From the NCBI RefSeq assembly GCF_002019735.1, contig NZ_KV917378.1:3808869-3872868 (forward strand): a stretch of DNA of 64,000 nt. Reading direction: 5' to 3'. This DNA is from Salipaludibacillus agaradhaerens (lineage in GTDB: Bacteria > Bacillota > Bacilli > Bacillales > Salisediminibacteriaceae). Positions within the stretch are counted from its first letter, which is position 1; every line of letters begins with the position of its first letter. Under the pieces are notes generated by a model. That model was not told where the DNA came from. It saw only the letters and a list, made by a program, of their open reading frames with translations, and ran no database searches. Shown here piece by piece: positions 1 to 64,000 of the stretch. A program made the position numbers and the translations under genes.

Positions 1-1323
1 GTGGAAGCGGTGGAGGCTATTTATAATAACGGTGGTGGGAGGTTAATAGTACCAAAGGGGATTTGGCTCACAGGTCCTATCCGTTTCACGAGCCATATGG
101 AGCTCCATCTTCAAAAAGGGGCTGTGATTGTTTTCAGCCGTGATTACACAGATTATCCTCTCATTATCTCAAGCTTTGAAGGAGAACCGGCCGTTCGTTG
201 TCAATCACCTCTTGATGGTGAGGATATGACTGATATTGCGATTACTGGTGAAGGAGTGATTGATGGAGCGGGAGAGGCATGGCGCCCTGTGAAAAAATAT
301 AAAGTGACGTGTAAACAATGGAGCCAGTTAGTGGATAGTGGCGGGGTGGTAGAAGAAGCTGATGATATTTGGTGGCCAACAAAAGCGGCATTAGCAGGGA
401 AACAAGCTGTTAAAAATCTAAAAGATCGCAAGGAATTTTCATTATCTGCTTATGAACCTTACAAAGAGTTTTTACGCCCAAATTTAGTTAGTTTTAGACG
501 TTGCAACATTATTTTAATTGAAGGTGTTACCTTTCAGAATTCCCCAGCTTGGAATATCCACCCTTATATGTGCACGCATGTCACAATTAAAGGGATTCAA
601 GTTAGAAATCCATGGTATGCACAAAATGGTGATGGACTCGATATAGAATCATGTCGTTATGTAAGTGTGGAGGATAGCACTTTTGACGTTGGAGATGACG
701 CTATTTGTGTGAAATCAGGTAAAGATGAAGCTGGACGAAAAGCGGCTATGCCAAGTGAAGACATCCGAATTAAAGGGTGTACGGTTTACCATGGTCATGG
801 AGGTTTTGTTATAGGAAGTGAAATGTCAGGGGGTGTTAGACGCGTGTCAGTGACTAACTGCTTATTTATGGGGACAGATACTGGGTTAAGATTTAAGAGC
901 TGCCGAGGACGGGGAGGCATAGTAGAGAATATTTCAATTTCAGATATTCATATGGTTAATATCAAGCATGAAGCAGTCATTTTTCATATGTTTTATGAAA
1001 AAACTGAGGATGAAAACATACGGTGGAAGCCAATCTCAGAAGAAACACCTCAGTTTCGCCATATACATATGAAGCGGCTTACGTGTGCTGGAGCTGATCA
1101 GGCGATTTCTATGACAGGCTTACCTGAAATGCCGTTACAGGATATCACTTTCACACACTCAAAATTTCATACTAAACATGGTATAACAGCTTTATATTGT
1201 GATCAACTGTCACTTCTAAGTACGAGCGTGACGACCACTGATGAGCCAAAATTTTGTTTAAACCACGTGACGAACCATAATCTAAAGAAAGATGATATTT
1301 TTACGGAAACTAAAGTATTCTAG
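1..1323 (+). CDS. GH28 polygalacturonase-family glycosidase, 5' end outside window
   Basis: Right-handed parallel beta-helix enzyme that hydrolyses galacturonosyl linkages in pectin fragments. The four GH28 signatures are present in order: NGDGLDI near residue 208, DVGDDA near 230, GHGG near 265 and GLRFKS near 295, giving the expected catalytic aspartates and the substrate-binding His and Arg/Lys. The reading frame is open from base 1 and begins inside the first beta-helix turns (GGGRLIVPKGIWLTGPI). The usual first motif (YGAVGDGVTDNT-like), present in the paralogue at 9845, is missing, so the gene is truncated by the window edge and the GTG at base 1 is not its start. No signal peptide can be assessed. 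It ends at a strong terminator and is convergent with the DUF624 gene. Exo- or endo-action is not decided by sequence, but the missing secretion signal in the paralogue suggests cytoplasmic oligosaccharide processing. Confidence 0.93.
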   Translation: MEAVEAIYNNGGGRLIVPKGIWLTGPIRFTSHMELHLQKGAVIVFSRDYTDYPLIISSFEGEPAVRCQSPLDGEDMTDIAITGEGVIDGAGEAWRPVKKYKVTCKQWSQLVDSGGVVEEADDIWWPTKAALAGKQAVKNLKDRKEFSLSAYEPYKEFLRPNLVSFRRCNIILIEGVTFQNSPAWNIHPYMCTHVTIKGIQVRNPWYAQNGDGLDIESCRYVSVEDSTFDVGDDAICVKSGKDEAGRKAAMPSEDIRIKGCTVYHGHGGFVIGSEMSGGVRRVSVTNCLFMGTDTGLRFKSCRGRGGIVENISISDIHMVNIKHEAVIFHMFYEKTEDENIRWKPISEETPQFRHIHMKRLTCAGADQAISMTGLPEMPLQDITFTHSKFHTKHGITALYCDQLSLLSTSVTTTDEPKFCLNHVTNHNLKKDDIFTETKVF

Positions 1324-1363
1324 CTGTGCTAAGATATTTTACATTGGAAGAGTAAAGAACCTA

Positions 1364-1401
1364 AAAAAGTGAAAGACGAGGTTTCCCGTCTTTCACTTTT
1401 T
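1364..1401. terminator. Bidirectional rho-independent terminator
   Basis: A perfect 15-bp stem, AAAAAGTGAAAGACG with its complement, closes an 8-nt loop. It has a T-run on the plus-strand exit and, because of the matching A-run, also on the minus-strand exit. It lies between the convergent GH28 gene and DUF624 gene and can serve both. Confidence 0.9.
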
Positions 1402-1521
1402 AAGTATGATTATTGCTCTTTAAAGACTATCCACTCTAAGGAATAGGCTTTTCATTTCTGATATTTTATTTGAGAAAGAAGCCATACGTAGCCTATTTGT
1501 TAAGATAAAGCTTTATATTAT

Positions 1522-2178
1522 TCACTCAGCTTGTAGTAAAGCTTCCTTAGCTAATATTTTCTCCCTTTTCCGCTCTAATAATTTAAAGGCAGTACTAGCG
1601 GACCACATCATCACATAAGTCGGAATACTTATAGAGAAAAAAGGAACTAATCCTGGGATAAGCATAAATAAATAATACAAGAGGGCAAGAATGATACCGG
1701 TTCCAATTGTCAGATGAAGGTTTGTCATGCCTATTAGTAAAGCATATTTTAAATAATGAATAAAGGGTAATTGAAAATGGACATAAACAGGGAAGAAATA
1801 CATAAATAAAATAACGAATAAAAGTGCTACAAGCACAAAGAAAAAGAAAAGAAAACTGTAAAGATGTCCGGTTACAATCGATAAATACTGTAAATCAATA
1901 AAGAGCACATAAGCGATAGCAACAAAAATCAAAGCGAATAAATTGCCTTTTAAAAATTCTTGTTTGAACGTTTTAAAAAATGTAGCAAAAACAGGGGTAT
2001 CTGGTTCACCTCTAAGCCATTTTCTCGTTACAGTAAATAAAGCAATCGTTGCTGGGAAAATACCTAAAATAATGCCTCCCATCAAGGTGAATAAGAGCCA
2101 AACTAAATTAGCGTAAGCAAGCCGCATGATCCATTCACTAATTCGAAGAAATCCACCCATCAAACCTGACATTTCCAT
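1522..2178 (-). CDS. YesL-like DUF624 membrane protein
   Basis: A 218-residue integral membrane protein of the DUF624/YesL family. The amino end (GLMGGFLRISEWIMRLAYANLVWLLFT) and the FPATIALF motif are typical. About five hydrophobic segments are visible, with a basic C-terminal tail. Members are habitually encoded beside carbohydrate ABC transporters and YesM/YesN or AraC regulators, but their biochemical role is not known. The start ATG has a GAGGG ribosome site eight bases upstream. A second family member occurs at 24312, so each transporter module in this window has one. It is divergent from the AraC-type regulator at 2782. Confidence 0.85.
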   Translation of the reverse strand: MEMSGLMGGFLRISEWIMRLAYANLVWLLFTLMGGIILGIFPATIALFTVTRKWLRGEPDTPVFATFFKTFKQEFLKGNLFALIFVAIAYVLFIDLQYLSIVTGHLYSFLFFFFVLVALLFVILFMYFFPVYVHFQLPFIHYLKYALLIGMTNLHLTIGTGIILALLYYLFMLIPGLVPFFSISIPTYVMMWSASTAFKLLERKREKILAKEALLQAE

Positions 2179-2235
2179 ATTAATCCCTCATTTCATTCAA
2201 TGTCGTTCGTGGACTTTAGCAAAGTAACTTGTCTA

Positions 2236-2400
2236 TTTAATATAACGACCTTCAATCATTGGGCATTTTCGTACTTCTCACACTGATTGGCCGTTGAGTG
2301 AATCAGGATATTAGTGTCCGTGAGCTCCCGCCTAAATATATTTTTTATGCTCTCTATTTTGAGGCGGGTGTTTTTCAGACCGTTATCTGTGATAAAGCTC
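2236..2400 (-). repeat. Dispersed structured repeat, copy A
   Basis: Read on the minus strand, it begins TTTATCACAGATAACGG and ends near TGATTGAAGGTCGTTATA, aligning along its length with copies at 24991-25145, 27060-27204, 38008-38133 and 58060-58219. Two hairpins are visible: CCCGCCT (2327-2333) pairs perfectly with AGGCGGG (2362-2368), and CTGATT (2283-2288) pairs with AATCAG (2301-2306). It fills most of the gap between the DUF624 gene and the AraC regulator. A 71-codon open frame here (2256-2471) is only a product of the repeat. Confidence 0.8.
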
Positions 2401-2530
2401 AAGTACGGATTATGAGCTAACAGAGTTAAAGCAATGAAATAACTAGTTAAAATACAATTGGATGTAAACACAGGGTATCACAGCAAAGCTTTACATCGGG
2501 TAAAAATGACTGAAGTTCTGAGGAAATGAT

Positions 2531-2622
2531 AACGTTTGAAATTTGCCATAATTAATATATGATTTTATCTGTATATCTTTGGTAAGTTATTTTATAATGT
2601 TAATAACAACGTTTGAAAACGT
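2531..2622 (+). promoter_or_regulatory. Candidate promoter and operator region of the AraC-type regulator
   Basis: AACGTTTGAAA occurs twice as a direct repeat, at 2531-2541 and 2608-2618. The second copy is part of a palindrome, ACGTTT-GA-AAACGT (2609-2622). A good -10 box TATAAT lies at 2593-2598, but no convincing -35 is seen at 17 bp. The palindrome just downstream of the -10 suggests repression, perhaps by a LacI-type protein. This is inference from position and symmetry only. Confidence 0.4.
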
Positions 2623-2781
2623 CCCACCTACTCCTAATCCTCTTACATCAGGAAGACACGTCATGCTAATAGTCAATAATCTATGAATACGCAATATTGT
2701 AAGCGTAAACATTACTCCTTCGTCCGCCACAGTATCAGTCACTAAGCAAAAGTTTCACTGGAATTAACCGGGGGTGAAAAA

Positions 2782-5091
2782 GTGAAAAATAAGAGCTTTC
2801 TAATGAAACTAATTATCTTTGGCTGCTTAATAAGTATTGTACCGGTTGTTTTTATTGGCACGTTTTCCTATGTCCAATCAACAAATGAAATCCAAGAAAA
2901 AGTTAATGAAGAAAAAATACAATCTATGCAACAGGTTAATTCCAATGTTGAGCAAATTTTAACGACTGTTAATTTCACGCTTAATAGAATTATTGATTCT
3001 GCTGTAATGGAGCATTCTTTACGTCGATCAATGATCGCTGAAGATTTTCAAATTCATCGAGATTTACGTAAAGAATTAGTTAATTTACAATCTATGGAGA
3101 CACGGGTAGAGGATATTACAATCCTTAATTTTGAAAGGGATTGGCTCATGAATAATCGTGGAATAAGCAGGTTGGATGAACATCCAGATTCAGCATTATA
3201 CATATCTTTTTTAGACATGCCAAATAACTCCTCTTGGGAGTTGCTAGAGCATGAAGTATTTGAAGAACCTATTTCTAGTGGAAGTTGTACTTATTCTTTA
3301 AGCTTAGTCAAAAAACTACCTACCTTCCAAAGTAATAAATTTGGCTTAGCTTTTGCAAACATCCCTACCTGTACAATCGCAGACATGATTTTTTCTGACA
3401 ATTCCTCAGAAGAATTTATGATTGTAAATCATGAATTTGATATCATCGTTCACCCTGATGAAGAAATGATCGGACAATCATTATTAAATAGCAATTATGT
3501 ATCCTCGCTAACGCCCTTTGAAGAAGAAAAAACAGGTCAATTTAATACGACCATACATGATGAACCCTACACTATTACTTATCACACCTCCGATTTTAAC
3601 GACTGGACTTACTTATCGATAATGTCTATTAATGAGTTAACAGCAGAATCTAAAAGTATCGGTTGGATGACCATTTTGGTTACGTCACTTATGATTGTTA
3701 TGTCACTTATTACGGTTTTTATTATAAGTCGACGTCTTTATTCACCGCTACAGCGAGTAATGCGACAAATTGAATATCATCTTCCAACATTAAGGAAAAA
3801 TGAAACGGATGATTTAACGTTGTTAGAGAACCAAGTGACACATTTATTTTCATCAAAAACGACGATGGAAGTAGAACTTCTAGAGCATAAAAAGCAAGTG
3901 AAAGTTTTATTTATGAATCGTCTCTATCAAGGCATTATAAAACCATCTGACCTAGAGGAAAAATTAGCGTATTTTAATCTTAACGATATGACGGCTAAGT
4001 GGCGTCGGCATGTTGTCCTCACAATCAAGTTAGATTGCATGGAAGAATCAGTATATGAAGCAGCGGACAGGGAATTACTTTCCTTTGCTATGATGAATGT
4101 AGCAGAAGAATCTGTACGGGGAATCGATCATTTACCTGTCGTGTGGGTGAACAAATCCTTAGTTATCCTTATAGGCTTTACTGAAGAAGAGTCTGATATA
4201 CAAATGAATTCAACCATTTACAAGTTAACTGAACAACTGCAAGATAATATTGAAACATGCTTGTATATTACAGTTAGTATTGGCATTAGTCTGCCGTTTG
4301 TTAAGTTGTTAGATGCTTCAAGAGCTTACCAAGAAGGGCTCGAAGCTCTAAAGCATCGAATTACATTAGGAAAAGGTGTTATCGTTCATTATGAAACAAT
4401 AAATTCTGGGAAACATACTTTAATTTATGAATATCCTCAAAGGGCAGAAGAAGAATTAATATTAGCTATTAAAGTTGCGGATAAAACGAAAGCACTGGCA
4501 CATCTGAAAGCATGGATGAGTAAAGTGTTTAAAGACACGTATTCACCCCGAGAGTACCATATTTCAATGATGCGTCTCCTTAATAATCTATTACTTATCA
4601 AACAGGAGAATAGTATTAGTTTTCAAGAAATTGACGTTGAATATGACGCATTGTATGAAGAACTTCTAACGATTCACATGAAAGAGGATATAGAGAAGTG
4701 GTTTAAAACAAAGCTGATCTGTCCACTCATTGAGATTTTTAGTAAACGGCGTGAATCTCAGTTTCAAAATATCTCTGAAAAAATGATGGATTTAATTCAT
4801 AAACATTATGATACAAACATTACATTAGAAGAATACGCAGAAAAAATGCATTACAATGCCAATTACTTAAGTAGCGTCTTTAAACAGGAGACAAATTACA
4901 CATTTAGTGAGTATTTAGCAAAGTATCGTTTCAAAAAGGCTAAACAGTGGTTAATTGAAACAAACATGACGGTAAAAGAAATTGCTGATAAGCTTCAATA
5001 TAAAAATTCACAAAATTTCATTAGATCGTTTAAAAAGTTAGAAAATATGACGCCAGGTCAATATAGAAAAGAGTATAGTCGTGTCTCTTAA
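2782..5091 (+). CDS. Membrane-anchored AraC-family transcriptional regulator (YtdP/YesS type)
   Basis: A 769-residue regulator with a transmembrane helix near residues 10-30, an extracellular sensor region of about 260 residues, a second helix near 295-317, a long cytoplasmic linker, and a C-terminal AraC double helix-turn-helix near 670-765 (ITLEEYAEKMHYNANYLSSVF and the MTPGQYR ending). The plan and length match B. subtilis YtdP and YesS, single-component regulators of pectin-oligosaccharide genes. The start is GTG at 2782 with GGGGGTG about six bases upstream. It sits directly before the solute-binding protein and permeases it most likely controls, probably sensing an extracellular oligosaccharide, alone or with that binding protein. 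No kinase domain is present. Confidence 0.88.
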   Translation: MKNKSFLMKLIIFGCLISIVPVVFIGTFSYVQSTNEIQEKVNEEKIQSMQQVNSNVEQILTTVNFTLNRIIDSAVMEHSLRRSMIAEDFQIHRDLRKELVNLQSMETRVEDITILNFERDWLMNNRGISRLDEHPDSALYISFLDMPNNSSWELLEHEVFEEPISSGSCTYSLSLVKKLPTFQSNKFGLAFANIPTCTIADMIFSDNSSEEFMIVNHEFDIIVHPDEEMIGQSLLNSNYVSSLTPFEEEKTGQFNTTIHDEPYTITYHTSDFNDWTYLSIMSINELTAESKSIGWMTILVTSLMIVMSLITVFIISRRLYSPLQRVMRQIEYHLPTLRKNETDDLTLLENQVTHLFSSKTTMEVELLEHKKQVKVLFMNRLYQGIIKPSDLEEKLAYFNLNDMTAKWRRHVVLTIKLDCMEESVYEAADRELLSFAMMNVAEESVRGIDHLPVVWVNKSLVILIGFTEEESDIQMNSTIYKLTEQLQDNIETCLYITVSIGISLPFVKLLDASRAYQEGLEALKHRITLGKGVIVHYETINSGKHTLIYEYPQRAEEELILAIKVADKTKALAHLKAWMSKVFKDTYSPREYHISMMRLLNNLLLIKQENSISFQEIDVEYDALYEELLTIHMKEDIEKWFKTKLICPLIEIFSKRRESQFQNISEKMMDLIHKHYDTNITLEEYAEKMHYNANYLSSVFKQETNYTFSEYLAKYRFKKAKQWLIETNMTVKEIADKLQYKNSQNFIRSFKKLENMTPGQYRKEYSRVS

Positions 5092-5162
5092 AGTCTCTCA
5101 AAACAATTAACAGTGGCCAGACTTAAACAATATCAAGCAGTGGGGAATTGCTGATGCTTGGG

Positions 5163-5184
5163 CTCGCCTCTAAGGCGAGTCTTT
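5163..5184 (+). terminator. Terminator after AraC-type regulator
   Basis: CTCGCCT-CTA-AGGCGAG forms a perfect 7-bp stem (5163-5179) followed by TCTTTAATGTTTT. The T-run is interrupted, so efficiency may be moderate. Confidence 0.65.
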
Positions 5185-5632
5185 AATGTTTTGAAAATTA
5201 TATAAAGGTGAGTAGTTATTGGATTTGAGAAAGGGAGGAAAAATTCAGGAGTATGTCTATGAAAGAGATGCCAAGACTTTTGCTCAGAATCTGGGCGAAT
5301 ATGACATCGTAAAACGGATAATCACTAGATCAGATGGAGGGATAACGGCGCTAAGCAGTACGAGGGAGAAGATGTGTATGAGTTAGTGATTATATACATT
5401 ATACGTTCGTGTATTTTAGAATTGATGAGGAAACAACGTTGTTATTATGAGTTCTCATAAAATAAGGAGGGGGAAACGGAAGACATTAACTATCACCGAG
5501 TTGTCTCATCCTAAACACTACACAAATTATGTAACCGCTGTCATTTTACTTGTGAGTTATCACGTATTTAGTTGGTCGCAATCAAACGGTCAAGGTTTGC
5601 TAATAATTTTTTTATAATGGGAGGTTAATTTT
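5185..5632 (+). other. Intergenic region with coding-like remnant and palindromes
   Basis: No intact gene is seen. Between about 5250 and 5450 the plus strand reads like a broken coding sequence: one frame gives YVYERDAKTFAQNLGEYDIV and later text such as EDVYELVI and FRIDEETTLL appears in shifted frames, as expected of a decayed gene. I do not recognise the protein. A perfect 12-bp palindrome AACAACGTTGTT lies at 5432-5443, and CAAAC (5583-5587) faces GTTTG (5595-5599) just upstream of the solute-binding protein, which may be a regulator site. The GGGAGG ribosome site of that gene lies about eight bases before its ATG. Confidence 0.4.
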
Positions 5633-7171
5633 ATGTTCACTGTTAAAAAAATTCTTTCTCTCTGCGGCATGACTGCAACGTCTCTGTTAATACTGGCTGC
5701 CTGCGGTGGAAATGAAAATGTCTCTCAAAGTAATTCCAATGAAGGCTCCGGCAATCATACATCCGATAATGGGGAACCTTTCGAAATTGAGATGATGGCT
5801 AATTTACACACACCTGAAACGCCTGATAACTTGCTAAAAGAACTACTTGAAGAAAAGACGAACACCGTTCTTAATATCCAATGGGTACCTGATGGGAACT
5901 ATGAGGAGCGTTTAAACACAGCTTTTGCTACAGGGACGTTACCGATGGTCGTACCTATGGGTTTCGATATGTTCAATCAATTTAAAGACGCTATGAGAGC
6001 AGGGGAGTTTTGGGAGATAGAGCCTTACCTTGAAGAGTTTGAAAACCTTAATAACCTTAATCCTGACATTTTAGACAATACACGTGTTGATGGAAAGCTT
6101 TATGCTATTTACCAAGGGCGTCCTTTATCACGACAAGGTATTATTTATCGAAAAGATTGGGCTGATAATTTAGGAATTGATGAGCCCACAAATACAGATG
6201 AGTTTTATGAGATGGTGCGTGCGTTTACTGAAGATGACCCGAATGGTACCGGCCAAGATGATACGATCGGAATGACTGATAGAAGTGATCTTGTATATGG
6301 GTCTTTCAAAACGATTGCATCATGGTTCGGAACACCGAATTCCTGGGGAGAAGAAGACGGTGAATTATTGCCGGAATTTATGTTCGACGAATACATGGAG
6401 ACACTCGATTACATGAAAGACATTCATTCGAATGGCTATATGAATCAGGATTTTCCTGTGACGAGTAAAGACGATCAAATCGCACAATTTACTAGCGGCA
6501 GAGCTGGGGTTTATGTTGGCTCAATGGGAGATGTTCTCAGTCTTTATAATGATGCCTCTGCCACTAACCCTGACATTGAATTAGCCGTTACCAATTATAT
6601 CGAAGGACCGGACGGAGAGTATGGTATTTGGGCTATTCCTGGTTTTGGGAGTGTGATGATGTTCCCGAAATCAGCGATTGAAACAGAAGATGAATTACGA
6701 AAAGTTCTTGGTTTTTATGATGACTTAATGACGCCAGAAGTAGCTAACTTACTCGTTTGGGGAGTGGAAGGAACACACTATGAAGTTGAGGGCGATGGTA
6801 TTCGAATTATAGAAGAAAACCGGAACCTAGTCGACACGCAAGTAAGACCGTTCCTCTCGCTCGAAGTAGGTGAGCCAGAATCGAACGGTAGGTATGAGAT
6901 GGTGGCGGAATATGACGTGAAAGCAGAAGCGGATGAATTAATTATTGATAATAACAATTATTTGATTCATGATCCATCTATAACACTTGATAGTGAAACA
7001 TATATTACAAATGGTGACCGTCTGCAGCAATTAATTGACGATGCCACATATCAATATATTTTAGGACAAATGGATGAAGACGATTTTAATAATACAATCG
7101 AGCGATGGAGAAACGAGGGTGGTGACGCGATAATGGCTGAGTTTAATACGTCATACGCCGAACAAAAATAA
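5633..7171 (+). CDS. Lipoprotein solute-binding protein, oligosaccharide ABC transporter (YtcQ/LplA type)
   Basis: A 512-residue extracellular solute-binding protein of the long LplA/YtcQ class. The signal peptide ends in the lipobox LAAC with Cys24 as the lipidated residue, followed by a Ser/Asn/Gly-rich linker (residues 25-45), so the protein is tethered to the outer face of the membrane. The mature part is acidic, as in haloalkaliphile secreted proteins. It should deliver pectin-derived oligogalacturonides or rhamnogalacturonides to the permeases at 7622 and 8609. B. subtilis YtcQ works with YteP and YtcP and borrows the ATPase MsmX, and no ATPase gene is seen here either. A terminator follows the gene, which would let it be made in excess over the permeases. 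The ligand is inferred from neighbours only. Confidence 0.9.
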   Translation: MFTVKKILSLCGMTATSLLILAACGGNENVSQSNSNEGSGNHTSDNGEPFEIEMMANLHTPETPDNLLKELLEEKTNTVLNIQWVPDGNYEERLNTAFATGTLPMVVPMGFDMFNQFKDAMRAGEFWEIEPYLEEFENLNNLNPDILDNTRVDGKLYAIYQGRPLSRQGIIYRKDWADNLGIDEPTNTDEFYEMVRAFTEDDPNGTGQDDTIGMTDRSDLVYGSFKTIASWFGTPNSWGEEDGELLPEFMFDEYMETLDYMKDIHSNGYMNQDFPVTSKDDQIAQFTSGRAGVYVGSMGDVLSLYNDASATNPDIELAVTNYIEGPDGEYGIWAIPGFGSVMMFPKSAIETEDELRKVLGFYDDLMTPEVANLLVWGVEGTHYEVEGDGIRIIEENRNLVDTQVRPFLSLEVGEPESNGRYEMVAEYDVKAEADELIIDNNNYLIHDPSITLDSETYITNGDRLQQLIDDATYQYILGQMDEDDFNNTIERWRNEGGDAIMAEFNTSYAEQK

Positions 7172-7183
7172 TAAGATCATAAT

Positions 7184-7237
7184 AAAAGTGCCTCCATTAG
7201 GTTGTTTAAACACAGCCATAACGGAGGCACTTTTTTT
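7184..7237 (+). terminator. Terminator/attenuator between binding protein and permeases
   Basis: AAAAGTGCCTCC (7184-7195) pairs with GGAGGCACTTTT (7223-7234), and the T-run continues to 7237. It is a canonical intrinsic terminator inside a transporter gene set. Partial readthrough would set a high ratio of binding protein to permease, or the permeases may have their own promoter in 7238-7621. Confidence 0.9.
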
Positions 7238-7621
7238 CTGCTGATTTCTAAGAAGTAAATATGTAGTAATAAGACATTCACTCCTTTGAAAATATACGTA
7301 CTCGCTGTTCACAGCCTTAAGAAATTGAAAAATTTAGTGGTACGTTGGATGAAAAAATTAACTGACGATGAACTGGTAAATGCCACTTTTAAGAAGGTGT
7401 TCTCAGATTGGGAGCTTAATCGTTAACAGGAGACTAGCACACATAATCATCAGCTTAGATTCTGGCTCCCTTCTACTATATAGGGAGAGAAATTTATGCA
7501 CAGATAAAGATGATTATAGACGTTACTTATGAGGAAACGTACGCTTTTTATATAGAGAGCTTGAAGTAAGTAAAGTGAAAGAGGATCACACAGACTGATA
7601 AAAGAGAAAGGGTGAACGAGT
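7238..7621 (+). other. Intergenic region before permease genes
   Basis: About 380 bases without a convincing gene. A 33-codon stretch near 7322-7426 (MKKLTDDELVNATFKKVFSD) reads like protein but has no good start or ribosome site and may be a remnant. CTCCCT and AGGGAG flank a short loop near 7468-7489. The permease ribosome site is AGAAAGGG just before 7622. I could not identify a clear promoter. Confidence 0.35.
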
Positions 7622-8590
7622 ATGGAGCCTCAGTTACAAGGGCAGGTAGAGACGTTGACAAAGTCACAAATACGCTCTGCTAGAAAAAAAGAAATATGGA
7701 AAAATATTAAGAAAAATAAACTCATTTACTTAATGATTTTACCAGGATTTATTTATTTCTTTATTTACAAATATATTCCGATGTATGGTCTCGTGATTGC
7801 GTTCCAAAATTATCAGCCGTATTTAGGGATTACCGGTAGTGAGTGGGTTGGCTTCGAGCATTTCCATAGGTTGTTTACCGGATCGGATTTTTGGATGATT
7901 TTCCGAAACACACTTGTGTTGTTTGGCCTTCAACTATTTATATATTTCCCGATTCCTATTATTCTGGCTCTTATGTTAAACGAAGTGAGACATCATATGT
8001 ATAAACGAACAATTCAAACGCTCATTTATATCCCACATTTTATGTCTTGGGTGGTTATTGTGTCAGTAAGCTTTGTCGTCTTAACGTTAGATGGGGGTAT
8101 TGTAAACGGTATGCTTGAGTACTTTGGCTTTCAACCGATCAACTTCCTTATGAATGACTCGTGGTTCCGCCCCATGTATATATTACAAGTCATTTGGCGA
8201 GAAGCTGGCTGGGGAACAATTATCTTCTTAGCAGCCATCTCTGCAGTTGATCCACAATTATATGAAGCGGCTCGTATGGATGGGGCGAATCGAATTAGAC
8301 AAATGTGGCACATTACACTTCCAGCAATTAAAAGCGTGATTGTCATTCTTTTAATCTTAAAAATTGGCGATGTACTTGAGCTTGGATTTGAACATGTTTA
8401 CTTGCTACTGAATGCTTCAAACCGTGAAGTAGGAGAGATTTTTGACACGTATGTGTACACTGCAGGTTTGAGACAAGGACAATTTAGCTATAGTACGGCA
8501 GTCGGATTTTTTAAAGGAATAGTTGGCTTGATTTTAATCATTTTTGCCAATAGACTCGCTAAAAAGTTTGGCGAAGAAGGTGTTTATTAA
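7622..8590 (+). CDS. ABC transporter permease, YteP/LplB type
   Basis: A 322-residue inner-membrane subunit with an N-terminal cytoplasmic stretch and six predicted helices, starting with LIYLMILPGFIYFFIYKYIP. The cytoplasmic EAA loop that docks the ATPase is clear near residues 218-240 (YEAARMDGANRIRQMWHITL). Length and N-terminal sequence fit B. subtilis YteP/LplB. It pairs with the permease 18 bp downstream to form the channel fed by the lipoprotein at 5633. The ATPase must come from elsewhere (MsmX-type, by family precedent). Confidence 0.92.
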   Translation: MEPQLQGQVETLTKSQIRSARKKEIWKNIKKNKLIYLMILPGFIYFFIYKYIPMYGLVIAFQNYQPYLGITGSEWVGFEHFHRLFTGSDFWMIFRNTLVLFGLQLFIYFPIPIILALMLNEVRHHMYKRTIQTLIYIPHFMSWVVIVSVSFVVLTLDGGIVNGMLEYFGFQPINFLMNDSWFRPMYILQVIWREAGWGTIIFLAAISAVDPQLYEAARMDGANRIRQMWHITLPAIKSVIVILLILKIGDVLELGFEHVYLLLNASNREVGEIFDTYVYTAGLRQGQFSYSTAVGFFKGIVGLILIIFANRLAKKFGEEGVY

Positions 8591-8608
8591 CTTAGGAGGT
8601 GACTGACG

Positions 8609-9484
8609 ATGGTAGAAGATCGTTCATTAGGCAGCAAATTATTTAATATTACCAATGCTATTTTATTGGGCATCATTGCGCTCATTACCGTTCTCCCATT
8701 TTTACATGTTATTGCAGCATCCTTTACGACAAGCGCCGAATTAGCAGCGAAAAAATTTGTATTATTCCCTACAACATGGAGCTTTGATGCGTATCGCTAT
8801 ATCTTTTCTACAGATACGATTTTAAAAGCGATGGGTGTATCGATTGCCGTAACATTAGGAGGCACGATGTGGAGTATGCTTATGTCAACATTAATGGGCT
8901 ACGGTTTATCTAGAAGAGATCTAGTAGGCCGACGTTATATTACATTTTTCGTTATCTTCACGATGCTATTTAATGGTGGGATGATTCCAACGTTCCTCGT
9001 TGTTCAACAAACAGGATTAATGAACTCTTTATTAGCGCTTATTATTCCAGTATCGATAAATGCATTTAATATGATTATATTGAGAAGTTTCTTTCAAAAC
9101 CTACCAGATGGCCTAGAAGAATCAGCTAAAATTGATGGCTGTAATGATTTTGGTATCTTATTTCGAATTGTTATTCCGTGCTCAAAGCCTGCTATTGCGA
9201 CGATTTCACTGTTCTACGCTGTGACGTATTGGAACACTTACATGCATGCCATTCTTTATATTAGTGATTCATCTAAGTGGCCAGTTCAAGTATTACTTAG
9301 ACAAATCGTTGTGTTAGCAAGTGGTTTGAATTATGACGGTGCAGCTTATACAGATATTCCACCGCCAGAGCAAACAGTCAAAATGGCAACGATCGTCGTC
9401 GCAACCATTCCTGTTTTACTCGTTTATCCGTTCTTACAGAAATATTTTGCAAAAGGAGCATTGCTTGGTTCTGTAAAAGGATAA
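8609..9484 (+). CDS. ABC transporter permease, YtcP/LplC type
   Basis: A 291-residue partner permease with six predicted helices and an EAA loop near residues 170-192 (EESAKIDGCNDFGILFRIVI). The C-terminal QKYFAKGALLGSVKG ending is characteristic of the LplC/YtcP class. AGGAGG lies about eight bases before the ATG, and the gene is co-transcribed with the preceding permease. Together they would import pectin oligosaccharides. Confidence 0.92.
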   Translation: MVEDRSLGSKLFNITNAILLGIIALITVLPFLHVIAASFTTSAELAAKKFVLFPTTWSFDAYRYIFSTDTILKAMGVSIAVTLGGTMWSMLMSTLMGYGLSRRDLVGRRYITFFVIFTMLFNGGMIPTFLVVQQTGLMNSLLALIIPVSINAFNMIILRSFFQNLPDGLEESAKIDGCNDFGILFRIVIPCSKPAIATISLFYAVTYWNTYMHAILYISDSSKWPVQVLLRQIVVLASGLNYDGAAYTDIPPPEQTVKMATIVVATIPVLLVYPFLQKYFAKGALLGSVKG

Positions 9485-9548
9485 GGTGACAGATTCGTAG
9501 TGTTAGGTGTTGACGGCAAAGGACGGTTGGTAAACGATATCTTCAGAA

Positions 9549-9827
9549 GTGAAGTGGCAAATTCATCCGCCAGGAGAACATTTAATGCTTATGGAAGTAG
9601 CCTTTAAAGCAGGAGGAATTGGAGAATCACACAGCCATCCTCATGAGCAGATCTCATACTGCCTTAAAGGTAAAGTAGCGTTTCATATTGATGGCGAGAC
9701 GTTAAGGATTCACGCTGGTCAGTCTGTTGTGATTCCTAGTCATACTGAGCATGGTGTGACAGCATTAGAAGATAATACGTTACGCGATGCTTTTACCCCA
9801 TTGCGTCAAGATTTACTTAATACGTGA
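9549..9827 (+). CDS. KdgF-like cupin, N-terminus apparently frameshifted
   Basis: A small single-domain cupin with the metal-binding motif HSHPHEQ and a second-motif His in HTEHGV, ending AFTPLRQDLL as in pectin-degradation KdgF-type proteins. KdgF linearises unsaturated galacturonate (4-deoxy-5-keto uronate formation). The open frame starts only at GTG 9549 without a ribosome site and gives 92 residues, shorter than the usual 105-115. The missing start seems to lie in another frame: from GTG 9500, with AAGGTGA upstream, the reading is VLGVDGKGRLVNDIFRSEV, joining near 9547-9552 to SEVKWQIHPPGEH in the current frame. So there is either a real frameshift or a base-call error. It lies between the permeases and a GH28 gene. 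Confidence 0.7.
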   Translation: MKWQIHPPGEHLMLMEVAFKAGGIGESHSHPHEQISYCLKGKVAFHIDGETLRIHAGQSVVIPSHTEHGVTALEDNTLRDAFTPLRQDLLNT

Positions 9828-9844
9828 AAGGGTGTGTATAGACG

Positions 9845-11386
9845 TTGATATATAATATCGTTGATTATGGAGCTGTGGCGGATGGTGTAACAGATAATTC
9901 CAACGCTTTTAAAGCAGCGATTAGCGAGTGCGAGGAAAAAGGCGGGACTGTTTATGTGCCAAGCGGAGAATATGTAACAGGCCCAATCCATCTCGTTAGC
10001 CATTTAACATTATATTTAGAAGCTGGTTCAGTTATTTTGTTTACAGATGATTTCTCACGATATCCCCCTATCAGAACACGATGGTCGGGTTATGACTGTT
10101 ATGCTTTCTCACCTCTTTTGTTTGGAGAGAATTTAACGAATGTCACTGTTAAAGGGGAAGGCGTGTTAGATGGTCAAGGTGAGTCGTGGTGGAAGGTTGC
10201 CAATGACCTGAAACGTGGATGTTCATATCATGATGAGACAACGCATCGTTTAAGAGCTTTAAATCACGCGTTATTACCGGATTTAAAAACGAATGTTTTA
10301 GAATGGGAGAGTCAGTTCCTTCGTCCTCCACTTCTTCAATTCTATGAGTGTAAAAATATCACATTAGAAGGGGTTACGGTTAGACACTCTCCTTTTTGGA
10401 ATACTCATCTTGTTTACTGCGAAAATGTCACGATTCGAGGTCTCACGTTCGAAAACCCAGCAGATACACCTAATGGAGACGGGTGTGATATTGATTCATG
10501 TCGTTATGTAAGAGTAAGTGACTGTCAATTTGATGTTGGAGATGATTGCCTCTGTTTAAAATCAGGCATTGATGAAACGGGACGAAGGATTGGCAGACCG
10601 ACTGAATACGTGACTGTTACAAATTGTACGATGGCTCGTGGACATGGAGGCGTTGTAATGGGCAGTGAAAATTCAGGTGGGATTCAGCATGTGACGATTT
10701 CAAATTGTGTCTTTAATGGAACAGATCGTGGTATTAGGCTGAAAACAAACCGAGCTAGAGGAGGTTACATTAGGCACATTCTTGCAACGAATATTATGAT
10801 GAATGATGTCTTTTGTCCAGTAGCTATTAATATGTTTTATAAATACGGTATCGATGAGCACGACGAGTTACTGCAAAAAGAAGAAGCGATACCTATAACA
10901 GAGAAGACACCGGTTATTGAACATATTTATCTAAGTCATATTACTGTTGATAGAGCAAGAGCTGCTGCTGCGTTTATTTATGGTTTGCCAGAAAAGCCAG
11001 TTGCTGATGTCAGGATAAGTCATGTCCACATTCGTATGACAGACGATGAGGAAGAAAAAGGCGGAGAGCCTGATATGGTGAAGGAGTCTGTTAGGATGGC
11101 TGGAGATGGGATAGTCGCAAAGTATGTAAATGGCCTGCACCTTCATGATGTAAGTGTCACGACGAGGCAAGGGCCTGCTTTTAAAGTTAATCACGGTACA
11201 AATGTCACTCTAAATGACTTAACAATGCCGTCAATTCATGAAGGGACACCTGTCATCGTGTCCCAAGGCGAAAATGAATTATACGTAGGCGGAAATCAAG
11301 CTAGTATGTTACGTGATAGTTATTATGAGGCTGATCATCTGATTCATGATGGTAAAAGTCAAAGAAATAGGGAGCCGTTATTATGA
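9845..11386 (+). CDS. GH28 polygalacturonase / exo-galacturonosidase family protein
   Basis: A 513-residue beta-helix glycosidase. It begins at the family's first motif (YNIVDYGAVADGVTDNS) and carries NGDGCDI near residue 210, DVGDDC near 232, GHGG near 265 and GIRLK near 297, the full set of catalytic Asp and binding His/Arg/Lys positions. No signal peptide is present, so it probably acts in the cytoplasm on imported oligogalacturonides. The start is TTG 9845 with GAAAGGG upstream. It overlaps the next gene by ATGA, a translationally coupled pair. It is clearly a paralogue of the gene at 1. The long C-terminal extension after residue 440 has no recognised function. Confidence 0.93.
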   Translation: MIYNIVDYGAVADGVTDNSNAFKAAISECEEKGGTVYVPSGEYVTGPIHLVSHLTLYLEAGSVILFTDDFSRYPPIRTRWSGYDCYAFSPLLFGENLTNVTVKGEGVLDGQGESWWKVANDLKRGCSYHDETTHRLRALNHALLPDLKTNVLEWESQFLRPPLLQFYECKNITLEGVTVRHSPFWNTHLVYCENVTIRGLTFENPADTPNGDGCDIDSCRYVRVSDCQFDVGDDCLCLKSGIDETGRRIGRPTEYVTVTNCTMARGHGGVVMGSENSGGIQHVTISNCVFNGTDRGIRLKTNRARGGYIRHILATNIMMNDVFCPVAINMFYKYGIDEHDELLQKEEAIPITEKTPVIEHIYLSHITVDRARAAAAFIYGLPEKPVADVRISHVHIRMTDDEEEKGGEPDMVKESVRMAGDGIVAKYVNGLHLHDVSVTTRQGPAFKVNHGTNVTLNDLTMPSIHEGTPVIVSQGENELYVGGNQASMLRDSYYEADHLIHDGKSQRNREPLL

Positions 11387-12942
11387 CTACCTACCGAAAT
11401 CCGGTTCTTCCCGGGTTCTATCCAGACCCCTCTATTTGTCGCGTTCAGGATGATTACTATCTTGTAACCTCTTCATTTAATTATTATCCTGGTGTCCCTA
11501 TCTTTCATAGTATGGATCTTGTTAACTGGTGTCAGATAGGCCATGTGCTTGATCGCCCTTCTCAGCTTAATTTAGACGGAACACCTTGTTCAAGAGGGAT
11601 TTATGCCCCTACACTCCGCTATCACGAAGGGACATTCTATATGATCACGACCTTTGTCGTCAGTCAGACAGGCGCACGGAAAAACTTTTATGTCACGGCC
11701 ACTGATCCTGCAGGACCATGGTCTGACCCTTATTGGCTTACGGATGCCCCAGGTATCGACCCTTCTTTATTTTTTGATGATGACGGAAAAGTCTATTATA
11801 CAGGTAATCGCCGGCCCCCCACAGGTCAAGACTATCCAAAACATATGGAAATTTGGCTGCAAGAAGTAGATCTACAAAAGGGCGATTTAATCGGTGAGAA
11901 AATGAGTTTATGGGATGGGGCAATGAAGCAAAATCATGCACAAGAAGCTCCCCATCTATACAAATTATTTAGTTATTATTACCTTATGATAGCAGAAGGA
12001 GGTACTGGATTTACTCACTCTGTTACGATGGCAAGGAGTAAAAATATTACTGGACCATATGAGGTCTGTAAAACGAATCCTATTTTAACCCATCGGCATT
12101 TAGGTAGAGATTACCCTATTACGAACATCGGACATGCAGATATCGTCGACACCCAAAAGGGAGATTGGTGGATGGTCTGTCTCGGTACACGGCCATATGG
12201 TGGATCACATCGGAATTTAGGAAGGGAAACGTTTTTAGTCCCTTTCGTATGGGAAGATAATTGGCCTGTGGTTAATCCAGGTAAAGGCATTGTTGAACTG
12301 GAAATGCCGTTTCCAAATCTTGAACAAAAAAGGTGTCACGTAGCCCCTGTTTGCGATCATTTTAATAAAAATGAATTGTCTTATCAATGGAATTTTATAA
12401 GGACTCCTAGAGGCGATTTTTGGTCATTAGAAGAAAGACCGGGTTTTTTAAGATTAAAAGCAAAGGGTGACGTCATTACAGATGAAGTGAATCCTGCATT
12501 TATAGGGCGGCGGCAACAACATATTAACTTCATGGCCCGAACAATAATGGCATATACGCCAGAAAAAGTGGGTGAAGAGGCAGGGCTTGTCTTGTTGCAA
12601 AATACGGATTATCAAATACGAGTGACTAAGCTCTTAGTAGGAGGGATGCCATATCTACAGTTGGTAAGGCGGGAAGCTGGAGAAGACACCGTAGTGGCCA
12701 TTGAATTAGCCCCAGCACACATGACGTATATTAAAGTGGAAGCCTATGGCCAGCAGTACCATTTTTATTATGCTGATCAAGAGGAGGAGTGGTCTTCCCT
12801 CGGTGATGTAGTGGATGGACGTGTATTGAGCAGTGATCTTGCTGGAGGATTTGTGGGTGCTTATCTTGGAATGTATATCACAGGTGAAAACCGAAATACT
12901 GCTGATTTTGATTGGTTTGAATATGTCGGATTAGATAACTGA
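11383..12942 (+). CDS. GH43 glycosidase, beta-xylosidase-like
   Basis: A 519-residue enzyme with an N-terminal five-bladed beta-propeller and a C-terminal jelly-roll of the beta-xylosidase class. The catalytic positions fit GH43: the general base Asp15 in FYPDPS, the pKa-modulating Asp in GIDPSLFFDDDG, and the general acid Glu in AQEAPHLY. There is no signal peptide, so it is cytoplasmic. Its first four bases overlap the GH28 stop. In a pectin operon the likely substrate is a xylose or arabinose side chain, for example from xylogalacturonan; this is inference. Specificity within GH43 cannot be read from motifs alone. Confidence 0.9.
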   Translation: MTTYRNPVLPGFYPDPSICRVQDDYYLVTSSFNYYPGVPIFHSMDLVNWCQIGHVLDRPSQLNLDGTPCSRGIYAPTLRYHEGTFYMITTFVVSQTGARKNFYVTATDPAGPWSDPYWLTDAPGIDPSLFFDDDGKVYYTGNRRPPTGQDYPKHMEIWLQEVDLQKGDLIGEKMSLWDGAMKQNHAQEAPHLYKLFSYYYLMIAEGGTGFTHSVTMARSKNITGPYEVCKTNPILTHRHLGRDYPITNIGHADIVDTQKGDWWMVCLGTRPYGGSHRNLGRETFLVPFVWEDNWPVVNPGKGIVELEMPFPNLEQKRCHVAPVCDHFNKNELSYQWNFIRTPRGDFWSLEERPGFLRLKAKGDVITDEVNPAFIGRRQQHINFMARTIMAYTPEKVGEEAGLVLLQNTDYQIRVTKLLVGGMPYLQLVRREAGEDTVVAIELAPAHMTYIKVEAYGQQYHFYYADQEEEWSSLGDVVDGRVLSSDLAGGFVGAYLGMYITGENRNTADFDWFEYVGLDN

Positions 12943-12959
12943 AGAGAGGGAGAATTAGG

Positions 12960-14084
12960 ATGGAGGACAATACGTTTTTTCTCGATCAAACACCTTTAGA
13001 ATGGGCAGAACAAGCATGTCAATCACTTATGAATACGTATGAACCGATCATGTTACCACCTGAAAAGCGCTGGCACTATCATCAAGGTGTGTTTTTATGT
13101 GGGATGATTGATGTGTGGAAAGTCACTCAAGATGACACTTATTATGAGTATGTGAAAGAGTATGTCGACGGTCTTGTGGATGATAATGGGAACGTCTATT
13201 TTGCCAGAGACGAGCTTGACGCCATTCAAGCAGGGCAATTGCTGTTCCCGATTTATAATCAAACGAAAGAGGCGAAATATGCGATAGCTGCTAAGAAATT
13301 ACGACAGTTAATCAACACAATTAATCGCACATCTGAAGGGGGTTTTTGGCATAAAGATAAGTACCCGTATCAAATGTGGTTAGACGGTTTGTACATGGCA
13401 GGGCCCTTCTTATTAATGTATGCCGAAGCCTTTAATGAACCAGAGCTCGTGGACACAGTTCTTCATCAAGAGGAGCTTATGAGAACACACACAAAAGATG
13501 ACACAACAGGGCTCTATTTTCATGGTTGGGATGAACGGGGGGGAACACCTTGGACGGAAGAAGGACGGTATCATGCGCCAGAAATATGGGGAAGAGCTCT
13601 CGGATGGTACGGTATGGCTTTAACTATGATTGTTGAAAGGTTGCCAGAAAATCATCCGAAAATAGGCGTATTACAAGGTGTTATTCAGAAGTTGGTTAAG
13701 AATATCGTTAAGTTCCAAGATGAGGAAACAGGCTTATGGTATCAAATTGTTCCTAAAGGTAAAGAAGCAGATAATTGGTTGGAAACCTCTTGTACAAGTT
13801 TGTTCGTTCTGACTATTCTACGAGCAGTAAATCATGGATATGTGGATAATTCCTATGCAGAGTATGCGTTAAAAGGCTATAAAGGAATTATAAATCATAA
13901 AGTGAGTGTAAATAAAGATGGCGTGCTCAGCTTAAAGGGAATATGCATAGGGACTTCTATAGGTACTTATGATTATTACGTCAGTCGCGAAACGAGTGTG
14001 AACGATTTACATGGCGTAGGGACGTTTGTCTTAGCGAGTGTGCAGTTACACGATTACTTAATTAATGTGGAAGAGACGAATTAG
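12960..14084 (+). CDS. GH105 unsaturated rhamnogalacturonyl hydrolase, YteR-like
   Basis: A 374-residue alpha6/alpha6-barrel hydrolase, close in length to B. subtilis YteR (about 373). It adds water to the double bond of unsaturated galacturonate at the non-reducing end of lyase-made rhamnogalacturonan oligomers, releasing the uronate. The presumed catalytic Asp is in MWLDGLYMAG near residue 141, and further family motifs are FHGWDE and WGRALGWYGMAL. No signal peptide is present, so it is cytoplasmic. It lies 17 bp after the GH43 gene with a GAGAGGGAG ribosome site, as the last recognisable enzyme of the module 1 operon. Confidence 0.92.
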   Translation: MEDNTFFLDQTPLEWAEQACQSLMNTYEPIMLPPEKRWHYHQGVFLCGMIDVWKVTQDDTYYEYVKEYVDGLVDDNGNVYFARDELDAIQAGQLLFPIYNQTKEAKYAIAAKKLRQLINTINRTSEGGFWHKDKYPYQMWLDGLYMAGPFLLMYAEAFNEPELVDTVLHQEELMRTHTKDDTTGLYFHGWDERGGTPWTEEGRYHAPEIWGRALGWYGMALTMIVERLPENHPKIGVLQGVIQKLVKNIVKFQDEETGLWYQIVPKGKEADNWLETSCTSLFVLTILRAVNHGYVDNSYAEYALKGYKGIINHKVSVNKDGVLSLKGICIGTSIGTYDYYVSRETSVNDLHGVGTFVLASVQLHDYLINVEETN

Positions 14085-14229
14085 TTGGATTGTTGAAAAC
14101 TAAAAATCGATAGAAGTGGTTTAAGATCAATTCATAATAAACATCTGTAAACTGGTGACATGACATTGATGCATTCTTTTCTTAAGAAAACCTGAGACTA
14201 TCGGTAAATATGAAAATAGGGTGAATAGA

Positions 14230-14772
14230 ATGAACAAACTACGTTGGACCTTCATTCTCAGTTCAATAATAGTGTTACAAGGCTGTGGTAACGGAGAAGA
14301 GACGTTTGACATTCTTTTTTTCACGAAGGAATTAAGTAAGCAAACGAGTGAAGCAGAAGTGTCTAAAGTGATTTTAGAGCATGTGGATCATTTATCTGAG
14401 GATGGTTTATCGGTTACTTTCCACGTGCCTATGACAGAAAAATTTTTTATCGAAGTTGCTTCCCATGAAGGAGATCTTATCATTGCTGATGAGGTATTAC
14501 TTGAAGCAGGAGTCATGCCTGATGGATTGCAGCCGTTGGATAGTATAGTGGAAAGTAAGGGAGAGCCTACGCCAAATTATCCATATGAAAAACAAGATCC
14601 ACAGACTGGTGAATGGCGATACTACGCTCTTCCATTATCAGAACAAATGACAGTAATAGAAGATTTAGGGGTTGAAATGAATGAGAGAATAGGAGCTGTC
14701 ATTCCTATTTACTCAGACTATCATGAGCTCTCGCTCGAAGTATTGCAAATACTTGGAGGAAAAGTGGATTGA
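14230..14772 (+). CDS. Putative lipoprotein of unknown function
   Basis: A 180-residue protein with a signal peptide ending LQGC (Cys19), so a probable lipoprotein; Gln at the -2 position is unusual. The mature part is acidic, with an Asp/Glu-rich centre and a motif TPNYPYEKQDPQTGEWRYYA. I do not recognise a domain. The start is set at ATG 14230 because AGGGTG lies at the right distance; an in-frame GTG at 14221 has no ribosome site. It lies 145 bp after the GH105 gene on the same strand, so it may belong to the pectin operon, but a separate unit is possible. Confidence 0.6.
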   Translation: MNKLRWTFILSSIIVLQGCGNGEETFDILFFTKELSKQTSEAEVSKVILEHVDHLSEDGLSVTFHVPMTEKFFIEVASHEGDLIIADEVLLEAGVMPDGLQPLDSIVESKGEPTPNYPYEKQDPQTGEWRYYALPLSEQMTVIEDLGVEMNERIGAVIPIYSDYHELSLEVLQILGGKVD

Positions 14773-14780
14773 ATAAAAGA

Positions 14781-14810
14781 GCCAGTACCCCTAAAAAAAT
14801 GGGTGCTGGC
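14781..14810 (-). terminator. Terminator of LacI-type gene
   Basis: GCCAGTACCC pairs with GGGTGCTGGC with one G-T pair. On the minus strand the stem is followed by TCTTTTATT, so it best fits the end of the LacI-type gene. On the plus strand the exit lacks a T-run. Confidence 0.7.
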
Positions 14811-14868
14811 TAAGCGTGTAATAGTGAGAAGAGGGAAGGCTTAAAGCATGAATTTAATAACATAAAAA

Positions 14869-15849
14869 TTAAGAAGGCATCTCAGCTTTTACCTCTATTA
14901 ACTCAGGCGATAAGATCGTTGAAGGAGGAATGTTTTTATGTTCCATCATATTTATTAGCCTGTTTACGATCGCATCCGTTATTTTTTCTAGAGGGACACC
15001 GATAACAGATACAGGACTTTCAAACGTTGTTGTTTGAGGGATATTATCATAGCTGAGTATCGTTACATTTTCCGGTATTAATAAATTTGCTTCCTGAACA
15101 GCTCGAATGATTCCTTTTGTTAGATCAAAGCTTCCACTAATGATAGCGGTGATGGTGGAAGGGAAATCAGCAAGAAGCTCTTCAGCTGCTTTGTAACCAT
15201 CATAGTATGTCATGCCATTAGAATTGATTAATAAGTTAGGAGGAATGTGACCAGCTCCATCTAACATCCCTTCTTTAAAACCTAGCACTTTTTCTTCTTG
15301 TAATGGATCCATACCTGATAAATCACCGATGAATGCAATATGTGAATGGCCCGCTTTAATTAAATGAGAAACAGCCAAGTAAAGAGCACCTTTTCGGTTA
15401 ACATCTATGACAGGAAATGGTGAATTGTGTGAGCTCCCATAAACTAAGACAGGCACATCAGGAATTGAAGGGACCTGGTCTGTCATTTGGTCATAGAAAA
15501 TTAAAATAGCATCTACTTGGATACTTTGAAAAGTCGTGATGGCGTCAGACATATTATTAATTGATATAAGTGATTTATATCCTTTTTCTTCAAGGTGCTC
15601 ATTGATTTGTGTCATTAATGCTGCATGGGCCGCTCTTTCGACAGTGGGCCAAATAATGCCAACTGTATTCGAACGTTTAGATACAAGACTTCTAGCAGCA
15701 ACGTTTGGATGATAACCGAGATTGTCGGCAATGGCCATTATACGTTTTTTTGTCGGTGCTTTAACAAGTGGGCTATTTCGTAAGGCTTTAGAGACAGTGG
15801 AATAACTAACGCCAGCAACTTTGGCTATATCTTTAATCGTGACACTCAT
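14869..15849 (-). CDS. LacI-family transcriptional repressor, probable pectin regulator
   Basis: A 326-residue repressor with an N-terminal LacI helix-turn-helix (TIKDIAKVAGVSYSTVSKAL) and hinge, followed by a periplasmic-binding-protein-like effector domain (VGIIWPT onward). The ATG at 15849 is preferred because AGAGGTGA is spaced five bases before it; an upstream in-frame GTG at 15858 would overlap that site. It stands between two pectin modules, convergent with module 1 and divergent from module 2, as KdgR does in Bacillus. A LacI/cre-like site overlaps its own promoter (15878-15891), suggesting autoregulation. The effector is probably a uronate-pathway intermediate; this is inference. Confidence 0.85.
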   Translation of the reverse strand: MSVTIKDIAKVAGVSYSTVSKALRNSPLVKAPTKKRIMAIADNLGYHPNVAARSLVSKRSNTVGIIWPTVERAAHAALMTQINEHLEEKGYKSLISINNMSDAITTFQSIQVDAILIFYDQMTDQVPSIPDVPVLVYGSSHNSPFPVIDVNRKGALYLAVSHLIKAGHSHIAFIGDLSGMDPLQEEKVLGFKEGMLDGAGHIPPNLLINSNGMTYYDGYKAAEELLADFPSTITAIISGSFDLTKGIIRAVQEANLLIPENVTILSYDNIPQTTTFESPVSVIGVPLEKITDAIVNRLINMMEHKNIPPSTILSPELIEVKAEMPS

Positions 15850-15877
15850 AAAGCTCACCTCTTTCGTTAAATAGTTG

Positions 15878-15896
15878 AGATAGCGTTTTCATTATA
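15878..15896 (-). promoter_or_regulatory. LacI/CcpA-type operator and -10 box of the LacI gene
   Basis: On the minus strand TATAAT (15896-15891) is directly followed by TGAAAACGCTATCT (15891-15878), which differs from the cre pattern TGWAANCGNTNWCA only at the last base. A repressor bound here would block the LacI gene. Whether the binder is the LacI protein itself or CcpA cannot be told. Confidence 0.55.
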
Positions 15897-15899
15897 CTT

Positions 15900-16365
15900 C
15901 GGTAATGACTATAAGTTTCTTTGTAAAGGAGGGCTTTTTCAGACATAACACCTGTTGAGGTGGCAAATTAATGTTATCTTTCAAACAATGGAAACCAACA
16001 TATAGCAGGTGTGACTTTGTTGGTACTTATCGCAGGAGATCGATTCGATGATTGGACGATGTTTATGCTTGACAGTTTAGTATGATAACATTCGTGAACA
16101 ATTTAAAATAACTCCCACTGAATGAAGGTTCGTTTTATGCTTCTTATTCTGTCAATGTCTTTATGTGTTTATTTTATCAGCTTTTGGATAGCAACGCTGT
16201 GTCATTTACGTTACGACCGAACGGTGACGATTATGTATAGTACCAGTATGGGGCTGGTGCGGCCATCATTGTACTATATTTTCCTCCGTCTACAGGATAT
16301 TTAATTGGTTGTGATACAGTGTTTCAATAGCTTTTAGTATTTATAATCCTGAATCCGTGATAGTA
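15900..16365. other. Intergenic region, no convincing gene
   Basis: About 470 bases between the LacI gene and the first inverted element. A 60-codon frame at 16122-16304 has no ribosome site and no recognisable sequence, so I do not call it. A repeat tip, ACTCCCACTGAATGAAGG followed by TTCGTTTTATG, lies at 16111-16139 and matches the 3' end of the dispersed repeats in this window. Confidence 0.5.
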
Positions 16366-16497
16366 AGTGTTGATATGCCATCCATCTACTCGCTTTCCGC
16401 GGGCGGCTGGTGAGCCTCCTCGACCTGCGGTCTGTGGGGTCTCACCCTTGCCTTTGATCCCGCAGGAGTCTCCTAGATTCCTGTCATATCAACTTCT
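16366..16497 (+). repeat. Palindromic Bacillaceae-type repeat element, copy 1
   Basis: A GC-rich element (CGCTTTCCGCGGGCGGCTGG, then GAGCCTCCTCGAC and CCCGCAGGAGTCTCC) enclosed by the perfect inverted arms GTTGATATG (16369-16377) and CATATCAAC (16485-16493). It resembles repeats I recall from many Bacillaceae genomes, but I know no named family. A related element lies in opposite orientation at 16662-16788. The GC content is far above the surroundings. Confidence 0.75.
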
Positions 16498-16661
16498 ATA
16501 TATAATTTGTATTGGTTTTAGTTGCTTAATAAGCCTGATAAAGTGATCATTTTTCAGGCTCTAAATCACAGTTTTCACTCGTCGACGAATAACTTTTTTC
16601 TTCAGTGGGGCATTTTCTTCTTTTAGGCTACTTCATTTAGAATTTTCTATTTACTCGAAGT

Positions 16662-16788
16662 AGTGAATGGTGGCGACTCCAGCGGGAACAGCGCGAGCTG
16701 AAGACCCTACAGACGCATTTTTTACGTCGAGGAGGCTGAGGCCGTGTCCGCGGAAAGCGTCCACCAGCAACGGATTCGACTATTCACT
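16662..16788 (-). repeat. Palindromic Bacillaceae-type repeat element, copy 2 (inverted)
   Basis: The minus strand reads CGCTTTCCGCGGACACGG, then AGCCTCCTCGACG and CCCGCTGGAGTCGCC, matching copy 1 in order and spacing. It is bounded by AGTGAAT (16662-16668) and ATTCACT (16782-16788). The terminal arms differ in sequence from those of copy 1 yet pair with each other. The two copies are about 165 bp apart and could also pair with one another. Confidence 0.75.
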
Positions 16789-16993
16789 CTACAAAGTTAA
16801 ATTATAAGATTTTGAGGTTTGATACAAAGAGTAAATTATGTCATCACGGATTAAGGTAATATTAAGAATGTTAATGCCTTACATTAACAAGGTCTTATCG
16901 TTTTAAAAACTAACAAATCGTTTTCTATTTTACGAAGGTTATATAGGTAGCAACGTAAATTAAAGGATGTTTGCTATAGTAAAAGCGAGAAAA

Positions 16994-17007
16994 TGAAAGC
17001 GTTGTCT
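16994..17007 (+). promoter_or_regulatory. LacI/cre-like operator before the Gfo/Idh/MocA gene
   Basis: TGAAAGCGTTGTCT matches the cre pattern at 13 of 14 positions and resembles the site at the LacI gene. It lies about 70 bp before the ATG of the oxidoreductase, in the expected promoter or leader region. Confidence 0.5.
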
Positions 17008-17076
17008 TTTTGGGGAAGTTTTGCTAAGGGCGAACATTTTAAAAAAATAATGCCGTTATATAGGAGGAGGGCCAAT

Positions 17077-18390
17077 ATGAATAAACGTATTGTGATTTGT
17101 GGCGTGAGCAATAGAAGTATGGGGATGTTTATTGAACCGTGCCTTAATCGTTTTTATGAGAGCAATAGGATTGTGGGGTTACTTGATAAAGATGTAAAAA
17201 GATTAGCTATCTGTAAGGAACGTTTTCCTTCTTTAAGTGAGCTTCCTGTTTATCAACCAGATCAGTTCGAGCAGATGATCGATGAAACTAATGCTAATAC
17301 GGTTATTGTAGCAGGGAGAGACGATACACACGTGGACTATATTGTGAAAGGATTAAAGCATGGTTTGAATGTCATTACTGAGAAACCGATGGTGACAACG
17401 GCAGCTGATGCAGCGAAGGTCATGAAAGCTGAAAAACAAAGCAAAGGAAATGTGCTTGTCACCTTTAATTATCGCTACAATGCTTTTCATCGAAAAATAA
17501 AAGAATTACTATTAGCAGGTAAAGTAGGACGTGTGACGTCGGTCGATTTAAATTGGTACATTGATACGTATCATGGGGCGAGCTATTTTAAGCGTTGGAA
17601 CCGAAAGAGAGAGTATTCAGGAGGATTGTCTATTCATAAATCCACGCATCACTTTGATCTAGTTAACTGGTGGCTTGATCAGATCCCTGAGCAGGTCTTT
17701 GCTTATGGGGCGTTAAATTATTATGGTGAGGAAGGCGAGCATAACCCTAGTAACAAAACTGGCAGGTACTGTGCCACCTGTGATGAACGCTCATCCTGTC
17801 CGTATTATACAAGGTGGTTCAGCCGTTCAAATGGCACAGTATCTGTAAAAGATGATCATTTGCAGGCAAATAGTTTTGAGGATGCTTACTTTGATTATAC
17901 GGATTATCGTCCAGATCAATGTATTTTTGATAATGACATTTCTATTGAGGACACTTATACAGCGACAGTCAAATATAAAGGTGGTGCGCTGTTGAGCTAT
18001 TCTATTAATTTCTCTTTGCCGTATGAGGGATACAGGCTTGCCATAAATGGTACGCATGGGAGAATAGAGACGACTGAGTTTCATGAGCCGAGCAGGGTTC
18101 CTTTTCCGATCCCAGAGCAAACAATTGATTATTTTCCTTTGTTTGGAGGAAAAGAAACGATCCACGTGGTACAGTCTGAAGGCGGGCATGGAGGTGGAGA
18201 TCCACTTATTCAGGAGGATTTATTTTTAGGTGAAAACCCTAACAGAGCGTATGATATTTTAGCCGGCGCTGAAGCAGGTGCATGGTCGATCGCAATAGGT
18301 GAAGCAGTATGGAAATCAGCGAAAGAGAATAAACCATATTGTGTGGCCTCTCTACTTCAGAATGAACAAGGGGGGCAACAAATTAAATAA
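17077..18390 (+). CDS. Gfo/Idh/MocA-family oxidoreductase
   Basis: A 437-residue NAD(P)-dependent dehydrogenase. The N-terminal Rossmann fold starts RIVICGVSNRS and has the family EKPMVTT motif near residue 108, with the conserved Lys; the C-terminal alpha/beta domain binds substrate. The unusual feature is a Cys-rich insert, CATCDERSSCPYY, near residue 230, which could bind a metal. The start ATG 17077 follows AGGAGGAGG; an upstream extension to 16993 would run through the operator and is rejected. In a pectin island it may oxidise or reduce a uronate or sugar intermediate, but the substrate is unknown. It precedes the esterase gene with overlapping or nearly abutting ends. Confidence 0.85.
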   Translation: MNKRIVICGVSNRSMGMFIEPCLNRFYESNRIVGLLDKDVKRLAICKERFPSLSELPVYQPDQFEQMIDETNANTVIVAGRDDTHVDYIVKGLKHGLNVITEKPMVTTAADAAKVMKAEKQSKGNVLVTFNYRYNAFHRKIKELLLAGKVGRVTSVDLNWYIDTYHGASYFKRWNRKREYSGGLSIHKSTHHFDLVNWWLDQIPEQVFAYGALNYYGEEGEHNPSNKTGRYCATCDERSSCPYYTRWFSRSNGTVSVKDDHLQANSFEDAYFDYTDYRPDQCIFDNDISIEDTYTATVKYKGGALLSYSINFSLPYEGYRLAINGTHGRIETTEFHEPSRVPFPIPEQTIDYFPLFGGKETIHVVQSEGGHGGGDPLIQEDLFLGENPNRAYDILAGAEAGAWSIAIGEAVWKSAKENKPYCVASLLQNEQGGQQIK

Positions 18391-18448
18391 AGGGGCTTAC
18401 GACACTATGAGGCAGCAATTAGCTTATTGTTTTAAAAAAGGGTATGAA

Positions 18449-19522
18449 ATGAAAGAAGATGTTATGACTTTACTAAGTGAGAAGGATCTTCATCAATCTT
18501 ATGGTTGGATAACGACGCCACTTGTAGAGGCGTTTATCGAAACAGGTACGGAGGCTTTCTCCCTGCCTGGACACTACAGTATGGATAGTGGATATTCTTT
18601 TTTCACGGAGGTTCCGAAAGGGCAATATAGTGTCACGTTATACTTTGAAGCAGGGGAACCACAGGATATAACGGTTATATTTAATGAAGGTCAACGTTTA
18701 GTGAAACGAAAGTTAGAAGAAAAGGAAATGGTATATGAGGTAGCCTTACGAGTAGAAAATCGGCTATTTATGATGGCTGTTTTGCCACATTTAGAGCGCC
18801 TTGTTAGGCTGACAATAGAGAGTGAACCGACTATGCCTGTCATTTACCTTGCTGGAGATTCAACAGTAACGGAACAGCCAGCTGCAAGGTATCCTTATTC
18901 AGGATGGGGACAGATGTTACCACTATTTTTACACCCGACTATCGCTGTTGTAAATGCAGCTAAATCAGGTAGAAGTTCGAAAAGTTTTATTGAAGAAGGA
19001 CGTCTTAACGCGATAGAGAAGGAGTTAAAAAAAGGTGATTACCTTTTCATTCAGTTTGGGCACAACGATGAAAAAACAGATGAGAGAGGTACAGACCCAG
19101 ATACGTCATATCCATTTTATTTACGTCAATATATTCAAGTAGCATTGGAAAAAGGGGCTTTCCCTCTACTGATAACGCCTGTACAAAGACGAACGTTTAA
19201 TAGAGACGGCACTTTGCAAAATACACACAGTCGTTATGAAAAGAGTATGTATCGCGTTAGTAAAGAAGACGGTATTCCTCTTATTTCGTTAGGTAAGATA
19301 AGTAAACACATGATAGAGCAACTAGGCAATGAAGCTTCCAAAGAACTTTTTATGTGGCTGAACCCCGGTGTCTATAAAGGATTCCCTGAAGGAGCAGAGG
19401 ACAATACTCATTTCACAGAAAAAGGCGCTTCTGAGATAGCTAAGCTAGTGGTAATGGCAATGAAGGAAACCTCACTTTCAGGATTACTTCCCCATATCGA
19501 TGATAATCATATAAATACTTAG
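18449..19522 (+). CDS. Rhamnogalacturonan acetylesterase-like SGNH hydrolase (CE12 type)
   Basis: Removes acetyl groups from rhamnogalacturonan oligomers, making them accessible to hydrolases. The SGNH blocks are seen in order: GDSTVTE (nucleophile Ser), SGRSSKSF, FGHNDEK, and the Asp-His pair in DNTHFTEKG. Before them is an added N-terminal domain of about 130 residues, with SGYSFFTEV and GQYSVTLYF, that looks like a galactose-binding or malectin-type beta-sandwich. No signal peptide is seen, so it is probably cytoplasmic. The start is uncertain: ATG 18449 has AAAGGG at good spacing, while ATG 18407 and 18362 are in-frame alternatives. It follows the oxidoreductase closely and is probably in one operon with it. 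Confidence 0.82.
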   Translation: MKEDVMTLLSEKDLHQSYGWITTPLVEAFIETGTEAFSLPGHYSMDSGYSFFTEVPKGQYSVTLYFEAGEPQDITVIFNEGQRLVKRKLEEKEMVYEVALRVENRLFMMAVLPHLERLVRLTIESEPTMPVIYLAGDSTVTEQPAARYPYSGWGQMLPLFLHPTIAVVNAAKSGRSSKSFIEEGRLNAIEKELKKGDYLFIQFGHNDEKTDERGTDPDTSYPFYLRQYIQVALEKGAFPLLITPVQRRTFNRDGTLQNTHSRYEKSMYRVSKEDGIPLISLGKISKHMIEQLGNEASKELFMWLNPGVYKGFPEGAEDNTHFTEKGASEIAKLVVMAMKETSLSGLLPHIDDNHINT

Positions 19523-19533
19523 TTAGTATGGTG

Positions 19534-19573
19534 TGATGCTTTAATGTGGGGTGATCAGCATCAGGTGTTTTTT
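19534..19573 (+). terminator. Probable terminator after the acetylesterase gene
   Basis: TGATGCT (19534-19540) pairs with AGCATCA (19557-19563), followed after four bases by TTTTTT. The loop is long, so strength is uncertain. Confidence 0.5.
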
Positions 19574-19714
19574 CATTTACTCCGTATAACCTCCTCACGT
19601 TAAGAGACAAAAACGATAACCACCTACTGTTACATTTTCTTTGTTTTAAAAAAAATTGTTGTTTTTCAAAAGTGATTTAACGTTTCTTAGCTATCATCAT
19701 TGAAATATTACTAC

Positions 19715-19740
19715 TATAATTAAATGTAAGCACTTACATT
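19715..19740 (+). promoter_or_regulatory. -10 box and palindromic operator of the YesO-like gene
   Basis: TATAAT (19715-19720) is followed at once by AATGTAAGCACTTACATT (19723-19740), arms of eight bases around a central CA. The core TGTAAGCACTTACA is a one-base variant of a cre site (CG to CA), so it may bind CcpA or the local LacI-type repressor. Its position overlapping the start of transcription implies repression. Confidence 0.65.
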
Positions 19741-19766
19741 ATAGTTTCGAAGGGGGATTTAAGCGG

Positions 19767-21116
19767 ATGAAAGATACATCTCAGAAAAGATGGCTCATGA
19801 GTATGTTGCTTATTGGCTTGATGATTGTGGTAACAGCATGTGCCGGTAATGATAATACGACGAGTAATGGATCAAATGGCGACGATGGCACATCACCATC
19901 TAATAATGGTCAGACAGATAGTGATGGAGATGTTACCATACGTGTTGCCTGGTGGGGTGGACAGGAACGTCATGACATGACACTTGAAGCTATTGATTTA
20001 TTTGAAGAAGAATACCCTCATATAACAGTTGAACCTGAATATACAGGTTGGGATGGTTACTGGGAGAGATTAAGCACACAGGCGGCAGGTAACAATCTAC
20101 CAGATGTTATAAATATGGATAACTCCCGTCTAATGGAATATAGCAGCCGTGATTTAATTGTTGATTTACAACCGTTCGTGGATGAGGGGCTTATTAATTT
20201 AGACGATGTGGATGAGGTTTACCAAGATTTGAATGTCACAGAAGATGGTTTTGTGATGGCTATTTCTATCGGTGCTAATGCACTAGGTATTATTGAAAAC
20301 AGAGAGGTGCTTAATGAATATGGGATTGAGTTAGAGCCTGGTTATACGTATGATGATTTGATTCATGCCCTAGAAGACATTCAATCAGCTACAGATGACG
20401 AATTTTTTGGATTTGATTTAGCCAATTCGGAGTTTGAGATGTTTTTCGTTTATGCCCGGCAAAATGGTCAATCTGTCTTCAATGAAACAGGTGATGGTTT
20501 AGGATTTGAAGAAGATGTATTAGTTGATTTTTTTGACCTTATTCAAACGATGGTTAATAATCACGTGGCTCCTCCCCATGATGTGATGATGGATTATATT
20601 GATGGCGGGGATTCAATGGTAGGCGAAGGTTCTGCAGCTGCAAGTATGGCTGCAAGTAATCAAATTATTGGGCAACAGCAATCATCAGAAATGGACCTCG
20701 GTCTTAATTTAATGCCTCACCTAGAAGGCGGTGAATACGGAAACTGGATACGTCCTAGTATGTCATTTTCCATCTCTGCTCATTCTGAACAGCAGGAAGC
20801 CGCAGCTGCGTTTATTGACTTCTTCACAAATAATATTGAGGCAAATGAGATTTTACAAGCAGATCGAGGTGTTCCGGTATCATCAGTTGTTCGCGATCAC
20901 CTATCTGACATAGTAGACGGTGCTACAGCAGAAACGTTTGAATTTTTAGAACTGGTAGAAGGTTATACAAGTCCGGCAGATCCTCTTTCTCCTCCAGGGG
21001 AATCTGAAGTACGTGGGTCTTTTCAACGTGTTGTTGAAGCATTGAAATATGATCAAGTAACGCCTGAAGAAGCTGCTCAGCAATTCATACAGGAAGCAGG
21101 GGCAATCTTACAATAG
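19767..21116 (+). CDS. Lipoprotein sugar-binding protein, YesO-like
   Basis: A 449-residue extracellular solute-binding protein of the UgpB/MalE class. The signal peptide ends VTAC with lipidated Cys25, then a Gly/Asn/Ser/Asp-rich linker to about residue 55 and the binding fold starting VTIRVAWWGGQERHDMTLEA. The mature part is strongly acidic. Followed by two permeases, it corresponds to B. subtilis YesOPQ, the rhamnogalacturonan oligosaccharide importer. It is a shorter and different class from the protein at 5633, so the two modules probably take different oligomers. It has its own promoter and operator upstream. Confidence 0.9.
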   Translation: MKDTSQKRWLMSMLLIGLMIVVTACAGNDNTTSNGSNGDDGTSPSNNGQTDSDGDVTIRVAWWGGQERHDMTLEAIDLFEEEYPHITVEPEYTGWDGYWERLSTQAAGNNLPDVINMDNSRLMEYSSRDLIVDLQPFVDEGLINLDDVDEVYQDLNVTEDGFVMAISIGANALGIIENREVLNEYGIELEPGYTYDDLIHALEDIQSATDDEFFGFDLANSEFEMFFVYARQNGQSVFNETGDGLGFEEDVLVDFFDLIQTMVNNHVAPPHDVMMDYIDGGDSMVGEGSAAASMAASNQIIGQQQSSEMDLGLNLMPHLEGGEYGNWIRPSMSFSISAHSEQQEAAAAFIDFFTNNIEANEILQADRGVPVSSVVRDHLSDIVDGATAETFEFLELVEGYTSPADPLSPPGESEVRGSFQRVVEALKYDQVTPEEAAQQFIQEAGAILQ

Positions 21117-21127
21117 AACGATCGGTA

Positions 21128-21154
21128 CAGCAGGCCATTCATAATGGCCTGCTG
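21128..21154 (+). other. Perfect intercistronic hairpin without T-run
   Basis: CAGCAGGCCATT (21128-21139) pairs over all 12 bases with AATGGCCTGCTG (21143-21154) around a 3-nt loop. There is no T-run, so it is not a standard terminator. It more likely protects the 3' end of the binding-protein message or pauses transcription, raising the ratio of binding protein to permease. Confidence 0.75.
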
Positions 21155-21175
21155 AAACATAGGAGGCGCTGATAT

Positions 21176-22138
21176 ATGGCAAAGACAGAAACCGATATAA
21201 CTAGCCCTAAGCTTCCTTCTCCTGATGCAGAGCGTAAAAAGATGGAAAGGAAAAAGGCGTTAAAGGAAAGCTTAACAGGTTATGCGATTATATCGCCGTG
21301 GTTAATAGGATTTTTCTTTTTAATACTAGGGCCGATTGTAGCTTCGTTTTATTTATCTTTCACTGATTATGATTTACTATCAAGCCCAAATTGGATTGGT
21401 TTTGATAACTATATTAACATCTTAACGAATGACCCTAGATTTAGACAGTCATTAACGGTTACCCTTATTTTTGTGTTTGTGTCCACACCGCTAAAGCTTA
21501 TTTTTGCTTTGGCATTAGCGATGCTCTTTAACACAGGCAGAAAAGGAACAGGCTTTTTTACAACGATTTACTACATTCCTTCTATTATCGGAGGAAGTGT
21601 CGCTATTGCGGTTGTATGGCGAATTATTTTTGGGCGAAATGGGGCAATCAACGACATATTGACGACGCTCGGTTTAGAAGGGATGAATTGGATAGGGAAT
21701 CCAGATACGGCTTTGACAGTACTCATTCTCCTTGTTGTTTGGCAGTTTGGTTCCCCGATGATTATCTTTTTAGCTGGGTTAAGGCAAATACCAACTGAAT
21801 TATATGAAGCAGCCAGTGTGGATGGCGCCAATAAATTACAGACATTCTTTAAGATCACGATCCCGATGCTGACACCAGTTATTTTCTTTAATCTGATTAT
21901 GCAGACGATTGGCGGGTTCATGATTTTTACACAGGCTTATTTAATTACTCAGGGTGGTCCGATGGATTCAACACTTTTCTATGCTCTTTATTTGTATGAA
22001 ACGGCTTTTGAATATTTAAGAATGGGATATGCGTCAGCAATGGCCTGGATACTTTTACTTATTATTGCTGCGATTACACTGTTGTTGTTCAAGTCGTCAA
22101 GTCGTTGGGTGTTTTATGAGTCGGAAGGAGGGCGTTAA
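21176..22138 (+). CDS. ABC transporter permease, YesP-like
   Basis: A 320-residue permease of the MalF/UgpA class with a charged N-terminal stretch, then GYAIISPWLIGFFFLILGPI as the first helix and about six helices in all. The EAA loop is near residues 212-232 (YEAASVDGANKLQTFFKITI). AGGAGG lies just before the ATG. It pairs with the downstream permease after a 3-bp gap. The ATPase is not encoded here. Confidence 0.92.
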   Translation: MAKTETDITSPKLPSPDAERKKMERKKALKESLTGYAIISPWLIGFFFLILGPIVASFYLSFTDYDLLSSPNWIGFDNYINILTNDPRFRQSLTVTLIFVFVSTPLKLIFALALAMLFNTGRKGTGFFTTIYYIPSIIGGSVAIAVVWRIIFGRNGAINDILTTLGLEGMNWIGNPDTALTVLILLVVWQFGSPMIIFLAGLRQIPTELYEAASVDGANKLQTFFKITIPMLTPVIFFNLIMQTIGGFMIFTQAYLITQGGPMDSTLFYALYLYETAFEYLRMGYASAMAWILLLIIAAITLLLFKSSSRWVFYESEGGR

Positions 22139-22141
22139 TTA

Positions 22142-22984
22142 GTGAAAAAGAAACGAACCCTCTCAGATATTGTGTATTATACGTTTGTTATTTTATTTGG
22201 ATTTGTCATGATCTATCCGATCCTTTGGATGGTTATGAGTTCGTTAAAACCTGAAACAGAAATTTTCGGCAATGCAGCTTCTCTTCTTCCAGGAGAATGG
22301 CAGTGGGGAAATTATAGCCGTGGCTGGGAAGGATTTGGACGTACAGGATTTGATGTTTATTTTAGGAATTCAGCGATTGTAACAGGGCTCGTTGTTATCG
22401 GAACGGTGTGTTCTGCTAGTTTAGTTGCTTACGGGTTTGCGAGAATTAATTTTAAATTTAAAGCAGTGCTGTTTGCATGTTTAATGGCAACGGTCATGCT
22501 CCCCGTGCAGATTACACTCATTCCTCAATATATTTTATTCCATAACGTAGGATGGGTAAATACGTTTTATCCCCTCGTCGTTCCTGCCTTTTTAGGCGGA
22601 CAGCCGTTCTTTATTTTCTTATTGATTCAATTTATAAGAGGGATTCCAAGAGAGTTAGATGAAGCGGCGATCATAGACGGATGTAATAAATTTGGTGTGT
22701 TCTATCGCATCATTTTGCCATTATTAAAACCGGCTCTTGTAACGGTTGTTATCTTCGCTTTTATGTGGACATGGGATGATTTTTTAGCGCCATTAATTTA
22801 TTTAAATAGTGCTAATTTGCATACGGTAACGCTAGGGCTACGTAATTTTATGGATGCAGATGGAGGGACGAATTGGGGCCCGTTGCTAGCGATGTCCTCG
22901 CTGTCATTATTCCCTCAGTTTATCTTATTTGCATTCTTTCAAAAATATTTAGTACAAGGAATTGCGACAACAGGATTGAAATAG
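22142..22984 (+). CDS. ABC transporter permease, YesQ-like
   Basis: A 280-residue MalG/UgpE-class permease with six predicted helices, an EAA loop near residues 172-192 (DEAAIIDGCNKFGVFYRIIL) and the usual QKYLVQGIATTGLK ending. The start is GTG 22142, with GGAGGG overlapping the end of the preceding gene. With the gene upstream it forms the channel for the YesO-like binding protein. Confidence 0.92.
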   Translation: MKKKRTLSDIVYYTFVILFGFVMIYPILWMVMSSLKPETEIFGNAASLLPGEWQWGNYSRGWEGFGRTGFDVYFRNSAIVTGLVVIGTVCSASLVAYGFARINFKFKAVLFACLMATVMLPVQITLIPQYILFHNVGWVNTFYPLVVPAFLGGQPFFIFLLIQFIRGIPRELDEAAIIDGCNKFGVFYRIILPLLKPALVTVVIFAFMWTWDDFLAPLIYLNSANLHTVTLGLRNFMDADGGTNWGPLLAMSSLSLFPQFILFAFFQKYLVQGIATTGLK

Positions 22985-23004
22985 TGAAAGAGAGGAAAGA
23001 AATA

Positions 23005-24057
23005 ATGTGTTTGAAGGAGGGGCCGGACTTGCCGCCATTACAGTTTGATGAACAAGAAGTGAAAGAGACGATTGATAAGGTAGTAGAACGGACATTTAAC
23101 ATGGATTTTCCGTGGGACTGGCCGGGAGGTGTGGCGTTTTATGGCGTGACTGAAGCTTATGAAGTAACAGGAGAGACAGCTTATATGGAGAAAATTAAAA
23201 CATGGATCGATGAGGAGCTAGAAGATGGCTTACCCCCTCTAACTGTGAATGCCGCATCCATAGGTCATCTTTTATTATCTTTATATACGTATACTGAGGA
23301 AACAAAATATTTAGATATCGCCACACAGATGGCAGAGTATTTGGTAAATGATGCTGAACGTTTTGATGATGATGTGCTACAACATACAGTTAATGGTGAT
23401 AAATATACTTTTCCTGAGCAAGCATGGGTAGACACGATGTTTATGGCTGGATACTTCCTGTTGAGAATTGGGAAATTGCTTGAGCGAGATGACTTTTTTG
23501 AATTTGGACTAAAGCAATATCATGGACACGAGAAATTTTTACAAGATGATGAAACAGACTTGTATTATCATGGATGGGATAATATTGCGGGCAATCATAT
23601 GTCAGGTGTTTTCTGGGCTAGAGGAAATAGTTGGGCTGCCATTACGATGGCAAGGGCGTTAGAATTAGTTGAAGTTCAGCATCCATCCTATATGATTATA
23701 GATGGCTCGCTTCGGGATCAGCAAAGTGCCCTTGTCCGTTTACAATTGGACTCCGGCTTATGGCCAACAGTTCTCAAAGACCCTGATTCTTATGAAGAAT
23801 TATCAGGCTCTTGTGGTATTGCGGCTTCTTTACTTGTAAGAGGTAAGCTTTACAATAAACATATTCAGAAAGCCATTACCGGTATTTTAAATCATATTAA
23901 AGAAGATGGGTCTGTCATGAATGTATCAGCAGGAACAGCTGTTATGCATGATACACAAGGTTATAAAGATGTTCCGGCAAAGCGGGTACAGGGCTGGGGA
24001 CAAGGTTTGGCCTTAGTGTTTCTAGCTTCTTTGTTAAAGCGACGTAACATTTCTTAA
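23005..24057 (+). CDS. GH105 unsaturated rhamnogalacturonyl hydrolase, YesR-like
   Basis: A 350-residue alpha6/alpha6-barrel enzyme removing unsaturated galacturonate from imported rhamnogalacturonan oligomers. The presumed catalytic Asp is in AWVDTMFMAGYF near residue 143, and YYHGWDN and FWARGNSWAA are further family motifs. No signal peptide is present. Two starts are plausible: ATG 23005 after GAGAGGAAAG, or TTG 23029 after the very strong GAAGGAGGGG. The longer reading back to 22873 would run over the permease and is rejected. It is only distantly similar to the GH105 at 12960, consistent with different substrate preferences in the two modules. Confidence 0.9.
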   Translation: MCLKEGPDLPPLQFDEQEVKETIDKVVERTFNMDFPWDWPGGVAFYGVTEAYEVTGETAYMEKIKTWIDEELEDGLPPLTVNAASIGHLLLSLYTYTEETKYLDIATQMAEYLVNDAERFDDDVLQHTVNGDKYTFPEQAWVDTMFMAGYFLLRIGKLLERDDFFEFGLKQYHGHEKFLQDDETDLYYHGWDNIAGNHMSGVFWARGNSWAAITMARALELVEVQHPSYMIIDGSLRDQQSALVRLQLDSGLWPTVLKDPDSYEELSGSCGIAASLLVRGKLYNKHIQKAITGILNHIKEDGSVMNVSAGTAVMHDTQGYKDVPAKRVQGWGQGLALVFLASLLKRRNIS

Positions 24058-24082
24058 TGACTAATTGATTGGTTGGTGTATA

Positions 24083-24116
24083 ATACCCGGCTTAAAAAGT
24101 GGCCGGGTTTGGTTTT
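24083..24116 (+). terminator. Terminator after the YesR-like gene
   Basis: ACCCGGC pairs with GCCGGGT around a 10-nt loop, followed by TTGGTTTTT. It closes the yesOPQR-like operon. Confidence 0.85.
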
Positions 24117-24146
24117 TATCCCACTCTTAAGGGGCAGTAAAACCCC
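24115..24146 (+). repeat. 32-bp dispersed repeat, copy 1
   Basis: A 32-bp segment starting TTTATCCCACTCTTAAGGGG and ending GTAAAACCCC differs at one base from 54038-54069. It begins in the terminator's T-run. Here it is not followed by the TGATTGAAGG tip seen in the other copy. Confidence 0.75.
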
Positions 24147-24311
24147 TACTTTAAAACTTAAGAAGACCGAAAAGTTTAGGCGGGGGAGGAAGGAACCCCC
24201 CACACACTTATGAAGCTTAGCTTTATCTTTGTACAGTTACAGTAAATGTATGAGAGCTATGAGGTCATGAGAGGTGAGCATGTTCTGACTGAAATGAATG
24301 AGGGGGATAAT

Positions 24312-24941
24312 ATGAAAAAATTTTCGAGTACGTTTTATACCTTTTTTGAAATATTAATGAATTTAGCCATATGGAATACGATTTGGTTGGTTCACACCAT
24401 ACTTGGGTTAGGCATTTTTGGATGGGCTCCTGCAACTGCTGCATTATTTTCTGTTTTGCGTCAAGAAAAGCTAGACCAGCGAGATGTTCCTAAGTGGCGG
24501 ACTTTTTTTACTAGTTATAAACGAGAATTTGTTAAAGCAAATATTATTGGTTTTCTAGTTGTAGGGGGTGGGGGAGCCATTTTGTTCAGCTTTAATACCC
24601 TTCTCTATATGGGATTTGGACTGAGATTACTATTTGGGACGTTATTAGTTATCCTTTTTATCATGTATTTACTCACGTCAATTTATATATTTCCAGTATT
24701 AGTGCATTATAATACGTCCCTTATGAAGCATATTCGTTTTGCACTTATGATTGGACTCGCTTATTTACCTCATTCGTTGTTGATTGGAGTTACTATTGTG
24801 TTGATCGGGGTTATTTATCAGGCTTTTCCAGGTCTCATTATGTTCTATTTAATGAGCTTTCCTGTAGCAGTCATTTTACCTATCGTTTTACATGTGTTTA
24901 AATCAATCGAAGAAAAAGAAGTAGTACCAGAACGCATGTAA
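24312..24941 (+). CDS. YesL-like DUF624 membrane protein, second copy
   Basis: A 209-residue membrane protein with about five hydrophobic helices and the family GIFGWAPATAALFSVLRQ motif. The start ATG 24312 follows AGGGGGAT; an upstream start at 24246 has no ribosome site. It lies between the YesR-like gene and the YesM/YesN-like two-component genes, the same company the family keeps in the B. subtilis yes cluster. The biochemical function is unknown; a role in transporter or sensor function is suggested by context only. Confidence 0.85.
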   Translation: MKKFSSTFYTFFEILMNLAIWNTIWLVHTILGLGIFGWAPATAALFSVLRQEKLDQRDVPKWRTFFTSYKREFVKANIIGFLVVGGGGAILFSFNTLLYMGFGLRLLFGTLLVILFIMYLLTSIYIFPVLVHYNTSLMKHIRFALMIGLAYLPHSLLIGVTIVLIGVIYQAFPGLIMFYLMSFPVAVILPIVLHVFKSIEEKEVVPERM

Positions 24942-24990
24942 CTTGCTTCGGTTATTGGCACACCACTTCTTAAGTTAAAAAAATGGGTTC

Positions 24991-25145
24991 AAATGAACTT
25001 TCATCAGTGGGCGCTTTCATTCTCTCCCCCCTGATTGGTCGTTGAGTCAATCATGACATGACCATCCGTTATCTTCCAGCTTAATAGATTTCCTTTGCTC
25101 TCTATTTTGAGATGCGTGCTTTAAGGACGGTTATCTGTGATAAAC
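24991..25145 (-). repeat. Dispersed structured repeat, copy B
   Basis: The minus strand starts TTTATCACAGATAACCGTCC and ends with CCCACTGATGAAAGTTC. It shares TCTCAAAATAGAGAGCA and TCAACGACCAATCAG with copy A. The second hairpin is kept (CTGATT 25031-25036 opposite AATCA 25049-25053), while the first is weaker. It lies between the DUF624 gene and the sensor kinase, the counterpart of copy A's position. Confidence 0.8.
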
Positions 25146-25249
25146 CGCAAAATTCTACATCTTTATTTCGTGAATCATGGTATTTTAGTGTTAGAGATAA
25201 TAGACGATGTGCATGTGAACCTAACAAATTTATTTACAAAACCTCATTA

Positions 25250-25263
25250 TGATAACGCTTTCT
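25250..25263 (+). promoter_or_regulatory. LacI/cre-like operator before sensor kinase
   Basis: TGATAACGCTTTCT, or AGAAAGCGTTATCA on the other strand, matches the cre pattern at 13 of 14 positions in the latter orientation. It lies about 55 bp before the kinase start, in the promoter region. Confidence 0.45.
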
Positions 25264-25316
25264 TAATAAAGCCATCTCACAGCTTGTAGATTAGTTGGAG
25301 AGGATGTGACAGTCAT

Positions 25317-27056
25317 ATGCTTATGTTTAGAAAATATCGCATTCATAGTATTTTCTTTGCAAGTTTTTTTATATTTACGGTTTCTATTTTAATCGTTATC
25401 ATTTTCTTCAGCTACCACTATTCATCAACGCAAATTATTGATACAACGACTGAGTATCAAAAAAATAATCTCTACCGCTTAAGTGAAGAATTAGGAGACA
25501 ATTTGAAATCTTTTCAAGACTACTCTGTTATTTTGTCACGACAGCATAATTTTAGGCAGGTTATTAGCGGACGGCAATCGGTAAGGGAACAAGCTAGTGG
25601 TCGAACCTCGTTAACGAATGATTTCTCTAACGTGATTTATAGTGTTCAAGCGTTGCATACTGTGGAAATTTTTATGTCTTCCCCACCAGTGGATAACATT
25701 CAATTTCCGGTTAGATATTCAGAACTAGCGTCAATTTTTGAAAAGGAATGGTTTCAAGATATAGAGGATAGTGCTTATTCGTGGTTAGGACATCGAGAAG
25801 TTGACACGACAGCTGGACCTACCGAAGTCATTAGCTTAGGACGAAAAATCAATACATCAAACGGTGACTTATCTGCTGTCATGATTATCAATCTTGACCC
25901 GCTCATTGTAGAAAATTGGCTTAGAAAAGATTATGAAGATTCTCATATTGTTCTGCTAGATCATATGGGGACGATCGTTGCTTCCACTAACCAAGAAGAA
26001 ATTGGGGGGAATGAATATGGTGGCTTAATAAATGGTTCTCAAGAATCATTTTTCGATTCGCCATCACAGAGCCAACGTCAGTTAGACAATAACCTTGTTG
26101 TCACAAGTTCGATTCCCTCTGTTAATTGGACGGTTATTCAAATTACACCTTATGAGGAATTAACCGAGGGAAGTGTGAATATGGCTAAAAAGCTAGGTCT
26201 AATCGGCGTCGTAGGTGTGCTGATCGTTCTTATCGTGACGTTCTTTTTAACAAAGAAATTTACATATCCTATCTTACAATTAGCCAACGTAATGAAATCT
26301 TATCGATTAACACAAACAAAGGTATCGCTCCCGCAAGGTTATCGAAATGAATTCGGTGAGCTTTTTGAGGGGTTCGAAGAATTGACAAACAATATGGAGG
26401 AACTTTATAAATCTCTTGATGATCAGCACCATCGACAAAGAAAAGCAGAAATTAAAGCGCTGCAAGCGAATATTAATCCACACTTTTTATATAATACGCT
26501 GGATCAGTTAAATTGGATGGCGATAGAAAAAGGGAATATTGATATTAGTCGTATGCTTGAACTACTGGGTAAGATGCTTAGAATTGGGTTGTCCAAAGGT
26601 GAAAGTATAATAACGATAAGAGATGAATTGAAGTACTTAGAATATTATATGAACCTTCAAAAAATACAATTAGAAGATAGCCTAACCTATGATATGAGAG
26701 TAAGTGACAATGTGTTAAATTATTATATTCCAAAACTCACGTTGCAACCCTTTGTTGAGAATGCGATTATTCACGGTTTCCGTGACAGAAGGCATGGTGT
26801 CATTATGATTGATATGAAAGAAAATGCGCAAGACTTAATCCTTTATGTGATAGATAATGGCATTGGTTTTTCAAAACCCCCACTTTTAACGAATAGTCAA
26901 CAACATCTTGGCGGATACGGGATAAAAAATGTAATAGAACGTTTAAATGTTTATTTTGGAGATAAAGCAGATGTTCAGATTGATAGTGAGGAAGGGAGAA
27001 CCACTGTCTCAATTACAATCCCGAAAGTCAGTAATAAATCTCATTTGTCAGCTTAA
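25317..27056 (+). CDS. Sensor histidine kinase, YesM-like
   Basis: A 579-residue membrane kinase, almost the length of B. subtilis YesM (577). Order: helix near residues 10-30, extracellular sensor of about 260 residues, helix near 293-315, HAMP, then a His-kinase internal region with the phospho-acceptor His in INPHFLYN near residue 388, and a HATPase domain with DNGIGF and GYGIKNV. The motif NENAIIHG-like N-box is seen as FVENAIIHGF. It would sense oligosaccharide outside and phosphorylate the regulator encoded at 27230. ATG 25317 or 25323 may be the start. The pair most likely controls the YesOPQ-like operon. Confidence 0.92.
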   Translation: MLMFRKYRIHSIFFASFFIFTVSILIVIIFFSYHYSSTQIIDTTTEYQKNNLYRLSEELGDNLKSFQDYSVILSRQHNFRQVISGRQSVREQASGRTSLTNDFSNVIYSVQALHTVEIFMSSPPVDNIQFPVRYSELASIFEKEWFQDIEDSAYSWLGHREVDTTAGPTEVISLGRKINTSNGDLSAVMIINLDPLIVENWLRKDYEDSHIVLLDHMGTIVASTNQEEIGGNEYGGLINGSQESFFDSPSQSQRQLDNNLVVTSSIPSVNWTVIQITPYEELTEGSVNMAKKLGLIGVVGVLIVLIVTFFLTKKFTYPILQLANVMKSYRLTQTKVSLPQGYRNEFGELFEGFEELTNNMEELYKSLDDQHHRQRKAEIKALQANINPHFLYNTLDQLNWMAIEKGNIDISRMLELLGKMLRIGLSKGESIITIRDELKYLEYYMNLQKIQLEDSLTYDMRVSDNVLNYYIPKLTLQPFVENAIIHGFRDRRHGVIMIDMKENAQDLILYVIDNGIGFSKPPLLTNSQQHLGGYGIKNVIERLNVYFGDKADVQIDSEEGRTTVSITIPKVSNKSHLSA

Positions 27057-27059
27057 TTT

Positions 27060-27204
27060 GATTCATCACAGAGAACCGTCCGAAAACGCCCATCTCAAAA
27101 TACAGCGGAGATAAATTTATTTAGGTGGGATGTCCTGATTCACTTTACTACCAATTGGTGGCAGAAGAACGAAAATGCCACTGATTGAAGTTTCGTTTTA
27201 TAAA
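27060..27204 (+). repeat. Dispersed structured repeat, copy C
   Basis: It starts TTCATCACAGAGAACCGTCC and ends CCACTGATTGAAGTTTCG then TTTTATA. The first hairpin is kept with a changed sequence: CCCATCT opposite AGGTGGG, where copy A has CCCGCCT opposite AGGCGGG, so at least one pair changed on both sides. It fills the gap between sensor kinase and response regulator genes, hence lies inside what should be one transcript. Confidence 0.8.
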
Positions 27205-27229
27205 CTTTGCTTGTAGGGAGGCCTTCAGC

Positions 27230-28888
27230 ATGTGGAAAGTCGTGATTGTTGACGATGATGATAAAGTATTACGAGGAATGCGAAACATTATTCCGTGGGA
27301 AGAGTTGTCCTGTGAATGGGTTGGAGAAGCGAGGAATGGTGAAGAAGGGCATCATGTGATAATGGATTTAGAACCAGATTTAGTCATTACAGATATTTAT
27401 ATGCCTGTTATGAATGGTCTTGAGATGATTGAGCAGGTGCGAGCCTCAGGATTGAACACACGGGTGATCATATTAAGCGGCTACAATGAATTTGAGTATG
27501 CTAGACAAGCGATGCGATTAAGCATTGATGACTATCTGTCGAAACCGGCTTCACCAGATACAATTAAAGACGTACTCATCTCATGTGTTAATAGTCTGGA
27601 AAAGGAGGCTATTAAGCAAATGGAAGTGAGTGAGCTGAGGGAAAGAGTAGCGCTTTATGAACCATTAGTGGAAAAGGAATGGGTGAAGGCGGTCATAACA
27701 GGAACGACAACTCATTTAACTAATTTGCCTCGTACTCTCGATCAATTAACCCGTCGTTGGTCTCAGCAACAACATGTGATTATGACGATTAGTTACGATC
27801 AATCATTGGAGGCATCGTCTCTCTATAAAAGTGGTTGGTACTTATTTAGATTTGCGACGGAAAATGTGATTAATGATGCTGTTAATAAATATATTGATGA
27901 TAGTCATTATATTGAACTGCATAGTCATCAAACAGCGTTATGCCTCCACATAAATCAAACTAAAGGTAAAGTAAATGACGAGCTACTCAATCATATTAAA
28001 CATGATATAGTGACGAAATTAGACACATATTTTAAATTGAAAGTACGCGTTGGCTTCGGGTGTTTTAAAAATGAATGGGCTGATATGGCTATTTCGTTGA
28101 AGGAAGCATTAATGGATATAGACCAGGAAGTTCAAGAGGTGACAGGCCTTTATAATGAATTCATGTTTAATGAAGAGACCAAGCTGAATTCAAAGAGTTT
28201 ATGGTTAGATTCTATAGAAAATATCCACCGATTATCCGAAGCTATCCGCTACGCTGATAAAGCGAGTGCACAACATGTCATTCAAGCAGCGTATTTTTAT
28301 TATAAAGATCACCCTTTTAACATGTCAGAAGTCATGCGAGCAGGTATCGAAATGTGGACGATTATGACGTATTCCCTCTATGATATCGGAATAAAAATTG
28401 ATGAGATGTTTTCAGATACATTTGATTTTCATTCAGGTTTGACAAAGCTCTCTCATTGGAAAGAATTTAAAAATTATATGAATGACCTTATAAGTCACAT
28501 TTGTGATCATCAACAATGGGATGAGAATCTTAAACACCGTCAATTAATTGAACAGATGCTAGATTATATTCATAAAAATATCAGCAAAAATATTACATTA
28601 CAAGATATCGCTAATGAATTGTATATCTCTCGTAACTATCTCGGTCAAATTTTTAAAAAAGTGGTGGGGGAATCTTTTAAAAATTATTTAACGAGAGTAC
28701 GTATGGAGAAAGCTAAAAAAATGATTCAAGAGGGCGACCACTTGATTTATGAAATTTCCGAAAAAGTAGGATTTATAAACCCTGCTTACTTTACAACGAC
28801 GTTTAAAAAATATACCGGTTACACGCCTTCTGAACTTATCAATCGAAAATTAATGGCAGCTCATGAACAAACAGTTCAGGATGCTTAA
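27230..28888 (+). CDS. AraC-type response regulator, YesN-like
   Basis: A 552-residue regulator: receiver domain at residues 1-120 (VVIVDDDDKVLRGM, phospho-acceptor Asp in DLVITDIYMP near 55, Lys in YLSKPAS), a long central linker, and a C-terminal AraC double helix-turn-helix (ITLQDIANELYISRNYLGQIF, ending YTPSELI). ATG 27230 follows GGGAGG; the longer frame back to 27185 reads through repeat copy C and is rejected. It is the cognate partner of the kinase upstream and probably activates the yesOPQR-like genes. Confidence 0.92.
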   Translation: MWKVVIVDDDDKVLRGMRNIIPWEELSCEWVGEARNGEEGHHVIMDLEPDLVITDIYMPVMNGLEMIEQVRASGLNTRVIILSGYNEFEYARQAMRLSIDDYLSKPASPDTIKDVLISCVNSLEKEAIKQMEVSELRERVALYEPLVEKEWVKAVITGTTTHLTNLPRTLDQLTRRWSQQQHVIMTISYDQSLEASSLYKSGWYLFRFATENVINDAVNKYIDDSHYIELHSHQTALCLHINQTKGKVNDELLNHIKHDIVTKLDTYFKLKVRVGFGCFKNEWADMAISLKEALMDIDQEVQEVTGLYNEFMFNEETKLNSKSLWLDSIENIHRLSEAIRYADKASAQHVIQAAYFYYKDHPFNMSEVMRAGIEMWTIMTYSLYDIGIKIDEMFSDTFDFHSGLTKLSHWKEFKNYMNDLISHICDHQQWDENLKHRQLIEQMLDYIHKNISKNITLQDIANELYISRNYLGQIFKKVVGESFKNYLTRVRMEKAKKMIQEGDHLIYEISEKVGFINPAYFTTTFKKYTGYTPSELINRKLMAAHEQTVQDA

Positions 28889-29239
28889 TTGCTTGTTTTC
28901 CCTCACATATCACGTAAGGGTTTTATTTTCATCTATCTATCTAAATTGTTTTCTAGATATGTTATTCACCTACTTACTTTCACCAGACGTCAAAATTGGA
29001 ATAATGAATGTGAACTGTATTTCAGACGAACCCTTTCCCGGGGGCTTGTCTTCAGCTAACTTTTCCTCAATAAATCTTGTTTTTGAAACATCATTATAAA
29101 ATCACCTCAAAGTACAAATTTAATGCCAATTTCAATCTCGTTTTCTTATAAATAAATACCCAATTTTCAAAGAGTATGTTACAATCAAACTATAATGAAC
29201 TTTATCGAACATAATAAAACATAACTAGGGAGTGAAAAT
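28889..29239. other. Intergenic region with minus-strand gene remnant and kduD promoter
   Basis: A minus-strand stretch at about 28970-29100 reads FIEEKLAEDKPPGKGSSEIQ, then FTFIIPILTSGESK and a stop. It looks like real protein, but its frame has no start; a GAGGTGA ribosome site and ATGATG lie just upstream in another frame, as if one frameshift had broken a small gene. I do not recognise it. On the plus strand TATAAT at 29191-29196 is a likely -10 of kduD, and GGGAGTG precedes its ATG. Confidence 0.4.
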
Positions 29240-29995
29240 ATGAAGGAGATGTTTTCATTAGAAGGCAAAACAGCTGTGGTAACGGGGGCTACAAGAGGTT
29301 TAGGACAAGGGATGGCTCTTGGTTTAGCAGAAGCTGGCGCTGATATTATCGGGATTAGTTACTTGCCACAAAAAGAGACTCAAAAGGAGGTTGAAGCACT
29401 AGGTCGTCAATTTTTTGATATAAATGCGGATTTGTCTATTCAAGACGAGTTGGCTTCTGTAGTAAAAGATGCGATTTCCAAAACAGGAAAAGTTGACATC
29501 CTTGTTAATAATGCTGGCATTATTCGAAGAGAGCAGGCAGAGAATTTTAGTGATAGAGATTGGGATGATGTTGTAAATGTCAATTTGAACGCCGTTTTTC
29601 GTTTGTCGAGAGATTTTGGTAAACACATGATTGAAAACGGTTTCGGTCGCATTGTAAATGTGGCGTCAATGCTCTCTTTTCAGGGAGGTTTAAAAGTACC
29701 TTCGTATTCTGCGACAAAACATGGTGTGGCTGGCTTAACCAAATCATTTGCCAATGAGTGGGGAAGTAAAGGTATTAATGTGAATGCCATTGCTCCTGGA
29801 TATATGGTCACGGATAATACTGCACCACTTAGAGCGGATAAAAATCGTTCTGATTATATTACGTCTCGCATTCCAAAAGGCGAGTGGGGAACACCAGAAG
29901 ATTTAAAAGGACCAGTTGTATTTCTAGCTTCTGAAGCAGGTCGTTACGTTAATGGGCATATTTTATGTGTGGATGGAGGATGGATGAGCTCATAA
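29240..29995 (+). CDS. kduD: 2-dehydro-3-deoxy-D-gluconate 5-dehydrogenase
   Basis: A 251-residue short-chain dehydrogenase that reduces 2,5-diketo-3-deoxygluconate to 2-keto-3-deoxygluconate in unsaturated-uronate catabolism. The nucleotide-binding TGATRGLGQGMA motif, NNAGI, catalytic Ser in ASMLSFQGG and YxxxK (YSATK) are all present. The opening MFSLEGKTAVVTGA and the ending YVNGHILCVDGGWMSS are typical of KduD rather than a generic family member. KduI, the isomerase that usually accompanies it, is not in the window, nor are KDG kinase and aldolase. It is a single gene with its own promoter, placed after the pectin regulators. Confidence 0.88.
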   Translation: MKEMFSLEGKTAVVTGATRGLGQGMALGLAEAGADIIGISYLPQKETQKEVEALGRQFFDINADLSIQDELASVVKDAISKTGKVDILVNNAGIIRREQAENFSDRDWDDVVNVNLNAVFRLSRDFGKHMIENGFGRIVNVASMLSFQGGLKVPSYSATKHGVAGLTKSFANEWGSKGINVNAIAPGYMVTDNTAPLRADKNRSDYITSRIPKGEWGTPEDLKGPVVFLASEAGRYVNGHILCVDGGWMSS

Positions 29996-30204
29996 ATAAC
30001 AAGAACTCTCCCCTTGATTTATACCTCATAAGAGATCACTTGCTCTCTTAATTGATGATTAAGGCGATATACACTTAATAGTGGAGTGATAGCACATCTT
30101 TGTTGTTCACTTTTCTCCAAATCATGACGATTAGTTATGTTGGTTTCTTGAGAGGTAAGCTTTGTAGCTTAAAGGAAAGTCCTTTACTAGGAAAACAATG
30201 TTTT

Positions 30205-30247
30205 AAAAACGAGCTGGGTGTGATTTTAGAGCTAAGCTCGTTTTTGT
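30205..30247 (+). terminator. Intrinsic terminator after kduD
   Basis: AAAAACGAGCT (30205-30215) pairs perfectly with AGCTCGTTTTT (30235-30245). It lies 210 bp downstream of kduD, so the kduD message may carry a long 3' tail, or it may end a small RNA that I could not define. Confidence 0.75.
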
Positions 30248-30330
30248 TATGATTTTTTAAATAGTTAAAGATTAAAATATTTGAAATAAAAATATAAATA
30301 TATATTTTGTGTGAAAAATAAATAATTTTA

Positions 30331-30358
30331 TTGTTTTAAAAGAAAAACAACTTATAAT
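30331..30358 (+). promoter_or_regulatory. Promoter of the alcohol dehydrogenase-rhaD operon
   Basis: TTGTTT (30331-30336) and TATAAT (30353-30358) are 16 bp apart in a very AT-rich stretch, about 85 bp before the ATG, fitting a vegetative promoter. Confidence 0.5.
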
Positions 30359-30443
30359 TAAACTATATTAAACGACTTGATTAGGTGCTTTTGCTTAAGA
30401 TTTAAATGTGAATACCTGAACATAATGACAGGAGGTTTTCATA

Positions 30444-31592
30444 ATGGGGAAAGTTTTTCACGTGCCTGAAACAAATTTAATGGGATGTGGTTGTTTAGCA
30501 GAGATAGGAGTCTATATATCCGAATTGAACGTCAAGAAAGCCTTACTTGTAACAGACTCTATGCTTTCGAAAAATGGTGTGGTTGATAAAGTTATTGACG
30601 TTTTAAAAAAAGCGAACATAGCTTATACCACATTTGACCACGTTAAACCTAATCCAACTGTTCAAAATGTGACAGATGGTGTAAGACATTATAAAGACGC
30701 GAACTGTGATTTTATCATATCAGTTGGAGGAGGATCTCCACAGGATGCGGCAAAAGGGATTGGCTTAATGATAACGAACGGTGGGGATTTACGGGATTAT
30801 GAAGGCGTTGGGAAAACAACATATAAATCTGTTCCCATTGTAGCAATCAATACGACAGCAGGCACATCAGCAGAATATACGATCAATTACGTTATTACAG
30901 ATGAAGAGCGGCATGTCAAAATGGTGATGGTCGATAAAAACAGCCTTGTAAAAATCTCGGTTAATGATCCTGAATTAATGGTCAGTAAGCCATCTAATTT
31001 AACTGCAGCTACAGGGATGGATGCGCTCACACATGCTATTGAGGCGATTGTAACACCAGGTGCCTATACGGTTACGGATGCTACTGCATTGTCTGCAGTG
31101 GAAATCATCTTTTACTATTTACCACGGGCAGTGGCAGATGGAAAAGATATGGAGGCGCGTGAGCAAATGGTATATGCCATGTTTCTAACGGGTATGGCCT
31201 TCAACAATGCCGGTTTAGGCTATGTCCATGCTATGTCCCATCAGCTTGGGGGCGTCTATGATTTACCACACGGCGTATGTAATGCCATGCTTCTGCCAGT
31301 GGTTGAGAAGGAGAATGCAAAACGACATCCAGATAAATTCCCGCTAATTGCGAAAGCAGCAGGTATTAATATTGAAGGAAAGACGCCTGATCAATGTGCA
31401 GATGAAGTGATTAAAAAAATAAAAGCATTATCCAAAGTAGTCGGCATTCCTACTAGATTATCAGAATTAGGAATAGATAGTGTAGATATTAATCTTTTGG
31501 CGGAAAATGCCATGAAAGATGCGTGTGCATCAGGGAATCCTTTCATCCCCACAAGACAGGAAGTCATCGACATGTTTAAAGAGATCGTATAA
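30444..31592 (+). CDS. Iron-containing alcohol dehydrogenase, probable lactaldehyde reductase
   Basis: A 382-residue group III alcohol dehydrogenase. The NAD-binding GGGSPQDAAK motif is near residue 97, INTTAGTSAE near 137, and the metal ligands are in GMDALTHAIEA, MSHQLGG and LPHGVCNAM. Placed immediately before rhaD, it most likely reduces the L-lactaldehyde released by the aldolase to 1,2-propanediol, as FucO does. The sequence is also close to Bacillus-type methanol and butanol dehydrogenases, so substrate specificity is inferred from the neighbour. The ribosome site is ACAGGAGG. Its stop overlaps the spacer before rhaD. Confidence 0.88.
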   Translation: MGKVFHVPETNLMGCGCLAEIGVYISELNVKKALLVTDSMLSKNGVVDKVIDVLKKANIAYTTFDHVKPNPTVQNVTDGVRHYKDANCDFIISVGGGSPQDAAKGIGLMITNGGDLRDYEGVGKTTYKSVPIVAINTTAGTSAEYTINYVITDEERHVKMVMVDKNSLVKISVNDPELMVSKPSNLTAATGMDALTHAIEAIVTPGAYTVTDATALSAVEIIFYYLPRAVADGKDMEAREQMVYAMFLTGMAFNNAGLGYVHAMSHQLGGVYDLPHGVCNAMLLPVVEKENAKRHPDKFPLIAKAAGINIEGKTPDQCADEVIKKIKALSKVVGIPTRLSELGIDSVDINLLAENAMKDACASGNPFIPTRQEVIDMFKEIV

Positions 31593-31612
31593 TGAGGAGG
31601 AGCGGATTAAGA

Positions 31613-32443
31613 ATGACTGAAACAGTTAAGAAGACGATACTGAGTGCTGACTTTATGCAAGACATGATAAAAACGACAACAAACCTTTATAGGTTAGGCT
31701 GGGATGAGCGTAATGGTGGAAACATCAGCTATCTTTTAAAGGAGGAAGAAGTAGCTGCTTTTACAGATGTTAATCAAACGATTAAAACTATTCCGCTAAA
31801 TTTTCATATACCTGAGCTTAGTTATCACTATTTTTTAGTGACAGGGTCGGGCAAATATTTTAAAAACATTGTGGATGCTCCTGAAGAAAACCTTGGTATC
31901 ATTCGTATTAATGAAGGAGGGGAAACTGCAGCTATCATTTGGGGGTTTAGTCATGGCACCTTACCCACTAGTGAATTACCGTCACATTTAATGGCACATA
32001 AGGAAAGGTTAGCAAGGGATGCCAGTCATCGGGTTGTTATGCATACACATACTACACACTTGATTGGGATGACGTTTACGCATACCTTAATAGAAAAGGA
32101 GTTTACAAGAACACTATGGAAAATGTGTACAGAGTGTATCGTTGTCTTTCCAGAAGGTGTCGGTATAATTCCTTGGATGATCCCAGGAACAGATGAAATT
32201 GGCAAAGCCACTGCTGACAAGATGTCTGACGTTCGTCTTGTTGTCTGGCCCCACCACGGTGTATTCGGGACGGGTAATACAATGGATGAAGCATTCGGAT
32301 TAATAGAGACAGCTGAAAAAGCGGCGGAAATTTATTCTCTCGTGGAGGGGAAAATCAAGCAAACAATTACGGACTTGCAATTATACGATTTGGCTCAAGC
32401 GTTTAATGTAAAGCCTAGAGAAGGCTATCTAAATGAGACTTAA
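31613..32443 (+). CDS. rhaD: Rhamnulose-1-phosphate aldolase
   Basis: A 276-residue class II aldolase splitting L-rhamnulose-1-phosphate into dihydroxyacetone phosphate and L-lactaldehyde. The family pattern is complete: GNISY near the start, VTGSGKYF, the catalytic Glu in TSELPSHLMAH, zinc His residues in MHTHTTHL, and the third His in WPHHGVFG. ATG 31613 follows GAGGAGGAG at nine bases; an ATG at 31592 overlaps the previous stop and is less likely. It handles rhamnose freed from the rhamnogalacturonan backbone. Rhamnose isomerase, kinase and mutarotase genes are not in the window. A terminator follows. Confidence 0.93.
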   Translation: MTETVKKTILSADFMQDMIKTTTNLYRLGWDERNGGNISYLLKEEEVAAFTDVNQTIKTIPLNFHIPELSYHYFLVTGSGKYFKNIVDAPEENLGIIRINEGGETAAIIWGFSHGTLPTSELPSHLMAHKERLARDASHRVVMHTHTTHLIGMTFTHTLIEKEFTRTLWKMCTECIVVFPEGVGIIPWMIPGTDEIGKATADKMSDVRLVVWPHHGVFGTGNTMDEAFGLIETAEKAAEIYSLVEGKIKQTITDLQLYDLAQAFNVKPREGYLNET

Positions 32444-32454
32444 ATTAACGACCA

Positions 32455-32483
32455 AAAAAGCGCCTTATTGAAAGGCGCTTTTT
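32455..32483 (+). terminator. Intrinsic terminator after rhaD
   Basis: AAAAAGCGCC (32455-32464) pairs with GGCGCTTTTT (32474-32483), with the T-run included in the stem. Confidence 0.92.
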
Positions 32484-32754
32484 ACTTTTGTAGTAGATCT
32501 TTTTAGGTTGCCATGTTCATCGACTTACAGTAACCGTAAAACGGATTAACGAAAACGCTAGAAGGGGATGAGAACTACCTTACATCTATAGTATTAAATG
32601 GTATTTAACAAGGAATAAACAATTGTATAATTAAGGACTTTTGATTTTGTGAACTTTTTGTGACATCTATTTTCAACATCTATGTTACTATATACGAATC
32701 TAAAAAATTGAAAATAATTAGGTATAAAAGACTAAATAAGAGAAGGGGTTCAAA

Positions 32755-34440
32755 ATGAAAAGTAGTTTAGCTATAAAACTTAACGTTCTTATTTTTTCAA
32801 TATTAATTTTGTTTTCCATCGTGCTAGGTAGTGTCCTTTACAAGCAAATTACAGATGGGATCAAAGAAGCAGCTGTAGAAAAAGCTGCTTCAGATTTAGA
32901 ATTGGGATTTCGTTATATTGATAAAGCGATACCTGGAGAGTGGTATGTAGAAGAGGGTGTTCTTTATAAGGGTGACACACCTATGAATGAAAATTATGAT
33001 CTTGTTGATGAAATAGGAGATATGACTGGCGGTACAGTTACCCTATTTCTTCATGATACACGAATAGCTACAAATGTTATTTTGGATGGTGAACGGGCTG
33101 TGGGGACCCAAGTTTCAGAAGAAGTTGCAGAAGCAGTATTGTCACGAGAAGAGATTTACTTAGGTGAAGCAGATGTAGCAGGTTACAGTTATCAGACAGC
33201 TTATATGCCAATAACAAGCGCTAATGGTGAAGTTGTTGGTATTTGGTACGTGGGTGCTTCTCAGGAGTTTATAGATAGCACAGTTAAGAGTGCCATGCAG
33301 GGATTTCTAATTGTTTTAACTGCTGTTATGGTAGTTGCAGTAGGTGCCGTATTTGTATTCACTAAGCGTTTAACACGCCGTTTAAGTAAATTAACTGACG
33401 GTGTGAAAGCGGCAGGAGAAGGTGATTTTTCAATTCAATTTTCTGATACGTCTAAAGACGAATTCGGCCAATTAGCTGGAAGTTTTAATACTATGGTAAA
33501 AAAAATTCATAGATTGTTATCAAATGTGTCTCATTTGTCTCAACAAGTAGCTGCGTCATCTGAACAGTTAACAGCTAGTGCTGAGGAGACAACGAAGGCG
33601 ACAGATCAGATCTCAGAATCGGTTCAAAATGTAGCAGCTGGTACTGAAAAGCAGTTAGAGAAAGCGGTTGTTTCTAATGAAGTAGCTGAAACAATCTCTT
33701 TCGAAATGGAGAATATCTCTCATCATATAGAACAGGCAAATGAAAAAGCAAATAGGACTTCCAAAACTGCTGAAGAAGGAGGTAAGGTTGTCGATCAAAC
33801 GTTGATGAAAATGAAAGACATTCAAGACAAGTCGGAGAGTGGCGTACAAGTTATTCGTAGTCTTAGTAATAAGTCTGTTAAAATAGGGGACATTTTGTCC
33901 GTCATTTCAGGAATCTCTGAACAAACGAATCTTTTAGCATTAAATGCTGCAATTGAGGCAGCGAGGGCTGGCGAGCAAGGGAAAGGATTTGCAGTTGTTG
34001 CTGAAGAAGTTAGAAAGTTAGCTGAGGAATCTGGGGATTCTGCTAAACAAATTAGTACGATGATTGGTGAGATCCAAGAAGGCATTAGTGAATCTGTGAC
34101 AGCGATGGAAAGTAGTCGCACGTCTGTTGCATCAGGAATTGAGAATGCTGATAAAGCAAAAGAGACTTTTAAAGATATCAGTGAGGCGATTAAGGATGTT
34201 TCCGATCAAGTCATGAATGTGACTGAAGCAACTCAGCACGTGACAACAAATATAGGGAAAATGGTTACCTCAATAAATGAAAGTAAGCTTATTACGGAAA
34301 ATGCCGCTGGTTATTCACAGAATGTGGCTGCTTCTACCGAAGAACAGACAGCTACTATGGAGGAAATTGCATCATCTGCTTTCACGTTAGCTAAAATGGC
34401 TGAAGATTTACAAAAAGCGGTAAGTGCTTTTAAGTTATAA
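32755..34440 (+). CDS. Methyl-accepting chemotaxis protein with single Cache sensor
   Basis: A 561-residue chemoreceptor. A helix at residues 8-28 precedes an extracellular sensor of about 155 residues that reads like a single Cache domain ([26 protein letters not shown]). A second helix near 187-207, HAMP, and the cytoplasmic signalling coiled coil follow, with the conserved hairpin tip [20 protein letters not shown] near residue 390. It would pass ligand binding to CheA. The ATG has GAAGGGG upstream. It stands alone after the pectin island, so taxis to a pectin breakdown product is possible but only by position. Confidence 0.92.
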
Positions 34441-34495
34441 GAGGATGAAATAAAGAGAGTTTTTTTAAATAGTATGTTTGGAAGTGGCACATTAC

Positions 34496-34531
34496 TTAAG
34501 GGCAACCGTCTATTTGAGACGTTGCCCTTAA
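34496..34531. other. Strong hairpin between convergent genes
   Basis: TTAAGGGCAAC (34496-34506) pairs perfectly with GTTGCCCTTAA (34521-34531), and GTCT/AGAC extends the stem inside. The T-run is on neither exit (A-run follows on the plus strand), so it is not a standard terminator although it sits between two convergent genes. Confidence 0.6.
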
Positions 34532-34566
34532 AAAATACATATATTCAGAACAATAGTATATCTAAA

Positions 34567-35388
34567 TTAATGATAATTTTTAATATCTTCAACCGTTTGA
34601 TTCACTTCGTCTCTAGACATTTTTTCACGACCAGACTTTAGAACATGAAGTGTTCTCTTGGCTAATTCTAGCGGGATTTTGCAAAAGAGACTAACATTTT
34701 TACTAGTGATGTCTTTCATATATTCATCTCCGAGAGCAAGGTTGGCCTCAGCGTACTGAAACGTATCAGCAATATTCCAATTTTTAGGTATGAATGAAAT
34801 TCCTCGATCTTTATCTTCTTCTTGATTACGAAGAATATTGACTGTCTGTAGGCCGCGTCCGTAAGCAATAGCATAGTCTCTGTCCGTTTTCGTTCCATCT
34901 CGCCATTCCCAAATATCAGAAAGCATAACACCTACAAGACCGGCTACATAATAGGTGTAATCGTCTAAATCTTCTTTCGTTTGAATATCCCAATTTTTTT
35001 CGGCCCATTTTGCCATACCTTGAGCCATAATACTTGTAGATTCCTGCACTTTTTCTATAATATCCGCAGGGCAAACTGAAAGCCAATCGCCGAGTCTTAT
35101 TGTCACTTCAGGGAGTAGCTGTTTGTAGGGCTCAATCAATTCAAGGTATGCGTCATTGTTAAAAGTGTCGCTTAATAAAACACTTGTTTTCGAGAGAAGA
35201 TGAGATTTCGTTGCAGGTTCAAGATTCTCATGGTCTTCAATTTCGTCAATTGCCCTCATACATAAGTAGGCGGAAGCCACTGTTTTTTTTAATGTGGGCT
35301 CTAATAATGTGATTGGAATATAAAAGGTTCTACTTGTTTTTTTTAATTGTCCCATAGCCTCTTTATGTAACTGTTTCTCATTCTTCAT
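34567..35388 (-). CDS. Squalene/phytoene synthase-family protein
   Basis: A 273-residue all-helical prenyl-transferase fold enzyme. It has the substrate-binding start SRTFYIPI, a first acidic motif AIDEIEDHE near residue 48, and the second motif LRNQEEDKDRGISFIP near residue 188, typical of head-to-head condensation of prenyl diphosphates. No other terpenoid or carotenoid gene (desaturase, cyclase, dehydrosqualene enzyme) is nearby. The first acidic motif has Glu in place of one of the usual aspartates. It may make squalene or a related product, or act as a YisP-like phosphatase; sequence alone does not decide. AGGAAATG before the ATG is the ribosome site. Confidence 0.85.
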   Translation of the reverse strand: MKNEKQLHKEAMGQLKKTSRTFYIPITLLEPTLKKTVASAYLCMRAIDEIEDHENLEPATKSHLLSKTSVLLSDTFNNDAYLELIEPYKQLLPEVTIRLGDWLSVCPADIIEKVQESTSIMAQGMAKWAEKNWDIQTKEDLDDYTYYVAGLVGVMLSDIWEWRDGTKTDRDYAIAYGRGLQTVNILRNQEEDKDRGISFIPKNWNIADTFQYAEANLALGDEYMKDITSKNVSLFCKIPLELAKRTLHVLKSGREKMSRDEVNQTVEDIKNYH

Positions 35389-35828
35389 ATCATTTCCTCC
35401 TTGATTTTACCCCAAAGCTTATATCATCACTAAAAGGACATCGCACTTAAATTTAACAAACGCGATATAGTGAAAAGTGTTTAGAAATATGTCGAGTACC
35501 AAGTATCATTTACTCTAAAATACTACAAAAGCTTATCATTATTCAACTTTTTTAAGAAGAGACAGGATAAAGACTTTTATCTTTCTTTTATATTTTTTAA
35601 GAAATGAACGCCTTTCATTATACAAACTACCGCTGTAACAAACGCCTCATACATTAATCTTCTACTGTAGGCGGGCGCTTTCTCGAGGTTTGTTTTTTAC
35701 TACAGCCTACTTTTTAAAAACGAGCAGGTATTATTGTCCCTTGGTCGTGTTAAACCTTCAATATGTAACAGTCAATAGTATACCACCTTCTGGCACTAAT
35801 TCATTATTTTAATTCTAAAGGTGGAAGT
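35389..35828. other. Intergenic region, no gene seen
   Basis: About 440 AT-rich bases between the divergent prenyl-synthase-family gene and the small stress-type gene. I see no open frame with a ribosome site and no strong hairpin. Confidence 0.5.
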
Positions 35829-35854
35829 GTTTACATGTCACTATGAAAGGGAAC
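35829..35854 (+). promoter_or_regulatory. Candidate sigma-B promoter
   Basis: GTTTAC (35829-35834) and GGGAAC (35849-35854) are 14 bp apart, close to the Bacillus sigma-B pattern GTTTAA-N12-15-GGGWAW. It lies 32 bp before the start of the small protein gene. No competing sigma-A boxes of similar quality were seen. Confidence 0.5.
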
Positions 35855-35885
35855 AGATCAGTAAAACTTGAAAGGAGATTTACGT

Positions 35886-36242
35886 ATGAGTCAAAAGATT
35901 CAAGCGTATTTCAAAACTGAAAATGATGCTGAAAAAGCAGTAGCACACTTACAAAAATTAAACACGTCTAATGTAATAGTTGATGAACTTCCTGAAGGTG
36001 GAAGATCGTTGATTCTTTTCCCTGTTGCTAATCTGGGTACCACGGGAAGTGGGATGGGGAACTTTGGAGCTCCTGGCTTTTTTGGAAGTAAGGAAGAAAT
36101 AAAAAGTATGGGATCAAATAAAAGCGAGACGTTTACTCACATTGTGGAATTTAATATATCGGAAGATGAGGCTAAAGAAGCGTTTGCTACGCTTAAGGAA
36201 GCGGATGCATATATTGATTCTGAGCTGAACAGTTCTCCCTAA
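35886..36242 (+). CDS. Small protein of unknown function, probable general stress protein
   Basis: A 118-residue soluble acidic protein: an opening beta-alpha unit (KIQAYFKTENDAEKAVAHL) and a closing one (HIVEFNISEDEAKEAFATL) resemble a ferredoxin-like fold of the kind seen in Bacillus stress proteins of the YflT group, with a central Gly-rich loop (GTTGSGMGNFGAPGFFGS). There is no signal peptide. ATG 35886 follows AAAGGAGAT; a start at 35868 is less likely. The sigma-B-like promoter upstream and the fold suggest a general stress role, but no enzyme motif is visible and I cannot name it. Confidence 0.7.
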   Translation: MSQKIQAYFKTENDAEKAVAHLQKLNTSNVIVDELPEGGRSLILFPVANLGTTGSGMGNFGAPGFFGSKEEIKSMGSNKSETFTHIVEFNISEDEAKEAFATLKEADAYIDSELNSSP

Positions 36243-36306
36243 ACTTGAACCTACCCTTCCACATTTAAGCCGACTAAATGTGTTAGAAAAAGTTGATAGG
36301 TTATAT

Positions 36307-36334
36307 AGGCTCGCCTATTGGCGGGCTTTCTTAA
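36307..36334 (+). terminator. Terminator after the small stress-type gene
   Basis: GCTCGCC (36309-36315) pairs with GGCGGGC (36320-36326), one G-T pair, followed by TTTCTT. Confidence 0.75.
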
Positions 36335-36468
36335 ATGTGTGTGTGCAAGAGCTTGAGAGAAATACTCGCCTGTATGTATGAAAAAGATATAGTAAATTTA
36401 GAATGTTTTCTTTTCATAGAAACTTTTTCATAAATATATTCGTAATGATAGAAGGGAGGGAACGATGA

Positions 36469-37974
36469 ATGATGACATGGATAATTAGCCTTCTTATTCT
36501 ATGCAGTCTCATTGCTGGATGCAGTGAAGTAGTAGAACCAATAAGTGACATTGAAAAACTTCGTGATATTACGATCGAAGAACGTTTTTCTGAATCCGTG
36601 AGGAGGGATGAGATAGAAAAATACTTACATAAAGAGAATGGTGATAACGAGATTGAGTCAGATGATTTAAATATGCTAAAAGTGTCTAATGGGAGAGCGG
36701 AGACAGTCACAAAAGAGGAAATGTTACTGGATAGTCATCTGTTAAATCAAATATGGTCTCATTCTTATGCATTATATGAGGTGTATGGTGGTCAAGATAG
36801 TTTTAGTCAAGCACATGAGTTATTGACAGCGACTATTGAAGACGAGTATTCCGAAGGGGAGGAGGCTAATTACGAGGAGTTCATTGCACTTATTAGTGAT
36901 CATTATGCTTTTATAACGGATCAACAGTTATTAATTGATGGTTCCCCATTTTTTGACCGTGAACATCAGTTTTATATTACTGAAGAACTGACTTTTGTGA
37001 AAGATGATAATAATAATTATTGGCTTTATAAAGATAATCATAAAAAAGACAAGGTGGTCTCTATCAATGGAGACGATCCTGATGTGTATTTGCTCCCAAG
37101 TCTTAACTTTGAAGGGGAACTAGTTTATTTTCCAGGGATGTATACAGATTATTTGCCGCAAAAATTATGGGATATTGATTTGGAGAATCAAGAGACTATA
37201 GAGGTGACCGTACGTCAATCTGGATTAGACCGTTTAAGAGACACATCGTTTGACGTTTATGAAGACGAAGAGGTACCAATTATTCAGCTGAGAAATATGT
37301 TAGTTTACAAGGAAGATTCATATAATTATGAAGATATGTTGGGCTCAGTGGATCAGGTAGAGGATGAATCGACTTTTATCCTTGATTTACGAAATAATAA
37401 TCAAGGGCACATTAAGTTTGCCCAGGAATGGTATAAGAGATTGACATCACATGAACCGAGTATAAAAAGTTATTCTGCTCAATTAATGACGCCTACTACC
37501 ATTACCTTTTTAGAGGATAAGGTAGAAAGAAACAGAGAAGCGGGGGTTGAATGGGGAGGTTTATTGGATACTGAAGATCCTTTTAACATTAACGAGTATC
37601 ATGATGTGACTCGGTTGCAGTGGTCGATTGAAGAAATGGAGACAGATGGCATAACTGAGCTTGATTCCACTATTTATATTTTAATTGATGAAGCGACGAG
37701 TGCATCTGCAGAAATACTAGTGGCTTACTTACGACAGCATCCTAATGTGTATATTGTAGGTGCACCTAGTGAAGGTGCCATGAGTTCAGGAAACAGTCAA
37801 TTAATAGAACTTCCCCACTCAGGGGCAAAAGTGAGTATACCTAGTATGTTCCGCTATCATCCACAATTTTTAGAAAAAGAGGCCATTGGTATAGAGCCAG
37901 ATTTATGGGTTTATCCCCGTTTTGCGAGAGAACGTGTCGTGAAGTGGATAGATAATAATAATGACGATTTATAA
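36469..37974 (+). CDS. S41-type peptidase-like lipoprotein
   Basis: A 501-residue secreted lipoprotein: the signal peptide ends IAGC (Cys18), followed by a long acidic N-terminal region with no recognised domain, then a C-terminal region of the tail-specific protease (S41) type. ILIDEATSASAEILVAYLRQ carries the presumed nucleophile Ser in the TSASAE motif, and GAPSEGAMSSGNSQ and IGIEPDLWV fit the same fold. A clear PDZ domain is not seen. The usual catalytic Lys downstream of the Ser is hard to place, so activity is uncertain. AGGGAGGG precedes ATGATG, leaving start 36469 or 36472. Target unknown. Confidence 0.72.
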   Translation: MMTWIISLLILCSLIAGCSEVVEPISDIEKLRDITIEERFSESVRRDEIEKYLHKENGDNEIESDDLNMLKVSNGRAETVTKEEMLLDSHLLNQIWSHSYALYEVYGGQDSFSQAHELLTATIEDEYSEGEEANYEEFIALISDHYAFITDQQLLIDGSPFFDREHQFYITEELTFVKDDNNNYWLYKDNHKKDKVVSINGDDPDVYLLPSLNFEGELVYFPGMYTDYLPQKLWDIDLENQETIEVTVRQSGLDRLRDTSFDVYEDEEVPIIQLRNMLVYKEDSYNYEDMLGSVDQVEDESTFILDLRNNNQGHIKFAQEWYKRLTSHEPSIKSYSAQLMTPTTITFLEDKVERNREAGVEWGGLLDTEDPFNINEYHDVTRLQWSIEEMETDGITELDSTIYILIDEATSASAEILVAYLRQHPNVYIVGAPSEGAMSSGNSQLIELPHSGAKVSIPSMFRYHPQFLEKEAIGIEPDLWVYPRFARERVVKWIDNNNDDL

Positions 37975-38007
37975 ACTTTTAAATTAAGTTAAAGAGTTTT
38001 TTATTGC

Positions 38008-38133
38008 ACAGATAAGGGTTTGTAAAACCTCTCGCCACAAATAAAGAGGAGAGCTAACTCTATTAAGGAGGGAAAAAACGACCGCTAATATCCTAAGTAA
38101 AGCAACTCCCACTGATTGAAGGGCCGTTTTATA
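38008..38133 (+). repeat. Dispersed structured repeat, copy E (shortened)
   Basis: GCACAGATAAGGGTTTGTAA through CTATTAAGGAGGG and ACGACCGCTAATATCCTAAG follows the order of copy D (58060), with an internal deletion, and ends ACTCCCACTGATTGAAGG then GCCGTTTTATA. It sits between the S41-type gene and the GH4 gene. Confidence 0.7.
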
Positions 38134-38195
38134 GAGGCGCGTATAGATGACGTAAAAATGAAGAACGATCCTTTTGTTCGCTCATTAGAGGGACT

Positions 38196-38232
38196 CAAAA
38201 AGGGAGGCCCTCAATTGTCTTTGGGGCGTCCC
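38196..38232 (-). terminator. Terminator of the GH4 gene
   Basis: On the minus strand GGGACGCCC pairs with GGGCCTCCC (one mismatch), followed by TTTTTG. It lies just downstream of the GH4 stop. Confidence 0.75.
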
Positions 38233-38243
38233 TTAGTTACTGC

Positions 38244-39560
38244 TTACTGAAATTGAGGTAGATATTCTTTGTGCGCTTCAAGCATTTCATCGAGTATGAG
38301 TTTAGCGGTTGTATCAGACGGGACAAGTGGATTAATTGTCATTGCTAACAAGGCTTGATCGTAGTCACCACTAACCGCCGCTTCAGCAGCAATGCGTTCG
38401 AAAGATTTAATTTGCTGTACGAGCCCTCTTACAGAGACGGGGAGATCGCCAACTGCTAACGGTTTAGGACCATCTTTTGTAATGATGCAGTTTACTTCTA
38501 CAGCGGAGTCGTCCGGTATACTGCCAATCGCCCCTTTGTTTAACGTATTGACAGGTTGAATATCACCACGATCATTATAAATGGAATCGATAAGATTACA
38601 AGCTGCATCACTATAATAAGCACCACCGCGTTTTTCTAGTTGTTCAGGTTTGGTACGCAAGGTTTCATCTTTATATAGTTCAAATAACTCTTTTTCCAAT
38701 TGTTGAACAACTTCAGCCCGAGTTCCTTCTTCGGCTGCGTTTTTCTTCTCTTCTGCCAACATATCAGACGTTTTATAGTAATAACGATGGTATGGACAAG
38801 GAAGCATATTTAATGCTTTCAAAAATCCTGGTTCCCACCCGATGTCTACGATGTTTTTCATCGTCATTGAAGAATCTCCTGACGTTATTTTATTAATAAC
38901 GTCTTCTGTGACACACTTGCCGTCTAAATAAACGTCCATGCCGTATACCATATGGTTTAATCCAGCAAAATCAACGTGTATTCTATTGGCTTCCACATCA
39001 AGAGCTTTGGCTACACCCATTTTAATCCCTACAGGCACGTTGCAGAGCCCGACGACTTTGCGCCAGTTAGAGTGTCTATAAATAGCTTCTGTTACCATAC
39101 CAGCAGGATTTGTGAAATTAATTAACCATGCATGGGGGCATAGACGTTCCATATCTTGAATAATATCAAGGATCACTGGGATAGTTCTTAACCCTTTAAA
39201 AAGCCCTCCTGGACCATTTGTTTCCTGCCCGATTACATCGTACTTCAAAGGAATTCGTTCGTCTTTAGCACGCGCATCGAGTAGACCAACACGAAATTGA
39301 GTTGTGACGAAATCGGCATCTTTTAGGGCCTTTTCACGGTCAAGTGTGAGATGAATTGTCATGGGAACACCAGCTTCTTCTACCATTCGTTTAGCAAGGT
39401 TCCCTACGATTGTGAGTTTTTCTTCTCCTTCTGGAATATCAAGTAACCATAACTCACTGATCGGTAATGAGTCATATCGTTTAATAAATCCTTCGACTAA
39501 CTCTGGTGTATAGCTAGAACCGCCACCAATAGTTGCAATTTTTAATCCTTTTTTAATCAT
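38244..39560 (-). CDS. GH4 6-phospho-glucosidase family protein, LicH-like
   Basis: A 438-residue NAD- and metal-dependent phospho-glycosidase of the LicH/CelF type. The NAD loop is GGGSSYTPELVEG at the start, with FTNPAGMVTEA, the metal-binding Cys in GLCNVPVG and His in GLNHMVYG further on. It would hydrolyse a phosphorylated disaccharide such as cellobiose-6-phosphate through an oxidation-elimination mechanism. ATG 39560 is set by AAAGGAGTG six bases upstream; the frame opens 19 codons earlier without a ribosome site. It is divergent from an RpiR-type regulator that probably controls it. No PTS gene lies alongside, so the source of phospho-sugar is not shown. Confidence 0.88.
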   Translation of the reverse strand: MIKKGLKIATIGGGSSYTPELVEGFIKRYDSLPISELWLLDIPEGEEKLTIVGNLAKRMVEEAGVPMTIHLTLDREKALKDADFVTTQFRVGLLDARAKDERIPLKYDVIGQETNGPGGLFKGLRTIPVILDIIQDMERLCPHAWLINFTNPAGMVTEAIYRHSNWRKVVGLCNVPVGIKMGVAKALDVEANRIHVDFAGLNHMVYGMDVYLDGKCVTEDVINKITSGDSSMTMKNIVDIGWEPGFLKALNMLPCPYHRYYYKTSDMLAEEKKNAAEEGTRAEVVQQLEKELFELYKDETLRTKPEQLEKRGGAYYSDAACNLIDSIYNDRGDIQPVNTLNKGAIGSIPDDSAVEVNCIITKDGPKPLAVGDLPVSVRGLVQQIKSFERIAAEAAVSGDYDQALLAMTINPLVPSDTTAKLILDEMLEAHKEYLPQFQ

Positions 39561-39610
39561 GTTTAACACTCCTTTAATATTATAAATATAAGATAAGATG
39601 GACGAAAACC

Positions 39611-39638
39611 ATTTCATTTGTATAATAGAAAGTGAAAT
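39611..39638. promoter_or_regulatory. Candidate operator between the GH4 and RpiR genes
   Basis: ATTTCA (39611-39616) and TGAAAT (39633-39638) are inverted around TATAAT (39621-39626), in the shared intergenic region. This suits binding by the RpiR-type protein. It is based on symmetry and position only. Confidence 0.4.
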
Positions 39639-39720
39639 AAACGTATGAGCGTTTTATACTATTTGAAGGCGCTTAAATAATGACAATATGGCGTAAGCCA
39701 ATGTAAAAAGGACGATGCTA

Positions 39721-40443
39721 ATGTTTACACCGAAACAGCTTGCCCGCTTTTCTGACTTAGACACACTTCTATATCACTACATACTAGCTCACGGAGAAAA
39801 AGTTGCTTATATGCGGATTAGAGAACTGGCGGAAGTAACACATGTTTCTCCAACGACTATTTTACGCTTCTGTAAGAAACTTGATTGTGACGGTTTTTCA
39901 GAATTTAAAACTAAGTTAAAGCTTTATTTAGAGAAAGCGGAAACGAAATGGTTAAATCATAGTTATGAATCAATGAATGAATTTTTGGAACGGACATTGA
40001 AATCAGATTATCAAGCTCAATTAAGTGCCATCGCAGACGAGATTGTATCTTCCTCACAAGTTGTCTTTATCGGAAGTGGTAGTTCAGGCATCCTAGCAGA
40101 ATATGGTGCTCGTTATTTTTCAAGCTTAAATACTTTTTCATCAGCCATAAGTGACCCATTTTATCCGATTAACGGAAAGCAAATACGTCATAGTCTTGCT
40201 ATTATTTTATCTGTATCTGGTGAGACACAACACATTGTTTCTAAGCTACATCGCTTTCGAGAAGAAGGTGCCACGATTGTAAGTATTACCAATACAAAAA
40301 GTAACACAGTAGCACAGTTGGCTGACTACCCATTAGCGTATTATATTAATACTGAATTTAATGATATTTCCAATGTGACGACTCAACTTCCTGTTCTCTA
40401 TTTAATAGAAACGCTGGGGAAAATAGTGTTTGAAAAGTTATAA
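39721..40443 (+). CDS. RpiR-family transcriptional regulator
   Basis: A 240-residue regulator with an N-terminal RpiR helix-turn-helix (RIRELAEVTHVSPTTILRFCKKL) and a C-terminal SIS phospho-sugar-binding domain (VVFIGSGSSGILAEY, and SVSGETQHIV). It probably senses a sugar phosphate and controls the divergent GH4 gene. ATG 39721 is spaced nine bases from AAAGGA; ATG 39715 is too close to it. Confidence 0.88.
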   Translation: MFTPKQLARFSDLDTLLYHYILAHGEKVAYMRIRELAEVTHVSPTTILRFCKKLDCDGFSEFKTKLKLYLEKAETKWLNHSYESMNEFLERTLKSDYQAQLSAIADEIVSSSQVVFIGSGSSGILAEYGARYFSSLNTFSSAISDPFYPINGKQIRHSLAIILSVSGETQHIVSKLHRFREEGATIVSITNTKSNTVAQLADYPLAYYINTEFNDISNVTTQLPVLYLIETLGKIVFEKL

Positions 40444-40680
40444 CTCATTGTGATGCGTAGATGCCTTATTTTAGGGTAATGCGCCCTTTTAAAGCTTTCA
40501 GTCACGTTGAAGGTATGCTTTGTAATGATAATAACGTAATGCCTTTAAAGCGGGTTTTCTAGAGAGAAACTCTCAATTTAAAATTTGTGTCGGCCCTCCT
40601 TTGTGGTCTTACACTATTTATTATTACTGTCTTGCTTTGTTCAGTAAAGAGTATATAGGCAATGAGGAAAACGTCTATAT
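40444..40680. other. Intergenic region between convergent genes
   Basis: No gene or strong structure was seen apart from the minus-strand terminator that follows. Confidence 0.5.
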
Positions 40681-40711
40681 AAAAAGAAACGTGTTCCAAC
40701 AGAGGAACACG
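40681..40711 (-). terminator. Terminator of the nitronate monooxygenase-like gene
   Basis: CGTGTTCC and GGAACACG form a perfect 8-bp stem. On the minus strand it is followed by TTTCTTTTT. Confidence 0.88.
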
Positions 40712-40737
40712 CTGTACCATATTGAACGTTTTATGGG

Positions 40738-41715
40738 TTAAGTAGGTTGATTAGAAAGTGTACTCGTTAAATCTCTATATTCTTTAATAATATTATCAAT
40801 AATGTTCTTTACTGGGAGGATATCATTGATTTCATGCACACGAGACCCACTAAAGACAAGGCCTTCTTCTGCATCGCCTGCACGGGATTTTAACAAAGAA
40901 TCTAAAATACAAAAGCGATGTGAGCATTTCTTTAAACATGACATACATTTTTCAATTTTTACTTTTTTTCCATCACTTATTTTGTTTGTGAACGTATTTT
41001 TAATGGCACGTCCTTCTAACCCGACGACAGATGTTATTAAAGTGGTATCTCCTTTTTTACTAGAGAGATACTTTTCTTTGAAAGATTGGGGGGCATCACA
41101 TTCAGTGCTAGCAACAAATCGAGAGCCCATTTGGACACCAGAAGCGCCCAAAGATAACGCTTTTTTAACATCGTTGCCATTGATAATGCCACCAGCAGCA
41201 ATCACTGGAATATCAACTGATTCCACGACTTCAGGTAATATATCGAAAAGTGGTCTATCTGTCCCTAAATGTCCTCCGGCTTCAAATCCTTCGACGACGA
41301 CAGCTGATGCTCCTAATCGTTGAGACATTTTTGCTAATTTTCCAGAAGAAACAATAGAGATGACAGGCGTGTTGTATTCTTTCCCCCAAGCATACATATC
41401 TCTAGATATACCAGCACCTGAAATAATAAAGTCCACTTTTTCTTCCAGAGCCGCCTTCATTGTGTCAGCAAAATCTGTCATGGCATATAGAACATTTACA
41501 CCTATATAGCCAATACCTTTTGTTAGTTTGCGAGCTCTTCTAATGTGGCCTTTCATTTCCTCTATTGGGATACCTGTTCCGGAAATGATCCCCATCCCCC
41601 CGGCATTTGCAACGGCTGCTGCTAAATTGCTAAGAGATATACCTACACCCATTCCTCCTTGAATGATCGGTACTTTAGGCTTCATCTGTGCAATTTTTAG
41701 TTGTGGTAATTCCAT
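40738..41715 (-). CDS. Nitronate monooxygenase / FabK-like flavoprotein
   Basis: A 325-residue TIM-barrel FMN enzyme of the 2-nitropropane dioxygenase family. FMN-site motifs are PIIQGGMGVGIS at the start, EGFEAGGHLG with the conserved His near residue 148, IPVIAAGGI near 173, and GVQMGSRFV. A C-terminal Cys-rich segment (CMSCLKKCSHRFC, near residue 272) is additional and could bind a metal or Fe-S cluster. It may oxidise alkyl nitronates, or be an enoyl-ACP reductase relative; the sequence alone does not separate these. The gene is monocistronic. A 173-codon plus-strand frame inside it is a shadow. Confidence 0.85.
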   Translation of the reverse strand: MELPQLKIAQMKPKVPIIQGGMGVGISLSNLAAAVANAGGMGIISGTGIPIEEMKGHIRRARKLTKGIGYIGVNVLYAMTDFADTMKAALEEKVDFIISGAGISRDMYAWGKEYNTPVISIVSSGKLAKMSQRLGASAVVVEGFEAGGHLGTDRPLFDILPEVVESVDIPVIAAGGIINGNDVKKALSLGASGVQMGSRFVASTECDAPQSFKEKYLSSKKGDTTLITSVVGLEGRAIKNTFTNKISDGKKVKIEKCMSCLKKCSHRFCILDSLLKSRAGDAEEGLVFSGSRVHEINDILPVKNIIDNIIKEYRDLTSTLSNQPT

Positions 41716-41956
41716 TCAACTCACCCTCTTATTGTGTCAGTAGAGGTCAATGGTAAGAATATGTTTACTTAACATGACCTATACAGATCGTATCAACACA
41801 AAAGTGTCATGACAATAAAAATTACCACCAGCCTATGATAATTGGTTTTAATTATGAAAATTTTATGACAATTCGAAAGTGACCTTTTTATGATTAAGAG
41901 TAAGGATTCATGTGGGGCATAGTGTTAGAACGAGGGAGGTGCTTCATCAATTTGTC

Positions 41957-42025
41957 GATATGACATTTGTCATATCATTTATCTGACGCTTGTGACTTAT
42001 ATGGGAAACAGATTGTAGGTATACT
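41957..42025 (+). promoter_or_regulatory. des promoter with palindromic DesR-type operator
   Basis: GATATGACATTTGTCATATC (41957-41976) is a perfect inverted repeat of 9 + 2 + 9. The -10 box TATACT lies at 42020-42025, with no recognisable -35 at 17 bp, as expected of an activator-dependent promoter. In B. subtilis phosphorylated DesR binds a short stretch upstream of the des -35. The palindrome is centred about 55 bp before the -10, in agreement. Confidence 0.7.
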
Positions 42026-42076
42026 TATAAAAGTGACAAAAATGTGTCCTTTAAAATTGTTCAGGAGGCGAGTGCC

Positions 42077-43093
42077 TTGAGTAAAGAAAGTATTGTTAAG
42101 TTAAAGAAAGAGATGGCACCTTTCGAAAAAACAGAACGAAAGATAAGTATTAAACAGATGATTAACACGTTAGGGCCTCTTGTGATTTTATGGTACTTGG
42201 CTTATTTAAGTCTTGAAGTGTCTTATTGGATGACAATCCCTTTACTTATTACGGCAGCGGGTTTTTTAGTTAGAACCTTTATTATTTTTCACGACTGCTG
42301 TCACCAATCTTTTTTCAAAAGTCGTAAAGCGAATGATATACTTGGAACAATCACAGGGATTCTAACCCTGGTTCCTTACCAACAATGGAAAAATAGTCAT
42401 AATATTCATCATGCAACAAGCAGTAACCTCGATAAAAGAGGAACAGGAGATATGTGGCTCTTAACGATAGAAGAATATGCAGCAGCCTCCATCTGGCGAA
42501 AAATAGCTTATCGCCTTTATAGAAATCCTGTTGTTATGCTAGGACTTGGCCCACTTGCAGTCTTTTGTATTGATTATCGTTTTAATACAAAGGGCGCGAA
42601 ACGAAAAGAAAGACTTAATACGTATGTGACAAACGTGTCTATCGTAGCTTTGTACGGAGCATTAATTTGGGCTATCGGTTGGCAGTCTTTTTTACTAATT
42701 CAAGGACCGATCCTACTCGTTTCTGGCATGTTAGGTATTTGGTTATTTTACGTCCAACATCAGTTTGAAGATACGTATTTTGAACATGATGACGAATGGA
42801 GTTACGTGCAGGCAGCTGTGGAAGGAAGCTCTTACTATAAGCTTCCAAAGGTGTTGCAATGGATTACAGGTAACATTGGTTTTCATCATGTCCATCACTT
42901 AAGTCCGAGAGTTCCTAACTATTATTTGGAGAAAGCGCACGAAGCCACACCACCTCTCCAAAAAGCAACGACAATAACGATTGCAACGAGCTTCAAATCA
43001 TTACGCTATCGTCTTTGGGATGAAACGACAAAATCTTTTGTTACATTTAAAGAAGCTAAGAAGTTAATGATGAAGAAAACGCACTTAGCATAG
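42077..43093 (+). CDS. des: Membrane phospholipid fatty acid desaturase
   Basis: A 338-residue membrane di-iron desaturase that inserts a cis double bond in acyl chains of membrane lipids when temperature falls. The three histidine boxes are HDCCH, HNIHH (QWKNSHNIHHATSSNLDKRG) and HHVHH, with four hydrophobic segments. It matches B. subtilis Des closely over almost all its length. The start is TTG 42077, with AGGAGGCG spaced eight bases before it; the longer frame from GTG 42044 would contain that ribosome site and is rejected. desK and desR follow at once, an arrangement the same as in B. subtilis. Confidence 0.95.
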   Translation: MSKESIVKLKKEMAPFEKTERKISIKQMINTLGPLVILWYLAYLSLEVSYWMTIPLLITAAGFLVRTFIIFHDCCHQSFFKSRKANDILGTITGILTLVPYQQWKNSHNIHHATSSNLDKRGTGDMWLLTIEEYAAASIWRKIAYRLYRNPVVMLGLGPLAVFCIDYRFNTKGAKRKERLNTYVTNVSIVALYGALIWAIGWQSFLLIQGPILLVSGMLGIWLFYVQHQFEDTYFEHDDEWSYVQAAVEGSSYYKLPKVLQWITGNIGFHHVHHLSPRVPNYYLEKAHEATPPLQKATTITIATSFKSLRYRLWDETTKSFVTFKEAKKLMMKKTHLA

Positions 43094-43193
43094 GTGAAAT
43101 GAGTGGTAATATGGGGAAAACATGCCTATATAACGCCTCATATAAGCTATAATATAGAGGAACAGAAGACGCTATAAATGGAAAAGAGGTGGG

Positions 43194-44312
43194 ATGATGA
43201 AAAATTGGACGAAAAAATTTCGAAAAAACACGGGGCTTAGTCCTTATGTTTGGGTCGTTTTTTACATCCTGCCCTTTTATTTCATTTTACAAGATTCCTC
43301 CACGTTGGAAACGATGATTGGTATTGTGATGACCATTGTTTTTTTCCTATGTTATGTCTTATCGTTTGCTTCTCATGGATGGCTTGTTTATTTGGGAGCC
43401 AGCATGCAAATTGCCATTTCAACTGCCATGAGTTTGTTGTTCGGTTACATTTATTTTTTTCTCTTTCTAGCCTTTTTTATCGGCAACCTTAAAAATAGAG
43501 TTGCCTTTTTTACGTTATACATTATTTTACTCATTACAACCTTCGGAACGAGTTACTATGGATTCCTTATGCATAGTGTTTTTATTACACAGCTTCCGTT
43601 CGTCTTTTTAAGCATTATTGCTGTTATCCTTCTACCGGTTAATACGTATAACAAAAACAAAGAGGAACAGCTTCAAGGACAACTTAATGATGCCAATAAA
43701 CGTATCGCAGAGTTAGTGAAATTAGAGGAGCGGCAACGTATATCGCGAGACCTTCATGATACCTTGGGACAGAAGCTTTCTCTGATTGGTTTAAAAAGTG
43801 ATTTAGCGGCAAAATTAGTTGAAAAAAATCCCTCAAAAGCACAGCTTGAGATTAAAGATGTTCAGCAGACAGCTAGGATCGCCTTAAAAGAAGTGCGAGA
43901 ATTGGTTATGGAAATGCGAGGGACAAAACTAAATGATGAAATCAATCGGGTTGAACAAATATTGCAAGCAGCAACGATTAAATTTCATCTTGAAAAGCCA
44001 GACGAACTACCACGTATTCCACTAATCATTGAAAATGTTGTGAGCATGTGTTTAAAAGAAGCAGTCACGAACGTCGTTAAACACAGTCAAGCATCCAAGT
44101 GCGCTATCATAATAAAAGCTTTGAAAACAGAATTAACTATTACTATTTCTGATAATGGCATTGGGATAGGAAAATCTGAACGTAATAAAAATAGTGGCTT
44201 ACAAGGGATGAAAGAAAGGCTGGAATTTGTGAACGGGCATTTGAAAATAGAGGATACTAACGGGACCAATGTCATTATTAATGTACCTGTAATAAGCAAT
44301 CGAAAGAGGTGA
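43194..44312 (+). CDS. desK: Thermosensor histidine kinase DesK
   Basis: A 372-residue kinase with four to five closely packed transmembrane helices in residues 18-155, a short coiled linker, the phospho-acceptor His in RISRDLHDTLGQ near residue 188, and a HATPase_c domain with DNGIGIG and GLQGMKERL. It is the HisKA_3 type, as DesK of B. subtilis (370 residues). Cooling or membrane thickening turns on its kinase state, which phosphorylates DesR. AGAGGTGGG precedes the two ATGs at 43194 and 43197. It overlaps the frame of the next gene by four bases if the upstream GTG were used there. Confidence 0.95.
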   Translation: MMKNWTKKFRKNTGLSPYVWVVFYILPFYFILQDSSTLETMIGIVMTIVFFLCYVLSFASHGWLVYLGASMQIAISTAMSLLFGYIYFFLFLAFFIGNLKNRVAFFTLYIILLITTFGTSYYGFLMHSVFITQLPFVFLSIIAVILLPVNTYNKNKEEQLQGQLNDANKRIAELVKLEERQRISRDLHDTLGQKLSLIGLKSDLAAKLVEKNPSKAQLEIKDVQQTARIALKEVRELVMEMRGTKLNDEINRVEQILQAATIKFHLEKPDELPRIPLIIENVVSMCLKEAVTNVVKHSQASKCAIIIKALKTELTITISDNGIGIGKSERNKNSGLQGMKERLEFVNGHLKIEDTNGTNVIINVPVISNRKR

Positions 44313-44317
44313 ATCAG

Positions 44318-44923
44318 TTGATTCGAATTATTATTGCCGAAGATCAGAAAATGTTACTCGGCGCTCTTGCTGCTTTGCTGGATTTAGAAGAGGATATGAC
44401 GGTTGTTGGTAGTGCGAGTAATGGAAAAGATGCTATAGAGCTAGTTTATAAACATCAACCAGATGTATGCATTATGGATATTGAAATGCCAATAAAAACA
44501 GGACTGGATGCTGCCGAAGAGCTGAAATTGAAAGATATAGCGTGTAAAGTCATCATTTTAACAACTTTTGCCCGAACAGGTTATTTTCAGCGTGCAGTAA
44601 AGGCGGGAGTCGATGGCTACATGTTAAAAGATAGCCCGAGTGAAGAGCTTGTGAATGCGATCAGGAGCGTCATGTCAGGAAGACGCATTTATGCACCAGA
44701 ACTAGTGGACGAATTTTATAGTACGCCGAATCCTCTTACTGAACGTGAAAACGATGTACTTCGGTTAATGGCTGACGGAAAAAGTACAAAAGAAATTGCA
44801 GATTTACTACATTTAACAAATGGTACAATTCGAAACTATATCTCTTCCATTCTTGAGAAACTTGAAGTCAGTAATCGTATTGAAGCGATTACGCGCTTTA
44901 AAGAAAAAGGTTGGTTTAAATGA
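44318..44923 (+). CDS. desR: Response regulator DesR
   Basis: A 201-residue NarL/LuxR-type regulator. The receiver has IIIAEDQKMLLGALAALLDL, the phospho-acceptor Asp in DVCIMDIEMP near residue 54, and LKDSPSEEL. The LuxR helix-turn-helix is LTERENDVLRLMADG through GTIRNYISSILEKLEV. It activates des transcription on phosphorylation by DesK. The start is TTG 44318, spaced seven bases from AAGAGGTGA and lining up with the B. subtilis N-terminus; GTG 44309 is an alternative. Confidence 0.93.
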   Translation: MIRIIIAEDQKMLLGALAALLDLEEDMTVVGSASNGKDAIELVYKHQPDVCIMDIEMPIKTGLDAAEELKLKDIACKVIILTTFARTGYFQRAVKAGVDGYMLKDSPSEELVNAIRSVMSGRRIYAPELVDEFYSTPNPLTERENDVLRLMADGKSTKEIADLLHLTNGTIRNYISSILEKLEVSNRIEAITRFKEKGWFK

Positions 44924-45199
44924 TTCTGTCATAACAAATGTTGATATGTTCACTAGACATTTACTCGCATCTAGGCAAAGGTATTACTGGATATAATCTT
45001 GTGATGTCTTTCTCGTCCTCAGGAATTTTATGTTGAAAAAGCAGCGACATCACGATAGAAACGGTCAGCCAGTATCGGATTCAAGTCATTTTTTTTGAAT
45101 TATCGAGCGCATAAATAATCACATCATAACGCAGTTTAATTGTATTTAATGGTAAGTGTAATGGTGAAATACTTGTAATGTTCTGGAAAGAATGTATTA
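44924..45199. other. Intergenic region with one inverted repeat
   Basis: No gene is seen. GTGATGTC (45001-45008) faces GACATCAC (45046-45053) across 37 bases, of unknown meaning. Confidence 0.45.
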
Positions 45200-45234
45200 T
45201 AAAATAAAAAAGCTCCGCCATTGGCGAAGCTTTA
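45200..45234 (-). terminator. Terminator of the NSS transporter gene
   Basis: AAGCTCCGCC (45210-45219) and GGCGAAGCTT (45223-45232) pair with one mismatch, and the minus-strand exit has a run TTTTTATTTT. Confidence 0.9.
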
Positions 45235-45243
45235 CACGCTATT

Positions 45244-46596
45244 TTAAAATAAACCGATGGAGCTTAAGAAAATAATTAAGATGGCGATTGGCGCAATCGT
45301 TCGTAAAATAAATATCCACGTATGTCCAATCCATGTATCTCCAAAATCTGATGCTTCCATAGCCTCTGCTTTGTTCCAGCCTATCCCCACGAATAACGCA
45401 ATAAGCAAGCCACCTAGCGGCAAGAAAATGTTAGATGCAATAAAGCTCATGGAGTCTAAAATATCTCGACCGCCAATTAACGTCACATGGTCTAGCGCTC
45501 CATATCCGAGTGAGGAAGGAATACCAATTAAGAAAATGATTCCTCCAATGATGACAGCGGCTTTTTTTCTAGACCAGTTGAACTTTCTCATAAAATAAGC
45601 GACGGCTACTTCCAGCAATGAAACCCCAGAAGAGATGGCAGCTGCTGTAAGTAGGAAGAAGAACAATGTACCAAACACAACCCCTAAGCTCAAGCTATTG
45701 AAGATATCAGGAAGTGTAATGAACACGAGTCCAGGACCTGAATTTGGCGCATTTCCAAATGCAAATACAGCAGGAAAAATCATTAAGCCTGCTAAAATGG
45801 CAAACAGGGTATCAAGTGTCACGACACTAACAGCAGCTCCTGGCAGCTTCTCTTTATTTGATAAATAACTTCCATACGTAATCAAAGCACCCATCCCGAG
45901 ACTTAATGAGAAAAATGCTTGACCGAGAGCTGCTAAATAAACATTTGGATCTCTTAATGAACTCCAGTCTGGTGAAAATAAGAAAGACAACGCTTCTTGT
46001 GCACCGCCTAATGTTAAACTATAACCAGCTAAAAGAATGACGAGAATCGCTAGAAGTGGCATAAAAATTTTATTTGATTTCTCAATCCCTTTCTTAACAC
46101 CGACGTACACAATGCCAATTGTTAATATCATAAAAATAGATTGCCAAATTAACGGTGAATAAGTACTCGTATGAAATTCAATGAAATAACTTTCTGAACC
46201 ACCTTCACCACTAATAGCTGGCCCACCTAAAACGTACTGGAAGAAATAATGCAAAGCCCATCCGGCGACCACCCCGTAAAATGACAGGATGATGAAGGCG
46301 GATGCGACTCCTAAAAATCCAGTAACGAACCAAGGAGTTCCTGGTGCTAACGTTTCAAATGATCCGACAACATCACTTTTTGCTCGGCGACCAATTGTAA
46401 ATTCAGCCATAAGAATAGGAATTCCAATAGCGATGATACATAAAATATAAAGAAGTAAAAATGTACCTCCACCACTTTCACCTGCTACATAAGCAAAGCG
46501 CCATATATTTCCCAGTCCGACGGCAGATCCCATGGCGGCAAGAATAAAGCCGAGTCTTGATCCCCACTGTTCGCGGCCTGTGTTTAAATCGTTCAC
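45244..46596 (-). CDS. Sodium-dependent transporter, NSS (SNF) family
   Basis: A 450-residue transporter with about eleven to twelve helices, like bacterial MhsT and YocR types. The unwound TM1 motif for sodium and substrate, AAMGSAVGLGNIWRFAYVAG, is near residues 20-39. Such proteins co-transport amino acids or small amines with sodium, as suits a haloalkaliphile. It is divergent from a PucR regulator and the ectoine-hydrolase-like cluster, so it may import the substrate of that pathway; this is inference. GGAGGAAAC precedes the ATG. Confidence 0.9.
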   Translation of the reverse strand: MNDLNTGREQWGSRLGFILAAMGSAVGLGNIWRFAYVAGESGGGTFLLLYILCIIAIGIPILMAEFTIGRRAKSDVVGSFETLAPGTPWFVTGFLGVASAFIILSFYGVVAGWALHYFFQYVLGGPAISGEGGSESYFIEFHTSTYSPLIWQSIFMILTIGIVYVGVKKGIEKSNKIFMPLLAILVILLAGYSLTLGGAQEALSFLFSPDWSSLRDPNVYLAALGQAFFSLSLGMGALITYGSYLSNKEKLPGAAVSVVTLDTLFAILAGLMIFPAVFAFGNAPNSGPGLVFITLPDIFNSLSLGVVFGTLFFFLLTAAAISSGVSLLEVAVAYFMRKFNWSRKKAAVIIGGIIFLIGIPSSLGYGALDHVTLIGGRDILDSMSFIASNIFLPLGGLLIALFVGIGWNKAEAMEASDFGDTWIGHTWIFILRTIAPIAILIIFLSSIGLF

Positions 46597-46841
46597 GAAT
46601 GTTTCCTCCTTTAAAACGTTGAAGTGTAAAAATAATAACTTAAATACTATAACATATTGTGCAACATATTTGTCAGTTAATTAAGATTTTTTACTATAAA
46701 GTTTGAGTGTAAGTCATCCAGGGATTATATACGTGCTTGGATTGTCAACGAGCGTATTTCATGAGAAAATTTCTTAATAGTTCAATTAGCAGAATATTAT
46801 AAAATTTCTTTTGAGAAGTCAATTATAAATGAGGTGAGAGA

Positions 46842-48521
46842 ATGGGGTTAACAGCACATAAAATCGTTCAATTACCTTTATTAAAAGAGGCTATAGTTTT
46901 AACGGGTACTCCTTATTTAAAGGAGACACCGATTGAGTGGATATCTGTGATAGAAATGCCTGTAGAAAACTTTGTAAGGGAAAATGAATGTGTATTAACA
47001 ACTGGTATTGGTTGTCATGGAGACACGCTGTTGTTAAAACAGTTTGTGAAAGATGTCATTCAATCGGGAGCGTCTATGCTTGGAATTGCTACCGGACGTT
47101 ACATATTTGATTTGCCTCAAGAGATCATCCAATTGGCAGAAGAGCATCAGTTTATAATTGTGGCGGTCCCTTGGGAAGTAAGGTTCGGTGATATTATGCA
47201 TAAGGTTTTAGAAGAGATAAATCAAGATAAGAAAATAGAACGTCAACTGACTGAAGAAATTCGCCGGGAATTAATTAATGATGTTCTGCAAGATAAAGGG
47301 CTTCAAGAGATAGCGGAAGTCATTGTAAAGCATATTAATGTGCCAGTAGTCATTACAGATTATGCCCGTTACGTCCGTGCAGCCAAACCAGTCGAGACAG
47401 AAACACTTAAGAAATTTCAGCAAGACGACAAGGTCCCTTTGTCAGCTAATGAATCACCAAATGTCACCTATATTGAACATCCGTTGTACCCTCACATTGA
47501 AGGCTATTATGTCCATGGCGAGAAATGGTATCAAGTGTTAATTTCGACAAATCACCGAAAACAGGGATTTTTATGGTTTACATTACCTGACAATAAACCG
47601 TTATCGTGGTTCATGATGAACGTACTTGAACATGGGATAACCGCCTGTGCCCTCTATTTTTTAAAAGAGAATGCGATTGAAATGACTGAAATTAGACTCA
47701 AAGATAATTTTATTTTAAAGTTAGCGAAAGAGCAGAACAGTGACTTACGGGAGCTTATGTCTAAAGGGGAATTATTAGGTTATGATTTAAAATGCACTTA
47801 TATTTGTATTGTCGGTGAAATTCGCCTTCGTGAAAAAACAGCCTCTTTTGCTAAATTTAAGCAAGATCGTCCGCCCACATCCTCTTTACAAAGCTTAAAC
47901 TATTACATCCAAAAAGAAATTACACATGCAGCACGACTTATCGGGCGGAAGGCAATGGCCACATTTGATGAGGATGAGGTGATTATCTATTTACAAACCG
48001 ATCATCACCTTCATACAGAAACAGCGAACGAATTTTTAGATACCATTGAGCGGAGGTTAAATGAGTTATTAACGGAAGTGGTATTAGTTTGGGGAATTGC
48101 GGCCCAAAAAAGCGAGCAAGGAGGGTTTCATGAAAGTTATAATGAAGCTAAAAACGCGCTTGAGTTAGGTAAAAAACAACATGGTGGGGGAGAGCGGACT
48201 TTTTTTAAAGATACTCGAATTAATAGAATTCTTCTAGCTGTGGCTGATCATAAAGATATCATTCATGTCGTCAAAGAAACGATTAAACCTCTTATTGAGT
48301 ATGATGAAAAAAGGCAAACAGATTTAATCCACACCTTTATGACTTACAATAAACATAAAGGTAACGTCAGTCAAACGGCAAGAGAATTAAACCTTCATCG
48401 CCAATCGTTAATTTATCGACTAAGAAACATTGAATCATTAACCCAGCTTTCGCTCATTAATGGAGAAGATATCTTTTTGTTAGAGTTATGTATTCGGTTA
48501 TGGCAATTACGAGTAACCTAA
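46842..48521 (+). CDS. PucR-family transcriptional regulator
   Basis: A 559-residue regulator with an N-terminal PucR domain (residues about 5-125, ECVLTTGIGCHGD), a central GGDEF-like CdaR region, and a C-terminal helix-turn-helix HTH_30 (NVSQTARELNLHRQSLIYRL) near residue 507. The family regulates catabolism of purines, amino acids and related nitrogen compounds. The ribosome site is GAGGTGAGAG before the ATG. It lies between the divergent NSS transporter and the downstream enzymes on the same strand, so it most likely controls one or both. AAAATTTCTT is repeated at 46766-46775 and 46801-46810 in its upstream region. Confidence 0.87.
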   Translation: MGLTAHKIVQLPLLKEAIVLTGTPYLKETPIEWISVIEMPVENFVRENECVLTTGIGCHGDTLLLKQFVKDVIQSGASMLGIATGRYIFDLPQEIIQLAEEHQFIIVAVPWEVRFGDIMHKVLEEINQDKKIERQLTEEIRRELINDVLQDKGLQEIAEVIVKHINVPVVITDYARYVRAAKPVETETLKKFQQDDKVPLSANESPNVTYIEHPLYPHIEGYYVHGEKWYQVLISTNHRKQGFLWFTLPDNKPLSWFMMNVLEHGITACALYFLKENAIEMTEIRLKDNFILKLAKEQNSDLRELMSKGELLGYDLKCTYICIVGEIRLREKTASFAKFKQDRPPTSSLQSLNYYIQKEITHAARLIGRKAMATFDEDEVIIYLQTDHHLHTETANEFLDTIERRLNELLTEVVLVWGIAAQKSEQGGFHESYNEAKNALELGKKQHGGGERTFFKDTRINRILLAVADHKDIIHVVKETIKPLIEYDEKRQTDLIHTFMTYNKHKGNVSQTARELNLHRQSLIYRLRNIESLTQLSLINGEDIFLLELCIRLWQLRVT

Positions 48522-48821
48522 TAGAAGTTGAATTTAAGCGTTTGTTTTGGAAATGAAAGTATAAAATAATAAGAGATCCCATTCATCTACCGGCTTATTA
48601 TACGAGCTGGTTTCTTTGTGTGAGATAAATTGTTTAAAGGCGGCATTCAGATAAGTGCCGAGGATGAAGCAGGTATGTTAATAGAGGCGGATATATGAAT
48701 GTGTATAAAAGGTCGCAAAGAAAGTTCATACACTTTGCACATGACATTATGTTAGCCATTTTAATATAGTAATAGTACGAAATATCTAAAAATTCTGCAA
48801 TTTGAGAAAGGTGGATTGAAT
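48522..48821. other. Upstream region of the ectoine-hydrolase-like gene
   Basis: No gene is seen. CGGCA (48641-48645) and TGCCG (48656-48660) form a small hairpin. AAGGTGG near 48809-48815 is the ribosome site of the next gene. I could not identify the promoter with confidence. Confidence 0.4.
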
Positions 48822-50030
48822 ATGCTGCCGTTTGATTTAATTGAATATCAAAAGCGCCTTCATAAAACAAAATCCCAAATGGAGAAAAAGGGCATTGAGG
48901 TTCTGTTAATAACTGATCCGGCTAACATGAACTATTTAACAGGTTACGACGCCTGGTCGTTCTATGTACATCAAATGGTAGCCGTTATCATTGACGAACC
49001 TCAACCCATTTGGTTAGGCCGTTTTCAGGATGCTAACGGTGCGAAATTGAAAACATGGTTGTATGAAGAGAACATCATCGCCTATCCTGATTACTACGTC
49101 CACTCGGACAGCTATCATCCTATGGACTTTATGGCGAGAATATTAACTGAAATAGGTCAAGGGAATAGACGTATTGGGATAGAAATGGATCATTACTATT
49201 TTTCAGCGAAGGCGTTTGAACAACTGAGACTGGGACTTCCAAATGCAGAATTTATCTCAGCCGACTTATTGGTGAATGGTGTTCGGTTAATTAAGTCAGA
49301 TAAAGAAATTGAGTATATGGAGAGAGCAGCTCGCCTTGCGGAACAGGCGATGTACCACGGTATTGAAACAATTAGAGCAGGTGTACGAGAATGTGAAGTA
49401 GCAGCTAAAATCTATTACTATATGATAGCTGGAACAGAGGAGTTTGGAGGCGATTACCCGGCAATAGTACCTTTATTACCATCTGGGAAAAACACAGGGA
49501 TTCCTCATCTTACATGGACGGATAGAAAGTTGGACGAAGGGGATTCCATTGTCATAGAGCTGGCTGGTTGTTATCACCGGTATCATGCCCCGCTTGCAAG
49601 AACAGTTAGTATAGGGGCACCGCCTCCCGCCTTAGAGGAATTAGGACCGATCGTGACAGAAGGTGTTAATCGTGTACTTGATGCAGCAAAACCAGGCGTT
49701 ACATGTGGCGAACTAGAGGAGGTATGGCGAAAAATCATTCGCAAATATGGCATCGAAAAAGAAGCCCGACTTGGCTACTCCGTTGGTCTAGGGTACCCGC
49801 CAGATTGGGGTGAACATACAGCTAGTATTCGGCGTCATGATAAGACAGTCCTTCAACCGAATATGACGTTTCATCTTATTCCAGCTCTCTGGTTTGATCA
49901 TTATGGTCTAGAAATTAGTGAAACGTTCAAGGTATCAGAAAGTGGTTCTGAGACATTAACTCAATTTTCACGTGAATTAATTGTCAAGCATCCTTTTATG
50001 ATACCTCATCAAGATGGTGAAATATCTTGA
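48822..50030 (+). CDS. doeA: Ectoine hydrolase-like M24-family enzyme (DoeA/EutD type)
   Basis: A 402-residue enzyme of the creatinase/Xaa-Pro peptidase (M24) family. The N-terminal stretch ITDPANMNYLTGYDAWSFYV, DANGA, IGIEMDHYYFSA, the GGDYPAIVPLLPSGK segment and YPPDWGEHTASIRR resemble ectoine hydrolase DoeA strongly. DoeA opens the ectoine ring to N-acetyl-2,4-diaminobutyrate without needing metal. The usual M24 metal ligands are not obviously kept, as expected for DoeA. The ATG is preferred over an in-frame TTG six bases earlier because AAGGTGG is spaced better. It starts a run of four same-strand enzymes, though the canonical partners DoeB and DoeD are missing, so the true substrate remains uncertain. 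Confidence 0.75.
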   Translation: MLPFDLIEYQKRLHKTKSQMEKKGIEVLLITDPANMNYLTGYDAWSFYVHQMVAVIIDEPQPIWLGRFQDANGAKLKTWLYEENIIAYPDYYVHSDSYHPMDFMARILTEIGQGNRRIGIEMDHYYFSAKAFEQLRLGLPNAEFISADLLVNGVRLIKSDKEIEYMERAARLAEQAMYHGIETIRAGVRECEVAAKIYYYMIAGTEEFGGDYPAIVPLLPSGKNTGIPHLTWTDRKLDEGDSIVIELAGCYHRYHAPLARTVSIGAPPPALEELGPIVTEGVNRVLDAAKPGVTCGELEEVWRKIIRKYGIEKEARLGYSVGLGYPPDWGEHTASIRRHDKTVLQPNMTFHLIPALWFDHYGLEISETFKVSESGSETLTQFSRELIVKHPFMIPHQDGEIS

Positions 50031-50148
50031 AACGAATAAATGATCAGATGATGTGAATCTGGTAACCTTCGAGGATAAAAAAGATTAATGAAGCCCGTTT
50101 TAAAACTTAGTAACTACTTTTACTAACCATACTAAGGAGGCGTTAATT

Positions 50149-51348
50149 ATGAAGCAACCGAATATCGGAACACAATCTATCTGGGCAGGGGAAAATGACT
50201 ATCTAGCATTTGGGGCTACACAAGTGCCAGTCGTTCACAGTGTCTCTTTTGGGTATGATGACATGGATGACTGGTATGACGTAGCTGTAGGACAAAAAGA
50301 GGGTCACATTTATGGGCGTAATACGAATCCCACTGTTCAGGCATTTGAAGAAAAAATTAAAATTCTTGAAGGTGCAGAATCAGCTACTTCCTTCTCCACA
50401 GGAATGGCCGCGATCAGTAATACATTAAGTACGTTCCTGTTTCCTGGAGATAGGATAGTATCCATTAAAGACACTTACGGTGGAACGAATAAAATTTTTA
50501 CAGAGTTTTTACCTAAGCAGCAAGTGGAGGTCATGTTGTGTGAGACGGGAGACCATGAGGCTGTAGAAGCAGAGTTGGCAAAAGGCTGCCAGGTGCTGTA
50601 CCTTGAAACACCGACAAATCCTACAGTGAAAATCACCGATATTAAACGGCTTGCTAAAGCGGGAAAAGAATCGGGAGCAATTGTTATTGTAGATAATACA
50701 TTTGCAACACCAGTGAACCAACATCCTTTAGCATTAGGCGCTGACCTTGTGATCCACAGTGCAACGAAATTTTTAGGGGGGCATGCTGATGCGCTAGGGG
50801 GAGCATTATGCGGTTCTAAAGAATTAGTGGAAAAAGTGTATCACTATCGGGAAATCAATGGAGCGACACTTGATCCAATGGCGGCCTATTTGCTATTACG
50901 AGGTATGAAGACGTTGAAGTTACGAGTGGATAAGCAAAATGAGAATGCTATGGCTGTGGCACGCTTTTTACAAACCATTGACATGGTAAATGAGGTTTTT
51001 TATCCAGGGCTTGATTCACATTCAGGCCATGAGATAGCAAAGGAGCAAATGTCAGGATTTGGCGGGATGTTAAGCTTTTCCGTTCGTGGTGGTGTAGATA
51101 CAGTGAGGCATTTATTGCCAAAACTAAAATATGCTAATCGTGCAGCCAATTTAGGCGCAGTAGAAACGATTGTGGGCCCAGCGAGGACGACGAGTCATGT
51201 TGAGTGTACACCAGAGGAGCGAGCTGCTATGGGAATACCAGAAGGTTTAATCCGTTATTCGGCAGGTATTGAAGACATTGAGGACCTTATTGCTGATTTA
51301 CAGCAAGCGTTTGCTGCTTTACCGGCAGATGTTGTGATAAAAGCATAA
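50149..51348 (+). CDS. PLP-dependent transsulfuration-family enzyme (cystathionine gamma-synthase/lyase type)
   Basis: A 399-residue Cys/Met-metabolism PLP enzyme. Motifs are YGRNTNPTVQAFE near residue 54, SFSTGMAAI near 83, the aspartate loop IVDNTFATP near 180, and the PLP Lys in IHSATKFLGGHAD near 205. The family catalyses gamma- or beta-elimination or replacement on amino acids with a leaving group at C-gamma. In this cluster it may act on a homoserine derivative or a 2,4-diaminobutyrate-type compound; reaction and substrate are unknown. AAGGAGGCG precedes the ATG. Confidence 0.85.
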   Translation: MKQPNIGTQSIWAGENDYLAFGATQVPVVHSVSFGYDDMDDWYDVAVGQKEGHIYGRNTNPTVQAFEEKIKILEGAESATSFSTGMAAISNTLSTFLFPGDRIVSIKDTYGGTNKIFTEFLPKQQVEVMLCETGDHEAVEAELAKGCQVLYLETPTNPTVKITDIKRLAKAGKESGAIVIVDNTFATPVNQHPLALGADLVIHSATKFLGGHADALGGALCGSKELVEKVYHYREINGATLDPMAAYLLLRGMKTLKLRVDKQNENAMAVARFLQTIDMVNEVFYPGLDSHSGHEIAKEQMSGFGGMLSFSVRGGVDTVRHLLPKLKYANRAANLGAVETIVGPARTTSHVECTPEERAAMGIPEGLIRYSAGIEDIEDLIADLQQAFAALPADVVIKA

Positions 51349-51386
51349 TGATGTTTAAGTAAGGCCATACGAACGGAGGTACTGAT

Positions 51387-52472
51387 ATGAAAATAGCATT
51401 CATTGGCTTTGGCGGTGTAGGGCAAGCTCTTGTGCAAATGATTGGCGATACGAAGAATACATTGTTAGAGGAAGTCGGAATGGAAATAGACATTGTAGCC
51501 GTATCAGATATGATGAAAGGGGCTGTCTATGACCCTAATGGGCTTGACGGAACGCTTCTTCTCGACACTATTGCACGTCATAAAGATCTGATGTATTACC
51601 CTGATACAGCTCATACTGTGAAAGGGATGGATAGTTTTGAAACAATTAAGCACTCGAATGCAGACATGATCGTTGAAGTCACTTACACGGATGTGGTGAC
51701 AGGACAACCGGCAATCGATCATTGTCGACTTGCATTTGAAAATGGTAAAAGTGTTGTCACAACTAATAAAGGGCCAGTGGCTATGGCATATAAAGAGCTT
51801 AAAGCATTGGCGGAAAGAAACACCCTTTTCTGGGGATTTGAAGGGACCGTCATGAGTGGTACACCTGCATTAAGGCTTCCATTCACGACATTAACTGGAA
51901 ATACGATAACAGAAATAAACGGTATTTTAAATGGTACGACCAACTATATGATCACTGAAATGGAGCGTGGGCTTAGTTATGAGGAAGCTTTAAAAACAGC
52001 TCAAGCGAGAGGCTATGCGGAAGCAGACCCAACGAGCGATGTGGCAGGTTATGATGCTCGTTACAAGGCGGTGATACTTGCGAATGTTATTTTAAAACAT
52101 CACATAACAGCAGAAGAGGTAGAATGTACTGGAATTGAAGATATAACGGCATCTATGGTAAAAGAAGCGGTGTCTAATGATAAACGGTGGCGGTTAATCG
52201 CCACACTGAAACGGCATGAAACAGGAGTGGAAGCATCTGTAGGACCAAAATTACTTGATAAAGATCACCCATTAGCAACGATTACCGGTGCAACGAATGC
52301 GATTGTTTATAACTGTGATTTAGCTGGACCCATAATGCTTACAGGGGCAGGGGCAGGCTTAACCGAAACTGCCTATTCTTTACTCATTGACCTTATTAAT
52401 GGATACAAATCAGTTTATCATCAAGCAAGTCAAAAGGTGGTGCATGAGCATGCAGATACAAGTTCGGACTGA
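51387..52472 (+). CDS. Homoserine dehydrogenase-like enzyme
   Basis: A 361-residue NAD(P)-dependent dehydrogenase with the Rossmann motif GFGGVGQALVQM, TTNKGPVA near residue 121, and the catalytic segment NGTTNYMITEMERG and GYAEADPTSDVAGYDARYKA, keeping the conserved Asp and Lys. No ACT regulatory domain is present. It interconverts aspartate-semialdehyde and homoserine in its family. Here, downstream of an ectoine-hydrolase-like gene, a catabolic role is suggested, drawing on aspartate-semialdehyde, the usual end of ectoine breakdown. ACGGAGGTACTG precedes the ATG. The stop overlaps the next gene. Confidence 0.85.
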   Translation: MKIAFIGFGGVGQALVQMIGDTKNTLLEEVGMEIDIVAVSDMMKGAVYDPNGLDGTLLLDTIARHKDLMYYPDTAHTVKGMDSFETIKHSNADMIVEVTYTDVVTGQPAIDHCRLAFENGKSVVTTNKGPVAMAYKELKALAERNTLFWGFEGTVMSGTPALRLPFTTLTGNTITEINGILNGTTNYMITEMERGLSYEEALKTAQARGYAEADPTSDVAGYDARYKAVILANVILKHHITAEEVECTGIEDITASMVKEAVSNDKRWRLIATLKRHETGVEASVGPKLLDKDHPLATITGATNAIVYNCDLAGPIMLTGAGAGLTETAYSLLIDLINGYKSVYHQASQKVVHEHADTSSD

Positions 52473-53904
52473 AAAAATGCTTGTTGCAGGAAATTGGCTG
52501 GAAGCACGGACGATGTTCGATGTTATTAATCCACAAAACAATGAGGTGATAGCAAAAGTCCCTAAAGCAACAGAAAAAGATATGATGAGAGCCATTGAGA
52601 AATCTGAAGAGGCATTTCGTCATTTAGCTTCATGGCCTACACATGAACGTATAAAGGTACTGCAAAAAGCAGCTGATTATGTTGCGAACAATTTTGAGAA
52701 TTTTGCTGAAACGATTGCTTTAGAAGGAAGTAAAACCATTAATGAAGCGAGGAGTGAGGTGACACGAACGATTCAAACATTAAACATAAGTGCGGAAGAA
52801 GTGAGACGATTAAAAGGTGAAACGTTGAATTTCGATCAGAGGGAAGGAAGTGAAAATAGAACAGGGTACTATTACCGATTTCCCATTGGTATTATTGCTG
52901 CCATCACCCCATTTAATGATCCTTTGAACCTCGTAGCGCATAAAGTGGGGCCAGCTTTAGCAGCAGGTAATCCGATTATTGTTAAACCTGCCTCAAACAC
53001 ACCACTAAGTGCTTTATTGCTAGCAAAAGCGTTAGATGAGGCAGGTGTTCCGAAAGGGTTTTTATCTGTTGTGACAGGGGCTGGGAGCGACATTGGAGAT
53101 ACTCTTATAACCCATCCATTTGTAAAAATGGTGTCCTTTACAGGCGGCTTTGAAGCAGGGGAAAAAATTGCCCACAAAGCGGGATTAAAAAAGGTTGCAA
53201 TGGAGTTAGGATCTAATTCTCCCGTTATTGTTTTAAAGGATGCGTGTCTATCGGATGCTGTCATTTCCACTGTTTCAGGTGCGTTTTCAGCAGCAGGTCA
53301 AAATTGTTTAGGGGTTCAACGAATTTTCGTAGAGGAATCTGTTTATAAGCCATTTATTTCTGCATTTGTTGACCGAACAAAAGAATTAACTGTTGGTGAT
53401 AAAATGTCTGAATGGACGGATGTAGGCCCATTAATTAATGAGAAAGAAGCTAAGCGAGTAGAAACATGGATCGAGGAAGCGGTTTTTGAAGGAGCAGTCA
53501 TTGAGACAGGGGGTAGACGTGAGGGAGCATATATTCAACCAACAGTTCTTACACATGTTTCACCTCAGTCCACCATTTATCAGGAGGAAGTTTTCGGGCC
53601 TGTCGTTATGATTGAAGCGGTGGGACATCTGAAGGAGGCAATAAAAAAAGCGAATGATGTGAATTATGGCTTACAAGCAGGTATTTTCACAAAAAATATG
53701 GATCATGCTTTTTATGCTGTTCACCATCTTCAGTCTGGTGCCGTGATGGTTAATGATAGTAGTGATTATCGAATTGATGAGATGCCTTTTGGAGGTGTGA
53801 AAGGCTCGGGGCTAGGCAGGGAAGGTATACGGTATGCCATTCATGATATGACAGATCCAAAGGTAGTTTGCTTCAAGATTGATAGCATGTGGGGTGTGTC
53901 TTAA
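52444..53904 (+). CDS. NAD(P)-dependent aldehyde dehydrogenase (DoeC-like position)
   Basis: A 486-residue ALDH-family enzyme. The N-terminal nucleotide-binding region has ITPFNDPLNLVAHKVGPALA and IVKPASNTP; the general base Glu is in MELGSNSP, and the nucleophile Cys in SAAGQNCLGVQRIF. It has a typical FGPVV closing motif and GGVKGSGLGREG. In ectoine catabolism DoeC, an ALDH-family enzyme, oxidises aspartate-semialdehyde to aspartate; this gene could fill that role, but specificity cannot be read directly. ATG 52444, with AAAGGTGG upstream, overlaps the end of the preceding gene by 29 bases. A second ATG two codons on is possible. Confidence 0.85.
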   Translation: MSMQIQVRTEKMLVAGNWLEARTMFDVINPQNNEVIAKVPKATEKDMMRAIEKSEEAFRHLASWPTHERIKVLQKAADYVANNFENFAETIALEGSKTINEARSEVTRTIQTLNISAEEVRRLKGETLNFDQREGSENRTGYYYRFPIGIIAAITPFNDPLNLVAHKVGPALAAGNPIIVKPASNTPLSALLLAKALDEAGVPKGFLSVVTGAGSDIGDTLITHPFVKMVSFTGGFEAGEKIAHKAGLKKVAMELGSNSPVIVLKDACLSDAVISTVSGAFSAAGQNCLGVQRIFVEESVYKPFISAFVDRTKELTVGDKMSEWTDVGPLINEKEAKRVETWIEEAVFEGAVIETGGRREGAYIQPTVLTHVSPQSTIYQEEVFGPVVMIEAVGHLKEAIKKANDVNYGLQAGIFTKNMDHAFYAVHHLQSGAVMVNDSSDYRIDEMPFGGVKGSGLGREGIRYAIHDMTDPKVVCFKIDSMWGVS

Positions 53905-53929
53905 CTGAATATGTTTTTTCTTTAAAATA

Positions 53930-53985
53930 AAAGCCTCTAACACCTGTTGTTCAACTCTAACGGCGTGTGGGAGGCTTTGACGTTT
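53930..53985 (+). terminator. Probable terminator after the aldehyde dehydrogenase
   Basis: AAAGCCTC (53930-53937) pairs with GAGGCTTT (53971-53978), with ACAC and GTGT inside and GACGTTTTA after. The loop is long and the T-run short. Confidence 0.6.
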
Positions 53986-54037
53986 TATTAATGTATGTTA
54001 AAAATATAAACGTCTTTAGAAATGTAGTATACTTAAA

Positions 54038-54095
54038 TTTATCCCACTCTTAAGGGGGAGTAAAACCCCACTGATTGAAGGTTCGTTTTATGTTT
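54038..54095 (+). repeat. 32-bp dispersed repeat copy 2 with structured-repeat tip
   Basis: Bases 54038-54069 match 24115-24146 except for one base. They are followed directly by CCCACTGATTGAAGGTTCG and TTTTATG, the 3' end shared by the structured repeats at 16111, 27060, 38008 and 58060. Two repeat types therefore join here. Confidence 0.75.
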
Positions 54096-54124
54096 TTACA
54101 AGGCAAGTGTGACGTTTCCGGGTG

Positions 54125-54217
54125 AATGACGTCATTATATATTAGAGAAACTTCTTAATGGAAAAATCGATGTCTACTAGGTGTTAGACAGCTACAGCAA
54201 TGCTGATTCTGACACCT
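54125..54217. other. Palindrome and hairpin upstream of the hydrolase operon
   Basis: AATGACGTCATT (54125-54136) is a perfect 12-bp palindrome. AGGTGTTAGACAGC (54179-54192) pairs with GCTGATTCTGACACCT (54202-54217) nearly throughout, giving a strong hairpin followed by TCTTTC. It may be a small transcript end or a leader structure; no gene was seen within 53986-54369. Confidence 0.45.
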
Positions 54218-54369
54218 TCTTTCATGCGCAAGAATATGATAAAATAATACACGGGAAAATAGGCCAAAAAACCATATGTAGAACGAATAAACACAAGGGT
54301 ATTTAGCGTACATATAAGGATTGAAAAGAGACTTACTACAATGCGGATAAATAAATGAGGAGCGCCAAT

Positions 54370-55143
54370 ATGAAGATTGAGTTAACAGATGTCACATTAA
54401 ATTATCATGTTTCTGGGGAAGGACAGGAAATTATCCTCTTACATGGATGGGGAGCAAACATTGCAGCGGTTGCACCTATCCATAAAAATCTTGAGCAACA
54501 CTTTAAAGTATACAGTCTCGATCTGCCAGGGTTTGGTGAAAGTACTGAGCCCCCTTCACCATGGCGTGTTAAAGATTTTACTAATGCGCTGCGTGAATTC
54601 GTTGAGAAAATGGGAATTGAACACCCTATTCTTATGGGCCACTCCCACGGAGGCAGGATCGCTATCATGTATACCGCTACTTATGGGGATGTTAATAAAG
54701 TCATCCTTGTAGACAGCGCTGGCATAAAGCCGAAGCGTAAAGCAAGCTATTATGTAAAAGTTTACACATATAAAGCGGCGAAAAACATATTGAAGCTACC
54801 AGGTTTGAACAAGTATAGAGAGAAAATCTTATCTAATATGAAAGCTAAAGTAGGCTCTACTGATTATAAAAATGCCAGTGGTGTCATGCAACAAACACTT
54901 GTGCAAGTAGTCAATGAAGACTTGCAACATTTAATGCCAAAAATAACTGTTCCAACCTTGCTTATTTTTGGTGAAAACGACACTGCCACTCCTGTTTCTC
55001 ACGGTAAGCGAATGGAAGAGCTTATACCGGATGCGGGTCTTGTTGTCTTAAAGAACGCAGGGCACTTTGCTTACCTTGATCAGTTACATCAATTTAATGT
55101 GATCGTAAATACATTCTTAGAAAAGGACCGAAGGAGCTCGTAA
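54370..55143 (+). CDS. Alpha/beta-fold hydrolase
   Basis: A 257-residue soluble hydrolase. The oxyanion-region motif LLHGWGANI, the nucleophile elbow GHSHGGRI, an acid Asp in FGENDTATPV and the His in NAGHFAYLDQ complete the triad. ATG 54370 follows GAGGAGCG. It ends one base before the Mur-ligase gene, so the three genes of this operon are translated together. The substrate is unknown; association with peptidoglycan-precursor-type enzymes suggests an ester or amide on a related molecule. No signal peptide is present. Confidence 0.88.
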   Translation: MKIELTDVTLNYHVSGEGQEIILLHGWGANIAAVAPIHKNLEQHFKVYSLDLPGFGESTEPPSPWRVKDFTNALREFVEKMGIEHPILMGHSHGGRIAIMYTATYGDVNKVILVDSAGIKPKRKASYYVKVYTYKAAKNILKLPGLNKYREKILSNMKAKVGSTDYKNASGVMQQTLVQVVNEDLQHLMPKITVPTLLIFGENDTATPVSHGKRMEELIPDAGLVVLKNAGHFAYLDQLHQFNVIVNTFLEKDRRSS

Positions 55144-55144
55144 T

Positions 55145-56743
55145 ATGACTATTAAAATTATTTTTTTTACACTACTATTAATTACATGGATATTGCCTGT
55201 CGTTTTAAAAACAAAGCGAAGTGTTCATATGCTTCAGCTAAACTCATACCGAAATGAAAGGTATGGAAAATGGATTAGTCAAAATCGTCCGAAGGTCTTT
55301 CCTTCTTTAGAAGGATTATATATTGTCCCTATCGTTTTGGCACTATTAGTTGACTCTCCAGCCGTTGTATTAGGAAGTGGTGGGCTGATATTTTTAGGTA
55401 TCTACCTTTATTTTAGAAACAGCCAGCAAACAGAAAAGAAAAAACTTGTTTATACGCAGCGTGTCCAGCGCTTGCTTGGAACGACTTATATTATGTATGG
55501 TCTAACAGCAGCAGGAGCGATTATAGCAGGTGCGTATCTCAATTTACTAACGGCACTTATCATTTTAATTTTGGCAGCAGTTTTACCTTACTACATTATC
55601 ATGTTTGCGAATACGATTAACCGTCCTATTGAAGCGAGAATTAGTCAGGGCTTTGTGAATGATGCAAAACGATTGCTTAAAGCCTCTCCAGAGTTAAAAG
55701 TGATCGGAATTACTGGAAGCTTCGGTAAAACAAGTGTTAAACACTTTGTTCATGCGGTTTTATCCTCTAAATATAATGTCTTAATGACGCCTGAAAGCTA
55801 TAACACAAAGCTTGGCGTTACTAGAACGATAAACGAACAGCTAAAACCATATCATGACATTTTTATTGCAGAAATGGGAGCTAAGCAAGTAGGAGATATT
55901 AAAGAAATATGTGACATAGTAGATCACCAATATGGCATTTTAACAGCGGTTGGTGAGCAGCACTTGGACACATTTAAAACACTTGATAATATTAAGAAAA
56001 CGAAACATGAAATCGTTGAAACATTGCCAGAAGACAGTGGTGTAGCTATCTTGAACAAAGATGATAAAAATATTATGTCCTATACACCGCAAAACCCTTG
56101 TCGTAAAGTTTATTATGGCGTAGAGCGAGAAGATGTGGATCTCCATGCGAGTAACATTGCCTTCAGTTCAAAAGGGATGACGTTTACCGTTACGACGGCT
56201 AGTGGGGAAACAGAAAGATTTCTGACACGGTTATTAGGTAAACATAATGTCTATAACATTCTTGCGGCACTTGCTATCGGTTTAGAAATGGGGCTAAAGT
56301 TAAAGGACATGGCACGTGCAGTTAAACAAATGGACCCTGTCCCTCATCGATTAGAATTAAAACGATCCACCGGAAATATTACGATCATTGATGACAGTTT
56401 TAACTCCAATCCTGTGGGCTCCAAAATGGCAGTAGATGTTCTTGGACGTATGGAGGGCTATCGTATGCTTATTACGCCCGGGATGATTGAACTAGGTGAT
56501 AAAGAATTTGACATTAACAAAGAATGGGCTCGTTACTCAGCAGATAAATGTGATTTTATTATACTCGTTGGTAAAAAACAGACGTTGCCACTTCAAGAAG
56601 GATTAAAAGAGGCCGGCTATCCTGAAAATCAATTTTACGTAGCGAGTGATCTACAGGACGCTCTTCGGAAAATGCACGAAGTGGCCCAAGCAAATACAGT
56701 CGTTCTGCTGGAAAATGATTTACCTGATACATTTAATGAGTAA
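55145..56743 (+). CDS. Membrane-anchored Mur ligase-family enzyme (MurF-like)
   Basis: A 532-residue protein. Residues about 1-155 contain three or four hydrophobic segments (IIFFTLLLITWILPVV, LYIVPIVLALLV, ALIILILAAVLPYYIIMF), replacing the UDP-binding N-terminal domain of standard MurF. The Mur ATP-binding and C-terminal domains follow: P-loop GITGSFGKTSVK near residue 190, AEMGAKQVGDI, the TAVGEQHLDTF region, and DDSFNSNPVGSKMA with PGMIEL near residues 414-446. It would join an amino-acid or dipeptide unit to a carboxyl on a membrane-bound acceptor. The gene lies between a hydrolase and a Ddl gene, suggesting a dipeptide made by Ddl as the donor. It is not the main murF by layout. Confidence 0.82.
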   Translation: MTIKIIFFTLLLITWILPVVLKTKRSVHMLQLNSYRNERYGKWISQNRPKVFPSLEGLYIVPIVLALLVDSPAVVLGSGGLIFLGIYLYFRNSQQTEKKKLVYTQRVQRLLGTTYIMYGLTAAGAIIAGAYLNLLTALIILILAAVLPYYIIMFANTINRPIEARISQGFVNDAKRLLKASPELKVIGITGSFGKTSVKHFVHAVLSSKYNVLMTPESYNTKLGVTRTINEQLKPYHDIFIAEMGAKQVGDIKEICDIVDHQYGILTAVGEQHLDTFKTLDNIKKTKHEIVETLPEDSGVAILNKDDKNIMSYTPQNPCRKVYYGVEREDVDLHASNIAFSSKGMTFTVTTASGETERFLTRLLGKHNVYNILAALAIGLEMGLKLKDMARAVKQMDPVPHRLELKRSTGNITIIDDSFNSNPVGSKMAVDVLGRMEGYRMLITPGMIELGDKEFDINKEWARYSADKCDFIILVGKKQTLPLQEGLKEAGYPENQFYVASDLQDALRKMHEVAQANTVVLLENDLPDTFNE

Positions 56744-56777
56744 ATGAAGATAGAGATAGAAAAGGATGGTTTAAATC

Positions 56778-57974
56778 ATGAAAACAAGAGTAGCAGTTAT
56801 TTTTGGTGGCGTCTCAGTCGAGCATGAAGTATCGGTTATTTCTGCACTTCAAGCTATTCAGAATATGAATAAAGATAAGTATGACATCATTCCCCTATAC
56901 ATTTCGAAAGAACGAGTATGGTATACAGGTGAAGAATTATTAGATATTGAAAACTATAAAAATGTAACGTCGTTATTACAAAAAGCACAAAAAGTAGTGT
57001 TAACACGTGACGATGAGGGGCGTGTCGTCGTGCAAAAAGAACCACGTCCTCGCTTTGGGAAAAGTACTCTGCACGAGGTAGATGTGGCGTTTCCGATTAT
57101 TCATGGGACATTTGGAGAAGATGGCGTGCTTCAAGGATACTTAGAATTATTAAATCTTCCGTACGTAGGCTGCGATGTCTTATCTTCTAGCACCGGGATG
57201 GATAAAGTCATTATGAAAAATGTTTATCGTGATTCTGGATTGCCAATTCTTGATTATCTATGGTTCTATAGTACGCAATGGGCTGATGACCCGATGGCTT
57301 GGACAGAAAAAGTAAAAGAGACGCTTGATTTCCCGGTTATTGTAAAGCCTGCTAACCTCGGTTCGAGCGTGGGAATAAGTAAAGCAGAGAATAGTGAAGA
57401 ACTTGAAGAGGCGGTCGATTTAGCAAGTAAGTTTGCCACGAAAATTGTCGTGGAAAAAATGGTGCAAAACATGACTGAAGTTAATTGCTCTGTTGTTGGG
57501 GACTATGAACACGTGGAAGCATCGGTCTGTGAACAAGTGCTAGGTAGTGATGAATTCCTCTCTTATGAAGATAAATATGCAGGCAGCGGTTCAAAAGACA
57601 GTGGCGCAAGTAAAGGAATGGAAGCGACAAACCGCATTATTCCCGCAGAGATTGGTGATGACAAAACGAAGGAAGTGCAGGAACTTGCTAAAAAGTCATT
57701 TCAGCTTCTTGGATGTAGTGGTGTATCACGTATTGATTTCATGATAGATAAAGACACGGATAATGTCTATATTAATGAAATCAATACAATTCCAGGTTCA
57801 CTTTCTTTTTATTTGTGGGAACCAGCAGGAAAACCTTATAAACAGCTGCTGGATGAACTTATCCAACTAGCTTTAAAACGTGAACGTGACCGTAGTCGAT
57901 TAATGTTTTCCATTGATTCAAATCTCTTTTCATTACAAAAGGGCGGAGGCTCTAAAGGTTCTAAAACAAAATAA
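56778..57974 (+). CDS. D-alanine--D-alanine ligase family protein
   Basis: A 398-residue ATP-grasp ligase joining two D-Ala units with ATP. N-terminal GGVSVEHEVSVISALQ, the loop PANLGSSVGISKA, VEKMVQ, and the metal site SRIDFMIDK through YINEINTIPGS are all present. The omega-loop region begins YEDKYAG with Tyr, favouring D-Ala over D-lactate, but carries an insert (GSGSKDSGASKGMEATNR) of about ten residues compared with usual Bacillus Ddl. The tail after residue 372 (RSRLMFSIDSNLFSLQKGGGS) is also extended and basic. It may be a second Ddl dedicated to the membrane Mur ligase upstream. AAAGGATGG precedes the ATG. Confidence 0.88.
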   Translation: MKTRVAVIFGGVSVEHEVSVISALQAIQNMNKDKYDIIPLYISKERVWYTGEELLDIENYKNVTSLLQKAQKVVLTRDDEGRVVVQKEPRPRFGKSTLHEVDVAFPIIHGTFGEDGVLQGYLELLNLPYVGCDVLSSSTGMDKVIMKNVYRDSGLPILDYLWFYSTQWADDPMAWTEKVKETLDFPVIVKPANLGSSVGISKAENSEELEEAVDLASKFATKIVVEKMVQNMTEVNCSVVGDYEHVEASVCEQVLGSDEFLSYEDKYAGSGSKDSGASKGMEATNRIIPAEIGDDKTKEVQELAKKSFQLLGCSGVSRIDFMIDKDTDNVYINEINTIPGSLSFYLWEPAGKPYKQLLDELIQLALKRERDRSRLMFSIDSNLFSLQKGGGSKGSKTK

Positions 57975-57984
57975 TAATCTTATC

Positions 57985-58007
57985 AAACCCACTTCGGTGG
58001 GTTTTTT
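57985..58007 (+). terminator. Intrinsic terminator after the Ddl gene
   Basis: AAACCCAC-TTCG-GTGGGTTT forms an eight-bp stem with a stable TTCG tetraloop, followed by TTT. Confidence 0.93.
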
Positions 58008-58059
58008 CAATGTTCATAAGAAAGAGTGAAGATGTATCATTCTTGAAATGACTTGTTAA

Positions 58060-58219
58060 CTTTATCACAGATAGCTGTCCGTAAAATTCCTGTTACAAAA
58101 TAGAGTGGAAAGCTCAGTCTATTTAGGCGGGAGATAATGGACGCTAATGTCATAATTCACGTAACTATCATTCAGTGGAGAAGGACGAAAACGCCCGCTG
58201 CTTGAAGGTTCGTTATATG
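58060..58219 (+). repeat. Dispersed structured repeat, copy D
   Basis: It starts CTTTATCACAGATAGCTGTC, continues AAAATAGAGTGG, TCTATTTAGGCGGGAG and GGACGCTAATGTC, and ends ACGCCCGCTGCTTGAAGG then TTCGTTATATG. GTCC and GGAC can pair across the first hairpin. It lies directly before the GSDH-like gene and creates a false N-terminal extension of that gene's frame. Confidence 0.8.
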
Positions 58220-58258
58220 CTAAGTAGGGTAAATATGAGAAAAAGGAGGAAGATGTTC

Positions 58259-59458
58259 ATGAAACAAAAAGAGATGCGACTATCATTAGCAAGTTTGTTA
58301 CTTGTTTTAAGTGGGATGTTATTAACAGCATGTCAGACGAATGGACAATCGGGGAGTAATGAAAGTGACACTGCTGAAAGAGACACGCAGAGTGTTAGAA
58401 ACAATGACATAACTGATACGCATGAAGCTAACAATGAGCATCATGATAAAGATGAAAGAGATGCCATGCCTTTAAAGGAAGTGACACCTGATGAGTGGCA
58501 AGTGGAGGTATTAGCAGAGAACCTCAATATCCCATGGGCGCTTAATGTTCATGAGGACGTTATTTTTATGACTGATCGTGAAGGGCATATTATCGAAATT
58601 GAAAATGGGGAAACGAGCCAAAGTGAATTGCAGACGTCAACGCCAGTGGCTCATATAGGTGAAGGGGGACTTCTCGGATTTGTATTAGCAGAGGACTTTT
58701 TTGATACAGGGGAAGCCTATGCTTATTATACTTATCAAACAGATGAGGGGCATTTTGAAAATAGGATCGTCCGTGTTGAACAGCAACATAATAATGGATG
58801 GTCTGAAACAGAAATTTTATTAGATAATATTCCAGGTGCTGAGATTCATAATGGTGGGCGGTTAGCGGTCGGACCAGATGGTATGCTTTATGCGACAATA
58901 GGTGATGCTGATATTCCAGATGCGGCACAGGATGAGTCGAATCTAGCCGGAACTATTTTAAGAATGACACCTGAAGGAGATATTCCTGAGGATAATCCCA
59001 TAGAGGGTTCTTACGTTTATAGTTATGGGCACCGGAATCCACAAGGGCTTGCTTGGCGGAATAATGGTGAGATGTATAGCTCCGAACATGGCGCAGTAGG
59101 ACATGATGAAATAAATATCATTGAATCAGGTCATAATTATGGTTGGCCAGTTATTGAAGGGGATGAAACAGAAGAAGGAATGGAAGAACCCCTGATCCAT
59201 TCTGGGGAAGATACTTGGGCACCATCAGGAGTGACTTTTTGGGAGGAGCAACTTCTTGTGACAGGATTACGTGGTGAAGCACTTTATTTATTTGATGAAG
59301 AGGGGGAAGAAATGATAGACATATTTAGTGGCGAAGGTAGATTAAGAGATGTAACCTATGATGGGGATGCTCTGTATGTCATTACGAATAATAGAGATGG
59401 TAGAGGCCAACCGAAAGAGAATGATGATCGTCTCTTAAAACTGACGTTAAATCAATAG
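58259..59458 (+). CDS. PQQ-type glucose/sorbosone dehydrogenase-family lipoprotein
   Basis: A 399-residue six-bladed beta-propeller protein of the GSDH/YliI family. The signal peptide ends LTAC (Cys25), followed by an acidic low-complexity linker to about residue 75. The propeller starts NLNIPWALNV and has GEGGLLGFVLAEDF, HNGGRLAVGPDGMLYATIGD, GHRNPQGLAW, EHGAVGHDEIN and HNYGWPVIEG, the usual PQQ and calcium motifs. It oxidises aldoses or similar sugars at the cell surface in its family. ATG 58259 is spaced eight bases from GGAGGA; ATG 58253 is too near. No PQQ biosynthesis gene is in the window, so the cofactor source is unknown. Confidence 0.87.
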   Translation: MKQKEMRLSLASLLLVLSGMLLTACQTNGQSGSNESDTAERDTQSVRNNDITDTHEANNEHHDKDERDAMPLKEVTPDEWQVEVLAENLNIPWALNVHEDVIFMTDREGHIIEIENGETSQSELQTSTPVAHIGEGGLLGFVLAEDFFDTGEAYAYYTYQTDEGHFENRIVRVEQQHNNGWSETEILLDNIPGAEIHNGGRLAVGPDGMLYATIGDADIPDAAQDESNLAGTILRMTPEGDIPEDNPIEGSYVYSYGHRNPQGLAWRNNGEMYSSEHGAVGHDEINIIESGHNYGWPVIEGDETEEGMEEPLIHSGEDTWAPSGVTFWEEQLLVTGLRGEALYLFDEEGEEMIDIFSGEGRLRDVTYDGDALYVITNNRDGRGQPKENDDRLLKLTLNQ

Positions 59459-59747
59459 ACGAGTTTTAACTATAAATGTTCCTCTTTTTTTTCCTCAAAA
59501 TAAGAGATGATGTGAAATAGCTTGCTTTATTTTGAAAGGAGCTTATGAACCTGCCCAGTCAGTTATTTAATAGATGGCATGACTTATAAATAAAAAGAGG
59601 GATTTCCTAAAATTTAAAGACTGCTTTCATAAAGCGTCATGTTTTACAAACGTTAAGCAGGGTATTCTAATTTAAATAAGACGGCTAAATAAAAGGTGAT
59701 ACTACAATACTGACCGTTACTATTTTAGTATAGGCGAGGAGATCATA
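59459..59747. other. Intergenic region, no gene seen
   Basis: About 290 AT-rich bases with no gene or strong hairpin. AGGCGAGGAG at its end is the ribosome site of the DedA-like gene. Confidence 0.5.
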
Positions 59748-60371
59748 ATGATAGAGTTAATTTTTGATTTGCTTCGGCAGCTAGGCTGGATAGGATTAGT
59801 CATAGGAGTTGCCATAGAAGCACTCTCAATCCCATTCCCTGCGGCTATTTTCGTCCTTGTGTATGGCTATTTACTAAATCCTACTTGGCTTGACATTTTA
59901 CTATATTCCGTTTGGACCTCGCTTATTTATGTGACGGTGAGTTTTATTCCTTATGTCATTAGTATTCGTTATGAATCCGTTGTGAGGGAGAAAATGCCAA
60001 AACAAAAAATGGCGTTTGCTCAAAAGTGGGTTGATAAGTATGGGGATTGGATGATTGCAGTCGGACGTTTTATTGGAATGGGGTATATTACGTATATAGC
60101 TGGTTTCAGCCACATGACTAAATGGAAATTTGCTTCCTTAACGTTTATTGGTTTCTATCCGTTATCTATCATCATGTTTTATTTAGGAACACTTGGGAAT
60201 ATCGAAGCCATGATCACACGCTTTCAACAAGCACAATGGCTAATATTAATAGTCTTAGGGATCTTGTTAATCTTATACATTATTTTCCGAATACAACGCC
60301 GAAAGAAATTTAAAGAAAACTCTCCGATTGGCAAGCCCAAAAGGCGAAGACAGAGGGGTAGTTGCCCTTAG
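59748..60371 (+). CDS. DedA/VTT-domain membrane protein
   Basis: A 207-residue membrane protein of the SNARE-associated Golgi (VTT/DedA) family with about five hydrophobic segments. The motifs fit DedA: EALSIPFPAAIFVL near residues 24-37, and GRFIGMGYITYIAGFSHM near residues 106-123, with the conserved Arg and Gly. Relatives affect lipid flipping and envelope homeostasis. The basic C-terminal tail (KKFKENSPIGKPKRRRQRG) is encoded by the first of two direct repeats (60311-60376), so the tail may be recently altered. AGGAGA precedes the ATG. Confidence 0.85.
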   Translation: MIELIFDLLRQLGWIGLVIGVAIEALSIPFPAAIFVLVYGYLLNPTWLDILLYSVWTSLIYVTVSFIPYVISIRYESVVREKMPKQKMAFAQKWVDKYGDWMIAVGRFIGMGYITYIAGFSHMTKWKFASLTFIGFYPLSIIMFYLGTLGNIEAMITRFQQAQWLILIVLGILLILYIIFRIQRRKKFKENSPIGKPKRRRQRGSCP

Positions 60372-60471
60372 GCGGATAGAGAAAATGTAGGAAACATCTA
60401 TCCGCTAAAGAAAACTCTCCGATTGGCAAGCCCAAAAGGCGAAGACAGAAGGGTAGTTGCCCTTAGACGAA
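60311..60471 (+). repeat. Direct duplication of the DedA gene 3' end with hairpin spacer
   Basis: Copy 1 (60311-60376) and copy 2 (60406-60471) are 66 bp with only about three differences, a period of 95 bp. The spacer forms a perfect inverted repeat GCGGATAGA (60372-60380) and TCTATCCGC (60397-60405). The second copy is not in frame with the gene and has no start, so it is non-coding now. This looks like a recent local duplication. Confidence 0.85.
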
Positions 60472-60666
60472 TATAGAAAATATAACGAACTCAATGACTA
60501 ACTACTTGTATAAGTATGAGACCTTAGGCTATTATGTGTTAATGTTAGCTTAGATAGTAAAAATATAGTAAAATGATCAGAGAAGATAGAATTAAAGTCC
60601 CTTTCAAGGATAATGTTAATTAAGAAAAATCACTGTATGTTTTATTAAGAAAGGTGGTACTGGCAA

Positions 60667-60927
60667 GTGGAATATTCCAAAGATATGAAAAACCGTTTAA
60701 GACGCCTTGAAGGTCAAATACGTGGTGTTTTACGCATGATGGAAGAAGAGAAAGATTGTAAAGAAATCATTACGCAAATGAGTGCAGTAAGAACGGCTCT
60801 TGATCGAGCAACAGCATATGTAGTAGCAAGAAATTTAGAATCGTGTCTCCGAAATGAATCAGAAAATGAAGAAGTTCGTGAGGAAATGATTGAGGAAGCA
60901 ATTAAAATGCTTGTCAAAAGCAGATAA
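60667..60927 (+). CDS. CsoR/FrmR-family repressor, CstR-like
   Basis: An 86-residue all-helical repressor of the DUF156 family, opening MEYSKDMKNRLRRLEGQIRG. It keeps two Cys at positions 31 and 60, the same positions as the persulfide sensor CstR of Staphylococcus aureus, while the His that copper-sensing CsoR proteins use (H-x-x-x-C) is replaced by Asn56. It is therefore more likely a reactive-sulfur sensor than a copper sensor. The usual neighbours (rhodanese, sulfite exporter, sqr) are not in the window, so its target is unknown. GTG 60667 follows AAAGGTGG. Confidence 0.85.
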   Translation: MEYSKDMKNRLRRLEGQIRGVLRMMEEEKDCKEIITQMSAVRTALDRATAYVVARNLESCLRNESENEEVREEMIEEAIKMLVKSR

Positions 60928-60950
60928 GAATAAATAAAATGATGTGCCGG

Positions 60951-60978
60951 AAAGCCAGATAAGGCTTTCTTTTCTTTT
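60951..60978 (+). terminator. Terminator after the CstR-like gene
   Basis: AAAGCC (60951-60956) pairs with GGCTTT (60963-60968), followed by CTTTTCTTTT. Confidence 0.65.
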
Positions 60979-61044
60979 ATCTTGATGATTGCTTTTTACC
61001 GATTATGATTAAAAATGATTGATGTTAAAAATAAATAAAAAAAA

Positions 61045-61088
61045 TTTGACTAATTTTGATTGATTTTGATCGGTTTTGATTGTATAAT
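61045..61088 (+). promoter_or_regulatory. fru operon promoter with 10-bp-phased repeat operator
   Basis: -35 TTGATT (61060-61065) and -10 TATAAT (61083-61088) are separated by 17 bp. Four copies of TTTGAY start at 61045, 61055, 61065 and 61075, exactly 10 bp apart, covering the -35 and spacer. This is a likely binding array for the FruR (DeoR-type) repressor encoded just downstream. Confidence 0.75.
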
Positions 61089-61118
61089 GACATTAATAAG
61101 TGAAAAGGTGTGACTACC

Positions 61119-61895
61119 ATGTTAACTTATGAACGACATGAAGCCATTTTACAACTGCTAGAGAAACAAAAGATCGCTAAGCTTGCGGAATTAGTTAATG
61201 AGACAGGTGCTTCTGAGTCAACGATACGCAGAGACTTAACGATCCTAGAGAATGAGAAAAAAATAAAGCGTATTCATGGTGGGGCTTCACTGCTAAAAAG
61301 AAAAGTAGAAGAACCGTCCATGATAGAAAAACAGCAACAATTCACTGTAGAGAAACAACAAATGGGTGAAAAGGCTGCTGGATTTATAAAGGATGGAGAC
61401 AGCTTATTTATTGATGCTGGGACATCTACACAGGCAATTCTTCCTTACATTAAGGCAAAAGATGTCGTCATTGTAACGAATGGCCTCAATATTATTGAGG
61501 AAGCCATTAATCTTAATTTTCGTACGTACGTGCTTGGGGGATATGTCAAATCAGGTACCCATGCTTTTGTTGGTAAAGGAGCTGTAGAAGCCATCCAACA
61601 ATTTCAATTTGACAAAGCTTTCATCGGAACAAACGGTGTCGACTTAAATTTTGGTTATTCCACGCCGGACCCGGAAGAAGCGCAAATTAAACATTTAGCA
61701 ATTAAACAATCTAACCATTCATTTGTTTTAGCAGATTCATCAAAATTCGGTGATGTCACGTTCGCAAAATTTGCAGACTTAAATGAAGCCGTTCTCATTA
61801 CGACGGAAGGCGATGATGATGAATTTTTTAAAAAGCTCAAACAAATAGTGACACTTGAGGTGGTGAAGGACGATGATATATACAGTAACCATTAA
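61119..61895 (+). CDS. fruR: DeoR-family repressor of the fructose operon
   Basis: A 258-residue regulator: an N-terminal DeoR winged helix (MLTYERHEAILQLLEKQKIA, then SESTIRRDLTILE) and a C-terminal ISOCOT sugar-phosphate-binding domain (LFIDAGTSTQAIL, GKGAVEAI, DKAFIGTNGV). It probably represses its own operon and is released by fructose-1-phosphate, as in its family. ATG 61119, nine bases after AAAAGG, matches the usual FruR opening; GTG 61110 overlaps that ribosome site. The gene overlaps fruK by 23 bases, indicating translational coupling. Confidence 0.92.
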   Translation: MLTYERHEAILQLLEKQKIAKLAELVNETGASESTIRRDLTILENEKKIKRIHGGASLLKRKVEEPSMIEKQQQFTVEKQQMGEKAAGFIKDGDSLFIDAGTSTQAILPYIKAKDVVIVTNGLNIIEEAINLNFRTYVLGGYVKSGTHAFVGKGAVEAIQQFQFDKAFIGTNGVDLNFGYSTPDPEEAQIKHLAIKQSNHSFVLADSSKFGDVTFAKFADLNEAVLITTEGDDDEFFKKLKQIVTLEVVKDDDIYSNH

Positions 61896-62799
61896 TCCAT
61901 CTATTGATTATTTAGTGAATGTAGACAATTTTCAATTAGGTGAAACAAACCGTGTAGCAACTCAGAACATGGTGCCAGGAGGAAAAGGAATTAACGTTTC
62001 AAAAGTCTTAAAAAATTTCGGCATGGCGTCCGTAGCTTTAGGATTTACAGCAGGATTTACCGGTCAGTATCTTAAGCAGGAACTGATAAAAGATGGTGTT
62101 GATTGCCAGTTTATTGATACACCGGGCCATACACGAATTAATGTAAAACTAAAAACAGACACAGCGACAGAAACAGAAATTAATGGCGTCGCTCCAGATA
62201 TTAAACAAGAGCATATTGATCAACTATTTCAACAACTTGATAAACTGCAAAAAGGCGATCTACTTGTCTTGTCTGGAAGTCTACCAACTGTATTAGAAGC
62301 CGATCTCTATATGCAACTTATTGATCATGCTAAAAAGAAACAGGCGCACGTCCTCGCTGACACGAGCGGTGAACCGCTGAGACATGTTTTGAAAGCGTCA
62401 CCGTTTCTGATTAAACCGAATGAGAAAGAATTGCAGTATTTATATGAAGGACAAATTACTGATCTTGATTCAGCTATCGAATTTGCTCAAAAAGCGATTG
62501 AAGATGGTGCCGAGCATGTGCTAGTCTCTATGGCTGATAAAGGTGCTGCATTAGTTTCACAATCTCAGGTATATACCGCTACTGTCCCAAAAGGTACTGT
62601 CAAAAACTCTGTTGGTGCAGGGGATTCTATGGTAGCCGGTTTTATATATGCTTACTCCCAGTCACGCGATTTACAGGAAGCTTTTCGCTTTAGTGTTGCG
62701 GCTGGAAGCGCTACAGCTTTCTCCGATGGTATGTGTACCGAAGAGAAAGTCAAGTCATTATTATCTCATATTTCTATTAAAACAAGAAAGAAAGGGTGA
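61873..62799 (+). CDS. fruK: 1-phosphofructokinase
   Basis: A 308-residue PfkB-family kinase that phosphorylates fructose-1-phosphate to fructose-1,6-bisphosphate. The opening TVTINPSIDYLVNV, the substrate loop VPGGKGINVSKVL and the anion-hole and base motif NSVGAGDSMVAGF near residue 248 are conserved. Its start lies inside the end of fruR. It is followed by fruA after five bases. Confidence 0.95.
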   Translation: MIYTVTINPSIDYLVNVDNFQLGETNRVATQNMVPGGKGINVSKVLKNFGMASVALGFTAGFTGQYLKQELIKDGVDCQFIDTPGHTRINVKLKTDTATETEINGVAPDIKQEHIDQLFQQLDKLQKGDLLVLSGSLPTVLEADLYMQLIDHAKKKQAHVLADTSGEPLRHVLKASPFLIKPNEKELQYLYEGQITDLDSAIEFAQKAIEDGAEHVLVSMADKGAALVSQSQVYTATVPKGTVKNSVGAGDSMVAGFIYAYSQSRDLQEAFRFSVAAGSATAFSDGMCTEEKVKSLLSHISIKTRKKG

Positions 62800-62804
62800 T
62801 TACG

Positions 62805-64000
62805 ATGAGAATTACTGAATTATTAACGAAAGAGACTATTTTACTAGATTTAACCTCAACATCTAAAGACGCTGTCATTGATGAATTGGCGGAAAAACTA
62901 GACGCTGCTGGGAAGTTAAGTGATAAAAAACTTTTCATAAAAGAGATTCATAATCGTGAAAGTCAAAGCTCAACAGGAATAGGCGATGGCGTGGCTATTC
63001 CTCATGCCAAAACGAAAGCAGTAAAAGATCCAGCTATCGTATTTGGTCGCTCAAAAGAAGGTATTGATTATGAAGCACTAGATGGTGAAAAAAGCCATTT
63101 ATTCTTTATGATTGCGGCGAGCGAAGGTGCAAATGAAGTCCATCTTCAAGCGCTTTCTCGCCTTTCCACATTGCTCATGGATGATGAATTTCGCAGTACA
63201 TTAATGGAAGCGCGTTCAAATTCGGATGTTCTAGCTGCAGTGAACAAGAAAGAAAAAGAAAAACTGGATTCGACAGAAAAAGAAACAGCAACTGCACCAA
63301 GCGCAAACCGTCCTTATTTTGTAGCAGTGACAGGGTGCCCAACAGGTATTGCCCATACGTATATGGCAGCTGATGGGCTAAAAGATAAAGCCAAAGAGCT
63401 AGGTTATGATATTAAAGTTGAAACAAATGGATCTGATGGCGTCAGAAATAAACTAACTGCTCAAGATATTGAACGGGCTGATGCTGTCATTATCGCAGCG
63501 GATACTGAAGTAGAAAAAGCACGATTCTCAGGGAAAAAGCTTATTAGTGCACCAGTAACGGCAGGCATTCGCCGTCCAGCTGAATTATTGAAACAAGCGG
63601 CTGCAGGTGATGCTAAAGTTTATCAAGCAGATAGTAAAGAATCAGGAAGTTCTAGTGAAGAAGATAAGCGTCCAGCTTTTTATCGTCACTTAATGAATGG
63701 GGTTTCAAACATGCTCCCATTCGTTGTCGGGGGCGGGATTCTCATTGCCTTATCGTTCTTCTTTGAAGATCAAGTAGAAGGCGTAAGGACGCCGTTTGGC
63801 GACATCTTGATGGAAATTGGTGGCGCGAATGCCTTTTCTCTTATGGTACCAGTGTTAGCTGCATTTATAGCTCGAAGTATCGCTGATCGGCCTGGGTTTG
63901 CTGCTGGTATGGTCGGGGGACTGATGGCTAGTAATGGAGACGCCGGTTTCTTAGGTGGTATTATCGCTGGTTTCTTAGCTGGATATTTAGTTGTAGCTCT
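62805..64000 (+). CDS. fruA: Fructose PTS enzyme IIABC, 3' end outside window
   Basis: Imports fructose with phosphorylation to fructose-1-phosphate. From ATG 62805 (AAAGGGTG upstream) the frame is open to the window end, 398 codons. Domains in order: EIIA at residues about 1-145 with the phospho-His in AIPHAKTK near 66, a Ser/Thr/Glu linker, EIIB near 165-265 with the phospho-Cys in TGCPTGIAHTYMAA near 177, another linker, and the start of the EIIC channel from about residue 285 (FYRHLMNGVSNMLPFVVGGG). The rest of EIIC lies beyond the edge. Confidence 0.95.
   Translation, partial: MRITELLTKETILLDLTSTSKDAVIDELAEKLDAAGKLSDKKLFIKEIHNRESQSSTGIGDGVAIPHAKTKAVKDPAIVFGRSKEGIDYEALDGEKSHLFFMIAASEGANEVHLQALSRLSTLLMDDEFRSTLMEARSNSDVLAAVNKKEKEKLDSTEKETATAPSANRPYFVAVTGCPTGIAHTYMAADGLKDKAKELGYDIKVETNGSDGVRNKLTAQDIERADAVIIAADTEVEKARFSGKKLISAPVTAGIRRPAELLKQAAAGDAKVYQADSKESGSSSEEDKRPAFYRHLMNGVSNMLPFVVGGGILIALSFFFEDQVEGVRTPFGDILMEIGGANAFSLMVPVLAAFIARSIADRPGFAAGMVGGLMASNGDAGFLGGIIAGFLAGYLVVA

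Follow-up and report, generated by a model that had tools for sequence, protein, structure and literature searches.

A widespread DoeA-containing gene block in salt-loving Bacillus relatives and a predicted homoserine route of ectoine breakdown

Both as an osmolyte and as a nutrient, ectoine is widespread. On a chromosome of the genus Salipaludibacillus, a run of six genes at positions 45244–53904 of the window (the whole 64,000-nucleotide stretch of DNA analysed) represents a gene block that is real and widespread in salt-loving relatives of Bacillus. Its chemistry is a prediction: in this highly probable ectoine-catabolic operon of the Bacillota, the diaminobutyrate (DABA) transaminase DoeD would be functionally replaced by two enzymes, a PLP enzyme and a homoserine dehydrogenase (HSD). 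Taken as a whole, this homoserine route of ectoine breakdown is on balance probable. A preliminary description of the sequence had named the gene set, and profile matches bear out all six genes, their places and their families:

45244–46596, minus strand: NSS (sodium:neurotransmitter symporter) family transporter (NF037979, 127.7 bits, cut-off 50; PF00209)
46597–46841, no strand: intergenic region shared by the NSS gene and pucR (sequence inspected)
46842–48521, plus strand: PucR-family regulator with PucR N-terminal, GGDEF-like and HTH_30 domains (PF07905, PF17853, PF13556)
48522–48821, no strand: intergenic region ahead of the operon, with promoter-like hexamers at 48741–48770 and a ribosome-binding site, AAAGGTGG, at about 48807–48814
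48822–50030, plus strand: DoeA-like M24 protein, putative ectoine hydrolase (TIGR02993); the open reading frame opens with TTG at 48816
50149–51348, plus strand: PLP enzyme of cystathionine-gamma-synthase fold (PRK08249; NF006097)
51387–52472, plus strand: HSD with no ACT domain (NF004912/PRK06270)
52444–53904, plus strand: aldehyde dehydrogenase, ALDH (PF00171, 531.2 bits); the open reading frame opens with TTG at 52387

For DoeA, the ATG at 48822, behind AAAGGTGG, is a more likely start than the TTG at 48816; for the ALDH, an ATG at 52444 or 52450, overlapping the end of the HSD gene, is more likely than the TTG at 52387. Promoter-like matches across the scanned region, including the NSS/pucR intergenic region, occurred at chance level, with counts equal to those of shuffles; the terminator scan likewise gave counts at shuffle level, and neither was used as evidence. 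There was no Rfam match in 42000–56000 that would indicate riboswitch control. PucR probably controls the operon. The NSS transporter, which is divergent from pucR in the window and in 14 of 30 same-family neighbourhoods, is a likely candidate for the importer of the pathway; we know of no tie between this transporter family and ectoine.

The M24 protein scores 476.7 bits against TIGR02993 and misses the curated equivalog cut-off of 613, as does the DoeA of a eutB-containing Priestia cluster (530.8 bits). Its best solved relative is the Halomonas elongata DoeA (6twk, E 7.8e-115). The preliminary description had proposed alignment with characterised DoeA as a check, and in such an alignment the blocks GGDYPAIVP, PHLTW, RYHAP, YPPDWGE, TFH and GLEI.E of the H. 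elongata enzyme, which we take to form the pocket, are all found in the window protein. The 36 DoeA positions that were also compared were drawn from columns already invariant and do not constitute an independent test. In an alignment with 1pv9, the residues that presumably bind the two metal ions in M24 prolidases are lost, and the enzyme is probably metal-free. The DMSP lyase DddP is of the M24 family too; this identity was ruled out (23.9 bits, cut-off 600).

The PLP enzyme passes NF006097 (741.9 bits, cut-off 600), the cystathionine gamma-synthase family protein PRK08249, a family name that specifies no reaction. Its closest solved relatives are methionine and cystathionine gamma-lyases, but it misses the methionine gamma-lyase model TIGR01328 (378.3 bits, cut-off 549.7), and the YGC motif, whose Cys is important in methionine gamma-lyase, reads YGG. 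Ordinary transsulfuration was rejected, as among the best 25 of 50 matches the named subfamilies other than PRK08249 miss their cut-offs. Lys207, Tyr110, Tyr55, Arg57, Arg369, Glu339, Thr340, Arg234 and Glu235 are invariant across all 122 distinct homologues in the DoeA-bearing set, which takes in the window's own enzyme and three copies detached from DoeA; a Klebsiella PLP enzyme has Gly at position 339. Aligned with this set, PLP enzymes from loci without DoeA differ at no distinguishing position, and the substrate is therefore not readable from sequence. The enzyme is proposed to be a diaminobutyrate gamma-lyase/hydrolase yielding homoserine.

The HSD passes NF004912/PRK06270 (419.3 bits, cut-off 373) and shares with biosynthetic-type hom the Lys, Glu, Asp and Lys of what are presumably the catalytic motifs. 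It is 46.6% identical to the HSD of Rhizobium pRL8, a type assigned to the homoserine-oxidising group in passages of PMC10228743, and the proposed direction of the window enzyme is likewise oxidative. The ALDH is generic, meeting no NCBIfam cut-off among the best 25 of 45 matches; it may act as an aspartate-semialdehyde dehydrogenase in the role of DoeC. In favour of the homoserine route, HSD and ALDH form a homoserine-to-aspartate cassette elsewhere, in pRL8 and in a canavanine-type cluster.

The gene run is not due to chance, since neighbourhoods from 30 other genomes of the same family keep parts of it together. DoeA, PLP enzyme, HSD and ALDH stay together in 23, 22 of these with PucR, and the order is not peculiar to this genome. 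In two others PucR-DoeA-HSD-ALDH is intact but the PLP gene lies apart from it in the genome; a further five retain DoeA and the PLP gene but neither HSD nor ALDH. Of 35 family genomes, 32 have both DoeA and the PLP enzyme and the remaining three have neither. Among 398 sampled Bacilli, for which the best four first-look candidates per genome were scored, 34 have both, five only the PLP enzyme, two only DoeA and 357 neither; where both are present, the PLP gene lies within 4 kb of the nearest DoeA gene (34/34), and the five genomes with the PLP enzyme only all hold PLP, HSD and ALDH genes together. Against the route, the DoeA-only genome G089 shows DoeA with no partner gene in a stretch of 17 kb, and HSD is absent from five of the 32 DoeA-bearing family genomes. 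Fisher p values on such counts ignore shared ancestry.

The substrate is indicated by fuller relatives of the operon. The best 80 PLP loci contain DoeA in all 80, HSD in 72, ALDH in 71, PucR in 65, an EutC-type gene in 42, EutB in 32 and EhuB in five; an M20 amidohydrolase gene directly follows the PLP gene in 66, though not in the other 14, and DoeB is found in none. The order on a Priestia plasmid is pucR-eutB-M24-cyclodeaminase-PLP-M20-HSD-ALDH, but its cyclodeaminase falls under the TIGR02992 cut-off and its M20 protein under that of DoeB2. On a Klebsiella plasmid, a PRK08249-type PLP enzyme comes after ehuABCD, a PLP-type regulator gene, doeA and doeB. EutC above its cut-off was found in none of the 35 family genomes, with a weak match in two. 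The eutB, EutC-type and M20 genes and the Ehu transporters of these relatives make ectoine or hydroxyectoine the likely substrate, and it is highly probable that the operon serves one of them. The preliminary description had also allowed for another cyclic amino acid; that option is not favoured by the eutB, EutC-type and Ehu genes, the Klebsiella gene order or the DoeA motif blocks.

The most informative comparison comes from 33 DoeA-selected loci in a family other than the window's. PLP enzyme and HSD are both present in 23, while seven, from three genera, have a class-III aminotransferase without either; the aminotransferase is together with PLP enzyme or HSD in none of the 33. All seven keep DoeA, M20 and ALDH. 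Three loci count against the route, two with neither PLP enzyme nor aminotransferase and one with the PLP enzyme without HSD. Because they are swapped against the aminotransferase and never share a locus with it, PLP enzyme and HSD most likely do the job of DoeD. The homoserine or aspartate-semialdehyde branch raised in the preliminary description gains support from this swap, from the kinship of the HSD to the homoserine-oxidising group and from the pairing of PLP enzyme and DoeA; as a whole, that interpretation is partly borne out.

Since the ALDH can fill the place of DoeC, the replaced parts would be DoeB and DoeD, both of which the preliminary description had reported missing. For DoeB this holds genome-wide, the TIGR02994 deacetylase being found in none of the 35 family genomes, the window's own included. 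For DoeD it holds within 45244–53904, where no DABA transaminase was found, but not genome-wide: one lies elsewhere (G000:C1:582740-584002) and is presumably ectB, because it adjoins ectC. A DABA transaminase and ectC are each present in 35/35 family genomes, and the own genome makes ectoine. Two of these findings weigh against the route. With this transaminase, the step could proceed in the absence of the PLP enzyme, and a deacetylase was not identified in the own genome, where DoeB and the cluster-type M20 are both absent; at E 1e-60 a single M20 protein was found, which shares 37% identity with that of Priestia and is encoded elsewhere.

In the proposed pathway, DoeA would open ectoine to N-acetyl-diaminobutyrate, from which a deacetylase would release DABA; this would be the M20 amidohydrolase in most relatives, and we infer such an activity in the window's lineage. 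The PLP enzyme would eliminate the gamma-amino group of DABA via a vinylglycine-type intermediate and add water, giving homoserine and ammonia in a step likened to that of canavanine gamma-lyase. HSD would then oxidise homoserine to aspartate semialdehyde, and ALDH would convert this to aspartate. The genes present, their conservation and co-occurrence, the exchange against an aminotransferase and the invariant residues are observed; every reaction of the scheme is predicted, the PLP step most of all, and so is the oxidative direction of the HSD. It counts against the PLP step that ammonium at a gamma carbon is a poor leaving group.

It is unlikely that the chemistry is instead canonical with scattered genes, a non-dedicated amidohydrolase deacetylating N-acetyl-DABA and EctB or another aminotransferase making aspartate semialdehyde, with PLP enzyme and HSD as a side branch in, for example, threonine or methionine supply. 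The universal DABA transaminase agrees with such an arrangement, as does the slower but continued growth of H. elongata on ectoine after loss of DoeD, where parts of PMC3187862 suggest that other transaminases cover. However, none of the 35 family genomes has the PLP enzyme without DoeA or the reverse, and a side branch does not predict that PLP enzyme and HSD are both missing from the seven of seven clusters with an aminotransferase. A deacetylase would be needless if the PLP enzyme acted directly on N-gamma-acetyl-DABA, which has a free alpha-amine, to give acetamide and homoserine; the own genome, without DoeB or cluster M20, and the 14 loci without M20 after PLP would suit this. We regard it as decidedly improbable, given that acetamide is a poor leaving group and that deacetylation first is indicated by the M20 gene, which follows PLP in 66/80 loci and is present in 7/7 aminotransferase-type clusters; in Klebsiella, doeB precedes the PLP gene.

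A plain gamma-lyase, converting DABA to 2-oxobutyrate and two ammonia while HSD and ALDH have other substrates, would be in keeping with the best solved relatives and with the five of 32 family genomes that have DoeA and PLP enzyme without HSD. The frequency of HSD (72/80) and ALDH (71/80) at PLP loci, and the observation that HSD never occurs without the PLP enzyme in the 33 swap loci or 35 family genomes, make this very unlikely. There is only a slight chance that the substrate of the block is not ectoine but a different cyclic amidine or a gamma-substituted aminobutyrate: the low TIGR02993 score (476.7 against 613) and a DoeA-less PLP-HSD-ALDH set beside an S-methylmethionine-permease-like gene and a homocysteine S-methyltransferase point that way, against which stand the conserved DoeA blocks, the eutB, EutC-type and EhuB genes of relatives, and ectoine synthesis in the own genome with ectC in 35/35.

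A wider reading of the homoserine route is plausible while falling somewhat short of probable. PRK08249-type PLP enzymes would act as gamma-hydrolases on aminobutyrates with a cationic gamma substituent (in this case DABA, in other settings perhaps S-methylmethionine or further compounds), feeding homoserine to a portable HSD-ALDH cassette; the Bacillota would have a second, independently assembled ectoine breakdown, with the NSS protein as ectoine importer. Co-located genes are thereby brought into one testable scheme, in which a PLP family without a specific reaction receives a predicted substrate and product, and the natural swap predicts complementation by the aminotransferase. If true, the scheme extends the transsulfuration-enzyme fold by a new reaction, accounts for the presence of a homoserine dehydrogenase among these genes and shows that a gene labelled as an aminotransferase is misnamed.

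Among known systems, canavanine degradation was the first reading drawn from PLP enzyme, HSD and ALDH. Canavanine gamma-lyase is a PLP gamma-lyase yielding homoserine (part of PMC10018355, citing Hauth 2022). Locus L067, which its B3/4 gene suggests to be a canavanine cluster, combines that gene with a PLP enzyme, HSD, ALDH and aspartate ammonia-lyase. That reading was rejected on the 37.6% identity of the two PLP enzymes, which also differ in the motif at 110–114, the lack of a B3/4 gene in the window block and the constant DoeA partner. On Rhizobium pRL8 an ALDH gene adjoins that of the HSD, which shares with the window HSD an insert absent from biosynthetic-type hom, whereas the genes listed for its 17-kb stretch include neither DoeA nor a cystathionine-gamma-synthase-family gene. 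A paper of April 2026 (PMC13188858) describes a similar Bacillales gene set, pucR-eutBCD-atf / abgB-thrA-adh, and assigns it putatively to ectoine catabolism. As described in parts of that paper, it resembles the window block in PucR, DoeA/EutD, PLP enzyme, HSD and aldehyde dehydrogenase and in the absence of eutE/doeB, and differs in having eutBC and abgB; the PLP gene is apparently its 'atf'. Section 8 and related passages propose no homoserine route and describe the HSD in the reductive direction, and the words NSS and sodium are absent from the main text. Compared with doeABCD of Halomonas elongata and eutDE-ssd-atf of Ruegeria, the window block has PucR instead of EnuR/AsnC and no DoeB or DoeD, with PLP enzyme and HSD in the place of the latter, while a DoeA-type first step and an ALDH-type last step are common to all three.

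The six-gene set reported in the preliminary description, at 45244–53904 of the window, is borne out by the gene list and by family profile matches, as follows.

Family profile matches of the block at 45244–53904, running from the NSS gene (reverse strand) to the ALDH gene (forward strand)
NSS transporter: NF037979, above cut-off
PucR regulator: domains PF07905, PF17853 and PF13556
DoeA-like M24 hydrolase: TIGR02993 (DoeA), 476.7 bits, below the cut-off of 613
PLP enzyme of cystathionine-gamma-synthase fold: NF006097/PRK08249, 741.9 bits (cut-off 600)
Homoserine dehydrogenase (HSD): NF004912/PRK06270, 419.3 bits (cut-off 373)
Aldehyde dehydrogenase (ALDH): PF00171

The DoeA gene (ectoine hydrolase, also EutD) probably starts at ATG 48822, and the ALDH gene probably at 52444 or 52450, overlapping the HSD gene. 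The genome is a single contig of 4.32 Mb. Elsewhere in the window, 42044–44923 holds a Delta-5 desaturase, DesA (607.2 bits, cut-off 500), followed by genes that read as histidine kinase-like and response regulator-like, an ordinary DesKR-like set. While the observation itself is confirmed, the interpretation attached to it, a new route through a homoserine or aspartate-semialdehyde branch, is partly supported and can be sharpened: diaminobutyrate (DABA) would be converted to homoserine by the PLP enzyme and then to aspartate semialdehyde by HSD, the two together in place of DoeD, and finally to aspartate by ALDH.

DoeA and the PLP enzyme are tightly associated across Bacilli. Among 398 evenly sampled genomes (393 of them with completeness of 90% or more and contamination of 5% or less), the PLP enzyme was found in 39 (E 1e-140) and DoeA in 36 (E 1e-100, in 29 of 145 genera); 34 genomes carried both, five the PLP enzyme only, two DoeA only and 357 neither (Fisher p = 2e-41, shared ancestry being ignored). 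In all 34 the nearest DoeA gene lay 52 to 3,752 bases from the PLP gene. One DoeA-only genome (G089) had DoeA alone amid unrelated genes; the other (G406) carried PucR-DoeA-M20-ALDH-BCCT-class-III aminotransferase, without PLP enzyme and HSD. The remainder of G406, the one aminotransferase genome so checked, gave no match to the PLP enzyme, and its aminotransferase, the sole one scanned, passed no curated cut-off among the 25 of 63 matches listed.

The family of G406 shows how the two arrangements replace each other. DoeA was found in 31 of 200 genomes searched, giving 33 loci (a second DoeA in G228, close to the first, was not counted separately). PLP enzyme and HSD were both present in 23 loci, the PLP enzyme without HSD in one, the aminotransferase without either in seven, and none of the three in two; in none of the 33 did the aminotransferase accompany the PLP enzyme or HSD, or HSD occur without the PLP enzyme. 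The seven aminotransferase loci (L159, L195, L196, L207, L221, L223 and L224) span three genera and have DoeA-M20-ALDH-class-III aminotransferase with PucR; M20 and ALDH are present in all seven, and each in 21 of the 23 PLP-HSD loci. Six of the seven aminotransferases are 72–88% identical to that of G406, and two genomes (G543 and G571) harbour one locus of each kind. In L159 the aminotransferase gene occupies 2016-3371. The two loci with neither arrangement (L219 and L220) hold eutB, DoeA, an EutC-type gene, M20, ALDH, ehu and aspartase. In the simplest reading, DABA would reach aspartate semialdehyde through PLP enzyme plus HSD in some clusters and through the aminotransferase in others, the deacetylase before this conversion and the last dehydrogenase after it being unchanged.

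Within the family of the window's organism, 35 genomes, its own included, were searched (DoeA E 1e-60, PLP enzyme E 1e-90, HSD E 1e-50). DoeA and the PLP enzyme were present in the identical 32 genomes, the same three lacking both, and HSD in 27, every one among these 32; in the draft G018, DoeA and HSD are both in split frames. The lack of DoeB (deacetylase), noted earlier for the block, extends to all 35 whole genomes; among 14 control genomes one, an archaeon, matched below cut-off. EutC was above cut-off in none of the 35, with weak matches in two. EctC was found in all 35, as was a DABA transaminase above cut-off (adjoining ectC in the window's genome), which gives these bacteria the capacity for ectoine synthesis. 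In four of the 35, the PLP and HSD genes are separated by an M20 amidohydrolase with about 50% identity to the Priestia protein, and the window's genome has a single M20 match, at 37% identity to the Priestia protein and outside the block. An M20 protein at G000:C1:1163454-1164623 is one candidate deacetylase of that genome. Among 30 family neighbourhoods from other genomes, 23 keep DoeA, PLP enzyme, HSD and ALDH together, two have DoeA, HSD and ALDH with the PLP gene elsewhere in the genome, and five have DoeA and the PLP enzyme only. At L033, L037 and L038 the DoeA-PLP pair stands without PucR, HSD or ALDH nearby, at L033 beside xanthine-dehydrogenase-like genes (named from gene starts only). 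At L039 and L040 the PLP gene is flanked by two DoeA-like genes, the second an M24 paralogue, without HSD or ALDH.

Fuller versions occur in relatives. A named-genome scan with a 14-protein PLP alignment gave 520 relatives, of which the best 80 were chosen for similarity (76–85% identity), contig ends cutting some loci. DoeA is present in all 80 (79 when placement is judged strictly), HSD in 72, ALDH in 71, PucR in 65, an EutC-type cyclodeaminase in 42 and EutB in 32; M20 directly follows the PLP gene in 66, and DoeB, with the Klebsiella protein as query, is present in none of the 80. The usual order in these best 80 is DoeA-(EutC)-PLP-(M20)-HSD-ALDH. A full version lies on a Priestia plasmid, where EutB is above PRK07476 (435 bits, cut-off 413) but below TIGR02991 (388.9 against 413.35), the cyclodeaminase above PRK08291 (500.4 against 408) but below TIGR02992 EutC (426 against 471.65), and both M20 (DoeB2 NF038260, 232.5 against 550) and DoeA (TIGR02993, 530.8 against 613) below cut-off. 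On a Klebsiella plasmid (L062:737-10176), ehuABCD, a regulator-like gene, doeA and doeB precede a PLP enzyme of 62% identity; the gene annotated as a PLP-dependent aminotransferase family protein we take for an EnuR-type regulator. The PLP gene thus follows DoeB in an annotated ectoine cluster, where the function of DoeD is needed, and doeC and doeD are not listed in this 19-kb stretch, for which the plasmid gene table is incomplete. An IS5 transposase gene lies downstream of the PLP gene. In haloarchaea, DoeA-like M24 proteins with about 56% identity to the window's (L063:8001-10503 and L064:7986-10460) adjoin glutamate dehydrogenase, and L064 has BCCT, RidA and aminotransferase genes nearby.

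Since PLP enzyme, HSD and ALDH are kept together in all five Bacilli genomes with the PLP enzyme only, this cassette looks portable. Three of these loci (L153:7959-14164, L156:7959-14164 and L155:7875-13192) have an S-methylmethionine-permease-like transporter (663.6 bits against a cut-off of 716 in the one scanned) and, upstream, a GntR-like gene named from its gene start only; in two of them homocysteine S-methyltransferase follows (450.8 bits against 215 in the one scanned). These three are possibly a sulfonium-splitting, homoserine-forming route. In the other two the cassette adjoins aspartase: one has an aspartase-like gene and an amino-acid permease (PRK10836, a lysine permease model, 685.6 against 735), and the other, on a 6.7-kb contig, M20 and aspartate ammonia-lyase (721.9 bits, cut-off 681.2). 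No position distinguishes the four distinct PLP enzymes found without DoeA from the 122 distinct sequences that belong to the DoeA-bearing set. On a plasmid of a Leucaena Rhizobium, a cluster of canavanine type (L067:1754-12826) combines a B3/4 protein, an ABC transporter, PLP enzyme, HSD and ALDH with a dapA-annotated gene and aspartate ammonia-lyase.

Known ectoine transporters include BCCT and MFS proteins. The importer slot varies among the best 80 of 520 PLP loci (BCCT in 11, MFS in 8, EhuB in 5, NSS in 4), and the NSS gene is divergent from pucR in 14 of the 30 family neighbourhoods. As the slot is otherwise held by Ehu, annotated as an ectoine transporter, BCCT or MFS, the NSS protein may, as a reasonable guess and no more, be an ectoine importer.

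By alignment, the window DoeA has motif blocks in common with that of H. elongata, and the PLP enzyme retains a candidate acid-catalyst tyrosine as well as the lysine and arginines which we take to form the Schiff base and to bind phosphate and carboxylate, respectively; the Klebsiella relative deviates at 339 (Gly) and 346 (Cys). The window HSD has four motif residues common to the biosynthetic-type hom of G014, lacks an ACT domain and carries an insert common to the pRL8 and CB3060 HSDs; from its position, the pRL8 gene appears to be pRL80071. According to PMC10228743 (citing Liang 2022), an HSD with pRL80071 as its strain 3841 orthologue falls in a group with a strong preference for homoserine oxidation.

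For methionine gamma-lyase, PMC9307983 names the same tyrosine as the likely acid catalyst acting on the leaving group. The window enzyme has Arg234-Glu235 and Gly112 at the positions occupied by Lys-Asp and Cys in methionine gamma-lyases. None of the literature matches listed (titles and abstract starts of open-licence papers) proposed a homoserine route for ectoine. In PMC13188858, pucR-eutBCD-atf with abgB-thrA-adh in Bacillales is described as putative ectoine catabolism, called tentative, and eutE (DoeB) is noted as absent from the Bacillales set; from the gene order given there, we infer that 'atf' is this PLP enzyme and 'abgB' the M20 gene. The gene set as such has been in print since 2026; what is new is the homoserine route, the evidence of the swap and the reinterpretation of the PLP enzyme.
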